Part shown: one piece after another, positions 1-41,997 of the stretch | Numbering within the stretch: the first letter of the stretch is position 1 | How the letters are laid out: each line of letters starts with the position of its first letter | Source: Sulfuricurvum sp. | GTDB taxonomy: Bacteria; Campylobacterota; Campylobacteria; Campylobacterales; Sulfurimonadaceae | Direction: 5' to 3' | DNA: 41,997 nt | Assembly: GCF_028712165.1 (NCBI RefSeq) | Contig: NZ_JAQTQR010000018.1 | Location: 1 to 41,997, forward strand | Position numbers and translations under genes: made by a program | The notes under the pieces: model-generated | The model's database searches: none | What the model was told of the DNA's origin: nothing | What the model saw: only the letters and a program-made list of their open reading frames with translations

Positions 1-1211
1 CCTTTGGCATCGGTCGCTTCGAGCGTATGTAAGAGTTCCATTCCGTGTGAGAGTGCCTTCGCAGGGGGCGGATCGATCCAGCTGAGCTGAGAATCTCCCC
101 ATGCACTGAGTTCGAGGGCCAGCGGAGTGAGGTCACAGACACGGATCTCGGCCTCTTTGTGCGGGGTGAGGGCATGATGAGCGCTTTCGCTCCAAAGACG
201 GTAGCATTTGCCGCTGCTGAGACGTCCTGCACGTCCTGCACGCTGATCGGCGGAGGCACGGGAAATACGACGGGTAACGAGCCGTTCCATCCCGCTGCGG
301 GGATCGAATGTGAGCACTTTCTCCAGTCCCGAATCGACGACGATACGGATACCCTCGATGGTGAGACTCGTTTCGGCGATGTTGGTGGCGAGGACGATTT
401 TGCGTTTGGACGAGGGGAAAATCGCCTTTTCCTGATCCGCTTTAGAAAGTTCGCCGTACAGAGGAGCAATATCGATCTCCATAGGGGAACAATGCTCTCT
501 CAAAGAGGCTTCGAGTGTTTTGATCTCACGGGTTCCGGGTAAAAAGACGAGGATACTCCCCTCATCCCTCACGAGGATATCTTTTAGGATACCCATCAGT
601 GCGGGGACGATCTTTTTAGCCTCAATAGAGGGAGAATTTGGTGGTAAATGCTCTATCGTGATCGGAAAGCTTCTCCCCTCGCTGGTGATAAGAGGGGGAT
701 GGTTCAAGAGCGTTTGTAACGCATCGGTATCGAGTGTTGCCGACATCACCAAAATCTTGAGATCCTCACGGAGAAACTCCTGAGACTGGAGGGCAAAAGC
801 GAGCGAGAGATCGCTGTGTAGATGACGCTCATGAAATTCATCGAAGAGTATGAGGGCAACGTTTTCGAGGGAAGGATCGCGTTGGAGCATGCGGGTTAAA
901 ATCCCCTCGGTGACGACGAGAATTTTGGTCTGTTCGCTGAGCTTTTTTTCGGCGCGAATTTGATAGCCGACCCGTTCCCCTGCCTTTTCTCCCAGTAGTT
1001 GTGCCATCCGTGCGGCGGCACTTCGGGCGGCGATACGGCGCGGTTCGAGCATAATGATCTGTTTTCCGCCGAGCCACGGCTCATCCAAAAGCGAGAGAGG
1101 AACCACGGTTGTTTTTCCCGCACCCGGAGGAGCTTGCAGGATAAGGCGGTTATTGGATTTGAGGAGGGTTTGGAGTTCCTCAATGACGTCGTGTATCGGG
1201 AGTGTGGCCAT
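1..1211 (-). CDS. hrpB: ATP-dependent helicase HrpB (C-terminal part outside window)
   Basis: The frame runs from an ATG at 1211 off the left edge, so about 403 N-terminal residues are present; HrpB proteins are usually about 800. Visible superfamily 2 motifs are the P-loop APPGAGKTT, the HrpB-type DEAH-box variant DEFHERH, the SAT motif, and motif VI DQRAGRAGR. These identify a DEAH-type HrpB helicase; its cellular role is poorly defined. The start overlaps the stop of the upstream potassium-channel gene by one base (TAATG on the minus strand), so the two are probably translationally coupled. Confidence 0.93.
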   Translation of the reverse strand, partial: MATLPIHDVIEELQTLLKSNNRLILQAPPGAGKTTVVPLSLLDEPWLGGKQIIMLEPRRIAARSAAARMAQLLGEKAGERVGYQIRAEKKLSEQTKILVVTEGILTRMLQRDPSLENVALILFDEFHERHLHSDLSLAFALQSQEFLREDLKILVMSATLDTDALQTLLNHPPLITSEGRSFPITIEHLPPNSPSIEAKKIVPALMGILKDILVRDEGSILVFLPGTREIKTLEASLREHCSPMEIDIAPLYGELSKADQEKAIFPSSKRKIVLATNIAETSLTIEGIRIVVDSGLEKVLTFDPRSGMERLVTRRISRASADQRAGRAGRLSSGKCYRLWSESAHHALTPHKEAEIRVCDLTPLALELSAWGDSQLSWIDPPPAKALSHGMELLHTLEATDAK

Positions 1212-2866
1212 TAAAAAGGGAGTTTGAACCGTCGCGCTTCGACACCGTGTATGACGTAGTAGAGCTCATAGTAATGGTTGACAATAAGTTGGAACTGCTC
1301 CAGACTCGGGCGGGTTGTTGCAAACAACAATCGATCGTTCGGTTGCAGAAGGGTTTCAGCTCTCGGTAAAAGGATAAACTCACCGTTCGAGCGCTCAAGC
1401 CCCAAAATGACAATTTCCAGGTCTTTGTCATCATGATAAGGGTTATTGAGTAATTGACCTATTCTTACGGGTGCTTCACGTAAATATCGGCTTAATGCGT
1501 ACATATGGAGTTCATCGATTTCCATTTCAATCAATGCCGGGCGTTTATTGACCCTTCCGGTGATGAGCATCAGGGTATCGACAAATACCTCTTGATCTTG
1601 TATTGCAATCGCATCGATAAATTTAAACGTCATCGGTCGGTCTATGTAGTTGTACCCGTCAAGTGCGGCAATCTGATCGAGAATAAAAATCTTGTCAACT
1701 TTGAGATTGCTAAAGAGACTGCGTTCTTCGAGTTCATTTTCACGGACAATAGCAAATATTTTGGGATTGAGGGTGCGGGCGGTTGCAATGATAGAGAGAT
1801 TGATCGCATCATCGTTGGTTCCGGCGATGATACATGCGGCATCCATAATGCCCGCCTGAATGAAAAAGTCCTGATCCGAGGAGACTTTTTCATGGGTCTC
1901 TTTGTTGATATCGAGATAGGCGTATTCGATTTGGTTGTTGTCGAGGGTATTTTTGAGCGTTTTTCCGAAACGTCCTTTAGCGCATACGATGTATTTTCCC
2001 TTAGGGAGAATATCGCTTTTGCTGACGTGGAGATTTCCCCCCTGAACCCAGCTCAATAGATTAAAAAGATAAGGGGATCGGAGCGCGAAATCGATCCTTT
2101 TTGAGATGATCGAAAAGGCATCGATAACATGATTAACGCCGATATTCGCTAAGTTTTCTCCCCCTTGTTTTAATCCTGAACGGGCGATGATACTCAGGTC
2201 TTTGTTCAAAATACGGGCACGAACCGAGATTTTGAGATTGAGCTGATCGTCATCGAAGAGGGTAACGAGAAATTTACAATGGGGTGACTCGATTCCTGAG
2301 GATTTGAGCACATCCGTCATGGACGCATCGGCCACGATTGCGGGGATAGAAGGGAGATACATTTCACTTTGCAGCGCTTCGATTTTTTCAATGTTTTTAT
2401 CGATAACAATGATTCGGTATAAATTGTCTTTGTTGATTTTATCAATCAGTAATTTACCCGCATCGGTATAACCGCAAATAATAATAAAATCTTGTCTGAG
2501 ATGACGAACCTTGCGTCGAAAGGTATTCATTTTTATCGCACTGGTAAAGGTTTTTTCCTGCAGCAATGCGATGATAGAACCCAATGCGTAAATCCAGGCT
2601 GGAACGGTAGAGTAAATGGTGATAAAAACAACGATACGCTGAGCATAGCTGAATGCGTAGGGGATCTCTCCGAATCCGATCGTCGTCGCCGTATAGGCAA
2701 CCACGTACATGGCATCAAAAAAACTGAGATGAACGGGTTGTCCGTTATCTCCCGTTCCCGGAACGAGGGTGAGGAGAATGACGGGTATAGCATGGGCAAG
2801 ATTCAAGACGATGAGGGGAACCCTCATTTTCCGTAAAAAAAGCCAAATGGTCGATTCGTTGCTCAT
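1211..2866 (-). CDS. two-TM potassium channel with two RCK (TrkA-N) domains
   Basis: The 551-residue protein has a transmembrane helix near residues 15-36, a pore loop with filter TTIGFGE at residues 61-67, and a second helix near 80-105. Two Rossmann-like RCK/TrkA-N units follow, one starting FIIICGYTDAGK and the other YIVCAKGRFGK, with a TrkA-C-like end. RCK domains gate such channels by ligand or ion binding. The filter is TIGFGE instead of TVGYGD. From memory the Helicobacter pylori channel HpKchA carries the same kind of filter, which supports orthology. It lies 11 bases after a small membrane-protein gene and overlaps hrpB by one base. Confidence 0.9.
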   Translation of the reverse strand: MSNESTIWLFLRKMRVPLIVLNLAHAIPVILLTLVPGTGDNGQPVHLSFFDAMYVVAYTATTIGFGEIPYAFSYAQRIVVFITIYSTVPAWIYALGSIIALLQEKTFTSAIKMNTFRRKVRHLRQDFIIICGYTDAGKLLIDKINKDNLYRIIVIDKNIEKIEALQSEMYLPSIPAIVADASMTDVLKSSGIESPHCKFLVTLFDDDQLNLKISVRARILNKDLSIIARSGLKQGGENLANIGVNHVIDAFSIISKRIDFALRSPYLFNLLSWVQGGNLHVSKSDILPKGKYIVCAKGRFGKTLKNTLDNNQIEYAYLDINKETHEKVSSDQDFFIQAGIMDAACIIAGTNDDAINLSIIATARTLNPKIFAIVRENELEERSLFSNLKVDKIFILDQIAALDGYNYIDRPMTFKFIDAIAIQDQEVFVDTLMLITGRVNKRPALIEMEIDELHMYALSRYLREAPVRIGQLLNNPYHDDKDLEIVILGLERSNGEFILLPRAETLLQPNDRLLFATTRPSLEQFQLIVNHYYELYYVIHGVEARRFKLPF

Positions 2867-2877
2867 TAATTACCGTA

Positions 2878-3255
2878 TCAGCGTTTGAGTAGCAGGGTTT
2901 CACCGACGAAGAGGGTGACGGAGATGACATTGGCAACCAAAGCTCCAACAGCTAAAGAAACCACAATGGTAAAGAGTTCAGGAGTCATAACACTCGTCAT
3001 GTTAACAATCCCCCAAAACGATGCGGCTGCAATAAGCTGTAAGTCTGCAACAAAGCTTGTCGCGAGGAGAACGGAACCCGTTTGGGTCTTATCCCCCAAT
3101 TTCATAATGGTTGCAATAATATTAACCGTAATAGCAGCAACGAGCTCATATACGCTGTGATACGCGATAACGTCAAAATCACCATACACAAACCCGAAAT
3201 TCAGAGTCAGGGCAAGGATGATAAAAAAACCGGAAATCACTTTTTCGGAATTCAT
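2878..3255 (-). CDS. small four-helix inner-membrane protein, DUF6394-like
   Basis: The 125-residue protein is almost wholly hydrophobic, with about four predicted membrane helices and a short cytoplasmic KLGDKTQTG segment between helices two and three. No catalytic motif is visible. The sequence resembles the DUF6394 family of Campylobacterota membrane proteins, recalled without a search. It is the first gene of a minus-strand operon with the potassium channel (11-base gap) and hrpB, so a role in ion transport or channel assembly is possible but unproven. An AGAGG ribosome site lies ahead of the ATG, and two tandem TACAAT-containing repeats just upstream (3263-3290) may supply the -10. Confidence 0.75.
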   Translation of the reverse strand: MNSEKVISGFFIILALTLNFGFVYGDFDVIAYHSVYELVAAITVNIIATIMKLGDKTQTGSVLLATSFVADLQLIAAASFWGIVNMTSVMTPELFTIVVSLAVGALVANVISVTLFVGETLLLKR

Positions 3256-3299
3256 AATACCTCTTTCTTTTTATTGTACTGTTTTATTGTACTTCATTT

Positions 3300-4508
3300 T
3301 TACTTTAAGCCTTGCTGAGTGTACACATTACGGGGATTCCATAAAATCCATCCGCAGCTCCCAAAAGCCTCACTCGCAGCGATTTGTTCACGGATCTCTT
3401 TTTCACCGTAAATACGTCGATCAAATGCGTAATCCCTAAACGCTTGGAGCCACGGACGATACGCTTTTGATGAAGTGCATGATTTTTTGAGGGCTTGATC
3501 CAAGGACTGTTTGACGATTTGATAGTTTGCTTCTACCGGATTCGGATACCCCGGGATTCCCATATGAAAACCGCTCGGATAGAGCATCGGTGAGAGATAA
3601 TCAACATACGGTGCGAGGGCATCGACACGCTGACCGATGTCGATATCGGCATCGTTCCAGCTCACATACCCGAAAATATCGGCGGATACAAAGACATTGT
3701 ACGGGAGGAGTGTTCTGCGTGCTTCTTCCAAAAAGCCTGAAATCGCTTTGACCCGTTCGGCCTGAGTATTTTCAACGGCGAATTTTATCCCTTTGCGATC
3801 CGGAAAACGGACGTAGTCGAATTGGATCTCGTCAAACCCGGCTGCTGCTGCTTCTTCGGCAATGGAGAGGATGTATTTACGAGGCTCTTTGCGTGATGCA
3901 TCGATCCAGTAGAGCCCTTCTTTGTCTTTGAAAAGCGATCCGTCGGTTGTGTGTACCCCGTATTGCGGGTTGGCGGTAACGTAAGGGGTATCTTTAAACG
4001 AAACGATACGGGCGATGACGTATATCTTTTCTTTGTGCAAGTCGGAAACAAACTTTTTCATGTCTCTGAACAAGATCAGATCCTGTGCTCCGATTTTGTT
4101 TGCGATCGGATTGTCGGTTTTAAAGGCGATCTGTCCGCGATCCATTTTGATATCAATAACAAAAGCATTGATCTCCGTCGTTTGGAGAAGATTTTTGGCA
4201 TTGCCCATGATTTTGGTGCTGGTTGCGCCGAAGCTGGAGAGATAAAGGGCTTTCGGGGTAAAAGGATCCAAATACATTTTACCGCCGCTTTTGTAAAACT
4301 TGCGGTCGTATCCGATAGCACGCACCCCTATGATCCCTGATGAGGGGACGATAAAAGTACCGTTGCTGTCGGTACGGTACTCTTTGTTACCCGAAATGAC
4401 GATAGCATCCGCAATCGGTTTGGATGTTGATTTGTCGTAAACCGTTCCGCTGATCAGTGCCCCCCATGATAATGTAATAAAACCTACTAAAAGCGCCAGT
4501 GCTTTCAC
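3300..4508 (-). CDS. exported putative glycoside hydrolase, DUF4015 type
   Basis: The 402-residue protein starts with a signal peptide (cleavage probably near residue 20). A short carboxypeptidase-regulatory-like beta domain follows (about 19-75, ISGTVYDKSTSKPIADA). The rest matches the putative glycosyl hydrolase domain (DUF4015), a TIM-barrel family related to GH13. Conserved-looking segments are YWIDASRKEPRKYI, FDEIQFDYVRFPD and DYLSPMLYPSGF; the Asp/Glu in these are candidate catalytic residues. The substrate is unknown. It is divergent from the RNA helicase gene and ends 44 bases before the small membrane-protein gene. Confidence 0.85.
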   Translation of the reverse strand: MKALALLVGFITLSWGALISGTVYDKSTSKPIADAIVISGNKEYRTDSNGTFIVPSSGIIGVRAIGYDRKFYKSGGKMYLDPFTPKALYLSSFGATSTKIMGNAKNLLQTTEINAFVIDIKMDRGQIAFKTDNPIANKIGAQDLILFRDMKKFVSDLHKEKIYVIARIVSFKDTPYVTANPQYGVHTTDGSLFKDKEGLYWIDASRKEPRKYILSIAEEAAAAGFDEIQFDYVRFPDRKGIKFAVENTQAERVKAISGFLEEARRTLLPYNVFVSADIFGYVSWNDADIDIGQRVDALAPYVDYLSPMLYPSGFHMGIPGYPNPVEANYQIVKQSLDQALKKSCTSSKAYRPWLQAFRDYAFDRRIYGEKEIREQIAASEAFGSCGWILWNPRNVYTQQGLK

Positions 4509-4626
4509 TCATATTCTCCCAAAATTTCAATTGCCGTATCCTAGCAAAAAAAATGCCATAAATGGGAGGTTTGAAGCGATAAAATGTTAATATATATTAA
4601 TAAGATACCAAAAAGGTAATAACCAT

Positions 4627-6003
4627 ATGTCATTTACGACTTTAGGGCTCAGCCCGCACCTCCTCGATACCCTGACTGCAAAAGGGTACAGTGAGCCGAC
4701 TCCGATCCAAACGCAGGTCATTCCACTCGTATTGCGAGGGCGGGATATCCTCGGAGCCGCTCAAACGGGAACCGGAAAAACCGCAGCGTTTGCCTTGCCG
4801 ATCATCCATAAACTCATCAGTGCCGCCGATGCCAAACAAGCAAGCGCCAGAGCTTTGGTCATCGTTCCGACACGAGAGCTCGCATCCCAAGTAGCAGAAG
4901 CGATCCGCTCGTACGCCGAGGGGCTTGAACTCACCGTTATCGCTCTCTATGGGGGAGCGAACATGGCGCGTCAGGCAAAAGAACTGGAAGAGGGAGTTGA
5001 TATCATTGTCGCCACTCCGGGACGGCTTATCGAGCTCAACAAACAAGGACATGTTCCCCTCTCACGCATCGAGTATCTGGTGTTTGACGAAGCCGATACA
5101 ATTTTCGATATGGGGTTCATCCGTGAAGTAGGTCAGATCATCGATCTGCTCCCGCTCAAACGCCAAAACATGCTCTTTTCGGCAACGATGACCCCTGCGG
5201 TCAAACAGCTGAGCGAAAAGATCCTCAACAAACCGCTGTTGGTGGAGATCGATAACCTCAAAGCCGCCGATATGACACTGCGTCAAGTCGTCCATCCGGT
5301 CGAAAAAGAGCGCAAAAAAGAGCTGTTATCGTATCTGATCGGCTCCAACAACTACCCGCAGGTTCTCGTCTTTACCCGCACCAAAGCCGAAGCCGATGAA
5401 GTGAGTGCCGACCTCACTGCCAGCGGACTCAAAAACGTAGTGATCCACGGCGATAAAAAACACGGTGCCAGAGATCGCGCACTCAATGAGTTTCGAGAAG
5501 GTAATGCCCGTATCCTCGTAGCAACCGATATCGCCGCGCGCGGGTTGGATATCGAAGGTCTGGATGTCGTCATCAACTATGATATTCCCCATGTCAGCAC
5601 CGACTATCTCCACCGTATCGGACGTACGGGACGTGCGGGCAATGACGGCTTGGCGATTACGCTTCTCTCCTCCTCAGAGCATATCTCATGGTCGAAAATC
5701 ATCACGATGCTCGGGAAAAACGTCGAGACGATCTTGGTTCCCGGATTCGAACCCCCAGCCGATAACGCCCTCGTAAAAACACGCGGTAAAAGTCTCTCCA
5801 AAGAGGCTGAGAAAAAGGGAAAAACGGAAGGGGCATTCGGAAACAAGCGCAAAAAAGAGCCGGTTCAGCCCAAATTTGTCGGTAAACGGGGGCCGCGTTT
5901 AGCACGTGACGAACCTTCCGGCAAGAGCAACTCAGGCAGAGACAGTGCCTTCGGTAACTCTAAAAAACCCTCACCGAAAAAGTCAGGCGGACGGGGGAGA
6001 TAA
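4627..6003 (+). CDS. rhlE: DEAD-box RNA helicase, RhlE-like
   Basis: The 458-residue protein has the full motif set: Q motif (EPTPIQTQ), motif I AQTGTGKT (45-52), PTRELA, ATPGR, motif II DEAD (154-157), [16 protein letters not shown] and [10 protein letters not shown]. The C-terminal 80 or so residues are a Lys/Arg/Gly/Ser-rich tail typical of RhlE-type helicases, likely for RNA binding. Its expected role is ATP-driven RNA remodelling in ribosome assembly or mRNA decay. The ATG at 4627 follows an AAGG Shine-Dalgarno sequence. arfB follows after 20 bases on the same strand, so the two may be co-transcribed as translation-linked genes. Confidence 0.92.
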
Positions 6004-6023
6004 TCTCTCTCTTTTTTGTTGAT

Positions 6024-6446
6024 ATGCTAAACATTTCCCACACAGTCACAATCCCTGACTCCGAGATCGAGATCACCGCTATCCGCTCTCAAGGCTCCGG
6101 CGGACAGAATGTCAACAAAGTCTCCACAGCGATCCATCTGCGTTTCGACATCAACGCCTCAAGCCTCCCCGATTTCTATAAAGAACGTCTCCTAGAGATT
6201 ACCGATCACCGTATCACCAAAGACGGCATCATCAACATCAAATCCCAAGAATCACGCTCTCAGGAAGAGAACAAAGAATCGGCACTGGAACGGCTCAAAG
6301 AACTGATCAAAAGCGTCACGATTGTCCAAAAAAAGCGCAAACCGACCAAACCGACCCGTAATTCACAGAAACGGCGGATGGACAGTAAAACGAAGCACGG
6401 GAATATTAAAAAGATGCGGGGGAAAGTGAATGGTGACAAAGATTAA
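6024..6446 (+). CDS. arfB: alternative ribosome-rescue factor B (GGQ peptidyl-tRNA hydrolase)
   Basis: The 140-residue protein has the GGQ catalytic motif in the context [13 protein letters not shown] (GGQ at 26-28) of the class I release-factor domain. It ends in a strongly basic tail from about residue 105 that in ArfB/YaeJ inserts into the empty mRNA channel. ArfB hydrolyses peptidyl-tRNA on ribosomes stalled on non-stop mRNA. It follows the RNA helicase gene by 20 bases, with no clear Shine-Dalgarno before the ATG. Its last codons overlap the convergent DUF5677 gene by four bases. Confidence 0.92.
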
Positions 6447-7378
6447 GGTTTATAACCTTCTGTTGAATAGTAAATATCAAAATATGCAGGATTAATAGCT
6501 TGATGTAGTACAACAGATTCCAGCCAAAATGCTTTGTCGGGATTTTTAGGTTTATTAGCTATTTTATAGTAAAACCTTATAAACATAAACAAGGTGGTAT
6601 TTAAATAATAAAGAGGTGGATCTATTGAAGCATTTTCACCACCGAATAAACCTTTCACATTTTCATTATCACTATGACATTTAGACGAATACGCTCCAAT
6701 ATTGACAGATAGATATGAATGATGAACTGATTCTGAAAAAAACTGATGTCGCTCTTTTCTATAAGTGTACCAAAAGTCTATAAATTCATTATCAAAACCA
6801 ATGTTTTTTTCAATAGCAGAAATTTTTTCAAACATTTTATTTTTAGAAAATAACTTGTACCATATTTCATTTGAAGCATTTTCATCTTTGCCTTTAATAT
6901 ATTCTTTAAAGTCTTCTTGAGAGTATATTAGGATGATTGTTTGATTACATAATTCTGAAATGCTTCGTACTAAGGTACGTGCCGGATTATCTAATCCTTT
7001 TTCAAGTAAGTCGATTATAGCGATAGAGTAATTTGTTATTTGTAAAAATAGATTTGATAATATAAAATTTGGATTAGGAATTCCATCTTCAGATAGCCAG
7101 TTTTTTGGAAAAATTTCTTCATCTGACTCTGAAGAATGTAATGATAAACTTATCATAGCAATACAAAGTGTAGATAAATTCGCTAATGTTAACTCATTGT
7201 TGAAAAAATTAGTATTGATTTTCTCTCCATCTTTTTGTTGTTCATTTATAAAAGATATGATTGCATCAATATCAGAAATTTTTATTGTTTTCTGAAAAGC
7301 TTTTTTAGAGATATTATTAATATTATTGACGTTTTGTTTAACTAAAGCTCTTAATTTTTTATTAGTAAGTTTTTTCAT
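6443..7378 (-). CDS. hypothetical protein, DUF5677-like
   Basis: The 311-residue mainly helical protein has the segment [18 protein letters not shown], which resembles the DUF5677 family; no enzyme motif was recognised. The gene is visibly more AT-rich than its neighbours and carries many ATA, AAA and TTT codons, suggesting horizontal transfer. It starts 34 bases after the higA stop on the same strand, so it may be co-transcribed cargo of the higBA locus. Its 3' end overlaps arfB by four bases, as expected for a gene inserted against a conserved housekeeping gene. DUF5677 proteins are often found near defence or toxin genes; no function is assigned. Confidence 0.7.
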
Positions 7379-7412
7379 AATATGAGCTTTTCAAGTGACA
7401 CTGTTAAATATA

Positions 7413-7781
7413 TCACGCCGAAACTTTCGGCACCAATACTTCGAGCGGAATATGAAGCTGTGCCGAGAGGTTGGAAATCATGCTGAGTGATAGTCCGATT
7501 TTACGGTTGAGCACTTCGGAAACCTTGCTTTTGCTCCCGATGATGGGCACCAAATCTTTTTGTTTGAGTCCCATCTCCTCCATACGGTATTTGATCGCTT
7601 CGATAGGATCTGGAGTTGCGATTTGCCAATGTTGCTCTTCGTATTTTTCGACCAACATCGCGAGGACTTCGAGTTCGTCGCCTTCAGCGGTTCCGATCTC
7701 AGGCTCTAAATCCATCAATACGTCGATACGCTCAAGCGCTTTTTCGTAATCGGCTTCGGTTCGGATAGGGGATAGTTGCAT
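7413..7781 (-). CDS. higA: HigA-type antitoxin, XRE-family helix-turn-helix
   Basis: The C-terminal half carries a Cro/C1-type helix-turn-helix (MGLKQKDLVPIIGSKSKVSEVL). The N-terminal acidic region (LEPEIGTAEGDELEVLA) is typical of HigA antitoxins of the YgjM type. I use the second Met (ATG at 7781, 122 residues) because an AGGAGA Shine-Dalgarno lies just upstream, inside the end of higB; the upstream ATG at 7799 has none. One base separates it from the higB stop. The protein should bind and inhibit HigB and repress the operon through the palindrome at 8095-8111. Confidence 0.88.
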   Translation of the reverse strand: MQLSPIRTEADYEKALERIDVLMDLEPEIGTAEGDELEVLAMLVEKYEEQHWQIATPDPIEAIKYRMEEMGLKQKDLVPIIGSKSKVSEVLNRKIGLSLSMISNLSAQLHIPLEVLVPKVSA

Positions 7782-7782
7782 G

Positions 7783-8076
7783 TTAAATCTCCTCTGCATT
7801 GATTTTGTCGTATTCGCTGTGGGTTCCGATAAATTTGACTCGGACGATTTTCCGTTTGTAATCGATATGGACGATCAGACGGTAATCATTACCCTTGATA
7901 TTGAAAACGACGCGGTTGTCACGTAAAAAAGAGGCACTGGAATACTCACGTTTTATCTGATCGGGACTTTCCCACTGTGCTTTACGCACATCAGAATGCC
8001 ACACTTCCAGAGGCGTTTTAGCCTGAGGATGATTTTCATAAAACAGTACCAATGTCTTTTTACTGATAACATTCAT
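7783..8076 (-). CDS. higB: HigB-type mRNA interferase toxin
   Basis: The 97-residue protein matches the HigB_toxin branch of the RelE fold: start MNVISKKTLVLFYENHPQA, then NDYRLIVHIDYKRK and VRVKFIGTHSEYDKI. HigB toxins cut mRNA on translating ribosomes. It precedes its antitoxin gene, the usual higBA order. The start codon has no Shine-Dalgarno (pyrimidine-rich TTCCCCT precedes the ATG). A TATACT -10 box ends only six bases upstream, which suggests a leaderless transcript. Confidence 0.88.
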   Translation of the reverse strand: MNVISKKTLVLFYENHPQAKTPLEVWHSDVRKAQWESPDQIKREYSSASFLRDNRVVFNIKGNDYRLIVHIDYKRKIVRVKFIGTHSEYDKINAEEI

Positions 8077-8082
8077 AGGGGA

Positions 8083-8088
8083 AGTATA
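8083..8088 (-). promoter_or_regulatory. putative -10 box of higBA
   Basis: On the minus strand TATACT is followed by six bases and then the higB ATG, so transcription would start at or next to the start codon. No good -35 is visible; the palindrome at 8095-8111 occupies the spacer. Confidence 0.45.
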
Positions 8089-8094
8089 AGATTT

Positions 8095-8111
8095 GTTCCT
8101 TTAAAAGGAAC
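8095..8111. promoter_or_regulatory. palindromic operator of higBA
   Basis: Perfect inverted repeat GTTCCTTT-A-AAAGGAAC with eight-base arms and one central base, placed just upstream of the putative -10. Position and symmetry fit an autoregulatory site for the HigA helix-turn-helix dimer. The binding is inferred. Confidence 0.65.
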
Positions 8112-8155
8112 TTAGCTATAAGGTTGTATATTTTTTTTTCTCTTTAGCCAAAACT

Positions 8156-8173
8156 CCCAACAAACATGTCGGG
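8156..8173 (-). terminator. possible terminator after slyD
   Basis: On the minus strand CCCGAC-ATGTTT-GTTGGG forms a six-pair stem (one G-U) followed by AGTTTTGG, 17 bases past the slyD stop. The T-run is short, so this is tentative. Confidence 0.45.
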
Positions 8174-8189
8174 AATAGAGAACTAGTTT

Positions 8190-8657
8190 TTAGTCATTGC
8201 TATTTAGAATCTCTTCGATTTCTTCTTCGGTTGCTGCTTCTATGTCCAAGATTTTACCTTTGAAAACGAGATCTTTGCCTGCGAGCGGGTGATTTCCGTC
8301 GAGTGTGGCATGATCGCCTTCTATCGCTGTGACGGTATAGATAACGACATCTTCACCATCCTCGTCGAGATATCCATCCACTTCCATCCCGATACTTACT
8401 TCAGCCGGGAGTTCACTGAGGGCTTCCGTTACAACCAACTCAGGATCATATTCACCAAACGCTTCATCGGATGCGAGGTTGACGGTAAAGGTATCATCAA
8501 CCGCTTTCCCGTCCAATGCCTCTTCGATGGCCTTAAAAATCTGACCGTAATCACCATGAAGATAAACAATCGGCTCATCTTCCTCGTAAAGGAGGTTTCC
8601 CTTTGTGTCGAAAATCTGATAATCGACAGTGACAATAGAATTTTTAGTGACAGGCAT
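8190..8657 (-). CDS. slyD: SlyD-type FKBP peptidyl-prolyl isomerase (copy 1)
   Basis: I place the start at the ATG at 8657 (155 residues) because GGAG lies five bases upstream; the ORF can be extended to 8693 without such a site. The FKBP core is split by the insert-in-flap region, as in SlyD: YLHGDYGQIFKAIEEAL, AFGEYDPELV, and LDGNHPLAGKDLVFKGKI. SlyD proteins are cytosolic isomerases/chaperones, and some bind nickel through a His-rich tail. This copy ends in an acidic EEEIEEILNSND tail with no histidines, unlike the second copy at 22963-23436. Confidence 0.9.
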   Translation of the reverse strand: MPVTKNSIVTVDYQIFDTKGNLLYEEDEPIVYLHGDYGQIFKAIEEALDGKAVDDTFTVNLASDEAFGEYDPELVVTEALSELPAEVSIGMEVDGYLDEDGEDVVIYTVTAIEGDHATLDGNHPLAGKDLVFKGKILDIEAATEEEIEEILNSND

Positions 8658-8750
8658 GGGGACTCCATTGGGTTGAGATTTTGGATAATTCACTTTGCAT
8701 TATAGATAGAAATAGATACGATGCTTGTATCGAAACGGTAATATTCAGAG

Positions 8751-10550
8751 CTATTTACCGCTTAACTCCCGTGATAGCTTTAAAAACGCTTCTCCGTAGC
8801 GTTCGAACTTCACTTCCCCGATACCGCTGATACCCAACATCTCCTCTTTTGTATTTGGAAGCTGTTCAGCGAGTTCATAGAGGGTTTTGTCTCCGAAGAC
8901 GATGTAGGCGGGGATACGGTGCTCTTTGGCGATGGCGGCTCGGAGGGCTTTGAAATCCTCGAAATGGATCGGGGCATGGAGATCGCGTGTTTTTGTTTTG
9001 ACAGAGGCTTTTTTAGGGGATAGGCGCTCTTGTCGGATGTGGACGCTCTGTTTCCCTTTTAGAATCTCCGCACCGCTTGCGGTGAGTTTCAACGCTTTGT
9101 ATTCGTCAGGTTCGATGGCTCCGAGTTCGATGAGTCTTTTGGCAACCGTGCTCCATATGCTCTTACTCAGGTCTTTCCCTATCCCGAAAACACTGAGTTT
9201 CTCATGGGCGTTGGAGAGGATTTTCTCTTTTTCCTCTCCGCAAAGCACTTCGGAAATATAGGTTGCACCGAAACGTTCTCCGGTTTTATAAAGACACGAG
9301 AGGAATTTCTGGGCGGGGACGGTGATGTCGGTTTTGGGACTGAGTGAGTCTTTGCAGTTGTCACACCGATCACCGCAGTGCTCTACGCTGTCGCTGAAAT
9401 AGGAGGCAATCAGGCGGTGACGGCACTCTTCGGCGGTGGCGTAATCCATTGCGGAGCGGAGTTTGGCGAGGATCATCTCGCGATATTGAGGGTCGCTTCC
9501 CTCGTCGATGAGTCTTTTTTTGTTATAAAAATCGCTCCCCGAATAAAAGAGGACGGCCTCGGAGTCGATCCCGTCGCGACCCGCACGTCCGATCTCCTGA
9601 TAATAGTTCTCTATCGTTTTAGGCAGGGAGGTGTGGATGACGAAGCGGATGTCCCCTTTGTCGATTCCCATCCCGAATGCGACGGTAGCCACGATGATCT
9701 GCGTTTCGTCGTTTAAGAACGCCTGATGGACGCTTTGGCGCTGCTCAGGACTCATCCCCGCATGGTAGGCGGAACATTTCAGAGCTTTTTTCGAGAGAAA
9801 TTCGGCGATCTCCTCGGTCTCTTTGCGGGAAAAGGCGTAGATGATCCCGCTCTCCCCCTCGTGTTTGTTCAGAATGCCCATGAGCTCGGTGCGCCATCCG
9901 CTGTCACGCTCCCGGACGGAAATGGTGATATTTTTGCGCAGTACCGGCGCACGCAGTATCAGAGGATCACGCAGCCCCAACTGAGAGAGGATATCCTCAC
10001 GTACTTTCGGGGTAGCGGTGGCGGTAAAGGCGGCGATAGGGGTATGAGGAAATGCACAACGCAACTCTCCGAGTCTGCGGTAGTCGTCGCGGAACTCATG
10101 ACCCCATTCACTGATACAGTGGGCTTCGTCGATGACGAAATAATTGATATCCAGCATCGCTAGCCACGAGAGGAATCCGCCGTTCGCTAGCCGCTCCGGA
10201 GCGATATAGAGGAATTTTAAGATGCCGTTTTTTGCTTTTGTAAAAGTTTGTTGCTGCTCCTGCGGCGATTGGGCTGATGAGATCATTGCCGCCTCGATCC
10301 CGAGCTCATGGAGGGCGAGTACCTGATCGTGCATGAGGGCGATGAGCGGAGATACGACGATGGTGATTCCGTCCATCAGCAGGGTAGGGAGCTGATAACA
10401 GAGCGATTTTCCCCCTCCGGTAGGAAGCAGCATCGCCAGATCACGACGGCTCAAAATCGCGTCTACTGCCTCTTCTTGCATCTCTCTGAAACCGGGGAAT
10501 CCGAAGGTGTGTTTGAGGACTTTGTATTTATCGGTGAGGGATTCGGACAA
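8751..10550 (-). CDS. recQ: ATP-dependent DNA helicase RecQ
   Basis: The 599-residue protein has Walker A TGGGKS (44-49), DEAH (141-144), the TATATPKVR segment, and motif VI QEIGRAGRDG. An RQC zinc-binding region follows (CRHR...CGDRCDNC), then a winged helix and a C-terminal HRDC domain (about residues 525-599). It unwinds DNA 3' to 5' in recombination and repair. The start codon is TTG at 10550; it gives the usual short N-terminus before the FGFPGFREMQ motif. It diverges from lemA across a 129-base intergenic region. Confidence 0.95.
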   Translation of the reverse strand: MSESLTDKYKVLKHTFGFPGFREMQEEAVDAILSRRDLAMLLPTGGGKSLCYQLPTLLMDGITIVVSPLIALMHDQVLALHELGIEAAMISSAQSPQEQQQTFTKAKNGILKFLYIAPERLANGGFLSWLAMLDINYFVIDEAHCISEWGHEFRDDYRRLGELRCAFPHTPIAAFTATATPKVREDILSQLGLRDPLILRAPVLRKNITISVRERDSGWRTELMGILNKHEGESGIIYAFSRKETEEIAEFLSKKALKCSAYHAGMSPEQRQSVHQAFLNDETQIIVATVAFGMGIDKGDIRFVIHTSLPKTIENYYQEIGRAGRDGIDSEAVLFYSGSDFYNKKRLIDEGSDPQYREMILAKLRSAMDYATAEECRHRLIASYFSDSVEHCGDRCDNCKDSLSPKTDITVPAQKFLSCLYKTGERFGATYISEVLCGEEKEKILSNAHEKLSVFGIGKDLSKSIWSTVAKRLIELGAIEPDEYKALKLTASGAEILKGKQSVHIRQERLSPKKASVKTKTRDLHAPIHFEDFKALRAAIAKEHRIPAYIVFGDKTLYELAEQLPNTKEEMLGISGIGEVKFERYGEAFLKLSRELSGK

Positions 10551-10643
10551 GAGGTGCCTTTTGCAGGGATAAATTGCACCATTATAGCACGCAGGGGAAA
10601 GAAGGATAGATTCTTGTCACTTTTAGATTTTATTTTTATGCGT

Positions 10644-10649
10644 TATAAT
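10644..10649 (+). promoter_or_regulatory. -10 box of the lemA-TPM operon
   Basis: TATAAT preceded by T-rich sequence with roughly ten-base periodicity instead of a clear -35, as is common for sigma-70 promoters of Campylobacterota. The lemA ATG follows 30 bases downstream. Confidence 0.6.
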
Positions 10650-10679
10650 TGATTTCATATTACGGATAAAAGGGTAACA

Positions 10680-11273
10680 ATGAAAGCAATCGTCGGAGTT
10701 TTAGCGGCAGTCATTATCGGGGCAATCGTGATGATGTTTGTAGGGCATATGAATAATGTTCCAAAACTGGATGAATCGGTCAAAGCCTCATGGTCACAAG
10801 TCCAAAATCAGTACCAACGACGTGCCGATTTGATCCCGAACCTCGTCGCTACCGTCAAAGGGTACGCATCGCATGAAAAAGAGGTCTTTACCCAAGTGGC
10901 CGAAGCGCGTGCCAAAGTAGGGCAAATGACGATCACTCCTGCCGTTTTGAATGATCCGAAAGCGTTTGCCGCTTTTGAAAAAGCGCAAGGCGAACTGAGC
11001 AGTGCACTCTCTCGTCTGATGATGGTCAGCGAACGCTATCCCGAGCTCAAAGCCGATAAAAACTTTATGGCATTGCAATCGCAGCTGGAAGGGACCGAAA
11101 ACCGTATCAGCGTTGCACGCCGCGATTACATCGATACCGTCAAACAATACAATCTCGAGCTGCGTACCGTTCCGGGTCGCTGGGTAGCAGCTATTCTCTA
11201 TCCCGATGCGACGGTCAAAGAGACGTTTAGTGCCGAACCGCAGAGCCAAAAAGCGCCTACCGTATCGTTTTAA
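10680..11273 (+). CDS. lemA: LemA-family membrane protein (copy 1)
   Basis: The 197-residue protein has one N-terminal membrane helix (about residues 3-22). The LemA signature region follows: SWSQVQNQYQRRADLIPNLV, SRLMMVSERYPELKAD, and RRDYIDTVKQYN. The soluble helical bundle is expected outside the cytoplasmic membrane; the molecular role of LemA is not settled. It is followed after three bases by two TPM-domain genes, a widespread lemA-TPM association. A second lemA in this window (22296-22886) is paired with a protease instead. Confidence 0.92.
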   Translation: MKAIVGVLAAVIIGAIVMMFVGHMNNVPKLDESVKASWSQVQNQYQRRADLIPNLVATVKGYASHEKEVFTQVAEARAKVGQMTITPAVLNDPKAFAAFEKAQGELSSALSRLMMVSERYPELKADKNFMALQSQLEGTENRISVARRDYIDTVKQYNLELRTVPGRWVAAILYPDATVKETFSAEPQSQKAPTVSF

Positions 11274-11276
11274 ACG

Positions 11277-12158
11277 ATGATACGCTTTTTAGTATCTCTC
11301 TTCTTTTTTCTTGGAGTTGCCGCTTGGGCGGCTCCCACTTTTCCTGAGCTAAGCGGTCGTGTCGTCGATCAGGCAGGATTACTCACACCCGATCAAGAAC
11401 TATCCCTTTCAAATCTATCAAAATCAATCGAAGATAATACTACGGCTCAGGTCGTCGTCGTCACCCTCAAATCGCTGGAAGGATACGATATCGCCGATTA
11501 CGGCTATCAGCTCGGACGCCACTGGAAAATAGGGCAGAAAGGCAAAGATAACGGACTTCTTATCATTATTGCTCCCCATGATCACAAAGTCCGAATAGAG
11601 GTCGGATACGGTCTGGAAGGGGAGATTACCGATGCTCAGGCAAATGATCTGATCCTCACTAAAATGGTTCCACGGTTTAAACAAAAAGATGTTTACGGTG
11701 GAATTAAAAACACGATGGAAGAAATCAAAACAATTATCGCAAAAGAGTATCAGACAGAACCTGTCAAGGAAAAACCGCATCTTTTCTATATTCTTTCAAT
11801 CGCTCTGATACCATTGTTAGTTTTAATCTTTTGGGCAGGAACATATTATTTTTCAAAACAAGTGATATTTATCCTTAAATTAACGGTATCACTCTTTATT
11901 GGAGGCATAGTCGGTATGTTGGTTTGGATAGCAAGCCATCTAGTAATAGTTAGCGTAATTGGAGGTTTGATTGTATTTATTATTACCTACTTTACTAACA
12001 AAAAATCTGATTTTGGCTCTATTATCGATACAATTGGTAATTCGTCTGGTTCAATGAGCAGTGATTCGTTTGATATTTTCAGCGGAGGCGGCGGCAGTTT
12101 CGGCGGTGGCGGTTCAAGCATCGATATCGGTGATTTATTAGATGGATTGGGGAGTTAA
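11277..12158 (+). CDS. TPM-domain membrane protein, YgcG-like
   Basis: The 293-residue protein has an N-terminal signal peptide (first 20 residues), then a TPM domain (about 25-150). TPM motifs include GRVVDQAGLLTPDQE, NTTAQVVVVTL, GRHWKIGQKGKDNGLLI and IEVGYGLEG. Two or three membrane helices follow (about 170-235), and the Gly/Ser-rich end (GGGGSFGGGGSS) is characteristic of YgcG-type proteins. The TPM domain is thought to face the periplasm. The next gene overlaps it by one base (TAATG). Confidence 0.88.
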   Translation: MIRFLVSLFFFLGVAAWAAPTFPELSGRVVDQAGLLTPDQELSLSNLSKSIEDNTTAQVVVVTLKSLEGYDIADYGYQLGRHWKIGQKGKDNGLLIIIAPHDHKVRIEVGYGLEGEITDAQANDLILTKMVPRFKQKDVYGGIKNTMEEIKTIIAKEYQTEPVKEKPHLFYILSIALIPLLVLIFWAGTYYFSKQVIFILKLTVSLFIGGIVGMLVWIASHLVIVSVIGGLIVFIITYFTNKKSDFGSIIDTIGNSSGSMSSDSFDIFSGGGGSFGGGGSSIDIGDLLDGLGS

Positions 12159-12781
12159 TGAAACAGTTAAATGAGACGCTAAAAGCTCAGATCAAAGAGG
12201 CGATAGAGAGTGCCGAACGTCAAAGCTCATGCGAGTTTGTCGCAGTGATTACCCAAAAAAGCGCTAATTACCAAATATATGCTTTTTTCTTTGCGGCACT
12301 GAGCGCATTGTTAATCCCTCATTTGATTTATTGGCTGAGTGATTGGTTTAGTATTGAAAAAATCTTTCAGTTACAGATCACTTCCTTTATTCTATTGATG
12401 ATCCTTACCCAATTATCAGTGGTTACAAATGGATTGGTTCCATCGGCAGTAAAACAGCGTCAGGCGGCATTGGTCGCACAACAGAGTTTTCGAAAATTTG
12501 GATTGTATCGGACGTCGAAACGGCGGGCGATCTTGTTTTTTGTCTCTATCGATGAAAAATATGCCGAGATTATCACCGATATCGGAATCGATGAAAAAGT
12601 ACCTCAAGAAACATGGCAAGCGGTTATTCAAGAGTTTCGTCAAAATTTAGCGACGAAAAATGTAGCACAGGGGTATCTCGAAGCGATCGAAGCATGCGGT
12701 GCAATTTTGAAGCGAGAATTTCCTGCCGAAGCTGATGATACGGATGAATTACCGAATGAACTGATTATCGATCATAATTGA
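12158..12781 (+). CDS. second TPM-domain membrane protein
   Basis: The 207-residue protein begins with the start of a TPM-like fold (IESAERQSSCEFVAVITQKS). Two membrane helices interrupt it at about residues 40-90, and the TPM part resumes with KRRAILFFVSIDEKYAEIITDIGID. This split layout is typical of the shorter TPM protein found after YgcG-like genes. It shares an operon with lemA and the first TPM gene, with translational coupling through a TAATG overlap. Biochemical role unknown. Confidence 0.82.
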   Translation: MKQLNETLKAQIKEAIESAERQSSCEFVAVITQKSANYQIYAFFFAALSALLIPHLIYWLSDWFSIEKIFQLQITSFILLMILTQLSVVTNGLVPSAVKQRQAALVAQQSFRKFGLYRTSKRRAILFFVSIDEKYAEIITDIGIDEKVPQETWQAVIQEFRQNLATKNVAQGYLEAIEACGAILKREFPAEADDTDELPNELIIDHN

Positions 12782-12844
12782 GATCGTTTTTACACAAAAT
12801 TTATACATGATGAGTATGCTTATGCAAAAATAGAAGGATACTCT

Positions 12845-13489
12845 ATGCGTCGTCTTTCCCTGCTATCGATTTTGTTCCCGTTCTATATGTTTGCATCATC
12901 AATCCCCGAAAACGCCCTCTATCTGCAAGGACAAAGCGATAAAGGGATCATTTTGGCACACGGCAAAGGGATGAACCCTGATTTTAAAGTGGTGAAGCCT
13001 TTGCGTTTGGCACTCAATAAAGATATCGGCTTTCACACATTATCGCTGCAAATGCCCAATCAATTTGAGGCGTATGAAGATTATGAGAAGGAACAGCCGA
13101 AAGTCGATGCGATGATCGATCAGGCGATCGATTTTTTACACAGCAAGGGTGTCAAGACGATCTATCTGATAGGGCATTCGTTAGGGGCCGGGATGACCAG
13201 CAGCTATCTGGTATCTCATCCCGATGCCCCGATCGCAGGGTATATAGCTATCGGGTGTCGAGGGAATCAAAGCAAGCTCATTTCGTGTACCGACAATATG
13301 CCGAAAATAAAGATTAAAACACTCGATATCTGGGGCAGAGATAACAATGAGGATGAAAGCTTTGCCGTAATGCGTGCACCGCTTGTCGGAGAGCATTATC
13401 GGCAATACGGTGTTGAAGGTGCCAATCACGTTTTAGACGGATCGATGGATTTTGTCGTGGAAGAGGTTGAAGGGTGGCTTGAAAAGTAA
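12845..13489 (+). CDS. exported alpha/beta-hydrolase
   Basis: The 214-residue protein has a signal peptide (first 18 residues). The alpha/beta-hydrolase fold shows a nucleophile elbow GHSLGAG (Ser112), a candidate acid in DIWGRDNNED and a catalytic His in EGANHVLDG. An early GIILAHGKGMN loop probably forms the oxyanion hole. The layout resembles DUF3530-type hydrolases; the substrate is unknown and periplasmic location is inferred. An AGAAGGA ribosome site precedes the ATG. It stands alone after the lemA-TPM operon, with a 63-base gap containing an AT-rich promoter-like region. Confidence 0.8.
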   Translation: MRRLSLLSILFPFYMFASSIPENALYLQGQSDKGIILAHGKGMNPDFKVVKPLRLALNKDIGFHTLSLQMPNQFEAYEDYEKEQPKVDAMIDQAIDFLHSKGVKTIYLIGHSLGAGMTSSYLVSHPDAPIAGYIAIGCRGNQSKLISCTDNMPKIKIKTLDIWGRDNNEDESFAVMRAPLVGEHYRQYGVEGANHVLDGSMDFVVEEVEGWLEK

Positions 13490-13587
13490 AATTCAACATA
13501 TTTTACATTCCATTTAGTTATTTTAAACAAAAAAAAGTTATTATGCTCCTTGAATCATAATCTCTGTAGATAAGTATAGGAATAATA

Positions 13588-14130
13588 ATGTTTTTAGTGC
13601 TGGAAGTGGGATTTTTTGTATTCGCATTTTATCGAGGACGTGGGATTGAAGCGCTATTTGCTCTAGTGGCATTTGTCGGCGTAACATTTGGGTTGTTAGA
13701 ATCCGGATATGATCAACCCGATTTTATTCATTTGGCAGATGGTATTTTCATAATAACTTTAATAGTAATGGGACTTTTTCCTAAAAAAGAGAAACTTTCC
13801 CGATGCCCTCAATGTGATGCATTGATTTTGGAAGATAGGCTCAGTTGCAAAGAATGCGGCTATTTATTTAAAAATGATGTTGCAATGGAAAAAAGCAGCA
13901 AAAATATTTCGACAAAAACCATTGTAATGAAGACGATTGATGAATTTGAAAAGATTAAAAATCAGATTATAGAGCAATACGCACCGCTCGGTTACACCAC
14001 TCGCTCAATTGACAAAGAGGACTCCTTGATGCTGAAAAATGAGTATGTTAACAACTCCTATATTTTGCTCAAACGAGACGGATTTGAAGCGACAATAGAT
14101 ATTTATAATGTTAATAAGAATGTGGTTTGA
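13588..14130 (+). CDS. membrane protein with cytoplasmic zinc ribbon
   Basis: The 180-residue protein has two or three hydrophobic helices in the first 65 residues. A zinc ribbon with two CxxC pairs follows (CPQCDALILEDRLSCKECG). The C-terminal charged domain of about 90 residues is of unknown family. Zinc binding is a reasonable inference from the four cysteines; no function can be assigned. AGGAATAATA precedes the ATG. Confidence 0.72.
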   Translation: MFLVLEVGFFVFAFYRGRGIEALFALVAFVGVTFGLLESGYDQPDFIHLADGIFIITLIVMGLFPKKEKLSRCPQCDALILEDRLSCKECGYLFKNDVAMEKSSKNISTKTIVMKTIDEFEKIKNQIIEQYAPLGYTTRSIDKEDSLMLKNEYVNNSYILLKRDGFEATIDIYNVNKNVV

Positions 14131-14234
14131 AAATTTTTTGGAGAGCGAAATCGTAGAAAAAGAATGATCTGGATACGATAGCAACATGATAACGTTCTAT
14201 GGCAGATTAATCAACAGCCCATAAGGTTTAATAT

Positions 14235-14240
14235 TATAAT
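14235..14240 (+). promoter_or_regulatory. -10 box of lipoprotein gene
   Basis: TATAAT in an AT-rich stretch 29 bases before the ATG at 14270, with GATGAGG as likely ribosome site. Confidence 0.5.
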
Positions 14241-14269
14241 ATATTTGAAAGAATGATGAGGTTTTTGGG

Positions 14270-14863
14270 ATGGAACGCTTTAGTGTGCACAGTTTTGTTA
14301 TCTTAATGGCATTGGCAATGTTTGCAGGATGCGCACAGCACAGCGTCGAGAATGACAATCTCATAAATAAGATTCAGGAAGAGCCTAAAGCGGATATCAA
14401 TGTTTCGTCTGCAGCTTCTAAGCCTATAGCAGTGGAAAAAGTTTCAGAGAATAAAAAAAATCCATCCAATAAAACGACTTCAAAAAAAGATCTCTCTAAA
14501 AAAACTGATAAAACTTCCCTTACCACTGAATCTGAAGTAGAAATAAACATTGATGAGCTCAATCAAAAGGTAAAAGAGTATAAAACACGGGAAGTTCGTG
14601 AAATCTTAAATACCAATCCAAAAGCATTTGCAATGATCGAAGAATCGGATAAAAAACTTTATTATGTCGGTCCGAGCGGCTGGAGAGTGATAGACATTAT
14701 AGAGGGATTACGAAATAAGCGATTACATCAAAAAGAGATTATCAACCATATTAAAACCGCCAAACTGCCCTACAAAATGTACACTTACCACGAAATTCAA
14801 GTGTTGTTGAAAAATAAAATCCCGTTCAGAGTCATTAATACGATGATGACGGTCTCCAAATAG
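14270..14863 (+). CDS. lipoprotein of unknown function
   Basis: The 197-residue protein has a signal peptide ending in a lipobox MFAGC (Cys21), predicting lipid attachment. A low-complexity Lys/Ser/Asp linker of about 75 residues follows. The folded C-terminal region (about 100-197) contains YYVGPSGWRVIDIIEGLRN and repeated helical IxxHIKTAKLPYKMY segments. I do not recognise the domain. It converges with the diguanylate cyclase gene, with only four bases between the stops. Confidence 0.72.
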   Translation: MERFSVHSFVILMALAMFAGCAQHSVENDNLINKIQEEPKADINVSSAASKPIAVEKVSENKKNPSNKTTSKKDLSKKTDKTSLTTESEVEINIDELNQKVKEYKTREVREILNTNPKAFAMIEESDKKLYYVGPSGWRVIDIIEGLRNKRLHQKEIINHIKTAKLPYKMYTYHEIQVLLKNKIPFRVINTMMTVSK

Positions 14864-14867
14864 AGCT

Positions 14868-16370
14868 TTAATCCCAGATTATTGTATTACGCCCGCTCTC
14901 TTTGGCACGATATAGTTTTTGGTCTGCATCATTTAAAAATTCGGAGAAACTGTTAAACTGTGGTCGAAACTCTGAGACGCCTATACTGATGGTGCAGGAT
15001 ACCGATCCGCTTTTAGACGGAATGACTAACGATGCAACGCTCTCTTTGACCTCTTCTGCCAAAACTACAGCTTGTTCAACAGAGCTATTCGGTAAGAGAA
15101 TAACAAATTCTTCTCCTCCGATACGGGCGAATATATCGTCTTTACGAATACGTGTTTTGACGCTTTGGGTAATACAAATCAGAACATTATCGCCGCTTTG
15201 ATGACCATAAGTATCATTGATGACTTTGAAAAAGTCGATATCGAACAATATCAGTGATAATGGAGTCGCATACCTTGTAGCATGGGCAATTTCTCTTGTT
15301 GCATTTTCTTCAAGATAGCGTCGGTTGTAAATATGGGTGAGCGGATCGGTGATGGCTAACTGCATCAGCATCTCATTCGCTTTTTGAAGTTCTGCTGTTT
15401 TTTTCCCTACTTCGTTTTCAAGATTTTGAGCCAACGATTCCAATGCATTATTTGACTGGAGAAGCAAGCTGTTCGTTTCATTGACCTGACGGAGCAAAAC
15501 ACCGAAAAAGAGGGTTGATGTCATAAGTGCTGCGATAAATTCCTGTATGTAGAGCGTATTTTGTACGGGGGTAAAAACCGAAAACGGACCTTGGTGGTTT
15601 ATGGTGTAATAAATAGCGATCATGCTGACGATCATACCCATCGTCATCCCGGAACGAAGGCCGTTACGATAGACAATCCATAGGGTGATCAAAACAAAAA
15701 TCATCGGAGTTGTAGGAAGGACACTCGGGGTAAATCCGATCGAAAAGAGAGAAACTGCCAAAACAATCGTTGCGGCATCAGTAAATATGGATTCAAAAAG
15801 GTGTTGGGTAAAGAGAAACTTTTTAGGGTATTCGAACCATGAGAGGATTAACGGAGTCAGAAATAAAATTCCGAGTGAATCGCCGAAAAAGTGAATGCGC
15901 CACAAAGCGATAAAGTCGCTTTGCGTCTCGATTTGATTATAAAGAAGCTCTGTAAAGAAGGCACTGAAAGAGGGATTGATTGCCAAGGCGATAACGATGA
16001 ATAAGAGGACGAAGCGGATATTATTGAAGCTTTTGTGTGTTGAACACAGACGCTGCATCAAAAAGGCAGAAAGCATGGTTTCACCGAGGTTTATCAGTGC
16101 AAATTGAAATGCTTGAACGGGAGTAAAACTGGATATATCGGCTACTATTTCTGCGGTGATGATGGCTAAAACAATCCATATCCATTCACGCATCGGGCGA
16201 AGAAGAAAAACGGCCAATAATATACCGTTTGGGAACCATATGATCGACATCTCCTCATTCATGGTGGTAAATGCGAGGCTGATTTTACCTGCTGCCATAT
16301 AGGAAACCATCAAAATTAGGAGAAAGACGGGATAGTATTTAATGATAGTGAGACGTTTATCAGTATCCAT
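14868..16370 (-). CDS. diguanylate cyclase with MASE1 membrane sensor
   Basis: The 500-residue protein begins with an eight-helix MASE1 sensor (about residues 10-290; MSIIWFPNGILLAVFLL is typical). A coiled coil follows (about 295-335), then a GGDEF domain starting LTDPLTHIYNRRYLEE. The active site is GGEEF (418-422) and an intact RxxD inhibitory site RKDD lies at 409-412. An active, product-inhibited cyclic-di-GMP synthase is therefore expected. A GGAGG ribosome site and its own TATAAT precede it, but it also follows the histidine kinase gene by 70 bases on the same strand and may be partly co-transcribed. Confidence 0.92.
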   Translation of the reverse strand: MDTDKRLTIIKYYPVFLLILMVSYMAAGKISLAFTTMNEEMSIIWFPNGILLAVFLLRPMREWIWIVLAIITAEIVADISSFTPVQAFQFALINLGETMLSAFLMQRLCSTHKSFNNIRFVLLFIVIALAINPSFSAFFTELLYNQIETQSDFIALWRIHFFGDSLGILFLTPLILSWFEYPKKFLFTQHLFESIFTDAATIVLAVSLFSIGFTPSVLPTTPMIFVLITLWIVYRNGLRSGMTMGMIVSMIAIYYTINHQGPFSVFTPVQNTLYIQEFIAALMTSTLFFGVLLRQVNETNSLLLQSNNALESLAQNLENEVGKKTAELQKANEMLMQLAITDPLTHIYNRRYLEENATREIAHATRYATPLSLILFDIDFFKVINDTYGHQSGDNVLICITQSVKTRIRKDDIFARIGGEEFVILLPNSSVEQAVVLAEEVKESVASLVIPSKSGSVSCTISIGVSEFRPQFNSFSEFLNDADQKLYRAKESGRNTIIWD

Positions 16371-16399
16371 ACGGCTTCCTCCTTGTATGGTAGAAAACT

Positions 16400-16405
16400 A
16401 TTATA
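16400..16405 (-). promoter_or_regulatory. -10 box of diguanylate cyclase gene
   Basis: TATAAT on the minus strand, 30 bases upstream of the ATG at 16370, in the short gap after the histidine kinase stop. Confidence 0.5.
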
Positions 16406-16440
16406 ACTTATAAATGTAGCACGAGTATATTTTAAATAAT

Positions 16441-17610
16441 TTAAGGAGTTGCAGTAAATTGGATTCTAAATGTTGTCCCTTCATGAAGTTGCGATTCAAC
16501 TGTGATAGGAAAGTGGTATTCCTGACAAATCATATGGACAATATTGAGCCCAACTCCGAAACCACCGTTTGCATCATCAAAACGGGTATAGCGTAAAAAA
16601 ATATCGTTTAGTTTATCTTTGGGTATACCGATACCTGTATCTTTAACAGATAAAAAGCCGTTATTTAAAACGACAGTGATGTTTCCGGAACGTTTATTAT
16701 ATTTGATTGCATTGGAGAGGAGATTATCGATAACCCGAATCAGTTTTTCCGAATGAGCTTTTACGAATGTGGGTTGAATATTCAAATCAAAAGTGATTTT
16801 TTTGGCATCGGCAAGAGGACGAAAATAATGGATGCGTTCTTCGAGTATAGGGGCTAGATCGAGCGATTGTTCGGCAAAGGCAGTTTTTTGATAGAGTGTC
16901 AGAAAGGTCAGGTCGTTGTAGAGATGGGAAATCGTCCGAAGTGCAACGGTCATACGCCCAAGATGTTTGTCAATCTTTGGATCGGGTCCTTCTTCATAAA
17001 GACGTTCAACGCTCATCGTAATAATCGAGAGAGGGGTGTTGAGCTCATGGGTTGTATCACGGATGAAGCGGTCGAGTTTGCTGATATACACGCGTAACGG
17101 GCGAAGAAAAAGTTTAGAGAGCGTATAGATGACGAGCGTCATAAATATGATCGAGAAGGTCAAAACGATAAAAATGCTTTTACGGGTTTTGGCAAGTTCC
17201 TTGTCGATAGAATCGGCACGAATGACCAAATATCGATAGCGGTGTAGCTTTTCCATATCGATCGGTTCAATAGAATAGAAGTGGTCGTTATATTCGAACA
17301 TGCCCAATTTAAAAGGAATTGAAAAAGGCTTGTCGGAGGTATAAACGACCTTTTTTTTATCATCCATTATGGCTACTTCAAAACGGGGATCGCCGATCAT
17401 CCAGTCTTTGATATCCTGTATAGAGGTCGCAGAGTAGATATTTTCATTTACTTTGTCTGCATAATAGCGTATTGAATTTTGGCGTATATCGATATAGATA
17501 TTTTGTTGATAGTAATAATAGAGGACCGAGAGGGTTAATAAAAATAGGGTATTCAGGGCGACAAAGACCGATACGAACTGGATGAGGGGTTTGCGTTCAA
17601 TGTTGAGCAA
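16441..17610 (-). CDS. sensor histidine kinase
   Basis: The 389-residue protein has two membrane helices (about 10-33 and 145-168) enclosing a periplasmic sensor of about 110 residues. The HisKA phosphoacceptor is RDTTHELNTPL (His188), the N box DNLLSNAIKYNK, the G1 box VKDTGIGIP and the G2 box GGFGVGLNIV. It overlaps the upstream response regulator gene by 14 bases, so the two form a two-component pair. The stimulus is unknown; a diguanylate cyclase follows and could be a downstream output. Confidence 0.93.
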   Translation of the reverse strand: MLNIERKPLIQFVSVFVALNTLFLLTLSVLYYYYQQNIYIDIRQNSIRYYADKVNENIYSATSIQDIKDWMIGDPRFEVAIMDDKKKVVYTSDKPFSIPFKLGMFEYNDHFYSIEPIDMEKLHRYRYLVIRADSIDKELAKTRKSIFIVLTFSIIFMTLVIYTLSKLFLRPLRVYISKLDRFIRDTTHELNTPLSIITMSVERLYEEGPDPKIDKHLGRMTVALRTISHLYNDLTFLTLYQKTAFAEQSLDLAPILEERIHYFRPLADAKKITFDLNIQPTFVKAHSEKLIRVIDNLLSNAIKYNKRSGNITVVLNNGFLSVKDTGIGIPKDKLNDIFLRYTRFDDANGGFGVGLNIVHMICQEYHFPITVESQLHEGTTFRIQFTATP

Positions 17611-18286
17611 GATAGTATCCCTGACCCCGTATATTGACGATGGTCTCTTTTCCTAAAATTTTGCGGAGGTTTTTGATGTGAGTTCGAAGGCTCTCTTCTT
17701 TTGTCTCATCATCATAGTCCCAGGCAGCAGAAAAAAATTGCTCATTGCTGATAATCTCACCTGGATGGATGAGGAGCATTTTAAGAATTTTCGACTCTTT
17801 TCGGGCTAGTGGGATCTCTTTGTCATCTTCGTAAAGACGATTGAGCTGAGGGTTAAAATAGATATTTTTTGTAATGGTGATTTTATCGTTTGATTTATGG
17901 AAAAACTGCCGTTTCATAAGCGATTTAATCCGGATCTCCAGTTCTTTGAGCTCAAAAGGCTTGCGTAGAAAATCATCGCATCCGGAATCAAACGCTTTGG
18001 AAAGATCATCGATACTTGATAGGGAACTGATAAAAATCGCCGGATTTTCTTTGCCCTCATGACGTAATTGCTTTAATACATCAAAACCGTTTTGCAACGG
18101 AACTTTGATATCCAGCAAGTAGAGGTCAAATGCTTCATCGTAGGCGGTATCCACTGCTTCAAATCCGTCATAGACACAGACGACTTCATATCCGAGTTCT
18201 TCAAGAAATTCTTGAATGATTTCGGAGAGGGTTTCATCGTCTTCAAGCAGTAAAATTTTTTGGCGCGATAATGGATTGGTTTGCAT
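17597..18286 (-). CDS. OmpR-family response regulator
   Basis: The 229-residue protein has a receiver domain with acidic pair Asp16/17, phosphoacceptor Asp59 (YLLDIKVP) and Lys109 (RKPF). The C-terminal winged-helix DNA-binding domain contains SLRTHIKNLRKILG and GQGYYL. It should be phosphorylated by the kinase encoded just downstream. The ATG has no Shine-Dalgarno and lies only seven bases after a TATAAT, so the mRNA may be leaderless. It is divergent from the globin gene at 18418. Confidence 0.93.
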   Translation of the reverse strand: MQTNPLSRQKILLLEDDETLSEIIQEFLEELGYEVVCVYDGFEAVDTAYDEAFDLYLLDIKVPLQNGFDVLKQLRHEGKENPAIFISSLSSIDDLSKAFDSGCDDFLRKPFELKELEIRIKSLMKRQFFHKSNDKITITKNIYFNPQLNRLYEDDKEIPLARKESKILKMLLIHPGEIISNEQFFSAAWDYDDETKEESLRTHIKNLRKILGKETIVNIRGQGYYLAQH

Positions 18287-18292
18287 AGTCGG

Positions 18293-18298
18293 ATTATA
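18293..18298 (-). promoter_or_regulatory. -10 box of the response regulator gene
   Basis: TATAAT on the minus strand followed by six bases and the ATG at 18286; this spacing places transcription start at the start codon. Confidence 0.5.
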
Positions 18299-18365
18299 GC
18301 ATCGTTAAAAAAATTGTGAATCATCCTTATCCAAAATATCTTACAAATCTTTAAGAAATTTATCC

Positions 18366-18371
18366 TATAAT
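18366..18371 (+). promoter_or_regulatory. -10 box of the Tyr-globin gene
   Basis: TATAAT, with TTACAA about 19 bases upstream as a poor -35 candidate. The ModE-like inverted repeat starts at the very next base, so a bound regulator would cover the transcription start. Confidence 0.6.
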
Positions 18372-18399
18372 AACGTTATATCATTTAGGATATAACGTT
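18372..18399. promoter_or_regulatory. ModE-like operator (perfect inverted repeat)
   Basis: Two perfect 11-base arms, AACGTTATATC and GATATAACGTT, are separated by six bases (ATTTAG). Read as CGTTATAT-N8-ATATAACG it has the half-site and spacing I recall for the Escherichia coli modA operator bound by ModE. It lies directly after the -10 of the globin gene, a repressor-type position. The regulator identity is inferred; no modE gene is in this window. Confidence 0.75.
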
Positions 18400-18417
18400 T
18401 GAATGAAAGGGGTTGCT

Positions 18418-18933
18418 ATGACAAAAATTATGAATAGGGGTTTTAAAAGTATAACCCCTGAAATTCCTACGCCGCCATCACTTCGTCTGTACATGATATG
18501 GGGTGAGGATAAAATCCGCAAAATGGTCCGTTATCATCACAATTTACTCCGTCTTAGTGATTTGGATAATTTTTTACCCAATGATGAGGAAAAGTTTGAA
18601 CATGCCACGCTCAAAACGGCTGATTTTTTTGTGGATGTACTATCGAATGGCAGATTTTCAAAAACACAATATGGCTTTCCAGCACAAAAAATGCGTTATT
18701 TTCAAATAACTGTTGATGAACATGCACGTGATGTGTGGCTGGAGATGTATAAAAAAGCGATAAAAGACATGAGAATGCCCTCAGAATGCATCGAGGATTT
18801 TTGGAACTGGATTGAACCGCTGTCGCTTTGGATGATCAACCGTCGTACCATGGCGCAAGTACCCCGCTATCCTTATAAAGATATCTGGATTGACTTTGTT
18901 GATATGAAACTGTTCGGTTCGTGCAGTGCGTAG
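18418..18933 (+). CDS. group II-like globin with proximal His replaced by Tyr
   Basis: The 171-residue product has the layout of a truncated-hemoglobin-like family: MVRYHHNLL, FLPNDEE, TADFFVDVL, ARDVWLEMY, and the family end FWNWIEPLSLWMINRR. Compared with the paralogue at 38691-39305, the expected PHLRMRHFKI proximal-His segment reads PAQKMRYFQI here, so the F8 haem ligand is Tyr94 (codon TAT at 18697-18699). The Trp expected at G8 is kept. I use the ATG at 18418 because AAGGGG lies just ahead; the ATG at 18403 has no such site. A ModE-like operator controls it. Haem binding is uncertain. Confidence 0.8.
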   Translation: MTKIMNRGFKSITPEIPTPPSLRLYMIWGEDKIRKMVRYHHNLLRLSDLDNFLPNDEEKFEHATLKTADFFVDVLSNGRFSKTQYGFPAQKMRYFQITVDEHARDVWLEMYKKAIKDMRMPSECIEDFWNWIEPLSLWMINRRTMAQVPRYPYKDIWIDFVDMKLFGSCSA

Positions 18934-18970
18934 AGAAGGGGAGGCTGGTCTTCTCAGACAATTTCGTTTA

Positions 18971-19025
18971 GGCGGTATTGGCTGAGGCGACTACGCCTCG
19001 ATGAAATCGATAACGCCGTTTTTTT
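18971..19025 (+). terminator. terminator after the Tyr-globin gene
   Basis: An outer stem GGCGGTAT/ATAACGCC (seven of eight pairs) encloses an inner perfect hairpin GAGGCG-ACTA-CGCCTC, and a run of seven T follows. It fits a Rho-independent terminator 37 bases past the globin stop. The nested inner stem is larger than needed. Confidence 0.7.
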
Positions 19026-19116
19026 ATCATTAGAATTTTTAGTGCTCCTGTTCTGCTCTTGCGTTAATTGCGAATTACCACTTCATAAAAACGTAGATTC
19101 TATTGATACATAAAAC

Positions 19117-19129
19117 GGGGAGGTTCCCC
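19117..19129 (-). terminator. terminator after the 170-residue membrane-protein gene
   Basis: On the minus strand GGGGA-ACC-TCCCC is followed by GTTTTA, starting nine bases past the stop at 19138. Confidence 0.6.
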
Positions 19130-19137
19130 AAAATTCG

Positions 19138-19650
19138 TTATGCCGCAAAAACCAGTTTTCCGCTATAAATTTTTTGTGATGGAGCTTTTATCGAATCTTT
19201 CTGAAGCATGATCGAAAAGATTTTCATTGCATCGGTGCGGTTTTTTGAAGCGATGGTTTCAATCGCCTCTTCCATATCGATTATCATGATTTGTTCACGC
19301 TGTAATTTCTCACGTACCTCCATAGCGTCCAAACCCAAAAAGCGGCAAAACTCTCCCAAACTTTTAGAATGGAGAGCATGTGGCAATAACTGCGAAGCGC
19401 ATGAGGATGTCACTTCTCTCATGGATGCAAGTGACACAATCTGTTCAGAGAGTTTTTTGAGTTTTTGCCGCATCATATAGACATGGATCGGAATGACACA
19501 CAAAAAGAGAACACCTGCACCCATATGGAAACGCATCACATCAAACGGATAGATTCCGGCTTTGTTCAGTACAACAGTGGCAACAATCGTAAGTACACTG
19601 GAAATCATCAACGAAATCGTCACCGCTTTTAATACAATTCTACTTTTCAT
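19138..19650 (-). CDS. small membrane protein with His-X13-His helix, unknown function
   Basis: The 170-residue protein has two N-terminal membrane helices (about 8-30 and 40-60) and a cytoplasmic helical domain of about 105 residues. The second helix contains FHMGAGVLFLCVIPIH, with two His 14 positions apart. This spacing occurs in b-type haem-binding helices and in DUF4405-like proteins, but one helix alone does not prove haem binding. A ModE-like inverted repeat at 19675-19700 overlaps its promoter, linking it to the globin and mop genes on either side. No family was recognised with confidence. Confidence 0.65.
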   Translation of the reverse strand: MKSRIVLKAVTISLMISSVLTIVATVVLNKAGIYPFDVMRFHMGAGVLFLCVIPIHVYMMRQKLKKLSEQIVSLASMREVTSSCASQLLPHALHSKSLGEFCRFLGLDAMEVREKLQREQIMIIDMEEAIETIASKNRTDAMKIFSIMLQKDSIKAPSQKIYSGKLVFAA

Positions 19651-19674
19651 TTTTAACCCTTTCTGAAACAGACT

Positions 19675-19700
19675 TCATTATATCAAAAAAGATATAATGA
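19675..19700. promoter_or_regulatory. second ModE-like inverted repeat
   Basis: Arms TCATTATATC and GATATAATGA are a perfect ten-base inverted repeat with a six-base spacer (AAAAAA), the same TTATATC-N6-GATATAA core and spacing as the site at 18372. On the minus strand one arm contains a TATAAT that would be the -10 for the gene starting at 19650. It also lies 176 bases before mop. Confidence 0.6.
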
Positions 19701-19778
19701 TTGTTTTTAGAGTTATGCATAATGCGTTCACGATTAATAATAGGAGATTTTATTATATTCTTAAAAAATAATAATATA

Positions 19779-19804
19779 GCGTTATATCAAAATACAAATA
19801 AGTT
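19779..19804. promoter_or_regulatory. degenerate ModE-like half-site ahead of mop
   Basis: GCGTTATATC is an exact half-site of the operator at 18372; after the usual six bases the second arm matches only five of nine positions. It lies 72 bases before the mop ATG. Confidence 0.35.
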
Positions 19805-19875
19805 ATGTTTTAAGTTTATACATGTGATACTTCCATAACCGCAGACATTCATCCAATATTTTTAAAGGATATGTC

Positions 19876-20292
19876 ATGAAAACCAGTGCACGTAATGAGA
19901 TCAAAGGGACTATTACCGAGATCAAAAAAGGTCAAATCAACAGTGAAGTTGTCCTATCGGTGGGCGGAGATGTTGTTTTAAAATCGGTTATTACCAATGA
20001 TTCAGTTGATGAGATGGAATTGGTAGTCGGCGAAAGTATTTGTGCCATTATCAAAGCACCGTTTGTAATGGTGGCAAAAGAAAAACCGGGCAAAATCAGC
20101 ACTCGTAACATCATCGAAACTAAAGTGACCGAAGTTAAAAAAGGGATTGTTAACGGTGAATTAAAACTCGCTATGGGCGATCAAACCCTGACCGCTGTAA
20201 TCACCGAAGATTCTGTTGAAGATTTGGATTTCAAAGTAGGCGATACCGTTTACGCTCTTATCAAAGCCAACTTCATTATCCTCGCAAAATAA
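19876..20292 (+). CDS. mop: tandem Mop-domain molybdate-binding protein (molbindin)
   Basis: The 138-residue protein consists of two Mop/TOBE repeats, about 4-68 and 73-138. Each begins with the signature SARN or STRN (SARNEIKGTITEIKKG, STRNIIETKVTEVKKG), followed by AVITEDSVEDLDFKVGD-type and ALIKANFIILAK-type segments. Such molbindins bind molybdate or tungstate oxyanions in the cytosol, for storage or buffering. AAAGGATATGTC supplies the ribosome site. The gene stands between ModE-like sites and the molybdate transporter locus, consistent with metal-responsive control. Confidence 0.92.
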   Translation: MKTSARNEIKGTITEIKKGQINSEVVLSVGGDVVLKSVITNDSVDEMELVVGESICAIIKAPFVMVAKEKPGKISTRNIIETKVTEVKKGIVNGELKLAMGDQTLTAVITEDSVEDLDFKVGDTVYALIKANFIILAK

Positions 20293-20304
20293 ATCTCTCT
20301 TTTT

Positions 20305-20319
20305 CCGGGCATCGCCCGG
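20305..20319. terminator. hairpin between the convergent mop and M48 genes
   Basis: CCGGGC-ATC-GCCCGG forms a perfect six-pair stem 13 bases after the mop stop, followed by TATTTACTTATCTTTT. The T-run is interrupted, but placement between two convergent genes fits a terminator. Confidence 0.55.
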
Positions 20320-20351
20320 TATTTACTTATCTTTTCCAATACCATTTGTCT

Positions 20352-22286
20352 TTATTCAGGTATCTCGATTGAAGAGATCGGAATAAGCAACAATGAACCC
20401 AGTGCATGAATCATTTCGATATCGTCATCAAAATGGGTGCCGTCACTGCCCAGTAAGTGAATCGCTTGTTCAAGAACCAACGTCCGAATCGCGTATGAAG
20501 AGCATTGAATCTCATTGAATGCCTTGTTTAATGAATCAATTGAAACATCCCTGTGATAAGTCAGAGTTGGAAGAACCAGAGCCGTTTTTAGAGCTTCTAT
20601 CGATTCATTTATACGTTTTTCATTGCCAAACTGAGTTTGAATCAGCAGTGAAAAAACGACGCTAAGCGGCTCTTGAATCTGCTCGATCTTTTTGTAACGC
20701 TCTCTAGGAGGTTTGGAAAATCCAAACTCACGATCCAATGGCGTTAACACGATTGCGTGCAGTGACCATTCCCATATCGAAACGACCTGATCCATTTCGA
20801 TCAAGTCGATAACGATTTGGCGAAAAGCGGTGTACTGTTGTTCGGACATCATTTTAAGTGACGGGATTGAGAGATTAATGAGGTCAAGATGGGCACTGCG
20901 GGGCAGGTCGTGCATCTTTGTGTAGGTAGTTTCGATATTTTTATACAGCATCGGTGAACTGTTTTTAAGATATTTTTCTTGTTTTAGGAGGGTAATGTTT
21001 TCTGCACTCAGAAGCAATGTCAATATAATCCATTGGGCACTTAGTGCATTGGCACTCATAATATGTAAAGAATCCGGCAGGGCCTCCAGACGGGTTCGTG
21101 CGTATTTGAGATTTTGATTGCCGGGTTGCTGAGCGATACGCGAGAGAGTTTCGATAACCATAGGACTGCTCAACACCGAAGCGAGGTCGGTTGATGGGCT
21201 GAACTGTGATTGCACGGTGTTGTCGGAAGATTTTGGGGGTTTTGGCGACTTTTCCTCTCTCGGAATAAATTTTCCGTTCCAAGAAGGGTCTATTCGACGT
21301 ATCCGATCTTCAAGTCTGGGATGTGTAGAGAAAAAATGATCCCAAAAATTGGTAATGCCGTCGGCAAAAAAGAGATGGGCGTACGTTCCTCCGGCCGAGG
21401 ATCGGATGGAAGAACCTTCTGAAGCAGCTCCTATTTTTATGAGGGCGTTGGCAATCCCTTGAGGATATCGGGTGTATTGAACGGCTGAAGCGTCAGCGAG
21501 ATACTCTCTTTGGCGCGAAATCATTGATTTGATCCATTCGCCGAAAAAAGTACCGATCCATCCCAATATCATCAACCCTAACGCTAAGAGATAGAGGGCA
21601 ACGATAGGATTTTCCCCTTTTTTATTATCGGAACTGCGTGATACGTACCTGTCCATATGGGAGTCATGGAGCGCTTCGATGATAAACCGGCCGATGGCAC
21701 CGATAAAAACGATTCCGTATACCAGTCCGCTAAGATGGAGATTGAGGCGCATATCGCCGTTAAAAATATGGCTGAACTCATGGGCTATTACCCCTTGGAG
21801 CTCTTCACGATTGAGTTGATCCAGTGTCCCCTGTGTAACACCGATCACCGCATCGTTGTAGGTAAAGCCGGCGGCAAAAGCGTTGATCCCTCCATCGGAC
21901 AGCAGATAAACACTCGGTGGGGAGATTCCTGATGCTATAGCCATCTCTTCGACGACGTTGAGAAGGACTTGCTGCGATTTATCCTGGGATAAACGGGTGA
22001 TGAGTTTACCTCCGAGCGAGAGGGCAACGACTTTTCCGCCATCTTTGAGTAAAAAGTATTGAAAAAATGAAGCCATAGCAACGATAAAAATGACTGAAAT
22101 AAATGATCGTATAAATAGAGCTTCTTCAAAGTGTTTTGGAATAAATTTTCCGGTTAATAGATAGTGATCAATACTAAGTATCAACATCGAGATAGAGGCT
22201 GCAAAACCGCCGACACCAAGTACAAATACAATAATCAGACGGAGAGTGGATGCTTTTGCTTGCTGTTGTGCATCAAAAAAATTCAT
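20352..22286 (-). CDS. M48-family membrane metalloprotease, HtpX-like with long C-terminal extension
   Basis: The 644-residue protein has two N-terminal membrane helices (about 14-38 and 58-80). The zinc motif HEFSH lies at 169-173 in GVIAHEFSHIFNGDM, two further helices at about 185-250, and the third ligand region is REYLADASAVQY. HtpX-type proteases degrade misfolded membrane proteins and are usually about 290 residues. Here about 300 further residues follow the DPSW segment; they are helical, unrecognised and probably cytoplasmic. It starts nine bases after lemA copy 2, the common lemA-M48 pairing. Confidence 0.9.
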   Translation of the reverse strand: MNFFDAQQQAKASTLRLIIVFVLGVGGFAASISMLILSIDHYLLTGKFIPKHFEEALFIRSFISVIFIVAMASFFQYFLLKDGGKVVALSLGGKLITRLSQDKSQQVLLNVVEEMAIASGISPPSVYLLSDGGINAFAAGFTYNDAVIGVTQGTLDQLNREELQGVIAHEFSHIFNGDMRLNLHLSGLVYGIVFIGAIGRFIIEALHDSHMDRYVSRSSDNKKGENPIVALYLLALGLMILGWIGTFFGEWIKSMISRQREYLADASAVQYTRYPQGIANALIKIGAASEGSSIRSSAGGTYAHLFFADGITNFWDHFFSTHPRLEDRIRRIDPSWNGKFIPREEKSPKPPKSSDNTVQSQFSPSTDLASVLSSPMVIETLSRIAQQPGNQNLKYARTRLEALPDSLHIMSANALSAQWIILTLLLSAENITLLKQEKYLKNSSPMLYKNIETTYTKMHDLPRSAHLDLINLSIPSLKMMSEQQYTAFRQIVIDLIEMDQVVSIWEWSLHAIVLTPLDREFGFSKPPRERYKKIEQIQEPLSVVFSLLIQTQFGNEKRINESIEALKTALVLPTLTYHRDVSIDSLNKAFNEIQCSSYAIRTLVLEQAIHLLGSDGTHFDDDIEMIHALGSLLLIPISSIEIPE

Positions 22287-22295
22287 GCCGAACCG

Positions 22296-22886
22296 TTAAA
22301 ATGCCATTTTCGGAGGGTTTTGAATCTCTTTCGCATCCTCAAACTCGATCATGGCCGCATCACGGGTATGCCCGAACAGGGTTGCAAACAGGGTTTGCGG
22401 AAAGGATTGACGATAGATATTGTATTCCATGACCGAATCATTGTAAAACTGCCGTGCAAAGGCGATTTTGTTTTCAGTGGTAGAGAGTTCTTCCTGGAGG
22501 TTTTGCATCGTTGTATCGGCTTTGATCTGCGGATAATTTTCCATCACCATACTAAAGTGTGAAATGGCGCCTCGAAGCGTATTCTCGGCTTCAGACATTT
22601 GGCGAATGATGGCAGGGTCGGAGGGATTGTTATGCGCTTCGCGCAACTGTTTTGATGCGCCGTTGCGTGCAGCGATTACCCGCTCTAGAGTAGTTTGTTC
22701 GTGTTCCATGTACCGTTTTGCCACTTCGACCAAAGAGGGGATCAAATCGTAGCGGCGTTTGAGCTGTACATCGATTTGGGAAAAGGCATTGATGTATCGG
22801 TTTTTCGTAACAACGAGACGGTTAAAAATCGAAATAATATAAAAAATCGTTCCGAAAATAACGATACCGGCAATGTACTTCCCCAT
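22296..22886 (-). CDS. lemA: LemA-family membrane protein (copy 2)
   Basis: The 196-residue protein has one N-terminal helix (about 3-22) followed by LemA motifs: AFSQIDVQLKRRYDLIPSLVEVAKR, HFSMVMENYPQIKAD and RQFYNDSVMEYN. It resembles the copy at 10680-11273 in layout but is clearly diverged. It is the first gene of an operon with the M48 protease, so it may act as a partner or substrate adaptor for that protease; this is inferred from context only. Confidence 0.92.
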   Translation of the reverse strand: MGKYIAGIVIFGTIFYIISIFNRLVVTKNRYINAFSQIDVQLKRRYDLIPSLVEVAKRYMEHEQTTLERVIAARNGASKQLREAHNNPSDPAIIRQMSEAENTLRGAISHFSMVMENYPQIKADTTMQNLQEELSTTENKIAFARQFYNDSVMEYNIYRQSFPQTLFATLFGHTRDAAMIEFEDAKEIQNPPKMAF

Positions 22887-22962
22887 ATAAACTATCTCCC
22901 TGTTTTTTTGTTAATTATAGTATACAAAAAAATATTTTATTTTGATAGTTTAAATGATGATA

Positions 22963-23436
22963 TCAGTGATGGTGATGAAACTCCAACACCTCTTTGATCT
23001 CTTCGGGAGTCGCTTCATGAATATCCAAAACCGTACCTTCAAAAACGAGATCCATTCCTGCGAGAGGGTGATTACCGTCGAGAGTAGCCTCTTTTCCATT
23101 GATTTCGGTAACGGTATAGATGGTGACATCGTCGGAATCTTCGTCAAAATATCCATCCAGCTCCATTCCGACACTCACCTCTACCGGCAGTTCGCTGAGG
23201 GCTTCGGTGATTACGAGTGAAGGATCGTATTCTCCGAATGCTTTATCGGCTGTAAGGGTCACTGAGAACGGCTCACCGATGCTTTTGCCCTCTAACGCTT
23301 TTTCGACAGTTGGAAAAATGTGACCGTAATCACCGTGGAGATAAACGAGTGACTCTTCTTCTTCGTGGAGAAGGTTTCCCTCTGTGTCATTGATATGGTA
23401 ATCGAGGGTTACGATGCAGTTTTTGGTGATGGTCAT
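22963..23436 (-). CDS. slyD: SlyD-type FKBP with C-terminal His cluster (copy 2)
   Basis: The 157-residue FKBP/SlyD protein (YLHGDYGHIFPTVEKAL, AFGEYDPSLV, LDGNHPLAGMDLVFEGTV) is closely similar to copy 1 along its length but ends in FHHHH. Histidine-rich tails in SlyD bind nickel and other divalent metals. It lies eight bases after modC and is probably the last gene of the molybdate transport operon. The link suggests a chaperone or metal role connected to molybdoenzyme maturation, but this is inference. A spurious read-through of the tail is excluded because the His codons precede a clear stop. Confidence 0.9.
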   Translation of the reverse strand: MTITKNCIVTLDYHINDTEGNLLHEEEESLVYLHGDYGHIFPTVEKALEGKSIGEPFSVTLTADKAFGEYDPSLVITEALSELPVEVSVGMELDGYFDEDSDDVTIYTVTEINGKEATLDGNHPLAGMDLVFEGTVLDIHEATPEEIKEVLEFHHHH

Positions 23437-23444
23437 GAAATTCC

Positions 23445-24320
23445 TTAGGGTAGAGGTATGAGGATAGGGTTAAATGCTTTGGTCGAGATTATAGCGTGTC
23501 CGCCCACACGGAGTTCTGAAGCCTCGGCAGAGCTAAGAACGGTACGAACGACGGAAGATCCAACGAGCAATGTCACGATTACGGCAGGAGAATCTTCTTC
23601 GATTTTGAGAACCTCACCGATAAGCTGAAGTTTGCCGCTGAGCGCTTGCGGACTGAAAAACTCCATAGGGGGACAGATCGATTTTATCTGACCCGATTCG
23701 ACGGATGCGAGACGGTCGGAGAGTTTGACGGTTTCGGCGATGTCGTGACTGACCAGAAGGGTCGTGACGCCGAGACGCTGATGGATCAGGGTGAGTTCAT
23801 CTTGGAGCTTTTGGCGCATAAGCGGATCAAGCGCTGAGAGGGGCTCATCGAGGAGGAGAATTTTAGGACGACGCACCAAAGCGCGAGCGAGGGCAACCCG
23901 CTGTTTCTGTCCGCCGGAGAGTGTAGAGGGGAGACGATCCGAGAGAGCGGTGAGTTCGACGAGTTCGATCAGTTCATCAATGTTCCCCTTTTGTTCACTG
24001 TTGTCCGCGGCAAAGAGGAGATTCTCCCGTACGCTCATCGTAGGGAAAAGGGCATAGTCTTGGAATACAAATCCGATGCTCCGTTTTTGGGGAGGGAGGT
24101 TGATTTTTTGGGTACTGTCAAACCACACTTCGCCCTCTACCTCGATCACTCCGCTGTTGGGCTTTTCGAGTCCGGCAATGAGGCGCATCAAAGTCGTTTT
24201 CCCGGCACCTGAAGGGCCGAAGAGGGTGAGAAATTCACCGTAGTTGATATTCAGCTCGAAATGGGCATTGATTGAGCCTTCGGCGGTATCGAGACGCTTT
24301 GTAATATTAATTACTATCAT
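23445..24320 (-). CDS. modC: molybdate ABC transporter ATPase ModC
   Basis: The 291-residue protein has Walker A GPSGAGKT (35-42), the signature LSGGQKQRVALARAL, Walker B ILLLDEPLSALD and the switch His in SHD. A C-terminal TOBE-like domain (about 225-291) is expected to sense oxyanion. It powers molybdate import with ModB. Its ATG overlaps the modB stop by four bases, and slyD copy 2 follows eight bases downstream. Confidence 0.93.
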   Translation of the reverse strand: MIVINITKRLDTAEGSINAHFELNINYGEFLTLFGPSGAGKTTLMRLIAGLEKPNSGVIEVEGEVWFDSTQKINLPPQKRSIGFVFQDYALFPTMSVRENLLFAADNSEQKGNIDELIELVELTALSDRLPSTLSGGQKQRVALARALVRRPKILLLDEPLSALDPLMRQKLQDELTLIHQRLGVTTLLVSHDIAETVKLSDRLASVESGQIKSICPPMEFFSPQALSGKLQLIGEVLKIEEDSPAVIVTLLVGSSVVRTVLSSAEASELRVGGHAIISTKAFNPILIPLP

Positions 24321-24991
24321 CGAATACCGCCCAATGATTTTTTATTCAATGTGTAGACGAGAAGCAAAATTGCAAAAGTAACCGCAAAGAGGGTAAGGGC
24401 GTATTGATGTGCCAGTGCGTAGTTGAGCGATTCGACTTCGTCATAGATAGCGATAGAAGCGACTCGGGTCTCACCCGGGATATTTCCGCCGATCATGAGG
24501 ATCACCCCAAACTCTCCGACCGTGTGGGCAAATGCCAGTACGATCCCTGAAATAAGGCCGTGACGGATAGAGGGGAGGATAACCCGTATCATCGTTTCCA
24601 GTTTTGATTTCCCGAGGGTATAAGCGGCTTCAAATATGGATACGGGAACTTGTGCCAGTGCCGATTGGATCGGATGCACCATAAACGGCAAACTGAAGAG
24701 GACTGAACCTACGACAAGCCCCTCAAAACTAAATGCGAGGCGTATACCGTGTTCGGTCAAAAACTTTCCGATAAATGATGAGGGGGTAAAGGCAAGAAGA
24801 AGATAAAACCCTAAAACGGACGGAGGCAAGACCAGCGGCATAGAAACGATCGTTTCTACGATGCTTTTAAACCGCATACGGCTAAAAACCAAAAATGAGG
24901 CAAGGGGAATCGCAATGACAAGCAGTATTAGGGTTGTAATCGATGCGAGTTTAAAGGTCAGCACCATCGTGCTGATGAATTCAGATTCCAT
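24317..24991 (-). CDS. modB: molybdate ABC transporter permease ModB
   Basis: The 224-residue protein has five to six membrane helices and the permease EAA loop EAAYTLGKSKLETMIRVILPSIRHG that docks on the ATPase. PLVLPPSVLGFYLLLAF is typical of ModB. It overlaps the upstream TOBE gene by 11 bases and modC by four bases, so all three are translationally coupled. The partner binding protein ModA is not encoded next to it. Confidence 0.93.
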   Translation of the reverse strand: MESEFISTMVLTFKLASITTLILLVIAIPLASFLVFSRMRFKSIVETIVSMPLVLPPSVLGFYLLLAFTPSSFIGKFLTEHGIRLAFSFEGLVVGSVLFSLPFMVHPIQSALAQVPVSIFEAAYTLGKSKLETMIRVILPSIRHGLISGIVLAFAHTVGEFGVILMIGGNIPGETRVASIAIYDEVESLNYALAHQYALTLFAVTFAILLLVYTLNKKSLGGIR

Positions 24992-25382
24992 GGGTCTCTC
25001 TCAATAAGGATATTTCGCTCGGCTGAACCATCCAGCACACTTCGTCGCCTTCACGTATCGAGAGGGTGTTAAACGTCAATGTCGGCACGAGTGCCATGAT
25101 CGTCGTCTCATGATAGGTGAGGGTGATTTGTGAGAGGATAATTCCGCGCTCGATAGTCTGAACACGTGCACGCTGCATATTTGCAGTGGCGGCGGAAAAC
25201 ACTTCGGAGAGGATGACTTCGGTCTCTTTGAAAGCTAATGTGACAGGGGTATTGAGCAATTTTTTTTCATCCGAAGCTTCGGCGAGCAGGAGATAAAAGG
25301 TATCTGCTCCCACACTAACCCCCAAACAGGAGAGATGCTCAGATGTAGTGACAGAGGTAATGACGGCTTTTAGGATGTTCAT
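24981..25382 (-). CDS. TOBE-domain protein of the mod operon
   Basis: The 133-residue protein consists of two TOBE/Mop-like halves (about 1-65 and 68-128; the second contains SQITLTYHETTIMALVPT and LSIREGDEVCWMVQPSEI). It has no helix-turn-helix, so it is not a complete ModE. In Campylobacter jejuni a small gene sits between modA and modB (from memory cj0302c), and this looks like its counterpart. It probably binds molybdate or tungstate. Its ATG overlaps the stop of the HEPN-like gene by four bases (ATGA). Confidence 0.78.
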   Translation of the reverse strand: MNILKAVITSVTTSEHLSCLGVSVGADTFYLLLAEASDEKKLLNTPVTLAFKETEVILSEVFSAATANMQRARVQTIERGIILSQITLTYHETTIMALVPTLTFNTLSIREGDEVCWMVQPSEISLLRETHGI

Positions 25383-25906
25383 TGTGTATTTCTTCTATTC
25401 GTAGAAGTGTCTGGACAAGTTTCATCACGGCGCACATTACAAATGTCCATTAAAAAAGTGTTGGCATGTTTGAAATTTTTATCTTGTTCGTAAAAAATTT
25501 GTGGTTCTTTTTCTCCATGCATCAGATTGTTCCGTAATCTAAAAATGATCCGTAACAAAGCTTCAATTTTTTCTTTTTTTGACGGTGATGCGGAAAGTAA
25601 AATTCTCTCGACCGTTTCTTTCCCATTGTTTTGTTTAAATATAAATGAATTAAAAGTCGTTGTTAAAGAAGCGTTCTCGACATAGCGATTTTTAAAATAT
25701 ATCCATGTTTTATCTAATGATGGTATAGACTCATGTTGTAAGTTCTCAGCAATACTATGTGATTGGTTGATTTGAGCATTGCATTGACAACATGCGCGTT
25801 CAAAGATATTCCATATGAGTGAAAAATGGAGAATATTTTTAATTTTTCTTCCATCGAACTCTGTATAAGTATATCGATTTTTAATCCATTGAGTTACGGT
25901 CATCAT
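25379..25906 (-). CDS. HEPN-like protein coupled to the mod operon
   Basis: The 175-residue, mainly helical protein has an RX4H motif RNNLMH (Arg125-His130) in the context FRLRNNLMHGEK. This is the signature of HEPN-fold proteins, many of which are RNases in toxin-antitoxin or defence systems. The Cys pair CCQC at 39-42 is unexplained. It occupies the place where modA would be expected and ends with an ATGA overlap onto the TOBE gene. The dispersed repeat and an MntA-HepT pair lie just upstream, so it may be part of an acquired island. Confidence 0.6.
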   Translation of the reverse strand: MMTVTQWIKNRYTYTEFDGRKIKNILHFSLIWNIFERACCQCNAQINQSHSIAENLQHESIPSLDKTWIYFKNRYVENASLTTTFNSFIFKQNNGKETVERILLSASPSKKEKIEALLRIIFRLRNNLMHGEKEPQIFYEQDKNFKHANTFLMDICNVRRDETCPDTSTNRRNTQ

Positions 25907-25935
25907 TCAATCCTTTATTTTCATACATTTTTCTT

Positions 25936-26010
25936 CGTCATCCTCGGGCTTGACCCGGGGATCCACCCCCATAAAGCAAAGCTGGATTCCCGATCAAGTC
26001 GGGAATGACG
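25936..26010. repeat. dispersed palindromic repeat element
   Basis: About 75 bases with imperfect inverted ends: the left end starts CGTCATCCTCGGGC and the right end, on the other strand, starts CGTCATTCCCGACTTG. Both arms then contain internal GC-rich stems ending in a GGAT(T)CCA segment. Elements of this kind (CGTCATTCCCG...) are common small interspersed repeats in Proteobacteria. No open reading frame is carried. Confidence 0.65.
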
Positions 26011-26027
26011 GGAAACAAATTTATTGT

Positions 26028-26450
26028 TCACCGCAAATATTCCAAATGACGATAATACGGAGAGCCTAAAAAGGTATCCAAAAGCTCTTTTGAGGGGTGT
26101 ATCAAATTTAGCATCTCTACTAAAGCATTTTTGAGGCGTATTAAATCTTTATGTATCACACTCCATAAAACATCTCCGTCTGTTCCTCGATAATCGTGAG
26201 AAATTTTATCTCGTATCCCTGCAACGCTGACCCAATCGATCTGGGTTGATATATCTTTTTTGAGATTCGGATCGATTTTTTTCGATTCTTCCCCAATCGC
26301 AATAAACAAACTAATGACACCGTTGAGCGGTTGCTGTTCATCCGCCCAAATGAATTCATCGGGTGTTTTGTATTTACCGGAGTATATCCACACTTTCTCG
26401 ATACATTCGAGCATGGTCATAATGTAGATTAGATTTTCTTCTTTATACAT
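26028..26450 (-). CDS. hepT: HepT-type HEPN toxin
   Basis: The 140-residue all-helical protein has the HepT active-site motif RX4HXY as RDKISHDY (Arg80, His85, Tyr87). HepT toxins are RNases, and their motif Tyr is inactivated by adenylylation by MntA. The gene overlaps the mntA gene by eight bases and follows it, so the two are co-translated. Confidence 0.88.
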   Translation of the reverse strand: MYKEENLIYIMTMLECIEKVWIYSGKYKTPDEFIWADEQQPLNGVISLFIAIGEESKKIDPNLKKDISTQIDWVSVAGIRDKISHDYRGTDGDVLWSVIHKDLIRLKNALVEMLNLIHPSKELLDTFLGSPYYRHLEYLR

Positions 26451-26745
26451 AGATAAAATCTTTTTGTGCGTAATGTTTGATGATCGGATTCATGTATTTG
26501 AGACTGACGAAGTCAACTTTCGGTACATGCAAATTTTGCGCTATCACATCAGAAATCCGCATAAATTCCAATCCGCTTTCGAGTTCTATGCTGCTGTCTC
26601 GCTCATAAAAAATATCAATATCGCTCTTTTCGGTTGCTTCATCGCGAGCGACGCTTCCGTAAATCCCTAAAGTTGTAATCCCATACCGGATACGAAATTC
26701 ATCTTTTTTAGAGCGGAGATAGTTTAATACGGCTTCTCGTTTCAT
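26443..26745 (-). CDS. mntA: MntA-type minimal nucleotidyltransferase antitoxin
   Basis: The 100-residue protein has the nucleotidyltransferase motif GSX10DXD (Gly30-Ser31 ... Asp42-Ile-Asp44) in the context LGIYGSVARDEATEKSDIDIFYE. MntA antitoxins transfer AMP to the HepT tyrosine. It is the first gene of the pair, preceded by AAAAGGAATTCT as ribosome site and by a TATAAT at 26784-26789. It follows the modD stop on the same strand by 51 bases. Confidence 0.88.
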   Translation of the reverse strand: MKREAVLNYLRSKKDEFRIRYGITTLGIYGSVARDEATEKSDIDIFYERDSSIELESGLEFMRISDVIAQNLHVPKVDFVSLKYMNPIIKHYAQKDFIYV

Positions 26746-26783
26746 AGAATTCCTTTTAAAGAGACGTTTTTAAAATATTTATC

Positions 26784-26789
26784 ATTATA
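26784..26789 (-). promoter_or_regulatory. -10 box of mntA-hepT
   Basis: TATAAT on the minus strand, 38 bases ahead of the mntA ATG, in the gap after modD. It suggests separate transcription of the toxin-antitoxin pair. Confidence 0.5.
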
Positions 26790-26796
26790 TCTCATT

Positions 26797-27645
26797 TTAT
26801 AGAGGCTCAATTCTCACTTTGATATCAGCTGGCTGAGCGTTATAAGGAGATGAGGTGACGATCATATCGACACCGGTTGCGGCATATTCGGCGATATTTT
26901 TGGCACTGATTCCCCCCGTAGCGATCAGGGTAATGTTCGGATAATCGGTTCGCAATATCTGTACGGCATCGGAGAGTTTGGTGAGTGGGAATTTTTCCAG
27001 TTGGAGAATATCGGCTCCGAGGCGGGCGAATTTAAGCGCTTGGGCGATGTCTTCGGCTTCCATGACGATTTTTTTCTCAGGATTCGCTTTTTTGGTTTTA
27101 TTCAGTGCTTCGGTAAAGGCTTCATCCGCCGGAAAAAAGACGCGGTGGTAATCGAAGATGAGGATACTTTCGGAGAGTCCCAGCCGGTGAGCGACACCTC
27201 CGCCGGACTCGACCGCTTTGATGGCGATTTTTTTCGTAAACGGGGTCGTTTTACGGGTTGTCGCGACGACGATATCGGGATTGATCGAACGAGCCAATAA
27301 GACCGCTTCGCGGGTGTAGGTGGCGATACCGCTGGCATAGTCGATGAGGTTCTGGACAGATTTCCAGATACGGTGGATATTTCCCGCTTCGCCACGGGCT
27401 TCGAGAAAGACGCTTTTAGGGGGGATGAGGGTACCGGATTTCACAAATCCGTCGATCTCCAAACCGTACAGTCCGCACAGACGTACCGCCTCTTCCATGC
27501 AGGAGACGACGAGAGGGCGTTCGCGGGTGGCGAAGGTGATACGGGCACGCTGGTCCGAAATGCCAAGCGATGCGGTCGTAAGATCGCCATACGGGACGTC
27601 TTCGCTTAAAAAAGCTTCGAGCTCATGGTCATTGAGGATAATCAT
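26797..27645 (-). CDS. modD: ModD, quinolinate-phosphoribosyltransferase-like molybdenum protein
   Basis: The 282-residue protein matches the ModD branch of the nicotinate/quinolinate phosphoribosyltransferase family: LSEDVPYGDLTT, VATTRKTTPFTKKIAIKAVESGG, HRLGLSESILIFDYHR, GADILQLEKFPL and IATGGISAKNIAEYAATGVDMI. ModD proteins occur with molybdate transport genes; their reaction is not established. I use the ATG at 27645, because GGGAG lies just ahead and it gives an ATGA overlap with the methyltransferase stop; an ORF extension to 27660 exists. It is the last gene of a long operon with TonB receptors and flavin monooxygenase. Confidence 0.88.
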   Translation of the reverse strand: MIILNDHELEAFLSEDVPYGDLTTASLGISDQRARITFATRERPLVVSCMEEAVRLCGLYGLEIDGFVKSGTLIPPKSVFLEARGEAGNIHRIWKSVQNLIDYASGIATYTREAVLLARSINPDIVVATTRKTTPFTKKIAIKAVESGGGVAHRLGLSESILIFDYHRVFFPADEAFTEALNKTKKANPEKKIVMEAEDIAQALKFARLGADILQLEKFPLTKLSDAVQILRTDYPNITLIATGGISAKNIAEYAATGVDMIVTSSPYNAQPADIKVRIEPL

Positions 27646-28436
27646 GCGTTTGTCTCCCATCCGATAAATGCCCAGTTGACGGCCCGCGGCGGGCGGTTTT
27701 GTCCGACAATCACTTCACGGTAATATTGGCGTGCTTTGCTCTGTTGTTCTTCGGTTAGCTCGTGTACGCTCCAGATCAGTGACTCGACAAACTCATCTTC
27801 AGTGCTGCTTCGGACACTTCCCCGTCCTGTTTCGATGTAGTCGACGCGGGGGAGGTAGCCTTGTGAATAGAGGAGGATAGGGATATACCAGTAGTCAGGT
27901 TTTGTTTTGACCTTTTTGCCGATGGTGTCGAGGATGTTCATATCGACGAAACTTCCGCCGACTTTGTAGGTAAGGTAACAAGCTTTACGTGCATGAGCAG
28001 ACATTTTTGCTAATGCAACATCGACGTCCGAGACCTCCATCGATCGGGAAGCAACGACGATATCAATCTGCGGCAAGTGGCTCCAGTCATCCTCCCAACC
28101 GATATGATATGTTTTAATATTAGTCACCCCTTCGCGCGCGGCGTAGGCTTTCAGCTCTTCGAGCATTTGGGCGGAGAAGTCGATCGCAATGACTTCTTTG
28201 ACTTTTTTGGCCAAAGGGATGGCGAGGGTTCCAGGTCCGCAACCGATATCGAGAACGACTTCGTCTCCGCTAATGTTCATGCGGGAAATAAAGTCGTTGA
28301 CATACGGGCTATTGATGACGGAAGCCGCCATATCGGCAGATTTTTCGTCCCAGTCACTGCTGGTTTTGCCTTTGAAGTCGGTGGTGGCTTTGTGCTCACG
28401 GTACATTGCCGCAAAATCGATCGGTTGTAGAAACAT
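27642..28436 (-). CDS. class I SAM-dependent methyltransferase (copy 1, next to modD)
   Basis: The 264-residue protein has the SAM-binding motif I VLDIGCGPGTLAIPLA (about 60-75), an acidic loop at the end of beta-2 (AIDFSAQM) and motif IV around IDIVVASRSMEV. The C-terminal 90 residues are family-specific. The substrate is unknown. AGGAGATACA precedes the ATG, and the stop overlaps the modD start by four bases, so it works with ModD. It is unlike the methyltransferase at 31633-32250 except in the core fold. Confidence 0.85.
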   Translation of the reverse strand: MFLQPIDFAAMYREHKATTDFKGKTSSDWDEKSADMAASVINSPYVNDFISRMNISGDEVVLDIGCGPGTLAIPLAKKVKEVIAIDFSAQMLEELKAYAAREGVTNIKTYHIGWEDDWSHLPQIDIVVASRSMEVSDVDVALAKMSAHARKACYLTYKVGGSFVDMNILDTIGKKVKTKPDYWYIPILLYSQGYLPRVDYIETGRGSVRSSTEDEFVESLIWSVHELTEEQQSKARQYYREVIVGQNRPPRAVNWAFIGWETNA

Positions 28437-28457
28437 TGTATCTCCTAAGATATTACC

Positions 28458-28463
28458 ATTATA
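28458..28463 (-). promoter_or_regulatory. possible internal -10 box for methyltransferase-modD
   Basis: TATAAT on the minus strand, 21 bases before the methyltransferase ATG and just after the 24-base palindrome. It may allow separate expression of the last two genes. Confidence 0.4.
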
Positions 28464-28470
28464 CTGAAAT

Positions 28471-28494
28471 CTGCGGGAGATGCATCTCCCGCAG
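28471..28494. other. perfect 24-base palindrome between TonB receptor and methyltransferase
   Basis: CTGCGGGAGATG and its exact reverse complement CATCTCCCGCAG abut with no spacer. As RNA it gives a strong GC hairpin, but no T-run follows on either strand (ATTTC on the minus strand). It could be a weak terminator or attenuator after the receptor gene, or an operator in the -35 region of the internal promoter. Confidence 0.5.
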
Positions 28495-28519
28495 TGTTGA
28501 AAAAATGCTCTTTTGATGT

Positions 28520-30598
28520 TTAAAATGTGTATCGGATATTGCCGAAAACGACGCGTCCGGCTTCAGGATACCCATAGCTGTAATAGTAATTGCGATCCAG
28601 TACATTGTTGATGCCTAAATCAAAGGTGAAATTTTTGTTTGCACGCAATGATGCTTTTGTATTCCATACTGAGACGCAGCCGGTCGTGCCATAGGTATTT
28701 TTTGTATTCGGTGCTGTTCCGGTCGTACCGATAGCAGCGTAACGTTCTGAGTCATATTCGTAGGTATTGAACCATGTTAAATTCTCAATAGGGGTATAGG
28801 CTGCTGTCACAATGAATTTGTTTTTTGGAACATCGACAATTTTCTGACTCTCATCGACTTCATTCGTCATATTCAGATAGGTATAGCTTCCCTCAAATGA
28901 GAGCGATTCCAAGGGTGCATAGACACCGGAGATTTCGAACCCTTTTTGGGTCACTTTTCCTACGTTTTGGAGTTGCTGCTGCTGTGTGTAGGTCGAACCG
29001 CTTTTGTACCATAAAGGGATGTATGCGCTTTGGATGTAATCGGATATATCGGCATAAAATACGGCTCCCGTGATCGATGCCGTACCGAATGATTTTGTTC
29101 CGCCGATTTCGTAATTGAGTGTTTTTTCGGCATTTAACTCAGGGTTCGGGACATACGTATTAAATTTAAACGAATAGCGGTCTTTGATCGATGGAATACG
29201 GCTTTTTCCGGATATCCCGCCATAGTATGAGAGGGTGCTGTCTATGGTGCCGCTGAGTTTGATCATAGGGTTAAATGAGGATGTATCGCCGTGGGCAAAC
29301 TCTTTATCCGTTGTGTATCCGGTTGTCGTATTCTGGCTGGTACCTGCAGCATCGTTATAATAGTTGGTGTTGGGTTTTCCGTATTGGGTATTTTGGGCGG
29401 TATCGATTTTTTCTTTATCGTAGCTCGCTCCGAACGTGAGTTTGAGAGCATCCGAAAAGATGTGGGTATCTTCTATCCCTAATGAGCTGATGGCATCTTT
29501 CATCTCATAGACGGCTGTTTGATTTTGTCCCCCTTCTTGATGGTCGTCTATTTTATAGTGGAGTGCCATTTTAAGGGTATTGGCGGAGGAGAGTTTCACA
29601 CCGGTTTCGACGGAGGCTCCTTTGGTGTATTCGTCATACCAGCTCGGGTTGCCGACACCGCCGTATGCGTAGGTGTCATAGAGGCCGTTATTGGTGTAGA
29701 TGGCAAGAGAGTTTTGGAATTTGTCGTAAAAGACGCGGCTTTTAAGATACCAGTTTCCAAAATCCGTTTTGGAAAGAAAGTAGAGGCTTTGTTTGTCCCA
29801 ATAGCGCCATTGCCAAAAACCGCGGCCTGATAAATTTATCGCTTCATCCGGCGGGACACCTTTGTCGGAATTTTGGCGGATATAGTTGATGGCGTATTCA
29901 TCGGTGGAGTTTGGAGTATAGCCCGCTTTTAGATTGAGTTTTGCATCCGAGGCATAGGCGTTATTGCGATCACCGCCATCTTCGTTAATGGCTCTTTTAA
30001 CGGTAAAATCATCGGAAAGGGGATAAGTATCACGCTGCGTTTTAGAAGCTGATGCCTGAACGTAATAGCTCCCTTGATTGCTTCCTAAATTGATGTATTC
30101 GGTTCGTCCGTTTCCGCTGAAAAATCCTGCTCCCATATCTCCTTCGAAGGATTTGCTCGGTTTTTTGGTAACGAGATTGATCGCACCGGCAAAAGTGTTG
30201 GCTCCGAGAAGCGGAGATGTGAGACCTTTGGATACTTCGATTTCAGAGAGGTCAAACGTTGTGAAGCGGGAAAAATCGACGTAACCGTCATACGGCACAG
30301 CGATAGGAATACCGTCGATAAAGAGCGGTGCATGTTTAACGTCGAATCCGCGGATCATAATCATCTGCTCATTACGGGCACCGAAGTTTTGGATCGTAGC
30401 ACCCGGCAAAAGGTTGATGGCTTCGACAATCGTTTTTCGTTCATAATCTTGGATTTGTTGTGCATCGATCACCGTAATGGTCGCATCGGATGAATCCGAT
30501 GTATCGGTTACATCAACTTTCCCCAGTTCAAAAACGCTCTCAGCGCTATAGAGGGCCGATACGGCTGCAAGTGATAGTATGAGTAGTTGTTTCTTCAT
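28520..30598 (-). CDS. TonB-dependent outer-membrane receptor (receptor 1)
   Basis: The 692-residue protein has a signal peptide (about 19 residues), a plug domain (about 35-160; AINLLPGATIQNFG, MIRGFDVKHAPLFIDGIP, SEIEVSKGLTSPLLGANTFAGAINLVTKKP), then a beta-barrel ending in the outer-membrane signature NIRYTF. Such receptors import metal chelates or cobalamin using TonB energy. It starts 14 bases after the flavin monooxygenase gene with an AAGGA ribosome site and is followed by methyltransferase-modD. Its barrel is not obviously closer to receptors 2-4 than to unrelated receptors. Confidence 0.92.
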   Translation of the reverse strand: MKKQLLILSLAAVSALYSAESVFELGKVDVTDTSDSSDATITVIDAQQIQDYERKTIVEAINLLPGATIQNFGARNEQMIMIRGFDVKHAPLFIDGIPIAVPYDGYVDFSRFTTFDLSEIEVSKGLTSPLLGANTFAGAINLVTKKPSKSFEGDMGAGFFSGNGRTEYINLGSNQGSYYVQASASKTQRDTYPLSDDFTVKRAINEDGGDRNNAYASDAKLNLKAGYTPNSTDEYAINYIRQNSDKGVPPDEAINLSGRGFWQWRYWDKQSLYFLSKTDFGNWYLKSRVFYDKFQNSLAIYTNNGLYDTYAYGGVGNPSWYDEYTKGASVETGVKLSSANTLKMALHYKIDDHQEGGQNQTAVYEMKDAISSLGIEDTHIFSDALKLTFGASYDKEKIDTAQNTQYGKPNTNYYNDAAGTSQNTTTGYTTDKEFAHGDTSSFNPMIKLSGTIDSTLSYYGGISGKSRIPSIKDRYSFKFNTYVPNPELNAEKTLNYEIGGTKSFGTASITGAVFYADISDYIQSAYIPLWYKSGSTYTQQQQLQNVGKVTQKGFEISGVYAPLESLSFEGSYTYLNMTNEVDESQKIVDVPKNKFIVTAAYTPIENLTWFNTYEYDSERYAAIGTTGTAPNTKNTYGTTGCVSVWNTKASLRANKNFTFDLGINNVLDRNYYYSYGYPEAGRVVFGNIRYTF

Positions 30599-30612
30599 TT
30601 TTTTTCCTTGAG

Positions 30613-31620
30613 TTAAATATGGGGTCTGATGTCAGCGTTGAAAACACTCAGCATAAGGCGATTTTGATTTGCATCGGAAGATGAAGGTTTTAGGACGAGA
30701 TGGATGTTATTAAGCTTGCTTTGGATGGTTTTAATGGTTGCGATACACTCATCTGGCGTTCCGAGGATAGCGCTGTCAAAAAACTTTTGTCCGTCGAAAA
30801 AGGCTTCACGCTCTAATAAAATCGCATCGTATTTTTCTTGATCGTATATAGGCTGCGGGATTTGGGCAGAGACCGCGCGCATCGATTTGACGAAATGATC
30901 GACTGCCGGTCTGGCTATTGAGTATGCTTCATCATAAGATTCAGCGACGCAAAAGACCCGCATGAGGACAATCTCAGGGTCAATTTTCGCGATGGAACGA
31001 TAGAGATTTTGCGCTTCGACACACTCTGCGATACTTGCCCCCTGTGACATAAGCAATCCATAACCGTGTCGGGCGGCAAAACGGATCGTATCGGGATTGG
31101 CAAAGGTAGCGACGAAAAAGGGGATACGCTTTTGGAAGGGTTTAGGTTGGAGGTTGACATTCTCAAAAGAGGCAAATGCACCGCTGTACGTGGAATTATT
31201 GGTGTGCAAAAGCTCATCGACTGCTTCAGTTGTCTCAAACATCGCATTGCGGAGATTATCGGGATCACGGGTGAAATGTTTCGTGTCCGGAGCGAATCCT
31301 CCTTTGGCAAATCCGGCATTGATCCGTCCGCCTGAGAGGTTATCGAGAACGGCGATACTCTCTGCCAGACGCACCGGATGATAAAATGGGGCGAGGAATC
31401 CTGCCGTACCGAGGCGAATGCATCCGGTACGTGCAGCCGCATACCCGATCATAGCTGCGGGATCGGGGATGACGCTAAAGCCGTTAAAATGGTGTTCTCC
31501 AAACCAGGCTTCGTCAAAGCCGAGTTGATCCGCCAGTTCGACCAGACGAAGCTGTTCCATGATACTTTCTTGGACGCTTCCTTGAAAATGTTCGGTAAGA
31601 CAAAAAAGACCTATCTTCAT
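30613..31620 (-). CDS. luciferase-like flavin monooxygenase (LLM copy 1)
   Basis: The 335-residue protein has the bacterial-luciferase TIM-barrel pattern: ELADQLGFDEAWFGEHHF, IRLGTAGFLAPFYHPVRLAESIAVLDNLSGGRINAGFAKGG split over two strands, and QPKPFQKRIPFFVATF. LLM enzymes use FMNH2 and O2; the family includes NtaA-type monooxygenases that break metal-chelating amino-polycarboxylates. No signal peptide is present, so it acts in the cytosol. It lies 12 bases after the methyltransferase gene and 14 before receptor 1. A role in opening an imported chelator is a hypothesis from context. Confidence 0.88.
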   Translation of the reverse strand: MKIGLFCLTEHFQGSVQESIMEQLRLVELADQLGFDEAWFGEHHFNGFSVIPDPAAMIGYAAARTGCIRLGTAGFLAPFYHPVRLAESIAVLDNLSGGRINAGFAKGGFAPDTKHFTRDPDNLRNAMFETTEAVDELLHTNNSTYSGAFASFENVNLQPKPFQKRIPFFVATFANPDTIRFAARHGYGLLMSQGASIAECVEAQNLYRSIAKIDPEIVLMRVFCVAESYDEAYSIARPAVDHFVKSMRAVSAQIPQPIYDQEKYDAILLEREAFFDGQKFFDSAILGTPDECIATIKTIQSKLNNIHLVLKPSSSDANQNRLMLSVFNADIRPHI

Positions 31621-31632
31621 AACTACCGCTCC

Positions 31633-32250
31633 TTATTTGGTTATAACAGCCCAAAAGCCGCTTTCATCGTCTATAATATTAAAATGAGCCGGTCTGAGTG
31701 AAGCTAGAATACCCGGGAGTGCATCACGTTCCGGTTTGATTCGATCTTTGAACGAGTTTCGCCAGTCGGGATTCTTTTCACTCATCGTTTGGACGATGCT
31801 ATCACGCAGCTTGGCATTGCCGAAACCGCCGCCGACGTATGCCATTCCTCCGGGTTTTAGAACACGAATGATTTCACTGTAGGCTTTGTGCCAATCTTCC
31901 CAAAACGGCGATGATCCTCGACTGATAACAAGATGGACATCTTCGTCAATCAACGGGATAGCGTGAATGTCTCCCCTAATAAAAGCACTGCGATCTTGCA
32001 GATTATGTGCAGCAGCATATCCGGATGCCAGATTGAGCATCTCCTCAGACTGGTCGAAAAAGCTGATATGCAAATCGGTGATATTGGCTAGAGCGATCCC
32101 AAGAGCACCCGTACCGCATCCTACGTCGAGACATCGACCGGAGGTAATAGCAGTTTTATCTACGATTTGTTCAGCGATCACGGGATAGATCGGAGCAAAT
32201 ACATTGCGGACGATTTGATCAAAACTTTGCGGATTGGTTGAATTTTTCAT
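31633..32250 (-). CDS. class I SAM-dependent methyltransferase (copy 2)
   Basis: The 205-residue protein has SAM motif I CLDVGCGTGALGIALA (about 39-54), the acidic SFFDQSEEML after beta-2 and the post-motif region IIRVLKPGGMAYVGGG, typical of Methyltransf_11/25. The substrate is unknown. Its ATG overlaps the stop of substrate-binding protein 1 by four bases (ATGA), and the LLM gene follows after 12 bases. It is shorter than the methyltransferase next to modD and not closely related. Confidence 0.87.
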   Translation of the reverse strand: MKNSTNPQSFDQIVRNVFAPIYPVIAEQIVDKTAITSGRCLDVGCGTGALGIALANITDLHISFFDQSEEMLNLASGYAAAHNLQDRSAFIRGDIHAIPLIDEDVHLVISRGSSPFWEDWHKAYSEIIRVLKPGGMAYVGGGFGNAKLRDSIVQTMSEKNPDWRNSFKDRIKPERDALPGILASLRPAHFNIIDDESGFWAVITK

Positions 32251-33320
32251 GATTTTGGTGTTGCTCCGTCAATTTTTTTCTTGTATTCGATCGTCGGATG
32301 AAGCACTTCTTGGAGCTGTGCATCGGTGAGATTGACATTCATAAACAGACGATAGAACTCTTTGGTCTCTTTTTTGATATCGATTTTGGTCTCTTTCGGA
32401 TAGAGGGCATTCATCAGCCATTTCAGACCCATAATCCGCATAAACGACGGCGGACGGTCAAACCAGTTGAAGGGAGCTTTGGGAATCAGATAAACACGGT
32501 GATTTTTGATCGCATTGATATTGCCCCAAATCGGGAGGGTGTTAATCTTGTCATAAAACATTTTCTCTTGGACGATCATGACATCAGGGTTATACGCTAA
32601 AACGGTCTCCATAGACATCTTTTCAAATCCTTTGTGGTTGGAGGTATGGCATCGGTGAACATCCACATCTCCGGCGAGTTTGAGAAGTTGAACGTGGATT
32701 GAGTCGTCACACTCGGTGCTAAGACCGTCCAGACCTTCGGCATAATAGACTTTCGGACGTTTTTCGACGGGCACTTTTGCGACTACATTCCGAACATCAG
32801 TAAATGTTTTTTCGGTATAGGCGGCGAGTTTGTTTCCCCGTTCTTCTTTGTTGAGTGCTTTACCTAAGAATTTAAAGATATTGGTATAGTCCTCGATACT
32901 CTCATCGACGGCATACACAAAAGGGGCATTGAGGATTTTCAGCTTTTCAGCCTCTTTTTGGTTGAACTCATTGGTATGCTGCCACATCAAGATCAAATCC
33001 GGTTTAGCCGCCAGAAGGATTTCGAGATTGGCACTTTGTCCGGCTCCGAAAACTCTCCCGATGGTGGGAAGCGTTTTCATGCTGGGATGCAGATAAGGGA
33101 GATTCTCTTCATCGATATTGAAAATCCATCCTGTCAGCAGTGTCGGATCCATCGCATAGAGGGCATACGAACCGTACGGTGAGGGAGCATAAACTTTTTT
33201 AGGGTTTTCAGGGACGTCGACTTTGCGCCCCAACATATCGGTAACTTCACGCGCAGAGGCTTCAAATCCGAGGGAAACGCTCAAAAGAGCTGCCAATAAT
33301 AATGTTTTCATCTCTCTCAT
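32247..33320 (-). CDS. periplasmic metal-chelate substrate-binding protein (SBP 1)
   Basis: The product has a signal peptide and the class III two-lobe fold of FecB/BtuF-type proteins: REVTDMLGRKVDVP, ANLEILLAAKPDLILMW, MSMETVLAYNPDVMIVQ and NWFDRPPSFMRIMGLKWL. It ends in a KKETKEFYRLFMNVNLTD segment shared with SBP 2 and SBP 3. The start is uncertain: the frame extends to a TTG at 33326 overlapping receptor 2, but the ATG at 33320 (357 residues) has GGA upstream at a usable distance. No ABC permease or ATPase is adjacent. Candidate ligand-site Cys/His are in STECDDSIH and HRCHTSNH. Confidence 0.88.
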   Translation of the reverse strand: MREMKTLLLAALLSVSLGFEASAREVTDMLGRKVDVPENPKKVYAPSPYGSYALYAMDPTLLTGWIFNIDEENLPYLHPSMKTLPTIGRVFGAGQSANLEILLAAKPDLILMWQHTNEFNQKEAEKLKILNAPFVYAVDESIEDYTNIFKFLGKALNKEERGNKLAAYTEKTFTDVRNVVAKVPVEKRPKVYYAEGLDGLSTECDDSIHVQLLKLAGDVDVHRCHTSNHKGFEKMSMETVLAYNPDVMIVQEKMFYDKINTLPIWGNINAIKNHRVYLIPKAPFNWFDRPPSFMRIMGLKWLMNALYPKETKIDIKKETKEFYRLFMNVNLTDAQLQEVLHPTIEYKKKIDGATPKS

Positions 33321-33322
33321 GT

Positions 33323-35404
33323 TCAAAATTCCATCGTGAGTTCAGCACCGAATGTACGTCCGCGATCGTAGTAATAGCCTGTCGTATATCGAGTAGCATA
33401 TTGATCATTTGTCAAATTTCGTCCATAAAGCTTTATCGTTGCGTTAGGATTGTTAAATGGTGCTTTATAGATTATGTTTGCATCAATGCGGGTGTAATTG
33501 CCAAGATCGAGTCCAGTTGTTGTACCTGGTGACGCAGTCGATGAACTCCATCCTGTTTTATGATTTGCTGAAATATTTGCACGGTAGTTTTCCCACTCTT
33601 GACCGATAGAAACAATATAAAGATCTTCTGGAGTCGAGATGCCGACGCTGTCAGTTGTAGTACCGTCATACGATGTGGAACTGTTGTGCAGCATATGTGT
33701 CAAGCCTATTTTATAATTGGTGCCAAAATCAAATTTACCTTTTACAAGTAATTCCAATCCATCACGTTTTGAATCGGCCTGGGTATAGTAATAATAGGTA
33801 TTTCCATCAAGTAAATAGGTATTGGATGTCTGAGATTTAGTATTATTGATTTTGACGTTAAACCAAGTCAAAGCAGGCCTAAACTCTTTTAGCAGTTTGG
33901 CTTCGAATGTAGCTTCGATACGTGTTTGAGATTCCGGATCCAAAGAAGCCGTACCGTAAATGGAAGGATCGGCTTTAACATCGAAATCCCCTTGTGTTCC
34001 CTGAGAACCTTTGTAATAACGTGCATTTAAACTGTATTTGGGTGTAATATCCCATTTGGTACCCATAGCAAATACTGTTGAAGGCGGCATATCATAATCG
34101 GGTAAATAGGTTAATGACGTTTTATAAAGATGTTTCGTATCCTGTCGATAACCTGCATCAATTGTTAATGCATTATCAAACAACCCTTGTTCGACTGAAA
34201 CTCCATACCCTGTGACTTTTGTATCCGAAGAACTATTGCTGCTTTGTCCGTTGCTTCCTAAAACGATATCGGAAGCCGATTGCATTCCGAGCATTATTTT
34301 GGTGTCTCCATACTGAATGTTATGGCGTATACTATGACCTGAAGTCTCTTCATAATAATTGCTAGCAGTTGTATCTAGGACGGCAGTTGTCGTAGCCGTC
34401 GCAAATTTACTATCATATTCAGATTGTGAATATTTTGTAGTGAAATAATTTATTAGCGTTGTATGATGCTCATTCCACACCATTGAGGCATCTGCAGAAA
34501 ATAGATGAGTAGTTGTCGGATCATAATACCATTCTGATATATCTAGCGTTCCGTTCGTTTTAACACCCCTTTGCATTTCAAAACGACCTGTATCGTTATA
34601 GCCCATCAATTTAATACTAAAACGTCCTATGTTAAGTCCGGCATTGATCATCGTACTATTGGCTTGTTGACCGTCGAACCATGTATCCAGACTTGGACGT
34701 CGCATACCTGATTTCATTCCTCCGATATATCCGTTGATACTGCTGTCACCTAAAACCAAACCGGTGTAAAAACTGGATTTTGTAGCTGTTGGCTGACCGC
34801 CTACCGCTTTTTCGGCACCTGCATTTAACGTCAACATTGTTTTTTTAGGCTGTTTGGTTCGAATGATAATGAATCCTGTGTTTAGACCCGCTCCACTATT
34901 TGAACCAGCTATATTAATCGAGGGACCCAGAGGTAAGGAGGTAGAGCCACGTACGATTTGAATTTGTTCGATTGCAGTGATCGGAATTTTTAACAAGATA
35001 CGATCGGTAATTTTTGGCAGAATCGCACCGTCTATGATATAAGTAAAGCTTCCACCACCTCTGTCATTTACAAAATATGGATTTTTACGTCCTTGGTAGG
35101 TGACATCAAATCCAACTGATCTATCAATGAGATCGAGAACGTCTCTAGGAGCTAAATTTTGAATATCTTTTTCTGTATAAATTTCTGTACCCGCTTCAGC
35201 AGTACTTTCAACCCGATAGGGATTTGTAGGGCTTTTTGGATCAAGATAGTCATGCTCGAGTATCGTCGATGCGGTGACGTTGACCGGATCGAGTGAACTG
35301 CTAGTCGCATCGGCAGCAGCAAGAGCCGATAGCGGAGAGAGAACCAATGCAGCTACAAAGCTGATGGCAACCGTTTTTGTAATTGAGTTTTTAGTCATCT
35401 TCAT
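33323..35404 (-). CDS. TonB-dependent outer-membrane receptor (receptor 2)
   Basis: I use the ATG at 35404 (693 residues), which has AAGGA six bases upstream; the ORF can be extended to 35446. A signal peptide ends near ALAA. The plug (about 50-190) has VLDLIDRSVGFDV, YIIDGAILPKI and IEQIQIVRGSTSLPLGPSI; the barrel ends in ELTMEF. It is the first gene of the downstream operon: receptor 2, SBP 1, methyltransferase, LLM, receptor 1, methyltransferase, modD. A ModE-like site lies 30-57 bases upstream. Receptor function is clear; the ligand is not known. Confidence 0.9.
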   Translation of the reverse strand: MKMTKNSITKTVAISFVAALVLSPLSALAAADATSSSLDPVNVTASTILEHDYLDPKSPTNPYRVESTAEAGTEIYTEKDIQNLAPRDVLDLIDRSVGFDVTYQGRKNPYFVNDRGGGSFTYIIDGAILPKITDRILLKIPITAIEQIQIVRGSTSLPLGPSINIAGSNSGAGLNTGFIIIRTKQPKKTMLTLNAGAEKAVGGQPTATKSSFYTGLVLGDSSINGYIGGMKSGMRRPSLDTWFDGQQANSTMINAGLNIGRFSIKLMGYNDTGRFEMQRGVKTNGTLDISEWYYDPTTTHLFSADASMVWNEHHTTLINYFTTKYSQSEYDSKFATATTTAVLDTTASNYYEETSGHSIRHNIQYGDTKIMLGMQSASDIVLGSNGQSSNSSSDTKVTGYGVSVEQGLFDNALTIDAGYRQDTKHLYKTSLTYLPDYDMPPSTVFAMGTKWDITPKYSLNARYYKGSQGTQGDFDVKADPSIYGTASLDPESQTRIEATFEAKLLKEFRPALTWFNVKINNTKSQTSNTYLLDGNTYYYYTQADSKRDGLELLVKGKFDFGTNYKIGLTHMLHNSSTSYDGTTTDSVGISTPEDLYIVSIGQEWENYRANISANHKTGWSSSTASPGTTTGLDLGNYTRIDANIIYKAPFNNPNATIKLYGRNLTNDQYATRYTTGYYYDRGRTFGAELTMEF

Positions 35405-35433
35405 GTTTTTCCTTAAGTTAAAATGCATAAATA

Positions 35434-35461
35434 TTAACTGTATCATTATTGATATAACGAT
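35434..35461. promoter_or_regulatory. ModE-like site ahead of the receptor-SBP-LLM-modD operon
   Basis: The right arm GATATAACG is identical to that of the perfect operator at 18389-18397. After exactly six bases (ATTATT) the other arm is TTAACTGTATC, which keeps TATC and matches six of eleven positions. It lies in the 108-base gap between SBP 2 and receptor 2, the only intergenic gap of any size in this part of the cluster. Confidence 0.6.
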
Positions 35462-35512
35462 TTTGTTAATGTATGCAACAAATGTTCTTTATCTATACCG
35501 TATTACGTTGAA

Positions 35513-36544
35513 TTAATTAAAAAAGTGATCATACTCCTCATCAGAAAGTGAATAATCGTAAAACTTTTTATAGAACTTTTTTGTCTCGATTTTTAAATCA
35601 ATATCATCCATTTCTTCAGGGTACAATATTTTACTCAACCATATGAATCCTAGGATAGATTCAGGCGAAGGTCTGTCCCACCAAAATGTTCCGATCGGAG
35701 CGCGATAGATCGCTTTGTTTTTATGCGCTTTCAGATTTTTAAAAGAGGGGTTATTGATGAGTTCATTCGTTGGAGAACTCGAACTTTTGTTGGTTGATAT
35801 GACAATGATATCTGGGTTCCAGATCGACAATACTTCAGCTGAAACGGTCCCTTTTATCGGTAGCTCTGAAGCGACATTTATTCCACCGCTTGCACGAATG
35901 AATTCATCACCCCACCATTGTTTATTTTCACTGCTAAGTCCGCCGGAACCGGAAGTATAAAATACTCTTTTACGATCAGCGGGTTTAATTTTTGAGACTC
36001 TGGCTTCGATGAGGTTCATATTCGTCTGCCAGTATTTAATCAACTCTTTGGCTTTGTGTTCTTTGTGAAGAATGGTCCCGACATGCAAAAACTCCTCTAA
36101 AAGAGATGATATGCTGTGTTTGCCAATTCCAAGAGTAAATACCGGTATATTCATCGCTTTGATCCGATCGTTTGTAGGAATTGAAGTGACACCGACAAAA
36201 ACAATATCCGGATTTAGTTTTAATAAAGACTCTAAATTGACGTCATTAAATGTCCCGACACTTTTTATATCTTTGAGACTTGGGTAGACGTTAATAAATT
36301 GCTGGAATCTGTCTATACTAGGCTCTGCAACGATTGTATTCGCACCCATAAAAAGGGCTATTTCCTGAGAAGCTCCGCCGTAACAGGTGATAACTATTCT
36401 GTCCATTTTTTTAGGTATACAAACATCTTTACCGCTATAGTCTTTAATGCTTTTTTCGCATTTGTTAGATTTTTCCGTCGCAAGTAACCCTGTACTGATG
36501 ATAGAGAAAATAAGCAATGATTTAGTCAGTAAAATACGCATCAT
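35513..36544 (-). CDS. periplasmic metal-chelate substrate-binding protein (SBP 2)
   Basis: The 343-residue protein has a signal peptide (about 22 residues) and class III SBP features: KDYSGKDVCIPKKMDRIVITCYGG, VNLESLLKLNPDIVFVG, LSIWNPDIIVIS and FWWDRPSPESILGFIWL. The C-terminal KIETKKFYKKFYDYSLSD matches the other two SBPs. The aromatic FWWDRP corresponds to NWFDRP of SBP 1. The ATG overlaps the receptor 3 stop by one base (TAATG). It is the last gene of the upstream transcription block; the 108-base gap follows. Confidence 0.88.
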   Translation of the reverse strand: MMRILLTKSLLIFSIISTGLLATEKSNKCEKSIKDYSGKDVCIPKKMDRIVITCYGGASQEIALFMGANTIVAEPSIDRFQQFINVYPSLKDIKSVGTFNDVNLESLLKLNPDIVFVGVTSIPTNDRIKAMNIPVFTLGIGKHSISSLLEEFLHVGTILHKEHKAKELIKYWQTNMNLIEARVSKIKPADRKRVFYTSGSGGLSSENKQWWGDEFIRASGGINVASELPIKGTVSAEVLSIWNPDIIVISTNKSSSSPTNELINNPSFKNLKAHKNKAIYRAPIGTFWWDRPSPESILGFIWLSKILYPEEMDDIDLKIETKKFYKKFYDYSLSDEEYDHFFN

Positions 36545-38694
36545 TAAAACTTATACTGTACCGATGCAAAAACAGCTCGTGGAGAGCCAACAGTATAGGT
36601 GGTTTCAGGAACGATATTGATTTCCGATGCTGAAAAGGTAGAGATGTATTTTTTATCCAAAAGGTTAGTCGCAGACAAAGATAAATCTAATGAATGACCG
36701 CCATCTAAAGCAATTTCTTTATTTATAGAGAGGTCTACAACATAATAAGGATCAACGCTGTATTGACCTAATGTATCGACATATCGTTTTCCTACATATC
36801 GAAGTATCGGAGCTATTTTGTATCCCATAAAATCATATTCGGCCGAGATGTTTCCAAAAAATTTCGGCACATCAGGATGTTGATGCCCTTTGCATGCTAT
36901 ATAAGCATTTGAAGCTGATTGGATATCGGTTGTAAAGGCATATTTATTGTAGGTGGCCGCAGCACTCAGAAGCAAGTTTGGGAGAAGTTTGTAGCTTGTG
37001 CCGATTTCCAGGCCGTAGGATTCGGCTTCTGCCGTATTCTGGGCGTAGGTTTGATTTAAAACCGGATCATAAAAACTCCCCCCTACATTTTTAACCAAGG
37101 AGTAAAAGAGTGTAGAGCTAATCGAAAATTTCTCCCCCTCATAGCTATATCCAAGATCAAAATTATCAGATACTTCCGGTTTCAACGCTGCCCACATCTT
37201 TTTAGCTATATCATCACTAAGGCTTGTGCTGAACCCACTGTAACTGAGTGTATTCCAGTTGCGACCATAGCTGGCTTTTATATTCGAAGAAGTATCCAAA
37301 AAGTGGGTGAACCCTATGTTGGGCAAGAAGACTTCATAATATTGTGCTGGTAAAGCATAGGAAACAGTACTGGCTTGAGAGAGAGCCTCCTCATAGCTGA
37401 CATCCCCGATACCGGTTGTTTTATAAGTTACAAGAGACGGCGAAGATAGCCATAAATATTTAACACCTGCTTCTACGACGGTATTTCCGAATGTCTGTTC
37501 ATACGTTAAAAAAGGGGCGTTAAAGATATGGTTTTTTTCAACTCCTACCAGTCTGCTCCAACTACTGAATGCCAAAGTGCCGGGTGTTCTTAGTTTTTGA
37601 CTTGTCGGAGGTCCGGGAGGTTCATCTTCTTGATACCAATAGCCTGCTTTTAGAGTTGCATCACTCAGTTTGGTTTCATACTCGACGACACCGCCATAGG
37701 TATTATGCTCAACTAGCCAATCTAGGACTTTCGTTCCGTTGGTAGAGTAGCTATGCCCTTTATCATTTAAAAAATAGGGTCTAAACGCGATGGATGATTC
37801 CGATGTTAACGGGATTTTTAGCTTTCCGAAGAAGGTGTAGGTTTGAAAATCTTGTTTATTGTAATCATAATAATCCGAAGAAGCCGGATTGGTTGTCTGG
37901 TAATCTAAATCTCTATAAGTGTTTAGATCTTTGCTTTGTGCATAGGTCAAACCTTTAAAATTATGACTTTTTTGATCATTATACATACCGTAGAGCTCCC
38001 ACTCTACAGGTTGACTTGATGTACTTGCTATTCCCATCTCAAAGTTTTTTCGATCCGGTGATTTACCTTCTCCTTTCCATTTGTCCGCTTCTGTTAAAGA
38101 GCCGGAGACGAAGACTTTAGCCTTACCGTAAAGCTCACCGCTATCGATTCGAATATAGGATTTTGAAAAATTATCACTGCCTATCGATTGTTTTAGAGTA
38201 GTTTCAAAGGTATCAGCAGGTTTTTTCATTTTCATATCAACCATACCGTTATCACTGCCGTATCCAAAGCCGCTATCAGCTTTTATAGCCCCTTTTTCTA
38301 CACTGATACTGCTAATATTTTCGATATCGACCATAGTAGCGAGTCCGCCTCCCGGACCGATCCCCTTAAGTGGTAATCCTTCTAATGTTTCACCGATATT
38401 ACGGTCTGATTTTCCCCGAATTTTATGGGTTATGTTTATACCGAACGGGTCATTGGTCCGTATGTCAACACCGGGCTCAAGTGAGATAGCTTTATAGGGA
38501 CTAATCAGTTCGGCACTGCTAAAAATTTTTATCTCTTTGGCGGAGGCGACATTTTTTGAACCGATGGTAGAATCTTCTATTTCCTGTGTATCGACATTAA
38601 CCGCGCTCAACTCTTTTTGCACAGTTTCAGCATAAAGTTGGATATTACAAATGACAATCGATGCTGCAACGGACAGGGCAATTCTTTTATTCAT
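36544..38694 (-). CDS. TonB-dependent outer-membrane receptor (receptor 3)
   Basis: The 716-residue protein has a signal peptide (about 22 residues). The plug shows SLEPGVDIRTNDPFGI, HKIRGKSDRNIGETLEGLPLKGIGPGG, ISSISVEKGAIKADSGFGYGSDNGMVDMKMKKP, and the barrel ends in SVQYKF. The C-terminal part resembles receptor 4: ALKPEVSDNFDLGYSYEGEKFS against VLKPEMADNFELSATYNNNGFH, and LLDKKYIS against IFNEKYIG. It overlaps the globin gene by four bases (ATGA) and SBP 2 by one base. Confidence 0.9.
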   Translation of the reverse strand: MNKRIALSVAASIVICNIQLYAETVQKELSAVNVDTQEIEDSTIGSKNVASAKEIKIFSSAELISPYKAISLEPGVDIRTNDPFGINITHKIRGKSDRNIGETLEGLPLKGIGPGGGLATMVDIENISSISVEKGAIKADSGFGYGSDNGMVDMKMKKPADTFETTLKQSIGSDNFSKSYIRIDSGELYGKAKVFVSGSLTEADKWKGEGKSPDRKNFEMGIASTSSQPVEWELYGMYNDQKSHNFKGLTYAQSKDLNTYRDLDYQTTNPASSDYYDYNKQDFQTYTFFGKLKIPLTSESSIAFRPYFLNDKGHSYSTNGTKVLDWLVEHNTYGGVVEYETKLSDATLKAGYWYQEDEPPGPPTSQKLRTPGTLAFSSWSRLVGVEKNHIFNAPFLTYEQTFGNTVVEAGVKYLWLSSPSLVTYKTTGIGDVSYEEALSQASTVSYALPAQYYEVFLPNIGFTHFLDTSSNIKASYGRNWNTLSYSGFSTSLSDDIAKKMWAALKPEVSDNFDLGYSYEGEKFSISSTLFYSLVKNVGGSFYDPVLNQTYAQNTAEAESYGLEIGTSYKLLPNLLLSAAATYNKYAFTTDIQSASNAYIACKGHQHPDVPKFFGNISAEYDFMGYKIAPILRYVGKRYVDTLGQYSVDPYYVVDLSINKEIALDGGHSLDLSLSATNLLDKKYISTFSASEINIVPETTYTVGSPRAVFASVQYKF

Positions 38695-39305
38695 TGTTTC
38701 GAATCTCCTGCTTTTAGGAGTTCTTTTTCGACATCACTCCACGGGTGACGTTTAATTGCATCCATATTGGTTCTTCGATTGATCATACGGATAGAAAGCG
38801 GTTCAATCCAGTTCCAAAACTCTTGGAGATGCTCTTGCGGGAATGCTATGTCTTTAAGTGTTTTTTTGTACATTGCCAGCCAGATTTCCCGATCGTTCTC
38901 GTTGATAGGGATTTTAAAATGGCGCATACGCAGATGTGGTTCTCCATGCTGTTCGGTAAAAATTTGATCTCCACCTAGTGCTTCGACAAAAAAATCGGCA
39001 CTTTTATCGATTGCCATCTTAAGAGCTTCTTCATTTCTAGGAAAAAGATTTCCAACCTTGGTTTTAAGCAACAGGGTATGATGATGCAAAACCATGTCAC
39101 GGATTTTCACTTCACCGAGCGCTTTAAAGATTTTATTCGATGGAAAAGGGACCGGAGGATAGATAAAATCGATCATCGCATCAACAGTACGGATATTTTC
39201 ACCGCCAAAACGTGGTTTATTCGGTTGCTGCTCCATTTGCCCCATTTGGGTAAAAGAGGTGATACGGCCATTGTGGCAACTGGTAGTGATATTTTTTTCA
39301 TTCAT
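38691..39305 (-). CDS. group II-like globin encoded in the TonB receptor operon
   Basis: The 204-residue protein has an N-terminal extension of about 55 residues, then a globin domain: IRDMVLHHHTLL, LFPRNEEA, SADFFVEALGG, QHGEPHLRMRHFKIPI with proximal His129, REIWLAMY with a Trp at the G8 position, and the end FWNWIEPLSIRMINRR. It should bind haem and possibly O2 or NO. The B10 position, usually Tyr in group II, appears to be His. It overlaps LLM copy 2 and receptor 3 by four bases each. The paralogue at 18418 lacks the proximal His. Confidence 0.85.
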   Translation of the reverse strand: MNEKNITTSCHNGRITSFTQMGQMEQQPNKPRFGGENIRTVDAMIDFIYPPVPFPSNKIFKALGEVKIRDMVLHHHTLLLKTKVGNLFPRNEEALKMAIDKSADFFVEALGGDQIFTEQHGEPHLRMRHFKIPINENDREIWLAMYKKTLKDIAFPQEHLQEFWNWIEPLSIRMINRRTNMDAIKRHPWSDVEKELLKAGDSKQ

Positions 39306-40297
39306 TTTTTTTCCTTTAATTGAAATTTAGAAATGATTTCAGATGAAAATAACTCAAGAGAATTCCTTAAATTTTCTTCCGGCAAGTATCCGAAAAATCC
39401 GGAAAGGGCATTGAGATAGTTCATCCCTCCTGTAAGTTCTTTGAGTTCACTTATGCGTTCTCTACAGGTTTCGGGGCCTCCTGCAATGACCATTTTATTG
39501 TAAAAATTTTCAGGTTCAAGCTCTTCCTCTTTTATTCTTCCGCCTTTTGTTAACCCGACATTTTTGAGTCTTTCGGTTAATTTTAAAATGGTTGGCCAAA
39601 GTTCTTTTTTTGCACTTTTATCACTTTGGCTTACATATACAAAACGACCTATCGGTACGTTTTTCACATCACCTCCCGCATTTGTGTAGGTATTGAGTGC
39701 TTCCATTACATTGAGCATAGAAGTAATACCGTGCATAATGACATTGTGATTGTTTTGGGCCGACCATTCGAGGATCTCTTTTGTATAACTTCCGACATAT
39801 ACCGGTGGATGTGGCTTTTGTATCGGTTTTGGTTGGATAAAAATATTTTCATCTCCCACACAAAGCTCCTCATTACCAAATGCATTAAGTACAAGATTGA
39901 GATGTTCGGTAAACTCATCTTTAGTGTAGCGTTCAGTCGTTCCGAAGATATTGGAATAGCGACGATTTCCACCTCTGGATATTCCGAAATCAACTCTCCC
40001 GTTTGAGATTAAATCTAATGTCGCTAACTCCTCGGCTAAACGAATCGGGTGATACAGAGGTAAAATAAGAAGCGAAAATCCAATCCTAATTTTTGTTGTC
40101 GTAGCTGCAATGGCAGATGCGGCAACGATAGGTGACAGACAAAGTCGTCCATCACTGTTTTTTCCATTTTGAAAGTGCTCTTCATTCAACCATAATGATT
40201 CAAATCCAAGCTTTTCAGCATATGAGGCCAGCTCTATTATTTTGGATTGTCGATCGAGTTCAACTCCACCGCCGCAACCGGATAGTCCAAATTTCAT
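39302..40297 (-). CDS. luciferase-like flavin monooxygenase (LLM copy 2)
   Basis: The 331-residue protein has the luciferase-family TIM-barrel pattern: ELASYAEKLGFESLWLNEEHF, IRIGFSLLILPLYHPIRLAEELATLDLIS, RVDFGISRGGNRR, QPKPIQKPHPPVYVGS, and a C-terminal AGGPETCRERISEL. It has no signal peptide and is expected to use reduced FMN in the cytosol. It is clearly diverged from LLM copy 1. The ATG overlaps the SBP 3 stop and its stop overlaps the globin start, both by four bases. Confidence 0.88.
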   Translation of the reverse strand: MKFGLSGCGGGVELDRQSKIIELASYAEKLGFESLWLNEEHFQNGKNSDGRLCLSPIVAASAIAATTTKIRIGFSLLILPLYHPIRLAEELATLDLISNGRVDFGISRGGNRRYSNIFGTTERYTKDEFTEHLNLVLNAFGNEELCVGDENIFIQPKPIQKPHPPVYVGSYTKEILEWSAQNNHNVIMHGITSMLNVMEALNTYTNAGGDVKNVPIGRFVYVSQSDKSAKKELWPTILKLTERLKNVGLTKGGRIKEEELEPENFYNKMVIAGGPETCRERISELKELTGGMNYLNALSGFFGYLPEENLRNSLELFSSEIISKFQLKEKK

Positions 40298-41349
40298 TTT
40301 ATAGCTCCTGATGGTGTCGGTTGTAGAATGTCAGTAAGATCTTGATCGCTAAGTTTGTACTTTACAAAATGTTCATAAAAGGCCTTGGTTTCTTCCCTGA
40401 TATCTAACTTGTTAAAATATTCCGGATAAAATGTTTTGGCTGCCCATAACACCATAAGCGGCTGTTCGGATGTGCGATATGCCCAAAGATGCATACCGTG
40501 TGGAGAAACAAAGACCTGCCGATTTTTAACTGCATTAAGCGTTGAAAATTTAGTATTTTTGTATAAACTATCAACATCATTTGGATTGCTTAGAACGATG
40601 ATGTCAGGATTCATTACAATAATCTGTTCGGCAGAAAAAGTGAATTTTTCTATTTTTCGAGTAGAATCACTTAAGCTGATTCCGCCAGCTTTCATAACCC
40701 ACCAATCTACGATTAAATGAGGTGTTGTCATTGTTTTATAGTCGAAGTAGAGGACTTTTTTCTTCTCTTTCGATGGGATTTTATTAATGATTGAGTGAAC
40801 ATAGGAGAGTTTTTGATCAACATAGCGGTTGTACTCAACGGCTTTGCTTTTAACTCCCATAACTTCACCTAAGAAAAGCATAATTTTTTTAATGTCTTTT
40901 TCTTCTCTCCATTGTAATGAGGCCACATTTAGCCCCTTTCCTCGCAATATTTTTGCTACCATAGAATCCATTGTAAAAATAATTTGCGGATTGTCTTTTA
41001 ATAACAACTCAACATTTACTCCCGAATCCATACTATCCAGAAGATAGGTAGACGTTTTGGAAGCATTGGGGGCCAGTGCATCATAGAGTTTAGATGTAAT
41101 AAGGGAGTTTTTAAATTTACTAGGGAGAGCATTTGTGATAGCATCCCCCTTCCCAAGTGCAAAAATAAAGCTACTTAAGACAGGAACAGCCCCTATTGTG
41201 ACAATATTTTGTGTTTTATTCGGGACGGATACCGGATTATTGTCCGTATCATAAATAATTTTTGTATTACCGGCGATAGCACTCACATAAAATACACTAA
41301 GTAATAGCGCTACTTTGAGTATCGCCGATAGTAGAGATAGAGAATACAT
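40294..41349 (-). CDS. periplasmic metal-chelate substrate-binding protein (SBP 3)
   Basis: The 351-residue protein has a signal peptide (about 26 residues) and the class III SBP layout: IIYDTDNNPVSVPNKTQNIVTIG, VNVELLLKDNPQIIFTM, IIVMNPDIIVLS and HLWAYRTSEQPLMVLWAAKTFYPE. The C-terminal REETKAFYEHFVKYKLSD matches SBP 1 and SBP 2. The WDRP-type motif of the other two is changed to WAYRT, suggesting a different ligand pocket. The start overlaps the receptor 4 stop by one base (TAATG). Confidence 0.87.
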   Translation of the reverse strand: MYSLSLLSAILKVALLLSVFYVSAIAGNTKIIYDTDNNPVSVPNKTQNIVTIGAVPVLSSFIFALGKGDAITNALPSKFKNSLITSKLYDALAPNASKTSTYLLDSMDSGVNVELLLKDNPQIIFTMDSMVAKILRGKGLNVASLQWREEKDIKKIMLFLGEVMGVKSKAVEYNRYVDQKLSYVHSIINKIPSKEKKKVLYFDYKTMTTPHLIVDWWVMKAGGISLSDSTRKIEKFTFSAEQIIVMNPDIIVLSNPNDVDSLYKNTKFSTLNAVKNRQVFVSPHGMHLWAYRTSEQPLMVLWAAKTFYPEYFNKLDIREETKAFYEHFVKYKLSDQDLTDILQPTPSGAIK

Positions 41350-41997
41350 TAAAATCTCGCACCGACAGAAAAGACAGCTGCAAACGGAGCCCCCGCCATA
41401 TAAGAAGTAGCGCCGTTTAATGAGAGGTCATTGGTGCTAATGATTCCGATATATTTTTCATTAAATATATTGAGCAAACTTGCATTAAGTGATATCTCTT
41501 TAAACGAAAGAGCATTATCGAATGTGTAACTTGCATGTAAATCTGCAACTGTATATGAATCCACTTTTTGTGTATTGATGGCATCACCGTATCGTGAATC
41601 AGAATAGCGAACAACCGGTGTTAATGAAAAATTATGATTTTGGTAGGTTGCACCCAGTTTCACTAATAATTTTGGGATATCAGGGAGCTGTTTGCCATTG
41701 GTGGCAAGTGTTTGTGTTGATGAAACTACAGTATCACTATCAAACTTTGATATGGTGTAAGAGGGTGAACAAAATAGTGAAAGCTCTGGTAAAGCAGTAT
41801 ATGACACTTCAGCTTCTGCACCAAGAGCATGAGCTTTTCCAGTACTTATATTATAGTTTTGTGCGGCAATGGTATCATAAATATTGAGTTCCTTATCGGT
41901 ATAGAGAGAGTAAAATAAAACCGGTTTGAAATGAAAGCCATTGTTGTTATAGGTCGCGGAAAGCTCAAAGTTATCTGCCATTTCCGGTTTTAAAACA
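41349..41997 (-). CDS. TonB-dependent receptor, C-terminal part (receptor 4, cut by window edge)
   Basis: The frame is open to the right edge, giving about 215 C-terminal residues of a beta-barrel that ends in VFSVGARF, with a terminal Phe as in outer-membrane proteins. Alternating strands such as LFCSPSYTIS, VKLGATYQNHNF and YTVADLHASYTF are typical. It resembles the C-terminus of receptor 3. The plug and signal peptide lie outside the window. It is transcribed into SBP 3 with a one-base overlap. Confidence 0.88.
   Translation of the reverse strand, partial: VLKPEMADNFELSATYNNNGFHFKPVLFYSLYTDKELNIYDTIAAQNYNISTGKAHALGAEAEVSYTALPELSLFCSPSYTISKFDSDTVVSSTQTLATNGKQLPDIPKLLVKLGATYQNHNFSLTPVVRYSDSRYGDAINTQKVDSYTVADLHASYTFDNALSFKEISLNASLLNIFNEKYIGIISTNDLSLNGATSYMAGAPFAAVFSVGARF

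Follow-up and report, generated by a model that had tools for sequence, protein, structure and literature searches.

Nitrogen fixation is limited by the supply of molybdenum. Azotobacter takes up this metal for nitrogenase as a siderophore-type complex with the molybdophores azotochelin and protochelin, to which, to our knowledge, no receptor or processing genes have been assigned. An outer-membrane receptor for a molybdenum complex is not known to us, nor did the literature that we searched reveal one. Chelators that bind molybdenum, including excreted aminochelin, have been described (PMC3528336). In Haemophilus influenzae, the molB gene of the molybdate/tungstate importer MolBC-A (HI1470-1472) is repressed by molybdenum (PMC4031551). 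MolA has a low affinity for its ligand, bare molybdate, and the described system has no TonB receptor, luciferase-like flavin protein (LLM) or methyltransferase. The sites bound by ModE have a consensus in E. coli (PMC545781).

Here, we have analysed a Sulfuricurvum locus that resembles each of these systems in part. As in the ModABC/ModE regulon, modA, modB, modC-like, modD, modE and Mop-like genes belong to the same operon and E. coli-type boxes are present, whereas the present locus has in addition TonB, receptors of the outer membrane and a second importer. The receptor, TonB, class III substrate-binding protein (SBP), FecCD and FecE are those of TonB-FecBCDE siderophore systems (FecA, FhuA or CfrA with CeuE- or YiuA-type SBPs), but the genomic and regulatory context is that of molybdenum, not iron. 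The idea of molybdenum travelling as a siderophore-type complex is shared with the Azotobacter molybdophores. However, no NRPS Condensation domain is found in the genome, and therefore at least no NRPS-made chelator of its own is expected; a chelator would come from outside or from another route of synthesis.

Gene order and place in the mod operon

The preliminary description had named a single-strand run of four TonB receptors, three FecB-like SBPs, two luciferase-like flavin monooxygenases, two methyltransferases, a globin and modD; domain matches were obtained for all families (Peripla_BP_2 for the SBPs, Bac_luciferase for the LLM proteins, Bac_globin for the globin, and class I for both methyltransferases), and all genes are on the minus strand. 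Of the receptors, TBDR1-3 are complete. The window, by which we mean the whole stretch of 41,997 nucleotides analysed, opens the run at the contig end with the C-terminal 215 residues of TBDR4 (41349..41996), which match the Pfam barrel domain TonB_dep_Rec_b-barrel. These are followed by SBP3 (40294..41349; Peripla_BP_2, 36.2 bits), LLM2 (39302..40297; Bac_luciferase, 142.8 bits), a truncated-haemoglobin-like protein (38691..39305; Bac_globin, 52.8 bits), TBDR3 (36544..38694; plug and barrel), SBP2 (35513..36544; 89.7 bits), TBDR2 (33323..35446; plug only, 30.9 bits), SBP1 (32247..33326; 82.3 bits) and MT2, the block's own class I SAM methyltransferase (31633..32250; Methyltransf_25). LLM1, an FMN-type luciferase-like monooxygenase that we used as marker of the block (30613..31620; 190.5 bits), is next, and then TBDR1 (28520..30598; plug and barrel), the class I methyltransferase MT1 (27642..28436; domain match) and the QPRTase-like modD (26797..27660; TIGR01334, 282.9 bits, cut-off 178.85). 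A TauE/SafE gene also recurs in the block. The genes are as tightly packed as first described, with 1- or 4-base overlaps at 7 of the 12 junctions; MT1 and modD overlap by 19 bases, and the remaining gaps are 12, 14, 66 and 83 bp.

Contrary to the earlier view, the run does not end in modD. It continues on the minus strand, after a HepT/MNT pair and one unknown ORF, with a Mop/TOBE-like small protein (24981..25382; sub-threshold matches to TOBE, 18.2 bits, and TIGR00638, 20.6 bits), whose gene is syntenic with modB in the congeners read, the molybdate permease gene modB (24317..24991; TIGR02141, 234.5 bits, cut-off 182.6) and a modC-like ATPase (23445..24320), which scores 220 bits with TIGR02142, below the cut-off of 285, and is named from its operon position. 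At the other side, the cluster is cut by the contig end. The N-terminal 244 residues of TBDR4 are encoded where another contig of the genome, C15, ends, and both fragments align to one intact gene of 753/759 residues in two congeners (G009 and G019), joining the window to a second half that encodes TonB, a FecCD permease, a FecE ATPase, an OprD porin, modA and modE. Because half of the cluster sits on C15, we rejected the window coordinates as a functional unit.

In congeners that have no receptor block, the operon is compact and reads modE-modA-OprD-MT1-modD-mop-modB-modC. The block, located between OprD/modA and MT1-modD-mop-modB-modC, is therefore an insertion inside a mod operon, of which MT1 and modD are core genes. 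Since these empty sites, with neither receptors, SBPs nor LLM, keep both genes, we rejected MT1 and modD as specific parts of a chelate pathway, the role first given to them.

Relatives of the importer and the LLM proteins

Judged from sequence, the closest solved relative of the FecCD permease is MolB, the molybdate permease (HI1471; 2nq2, 3.2e-60), followed by FhuB (7.1e-47), HmuU (1.6e-45) and BtuC (9.6e-37). Plasmid-borne relatives in Paracoccus stand in a TBDR-MT-FecCD-FecE-SBP order, with no mod genes in the stretch read. The SBPs also match MolA, to different degrees: SBP1 matches 4pag (2.9e-67) and MolA (1.9e-16), SBP2 has MolA HI_1472 among its best PDB matches (7.7e-26), and SBP3 matches 4ovk, 4pag and 4ino and MolA weakly. 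In the profile comparison MolA is third, behind two proteins without an assigned ligand. In the alignment, SBP1/SBPa differ from MolA by two invariant cysteines and a conserved motif, FNWxDRPPSFMR. Among PDB folds compared with the predicted model of SBP1, MolA is fifth (Z 22.4), near iron and nickel SBPs, and the modelled fold resembles YiuA, CeuE and FeuA. As the predicted fold is about equally close to iron-siderophore- and nickel-binding SBPs as to MolA, fold comparison does not decide the ligand. The receptor HMM matches are to siderophore and haem families.

Membership of the LLM proteins in the NtaA/DmoA family of chelator monooxygenases (TIGR03860), as first suggested, was not borne out: LLM2 scores 32.1 bits against a cut-off of 279.7, and LLM1 is not listed. 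Matches of the predicted LLM1 model (pLDDT 85.6) are RslO1 and bacterial luciferases. As a rule, LLM enzymes depend on O2 and a flavin reductase; no gene for the latter was seen in the cluster. Relatives of LLM1 outside the phylum are about 26-38% identical, and the receptor/SBP/FecCD block is absent from their flanks read; genomes of families f11 and f14 have LLM1-like genes and no cluster.

ModE-type boxes and co-occurrence with nitrogenase

When sites were scored against the 20 specified bases of the E. coli consensus, 27 reached at least 16/20, compared with 1.3 expected. Across ten genomes searched genome-wide, 38 of the 54 E. coli-type ModE boxes fall in these loci (0.9 expected). In the window, a box with 0 mismatches (18374..18397) is just upstream of a plus-strand globin gene (18403..18933; Bac_globin, 30.1 bits), and a symmetric one with 2 mismatches (19676..19699) is upstream of a plus-strand gene for a molbindin with two TOBE domains (19876..20292; PF03459, 104.2 bits, 2 stretches). 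A weak ModE-like site (12/16) precedes TBDR2. All six TBDR genes of the linked loci (C15, C49 and C76) are in box-bearing units; none of the other TBDR genes examined in the genome is. The genome has a full-length modE (L023:732-1508), with HTH_1 and TOBE over cut-off. As to other controls, an Rfam search of the window and the C15 end gave no riboswitch match (B12, Moco), and we rejected such control. No Fur-like sites were found at the locus; because the same pattern is also silent at other receptors of the genome, and so has no positive control, it is uninformative and their lack is a weak point.

Similar blocks are found beside mod genes, in different orders, in four families of Campylobacterota (f1, f6, f9 and f20), and nifHDK sometimes adjoins such blocks in other Campylobacterota families. 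One genome (G165) has the cluster and no mod gene within 20 kb. Homologous clusters devoid of modD and ModE sites, named beforehand as the outcome that would speak against a molybdenum link, are not the picture that emerged: the cluster repeatedly has mod genes as neighbours and is enriched in ModE-type boxes. The proposed molybdenum-linked TonB/SBP uptake is supported, and the link to molybdenum is much stronger than first seen. nifD is present in 20 of 24 LLM1-positive genomes and in 53 of 373 others (Fisher 1e-12, kinship ignored); the within-genus counts are 10/10 versus 15-16/27. In three genomes, at most about 20 kb separate the cluster from nifD, and a few LLM1-positive genomes have no nifD.

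Proposed function and alternatives

The genomes themselves show the gene content, the insertion in the mod operon, the ModE-type boxes, the MolB-like permease and the co-occurrence with nifD. We infer which way the regulation runs, which metal is carried, that it arrives bound to an organic molecule, and all of the enzymatic steps. We hold it to be reasonably probable that the locus serves in molybdenum starvation, when TonB-dependent uptake under the control of ModE would supply nitrogenase with a molybdenum (or tungsten) complex. Scarce molybdate would relieve repression by ModE and switch on, alongside ModABC, modA, the OprD porin, the globin, the dedicated TonB, the receptors with partner SBPs, the MolBC-like FecCD/FecE pump, LLM1 and MT2. 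The receptors would carry this complex, a product of other organisms, through the outer membrane, and the SBPs would pass it to one shared inner-membrane pump. LLM1 and the methyltransferases would probably modify the ligand and thereby free the metal for FeMo-cofactor and Moco. That this is the first TonB-dependent molybdophore pathway, whose ModE-controlled receptors and MolBC-like pump import foreign molybdenum (or tungsten) chelates and whose LLM and methyltransferases dismantle the ligand for nitrogenase, is a more tentative proposal, possible and somewhat short of probable. Against uptake of a molybdenum complex in general count the SBP fold, about as near to iron-siderophore and nickel SBPs as to MolA, the few LLM1-positive genomes without nifD, and G165 without a nearby mod gene.

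The main rival is that the receptors take ferric xenosiderophores and that ModE couples iron supply to molybdenum status, owing to the iron demand of nitrogenase. The receptor families and the YiuA-, CeuE- and FeuA-like SBP folds agree with it, and the association with nif would fit iron demand too; the insertion inside a mod operon and the MolB-like permease are against it, as is, weakly, the lack of Fur-like sites, and we consider it unlikely. Alternatively, the receptors and the MolBC-like pump could take inorganic molybdate or thiomolybdate, with LLM1 and TauE handling released or unrelated sulfur. MolBC-A moves bare molybdate (PMC4031551), and therefore the homology does not require an organic ligand; these are sulfur bacteria, thiomolybdates form with sulfide (PMC3528336), and TauE/SafE recurs. 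However, TonB receptors usually handle complexes that are large or scarce, the several different receptor-SBP pairs at one locus suggest several ligands, and an inorganic ligand would hardly account for LLM and methyltransferase, making this quite improbable.

It is also conceivable, though very unlikely, that the locus is a mosaic in which a MolBC-like importer is shared by exchangeable receptor/SBP/enzyme cassettes, some unrelated to molybdenum (e.g. organosulfur for LLM). Receptor content does vary between strains, LLM2 turned up in just 3 of the 60 genomes searched, which all belong to this genus, and in G009 TBDR4-SBP3-LLM2 forms a cassette by itself next to a copy of modE; yet several of the receptor/SBP genes have ModE-type boxes of their own in front, the separate pair on C76 among them.

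Uptake of a molybdenum complex under ModE control, the reading we prefer, has candidates in the completely sequenced Sulfurospirillum cavolei UCH003 and S. diekertiae JPD-1, and the solved SBP structure 4pag from S. deleyianum, as yet unassigned, is a candidate for ligand screening. Sulfur-oxidising bacteria carry this set within a molybdate-transport operon, apparently governed by the operon's molybdenum sensor, and it probably serves the import of organically bound molybdenum, mainly in nitrogen-fixing species. If the proposed molybdophore pathway is real, MolBC-A would be a member of a wider family of importers of molybdenum complexes.

An uptake block inside the mod operon

The window (G000:C49:1-41997) is apparently one entire contig of a 2.7-Mb genome that is 99.94% complete; among named organisms, the closest ones whose contigs match it belong to Sulfuricurvum. 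The gene families that the preliminary description assigned to a TonB-linked metal-chelate uptake system (minus strand, 26797-41997) are all present by Pfam and NCBIfam, and overlaps of 1 or 4 bases are the commonest junction type in the gene run. That run was said to end at modD; in fact the same strand goes on to a Mop-like protein, modB and a modC-like ATPase. The mod (molybdate transport) operon is split between modD and the Mop-like gene by a HepT/MNT (ribonuclease/nucleotidyltransferase) pair and an ORF of no known kind (25379-26745). ORFs matching the pair of this region in length (140 and 100 aa) lie beside mop in G003; modD overlaps mop directly in G035, with nothing between.

The window encodes no inner-membrane pump to serve its class III periplasmic binding proteins (SBPs). 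The end of another contig of the genome, C15, carries aroE, modE, modA, an OprD porin, a globin, TonB, an SBP, a receptor, FecCD, FecE, a second SBP and a receptor N-terminus. This N-terminus and the truncated receptor of the window (41349-41996) correspond to opposite ends of a single 753/759-aa gene in the congeners G009 and G019, and FecCD-FecE-SBP-TBDR4-SBP3-LLM2 is uninterrupted in G019 (TBDR, TonB-dependent receptor; LLM, luciferase-like flavin protein). Placed by synteny with these two genomes, C15 and the window contig are neighbours with a presumed short gap between. In G009, a second ModE gene adjoins a lone, mobile-looking TBDR4-SBP3-LLM2 cassette (L216, G009:C4, 1-5599).

The gene order in G035 is modE-modA-OprD-globin-TonB-SBP-TBDR-FecCD-FecE-SBP-TBDR2-SBP1-MT2-LLM1-TBDR1b-u244-(small gene)-TauE-MT1-modD-mop-modB-modC (MT, class I methyltransferase), with modA matching TIGR01256 (165.8 bits) and modE also identified. 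Congeners without LLM1, the marker of the block, have modE-modA-OprD-MT1-modD-mop-modB-modC (G013, G002), modE-modA-MT1-modD-mop-modB-modC plus one additional ORF (G023) or modE-modA-mop-modB-modC (G010, G020). As judged from gene order, these compact operons show that the receptor/SBP/pump/LLM block was inserted at a single place in the mod operon, and that MT1 and modD, which are present in the compact operons of G013, G002 and G023, are core genes. Several genomes carry a TauE/SafE exporter, a small DUF4405-like gene and a Pfam-less protein of ~240-270 aa between TBDR1 and MT1 (L028:10723-12923 and equivalents).

Predicted control by ModE

The strongest line of evidence is the putative ModE-type boxes, because they are independent of the mod genes' being neighbours. 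When the E. coli ModE consensus, ATCGNTATATA-N6-TATATANCGAT (PMC545781), was scored over all loci, 27 sites reached at least 16, against 1.3 expected from first-order shuffles, and nearly all were intergenic. A second, symmetric pattern, CGTTATAT-N8-ATATAACG, modelled on the result of the first scan and allowed up to two mismatches, gave 54 sites in ten whole genomes of seven genera. Clusters without modD and ModE sites had been named beforehand as evidence against the system; 38 of the 54 sites are concentrated in the block loci, against 0.9 expected by length.

In G000, boxes precede modA, OprD and TBDR4, and at TonB the box falls inside the annotated start. In the window (region 18374-20292), a perfect box at 18374 stands before a truncated-haemoglobin (globin) gene, and another at 19676 lies between a small membrane-like protein and molbindin. 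Globins recur in the predicted ModE regulon, with three in G000. Apart from the main locus, a separate TonB receptor-SBP pair (L022, G000:C76, 289-3584) has a box 80 bp upstream. A plug-domain search of G000 found 17 receptors. All six on C15, C49 and C76 are in units bearing boxes, the membership of inner genes being inferred from spacing; among the remaining receptor genes examined, which include only part of those truncated at a contig end or interrupted by a stop, none has an upstream box above 11/16.

Recurrence across Campylobacterota

LLM1 homologues (E<=1e-50) occur in 39 of the 397 sampled genomes of the phylum. In four families (f1, f6, f9, f20), at least one of modA, B, C, D and E is no more than 20 kb away from the LLM1-FecCD-FecE-TBDR-SBP set, and Sulfurospirillum diekertiae JPD-1 and S. 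cavolei UCH003 are among the named records with the set. The varying gene orders argue for selection keeping the set together, the occurrences not being independent events owing to common descent. An exception is G165 (Helicobacteraceae), where the set has no nearby mod gene yet has a ModE-like box. Genomes of f11 and f14 carry an LLM1-like gene but not the complete set, and gene calls are incomplete in G401 and G236. Beyond the phylum, a locus of Paracoccus ferrooxidans pFER3 (L193, 5929-15818) encodes a TonB receptor, an MT1-like methyltransferase (40%), FecCD (50%), FecE and an SBP, together with a further ABC set and a heavy-metal-chelation protein of the DUF364/DUF4213 type; it is a possible relative, with no mod genes in its vicinity.

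NifD scored above cut-off in 73 of the 397 genomes. It was found in 20 of 24 genomes with LLM1 (E<=1e-79) versus 53 of 373 others (Fisher 1e-12, ignoring kinship), and within the genus in 10 of 10 genomes with LLM1 versus 15-16 of 27 without (one-sided p 0.009-0.015, some of the MAGs being incomplete). In three genomes (G248, G414, G419) nifD lies ~20 kb or less from the set. Genome comparison shows a TonB/SBP/MolBC-like uptake block within the mod operon, bearing ModE-type boxes and recurring with mod and nif genes.

The putative ligand and its import

The best solved relative of FecCD is MolB HI1471 (3.2e-60), ahead of FhuB (7e-47), and the SBPs have matches to MolA HI_1472. The system to which MolB and MolA belong, MolBC-A, imports molybdate and tungstate (PMC4031551). 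The model of SBP1 (32247-33326; pLDDT 77.6) is closest to PDB 4pag (Z 31.3, rmsd 3.1, 315 aligned), a solved Sulfurospirillum deleyianum SBP without assigned function that falls in the group of SBP1 and the related SBPa. MolA (Z 22.4, rmsd 4.2, 297 aligned) and a number of iron SBPs follow at near-equal closeness. Invariant motifs common to SBP1 and SBPa are missing from the MolA alignment, which suggests that their ligand may differ from that of MolA.

The LLM1 model (pLDDT 85.6) matches the flavin monooxygenase RslO1 and bacterial luciferases. Scored with the curated model, LLM1 and LLM2 both fall outside the NtaA family; the methyltransferases match general models only. LLM1 and the methyltransferases could process the ligand. 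Since no NRPS condensation domain was found in the G000 genome, the chelator, if one exists, probably comes from other organisms or is synthesised by a different route.

Our search of the open full-text literature for work linking TonB receptors to molybdate, molybdophores or molybdenum uptake found no such system described. In a genome paper on a Zeitz epsilonproteobacterium, from which locus L114 comes, modABCDE and TonB are listed apart and TonB is assigned to iron (PMC4674564). The main rival explanation is an iron-chelate uptake system coupled to ModE. Our reading is that the block would import molybdenum (or tungsten) as a complex.
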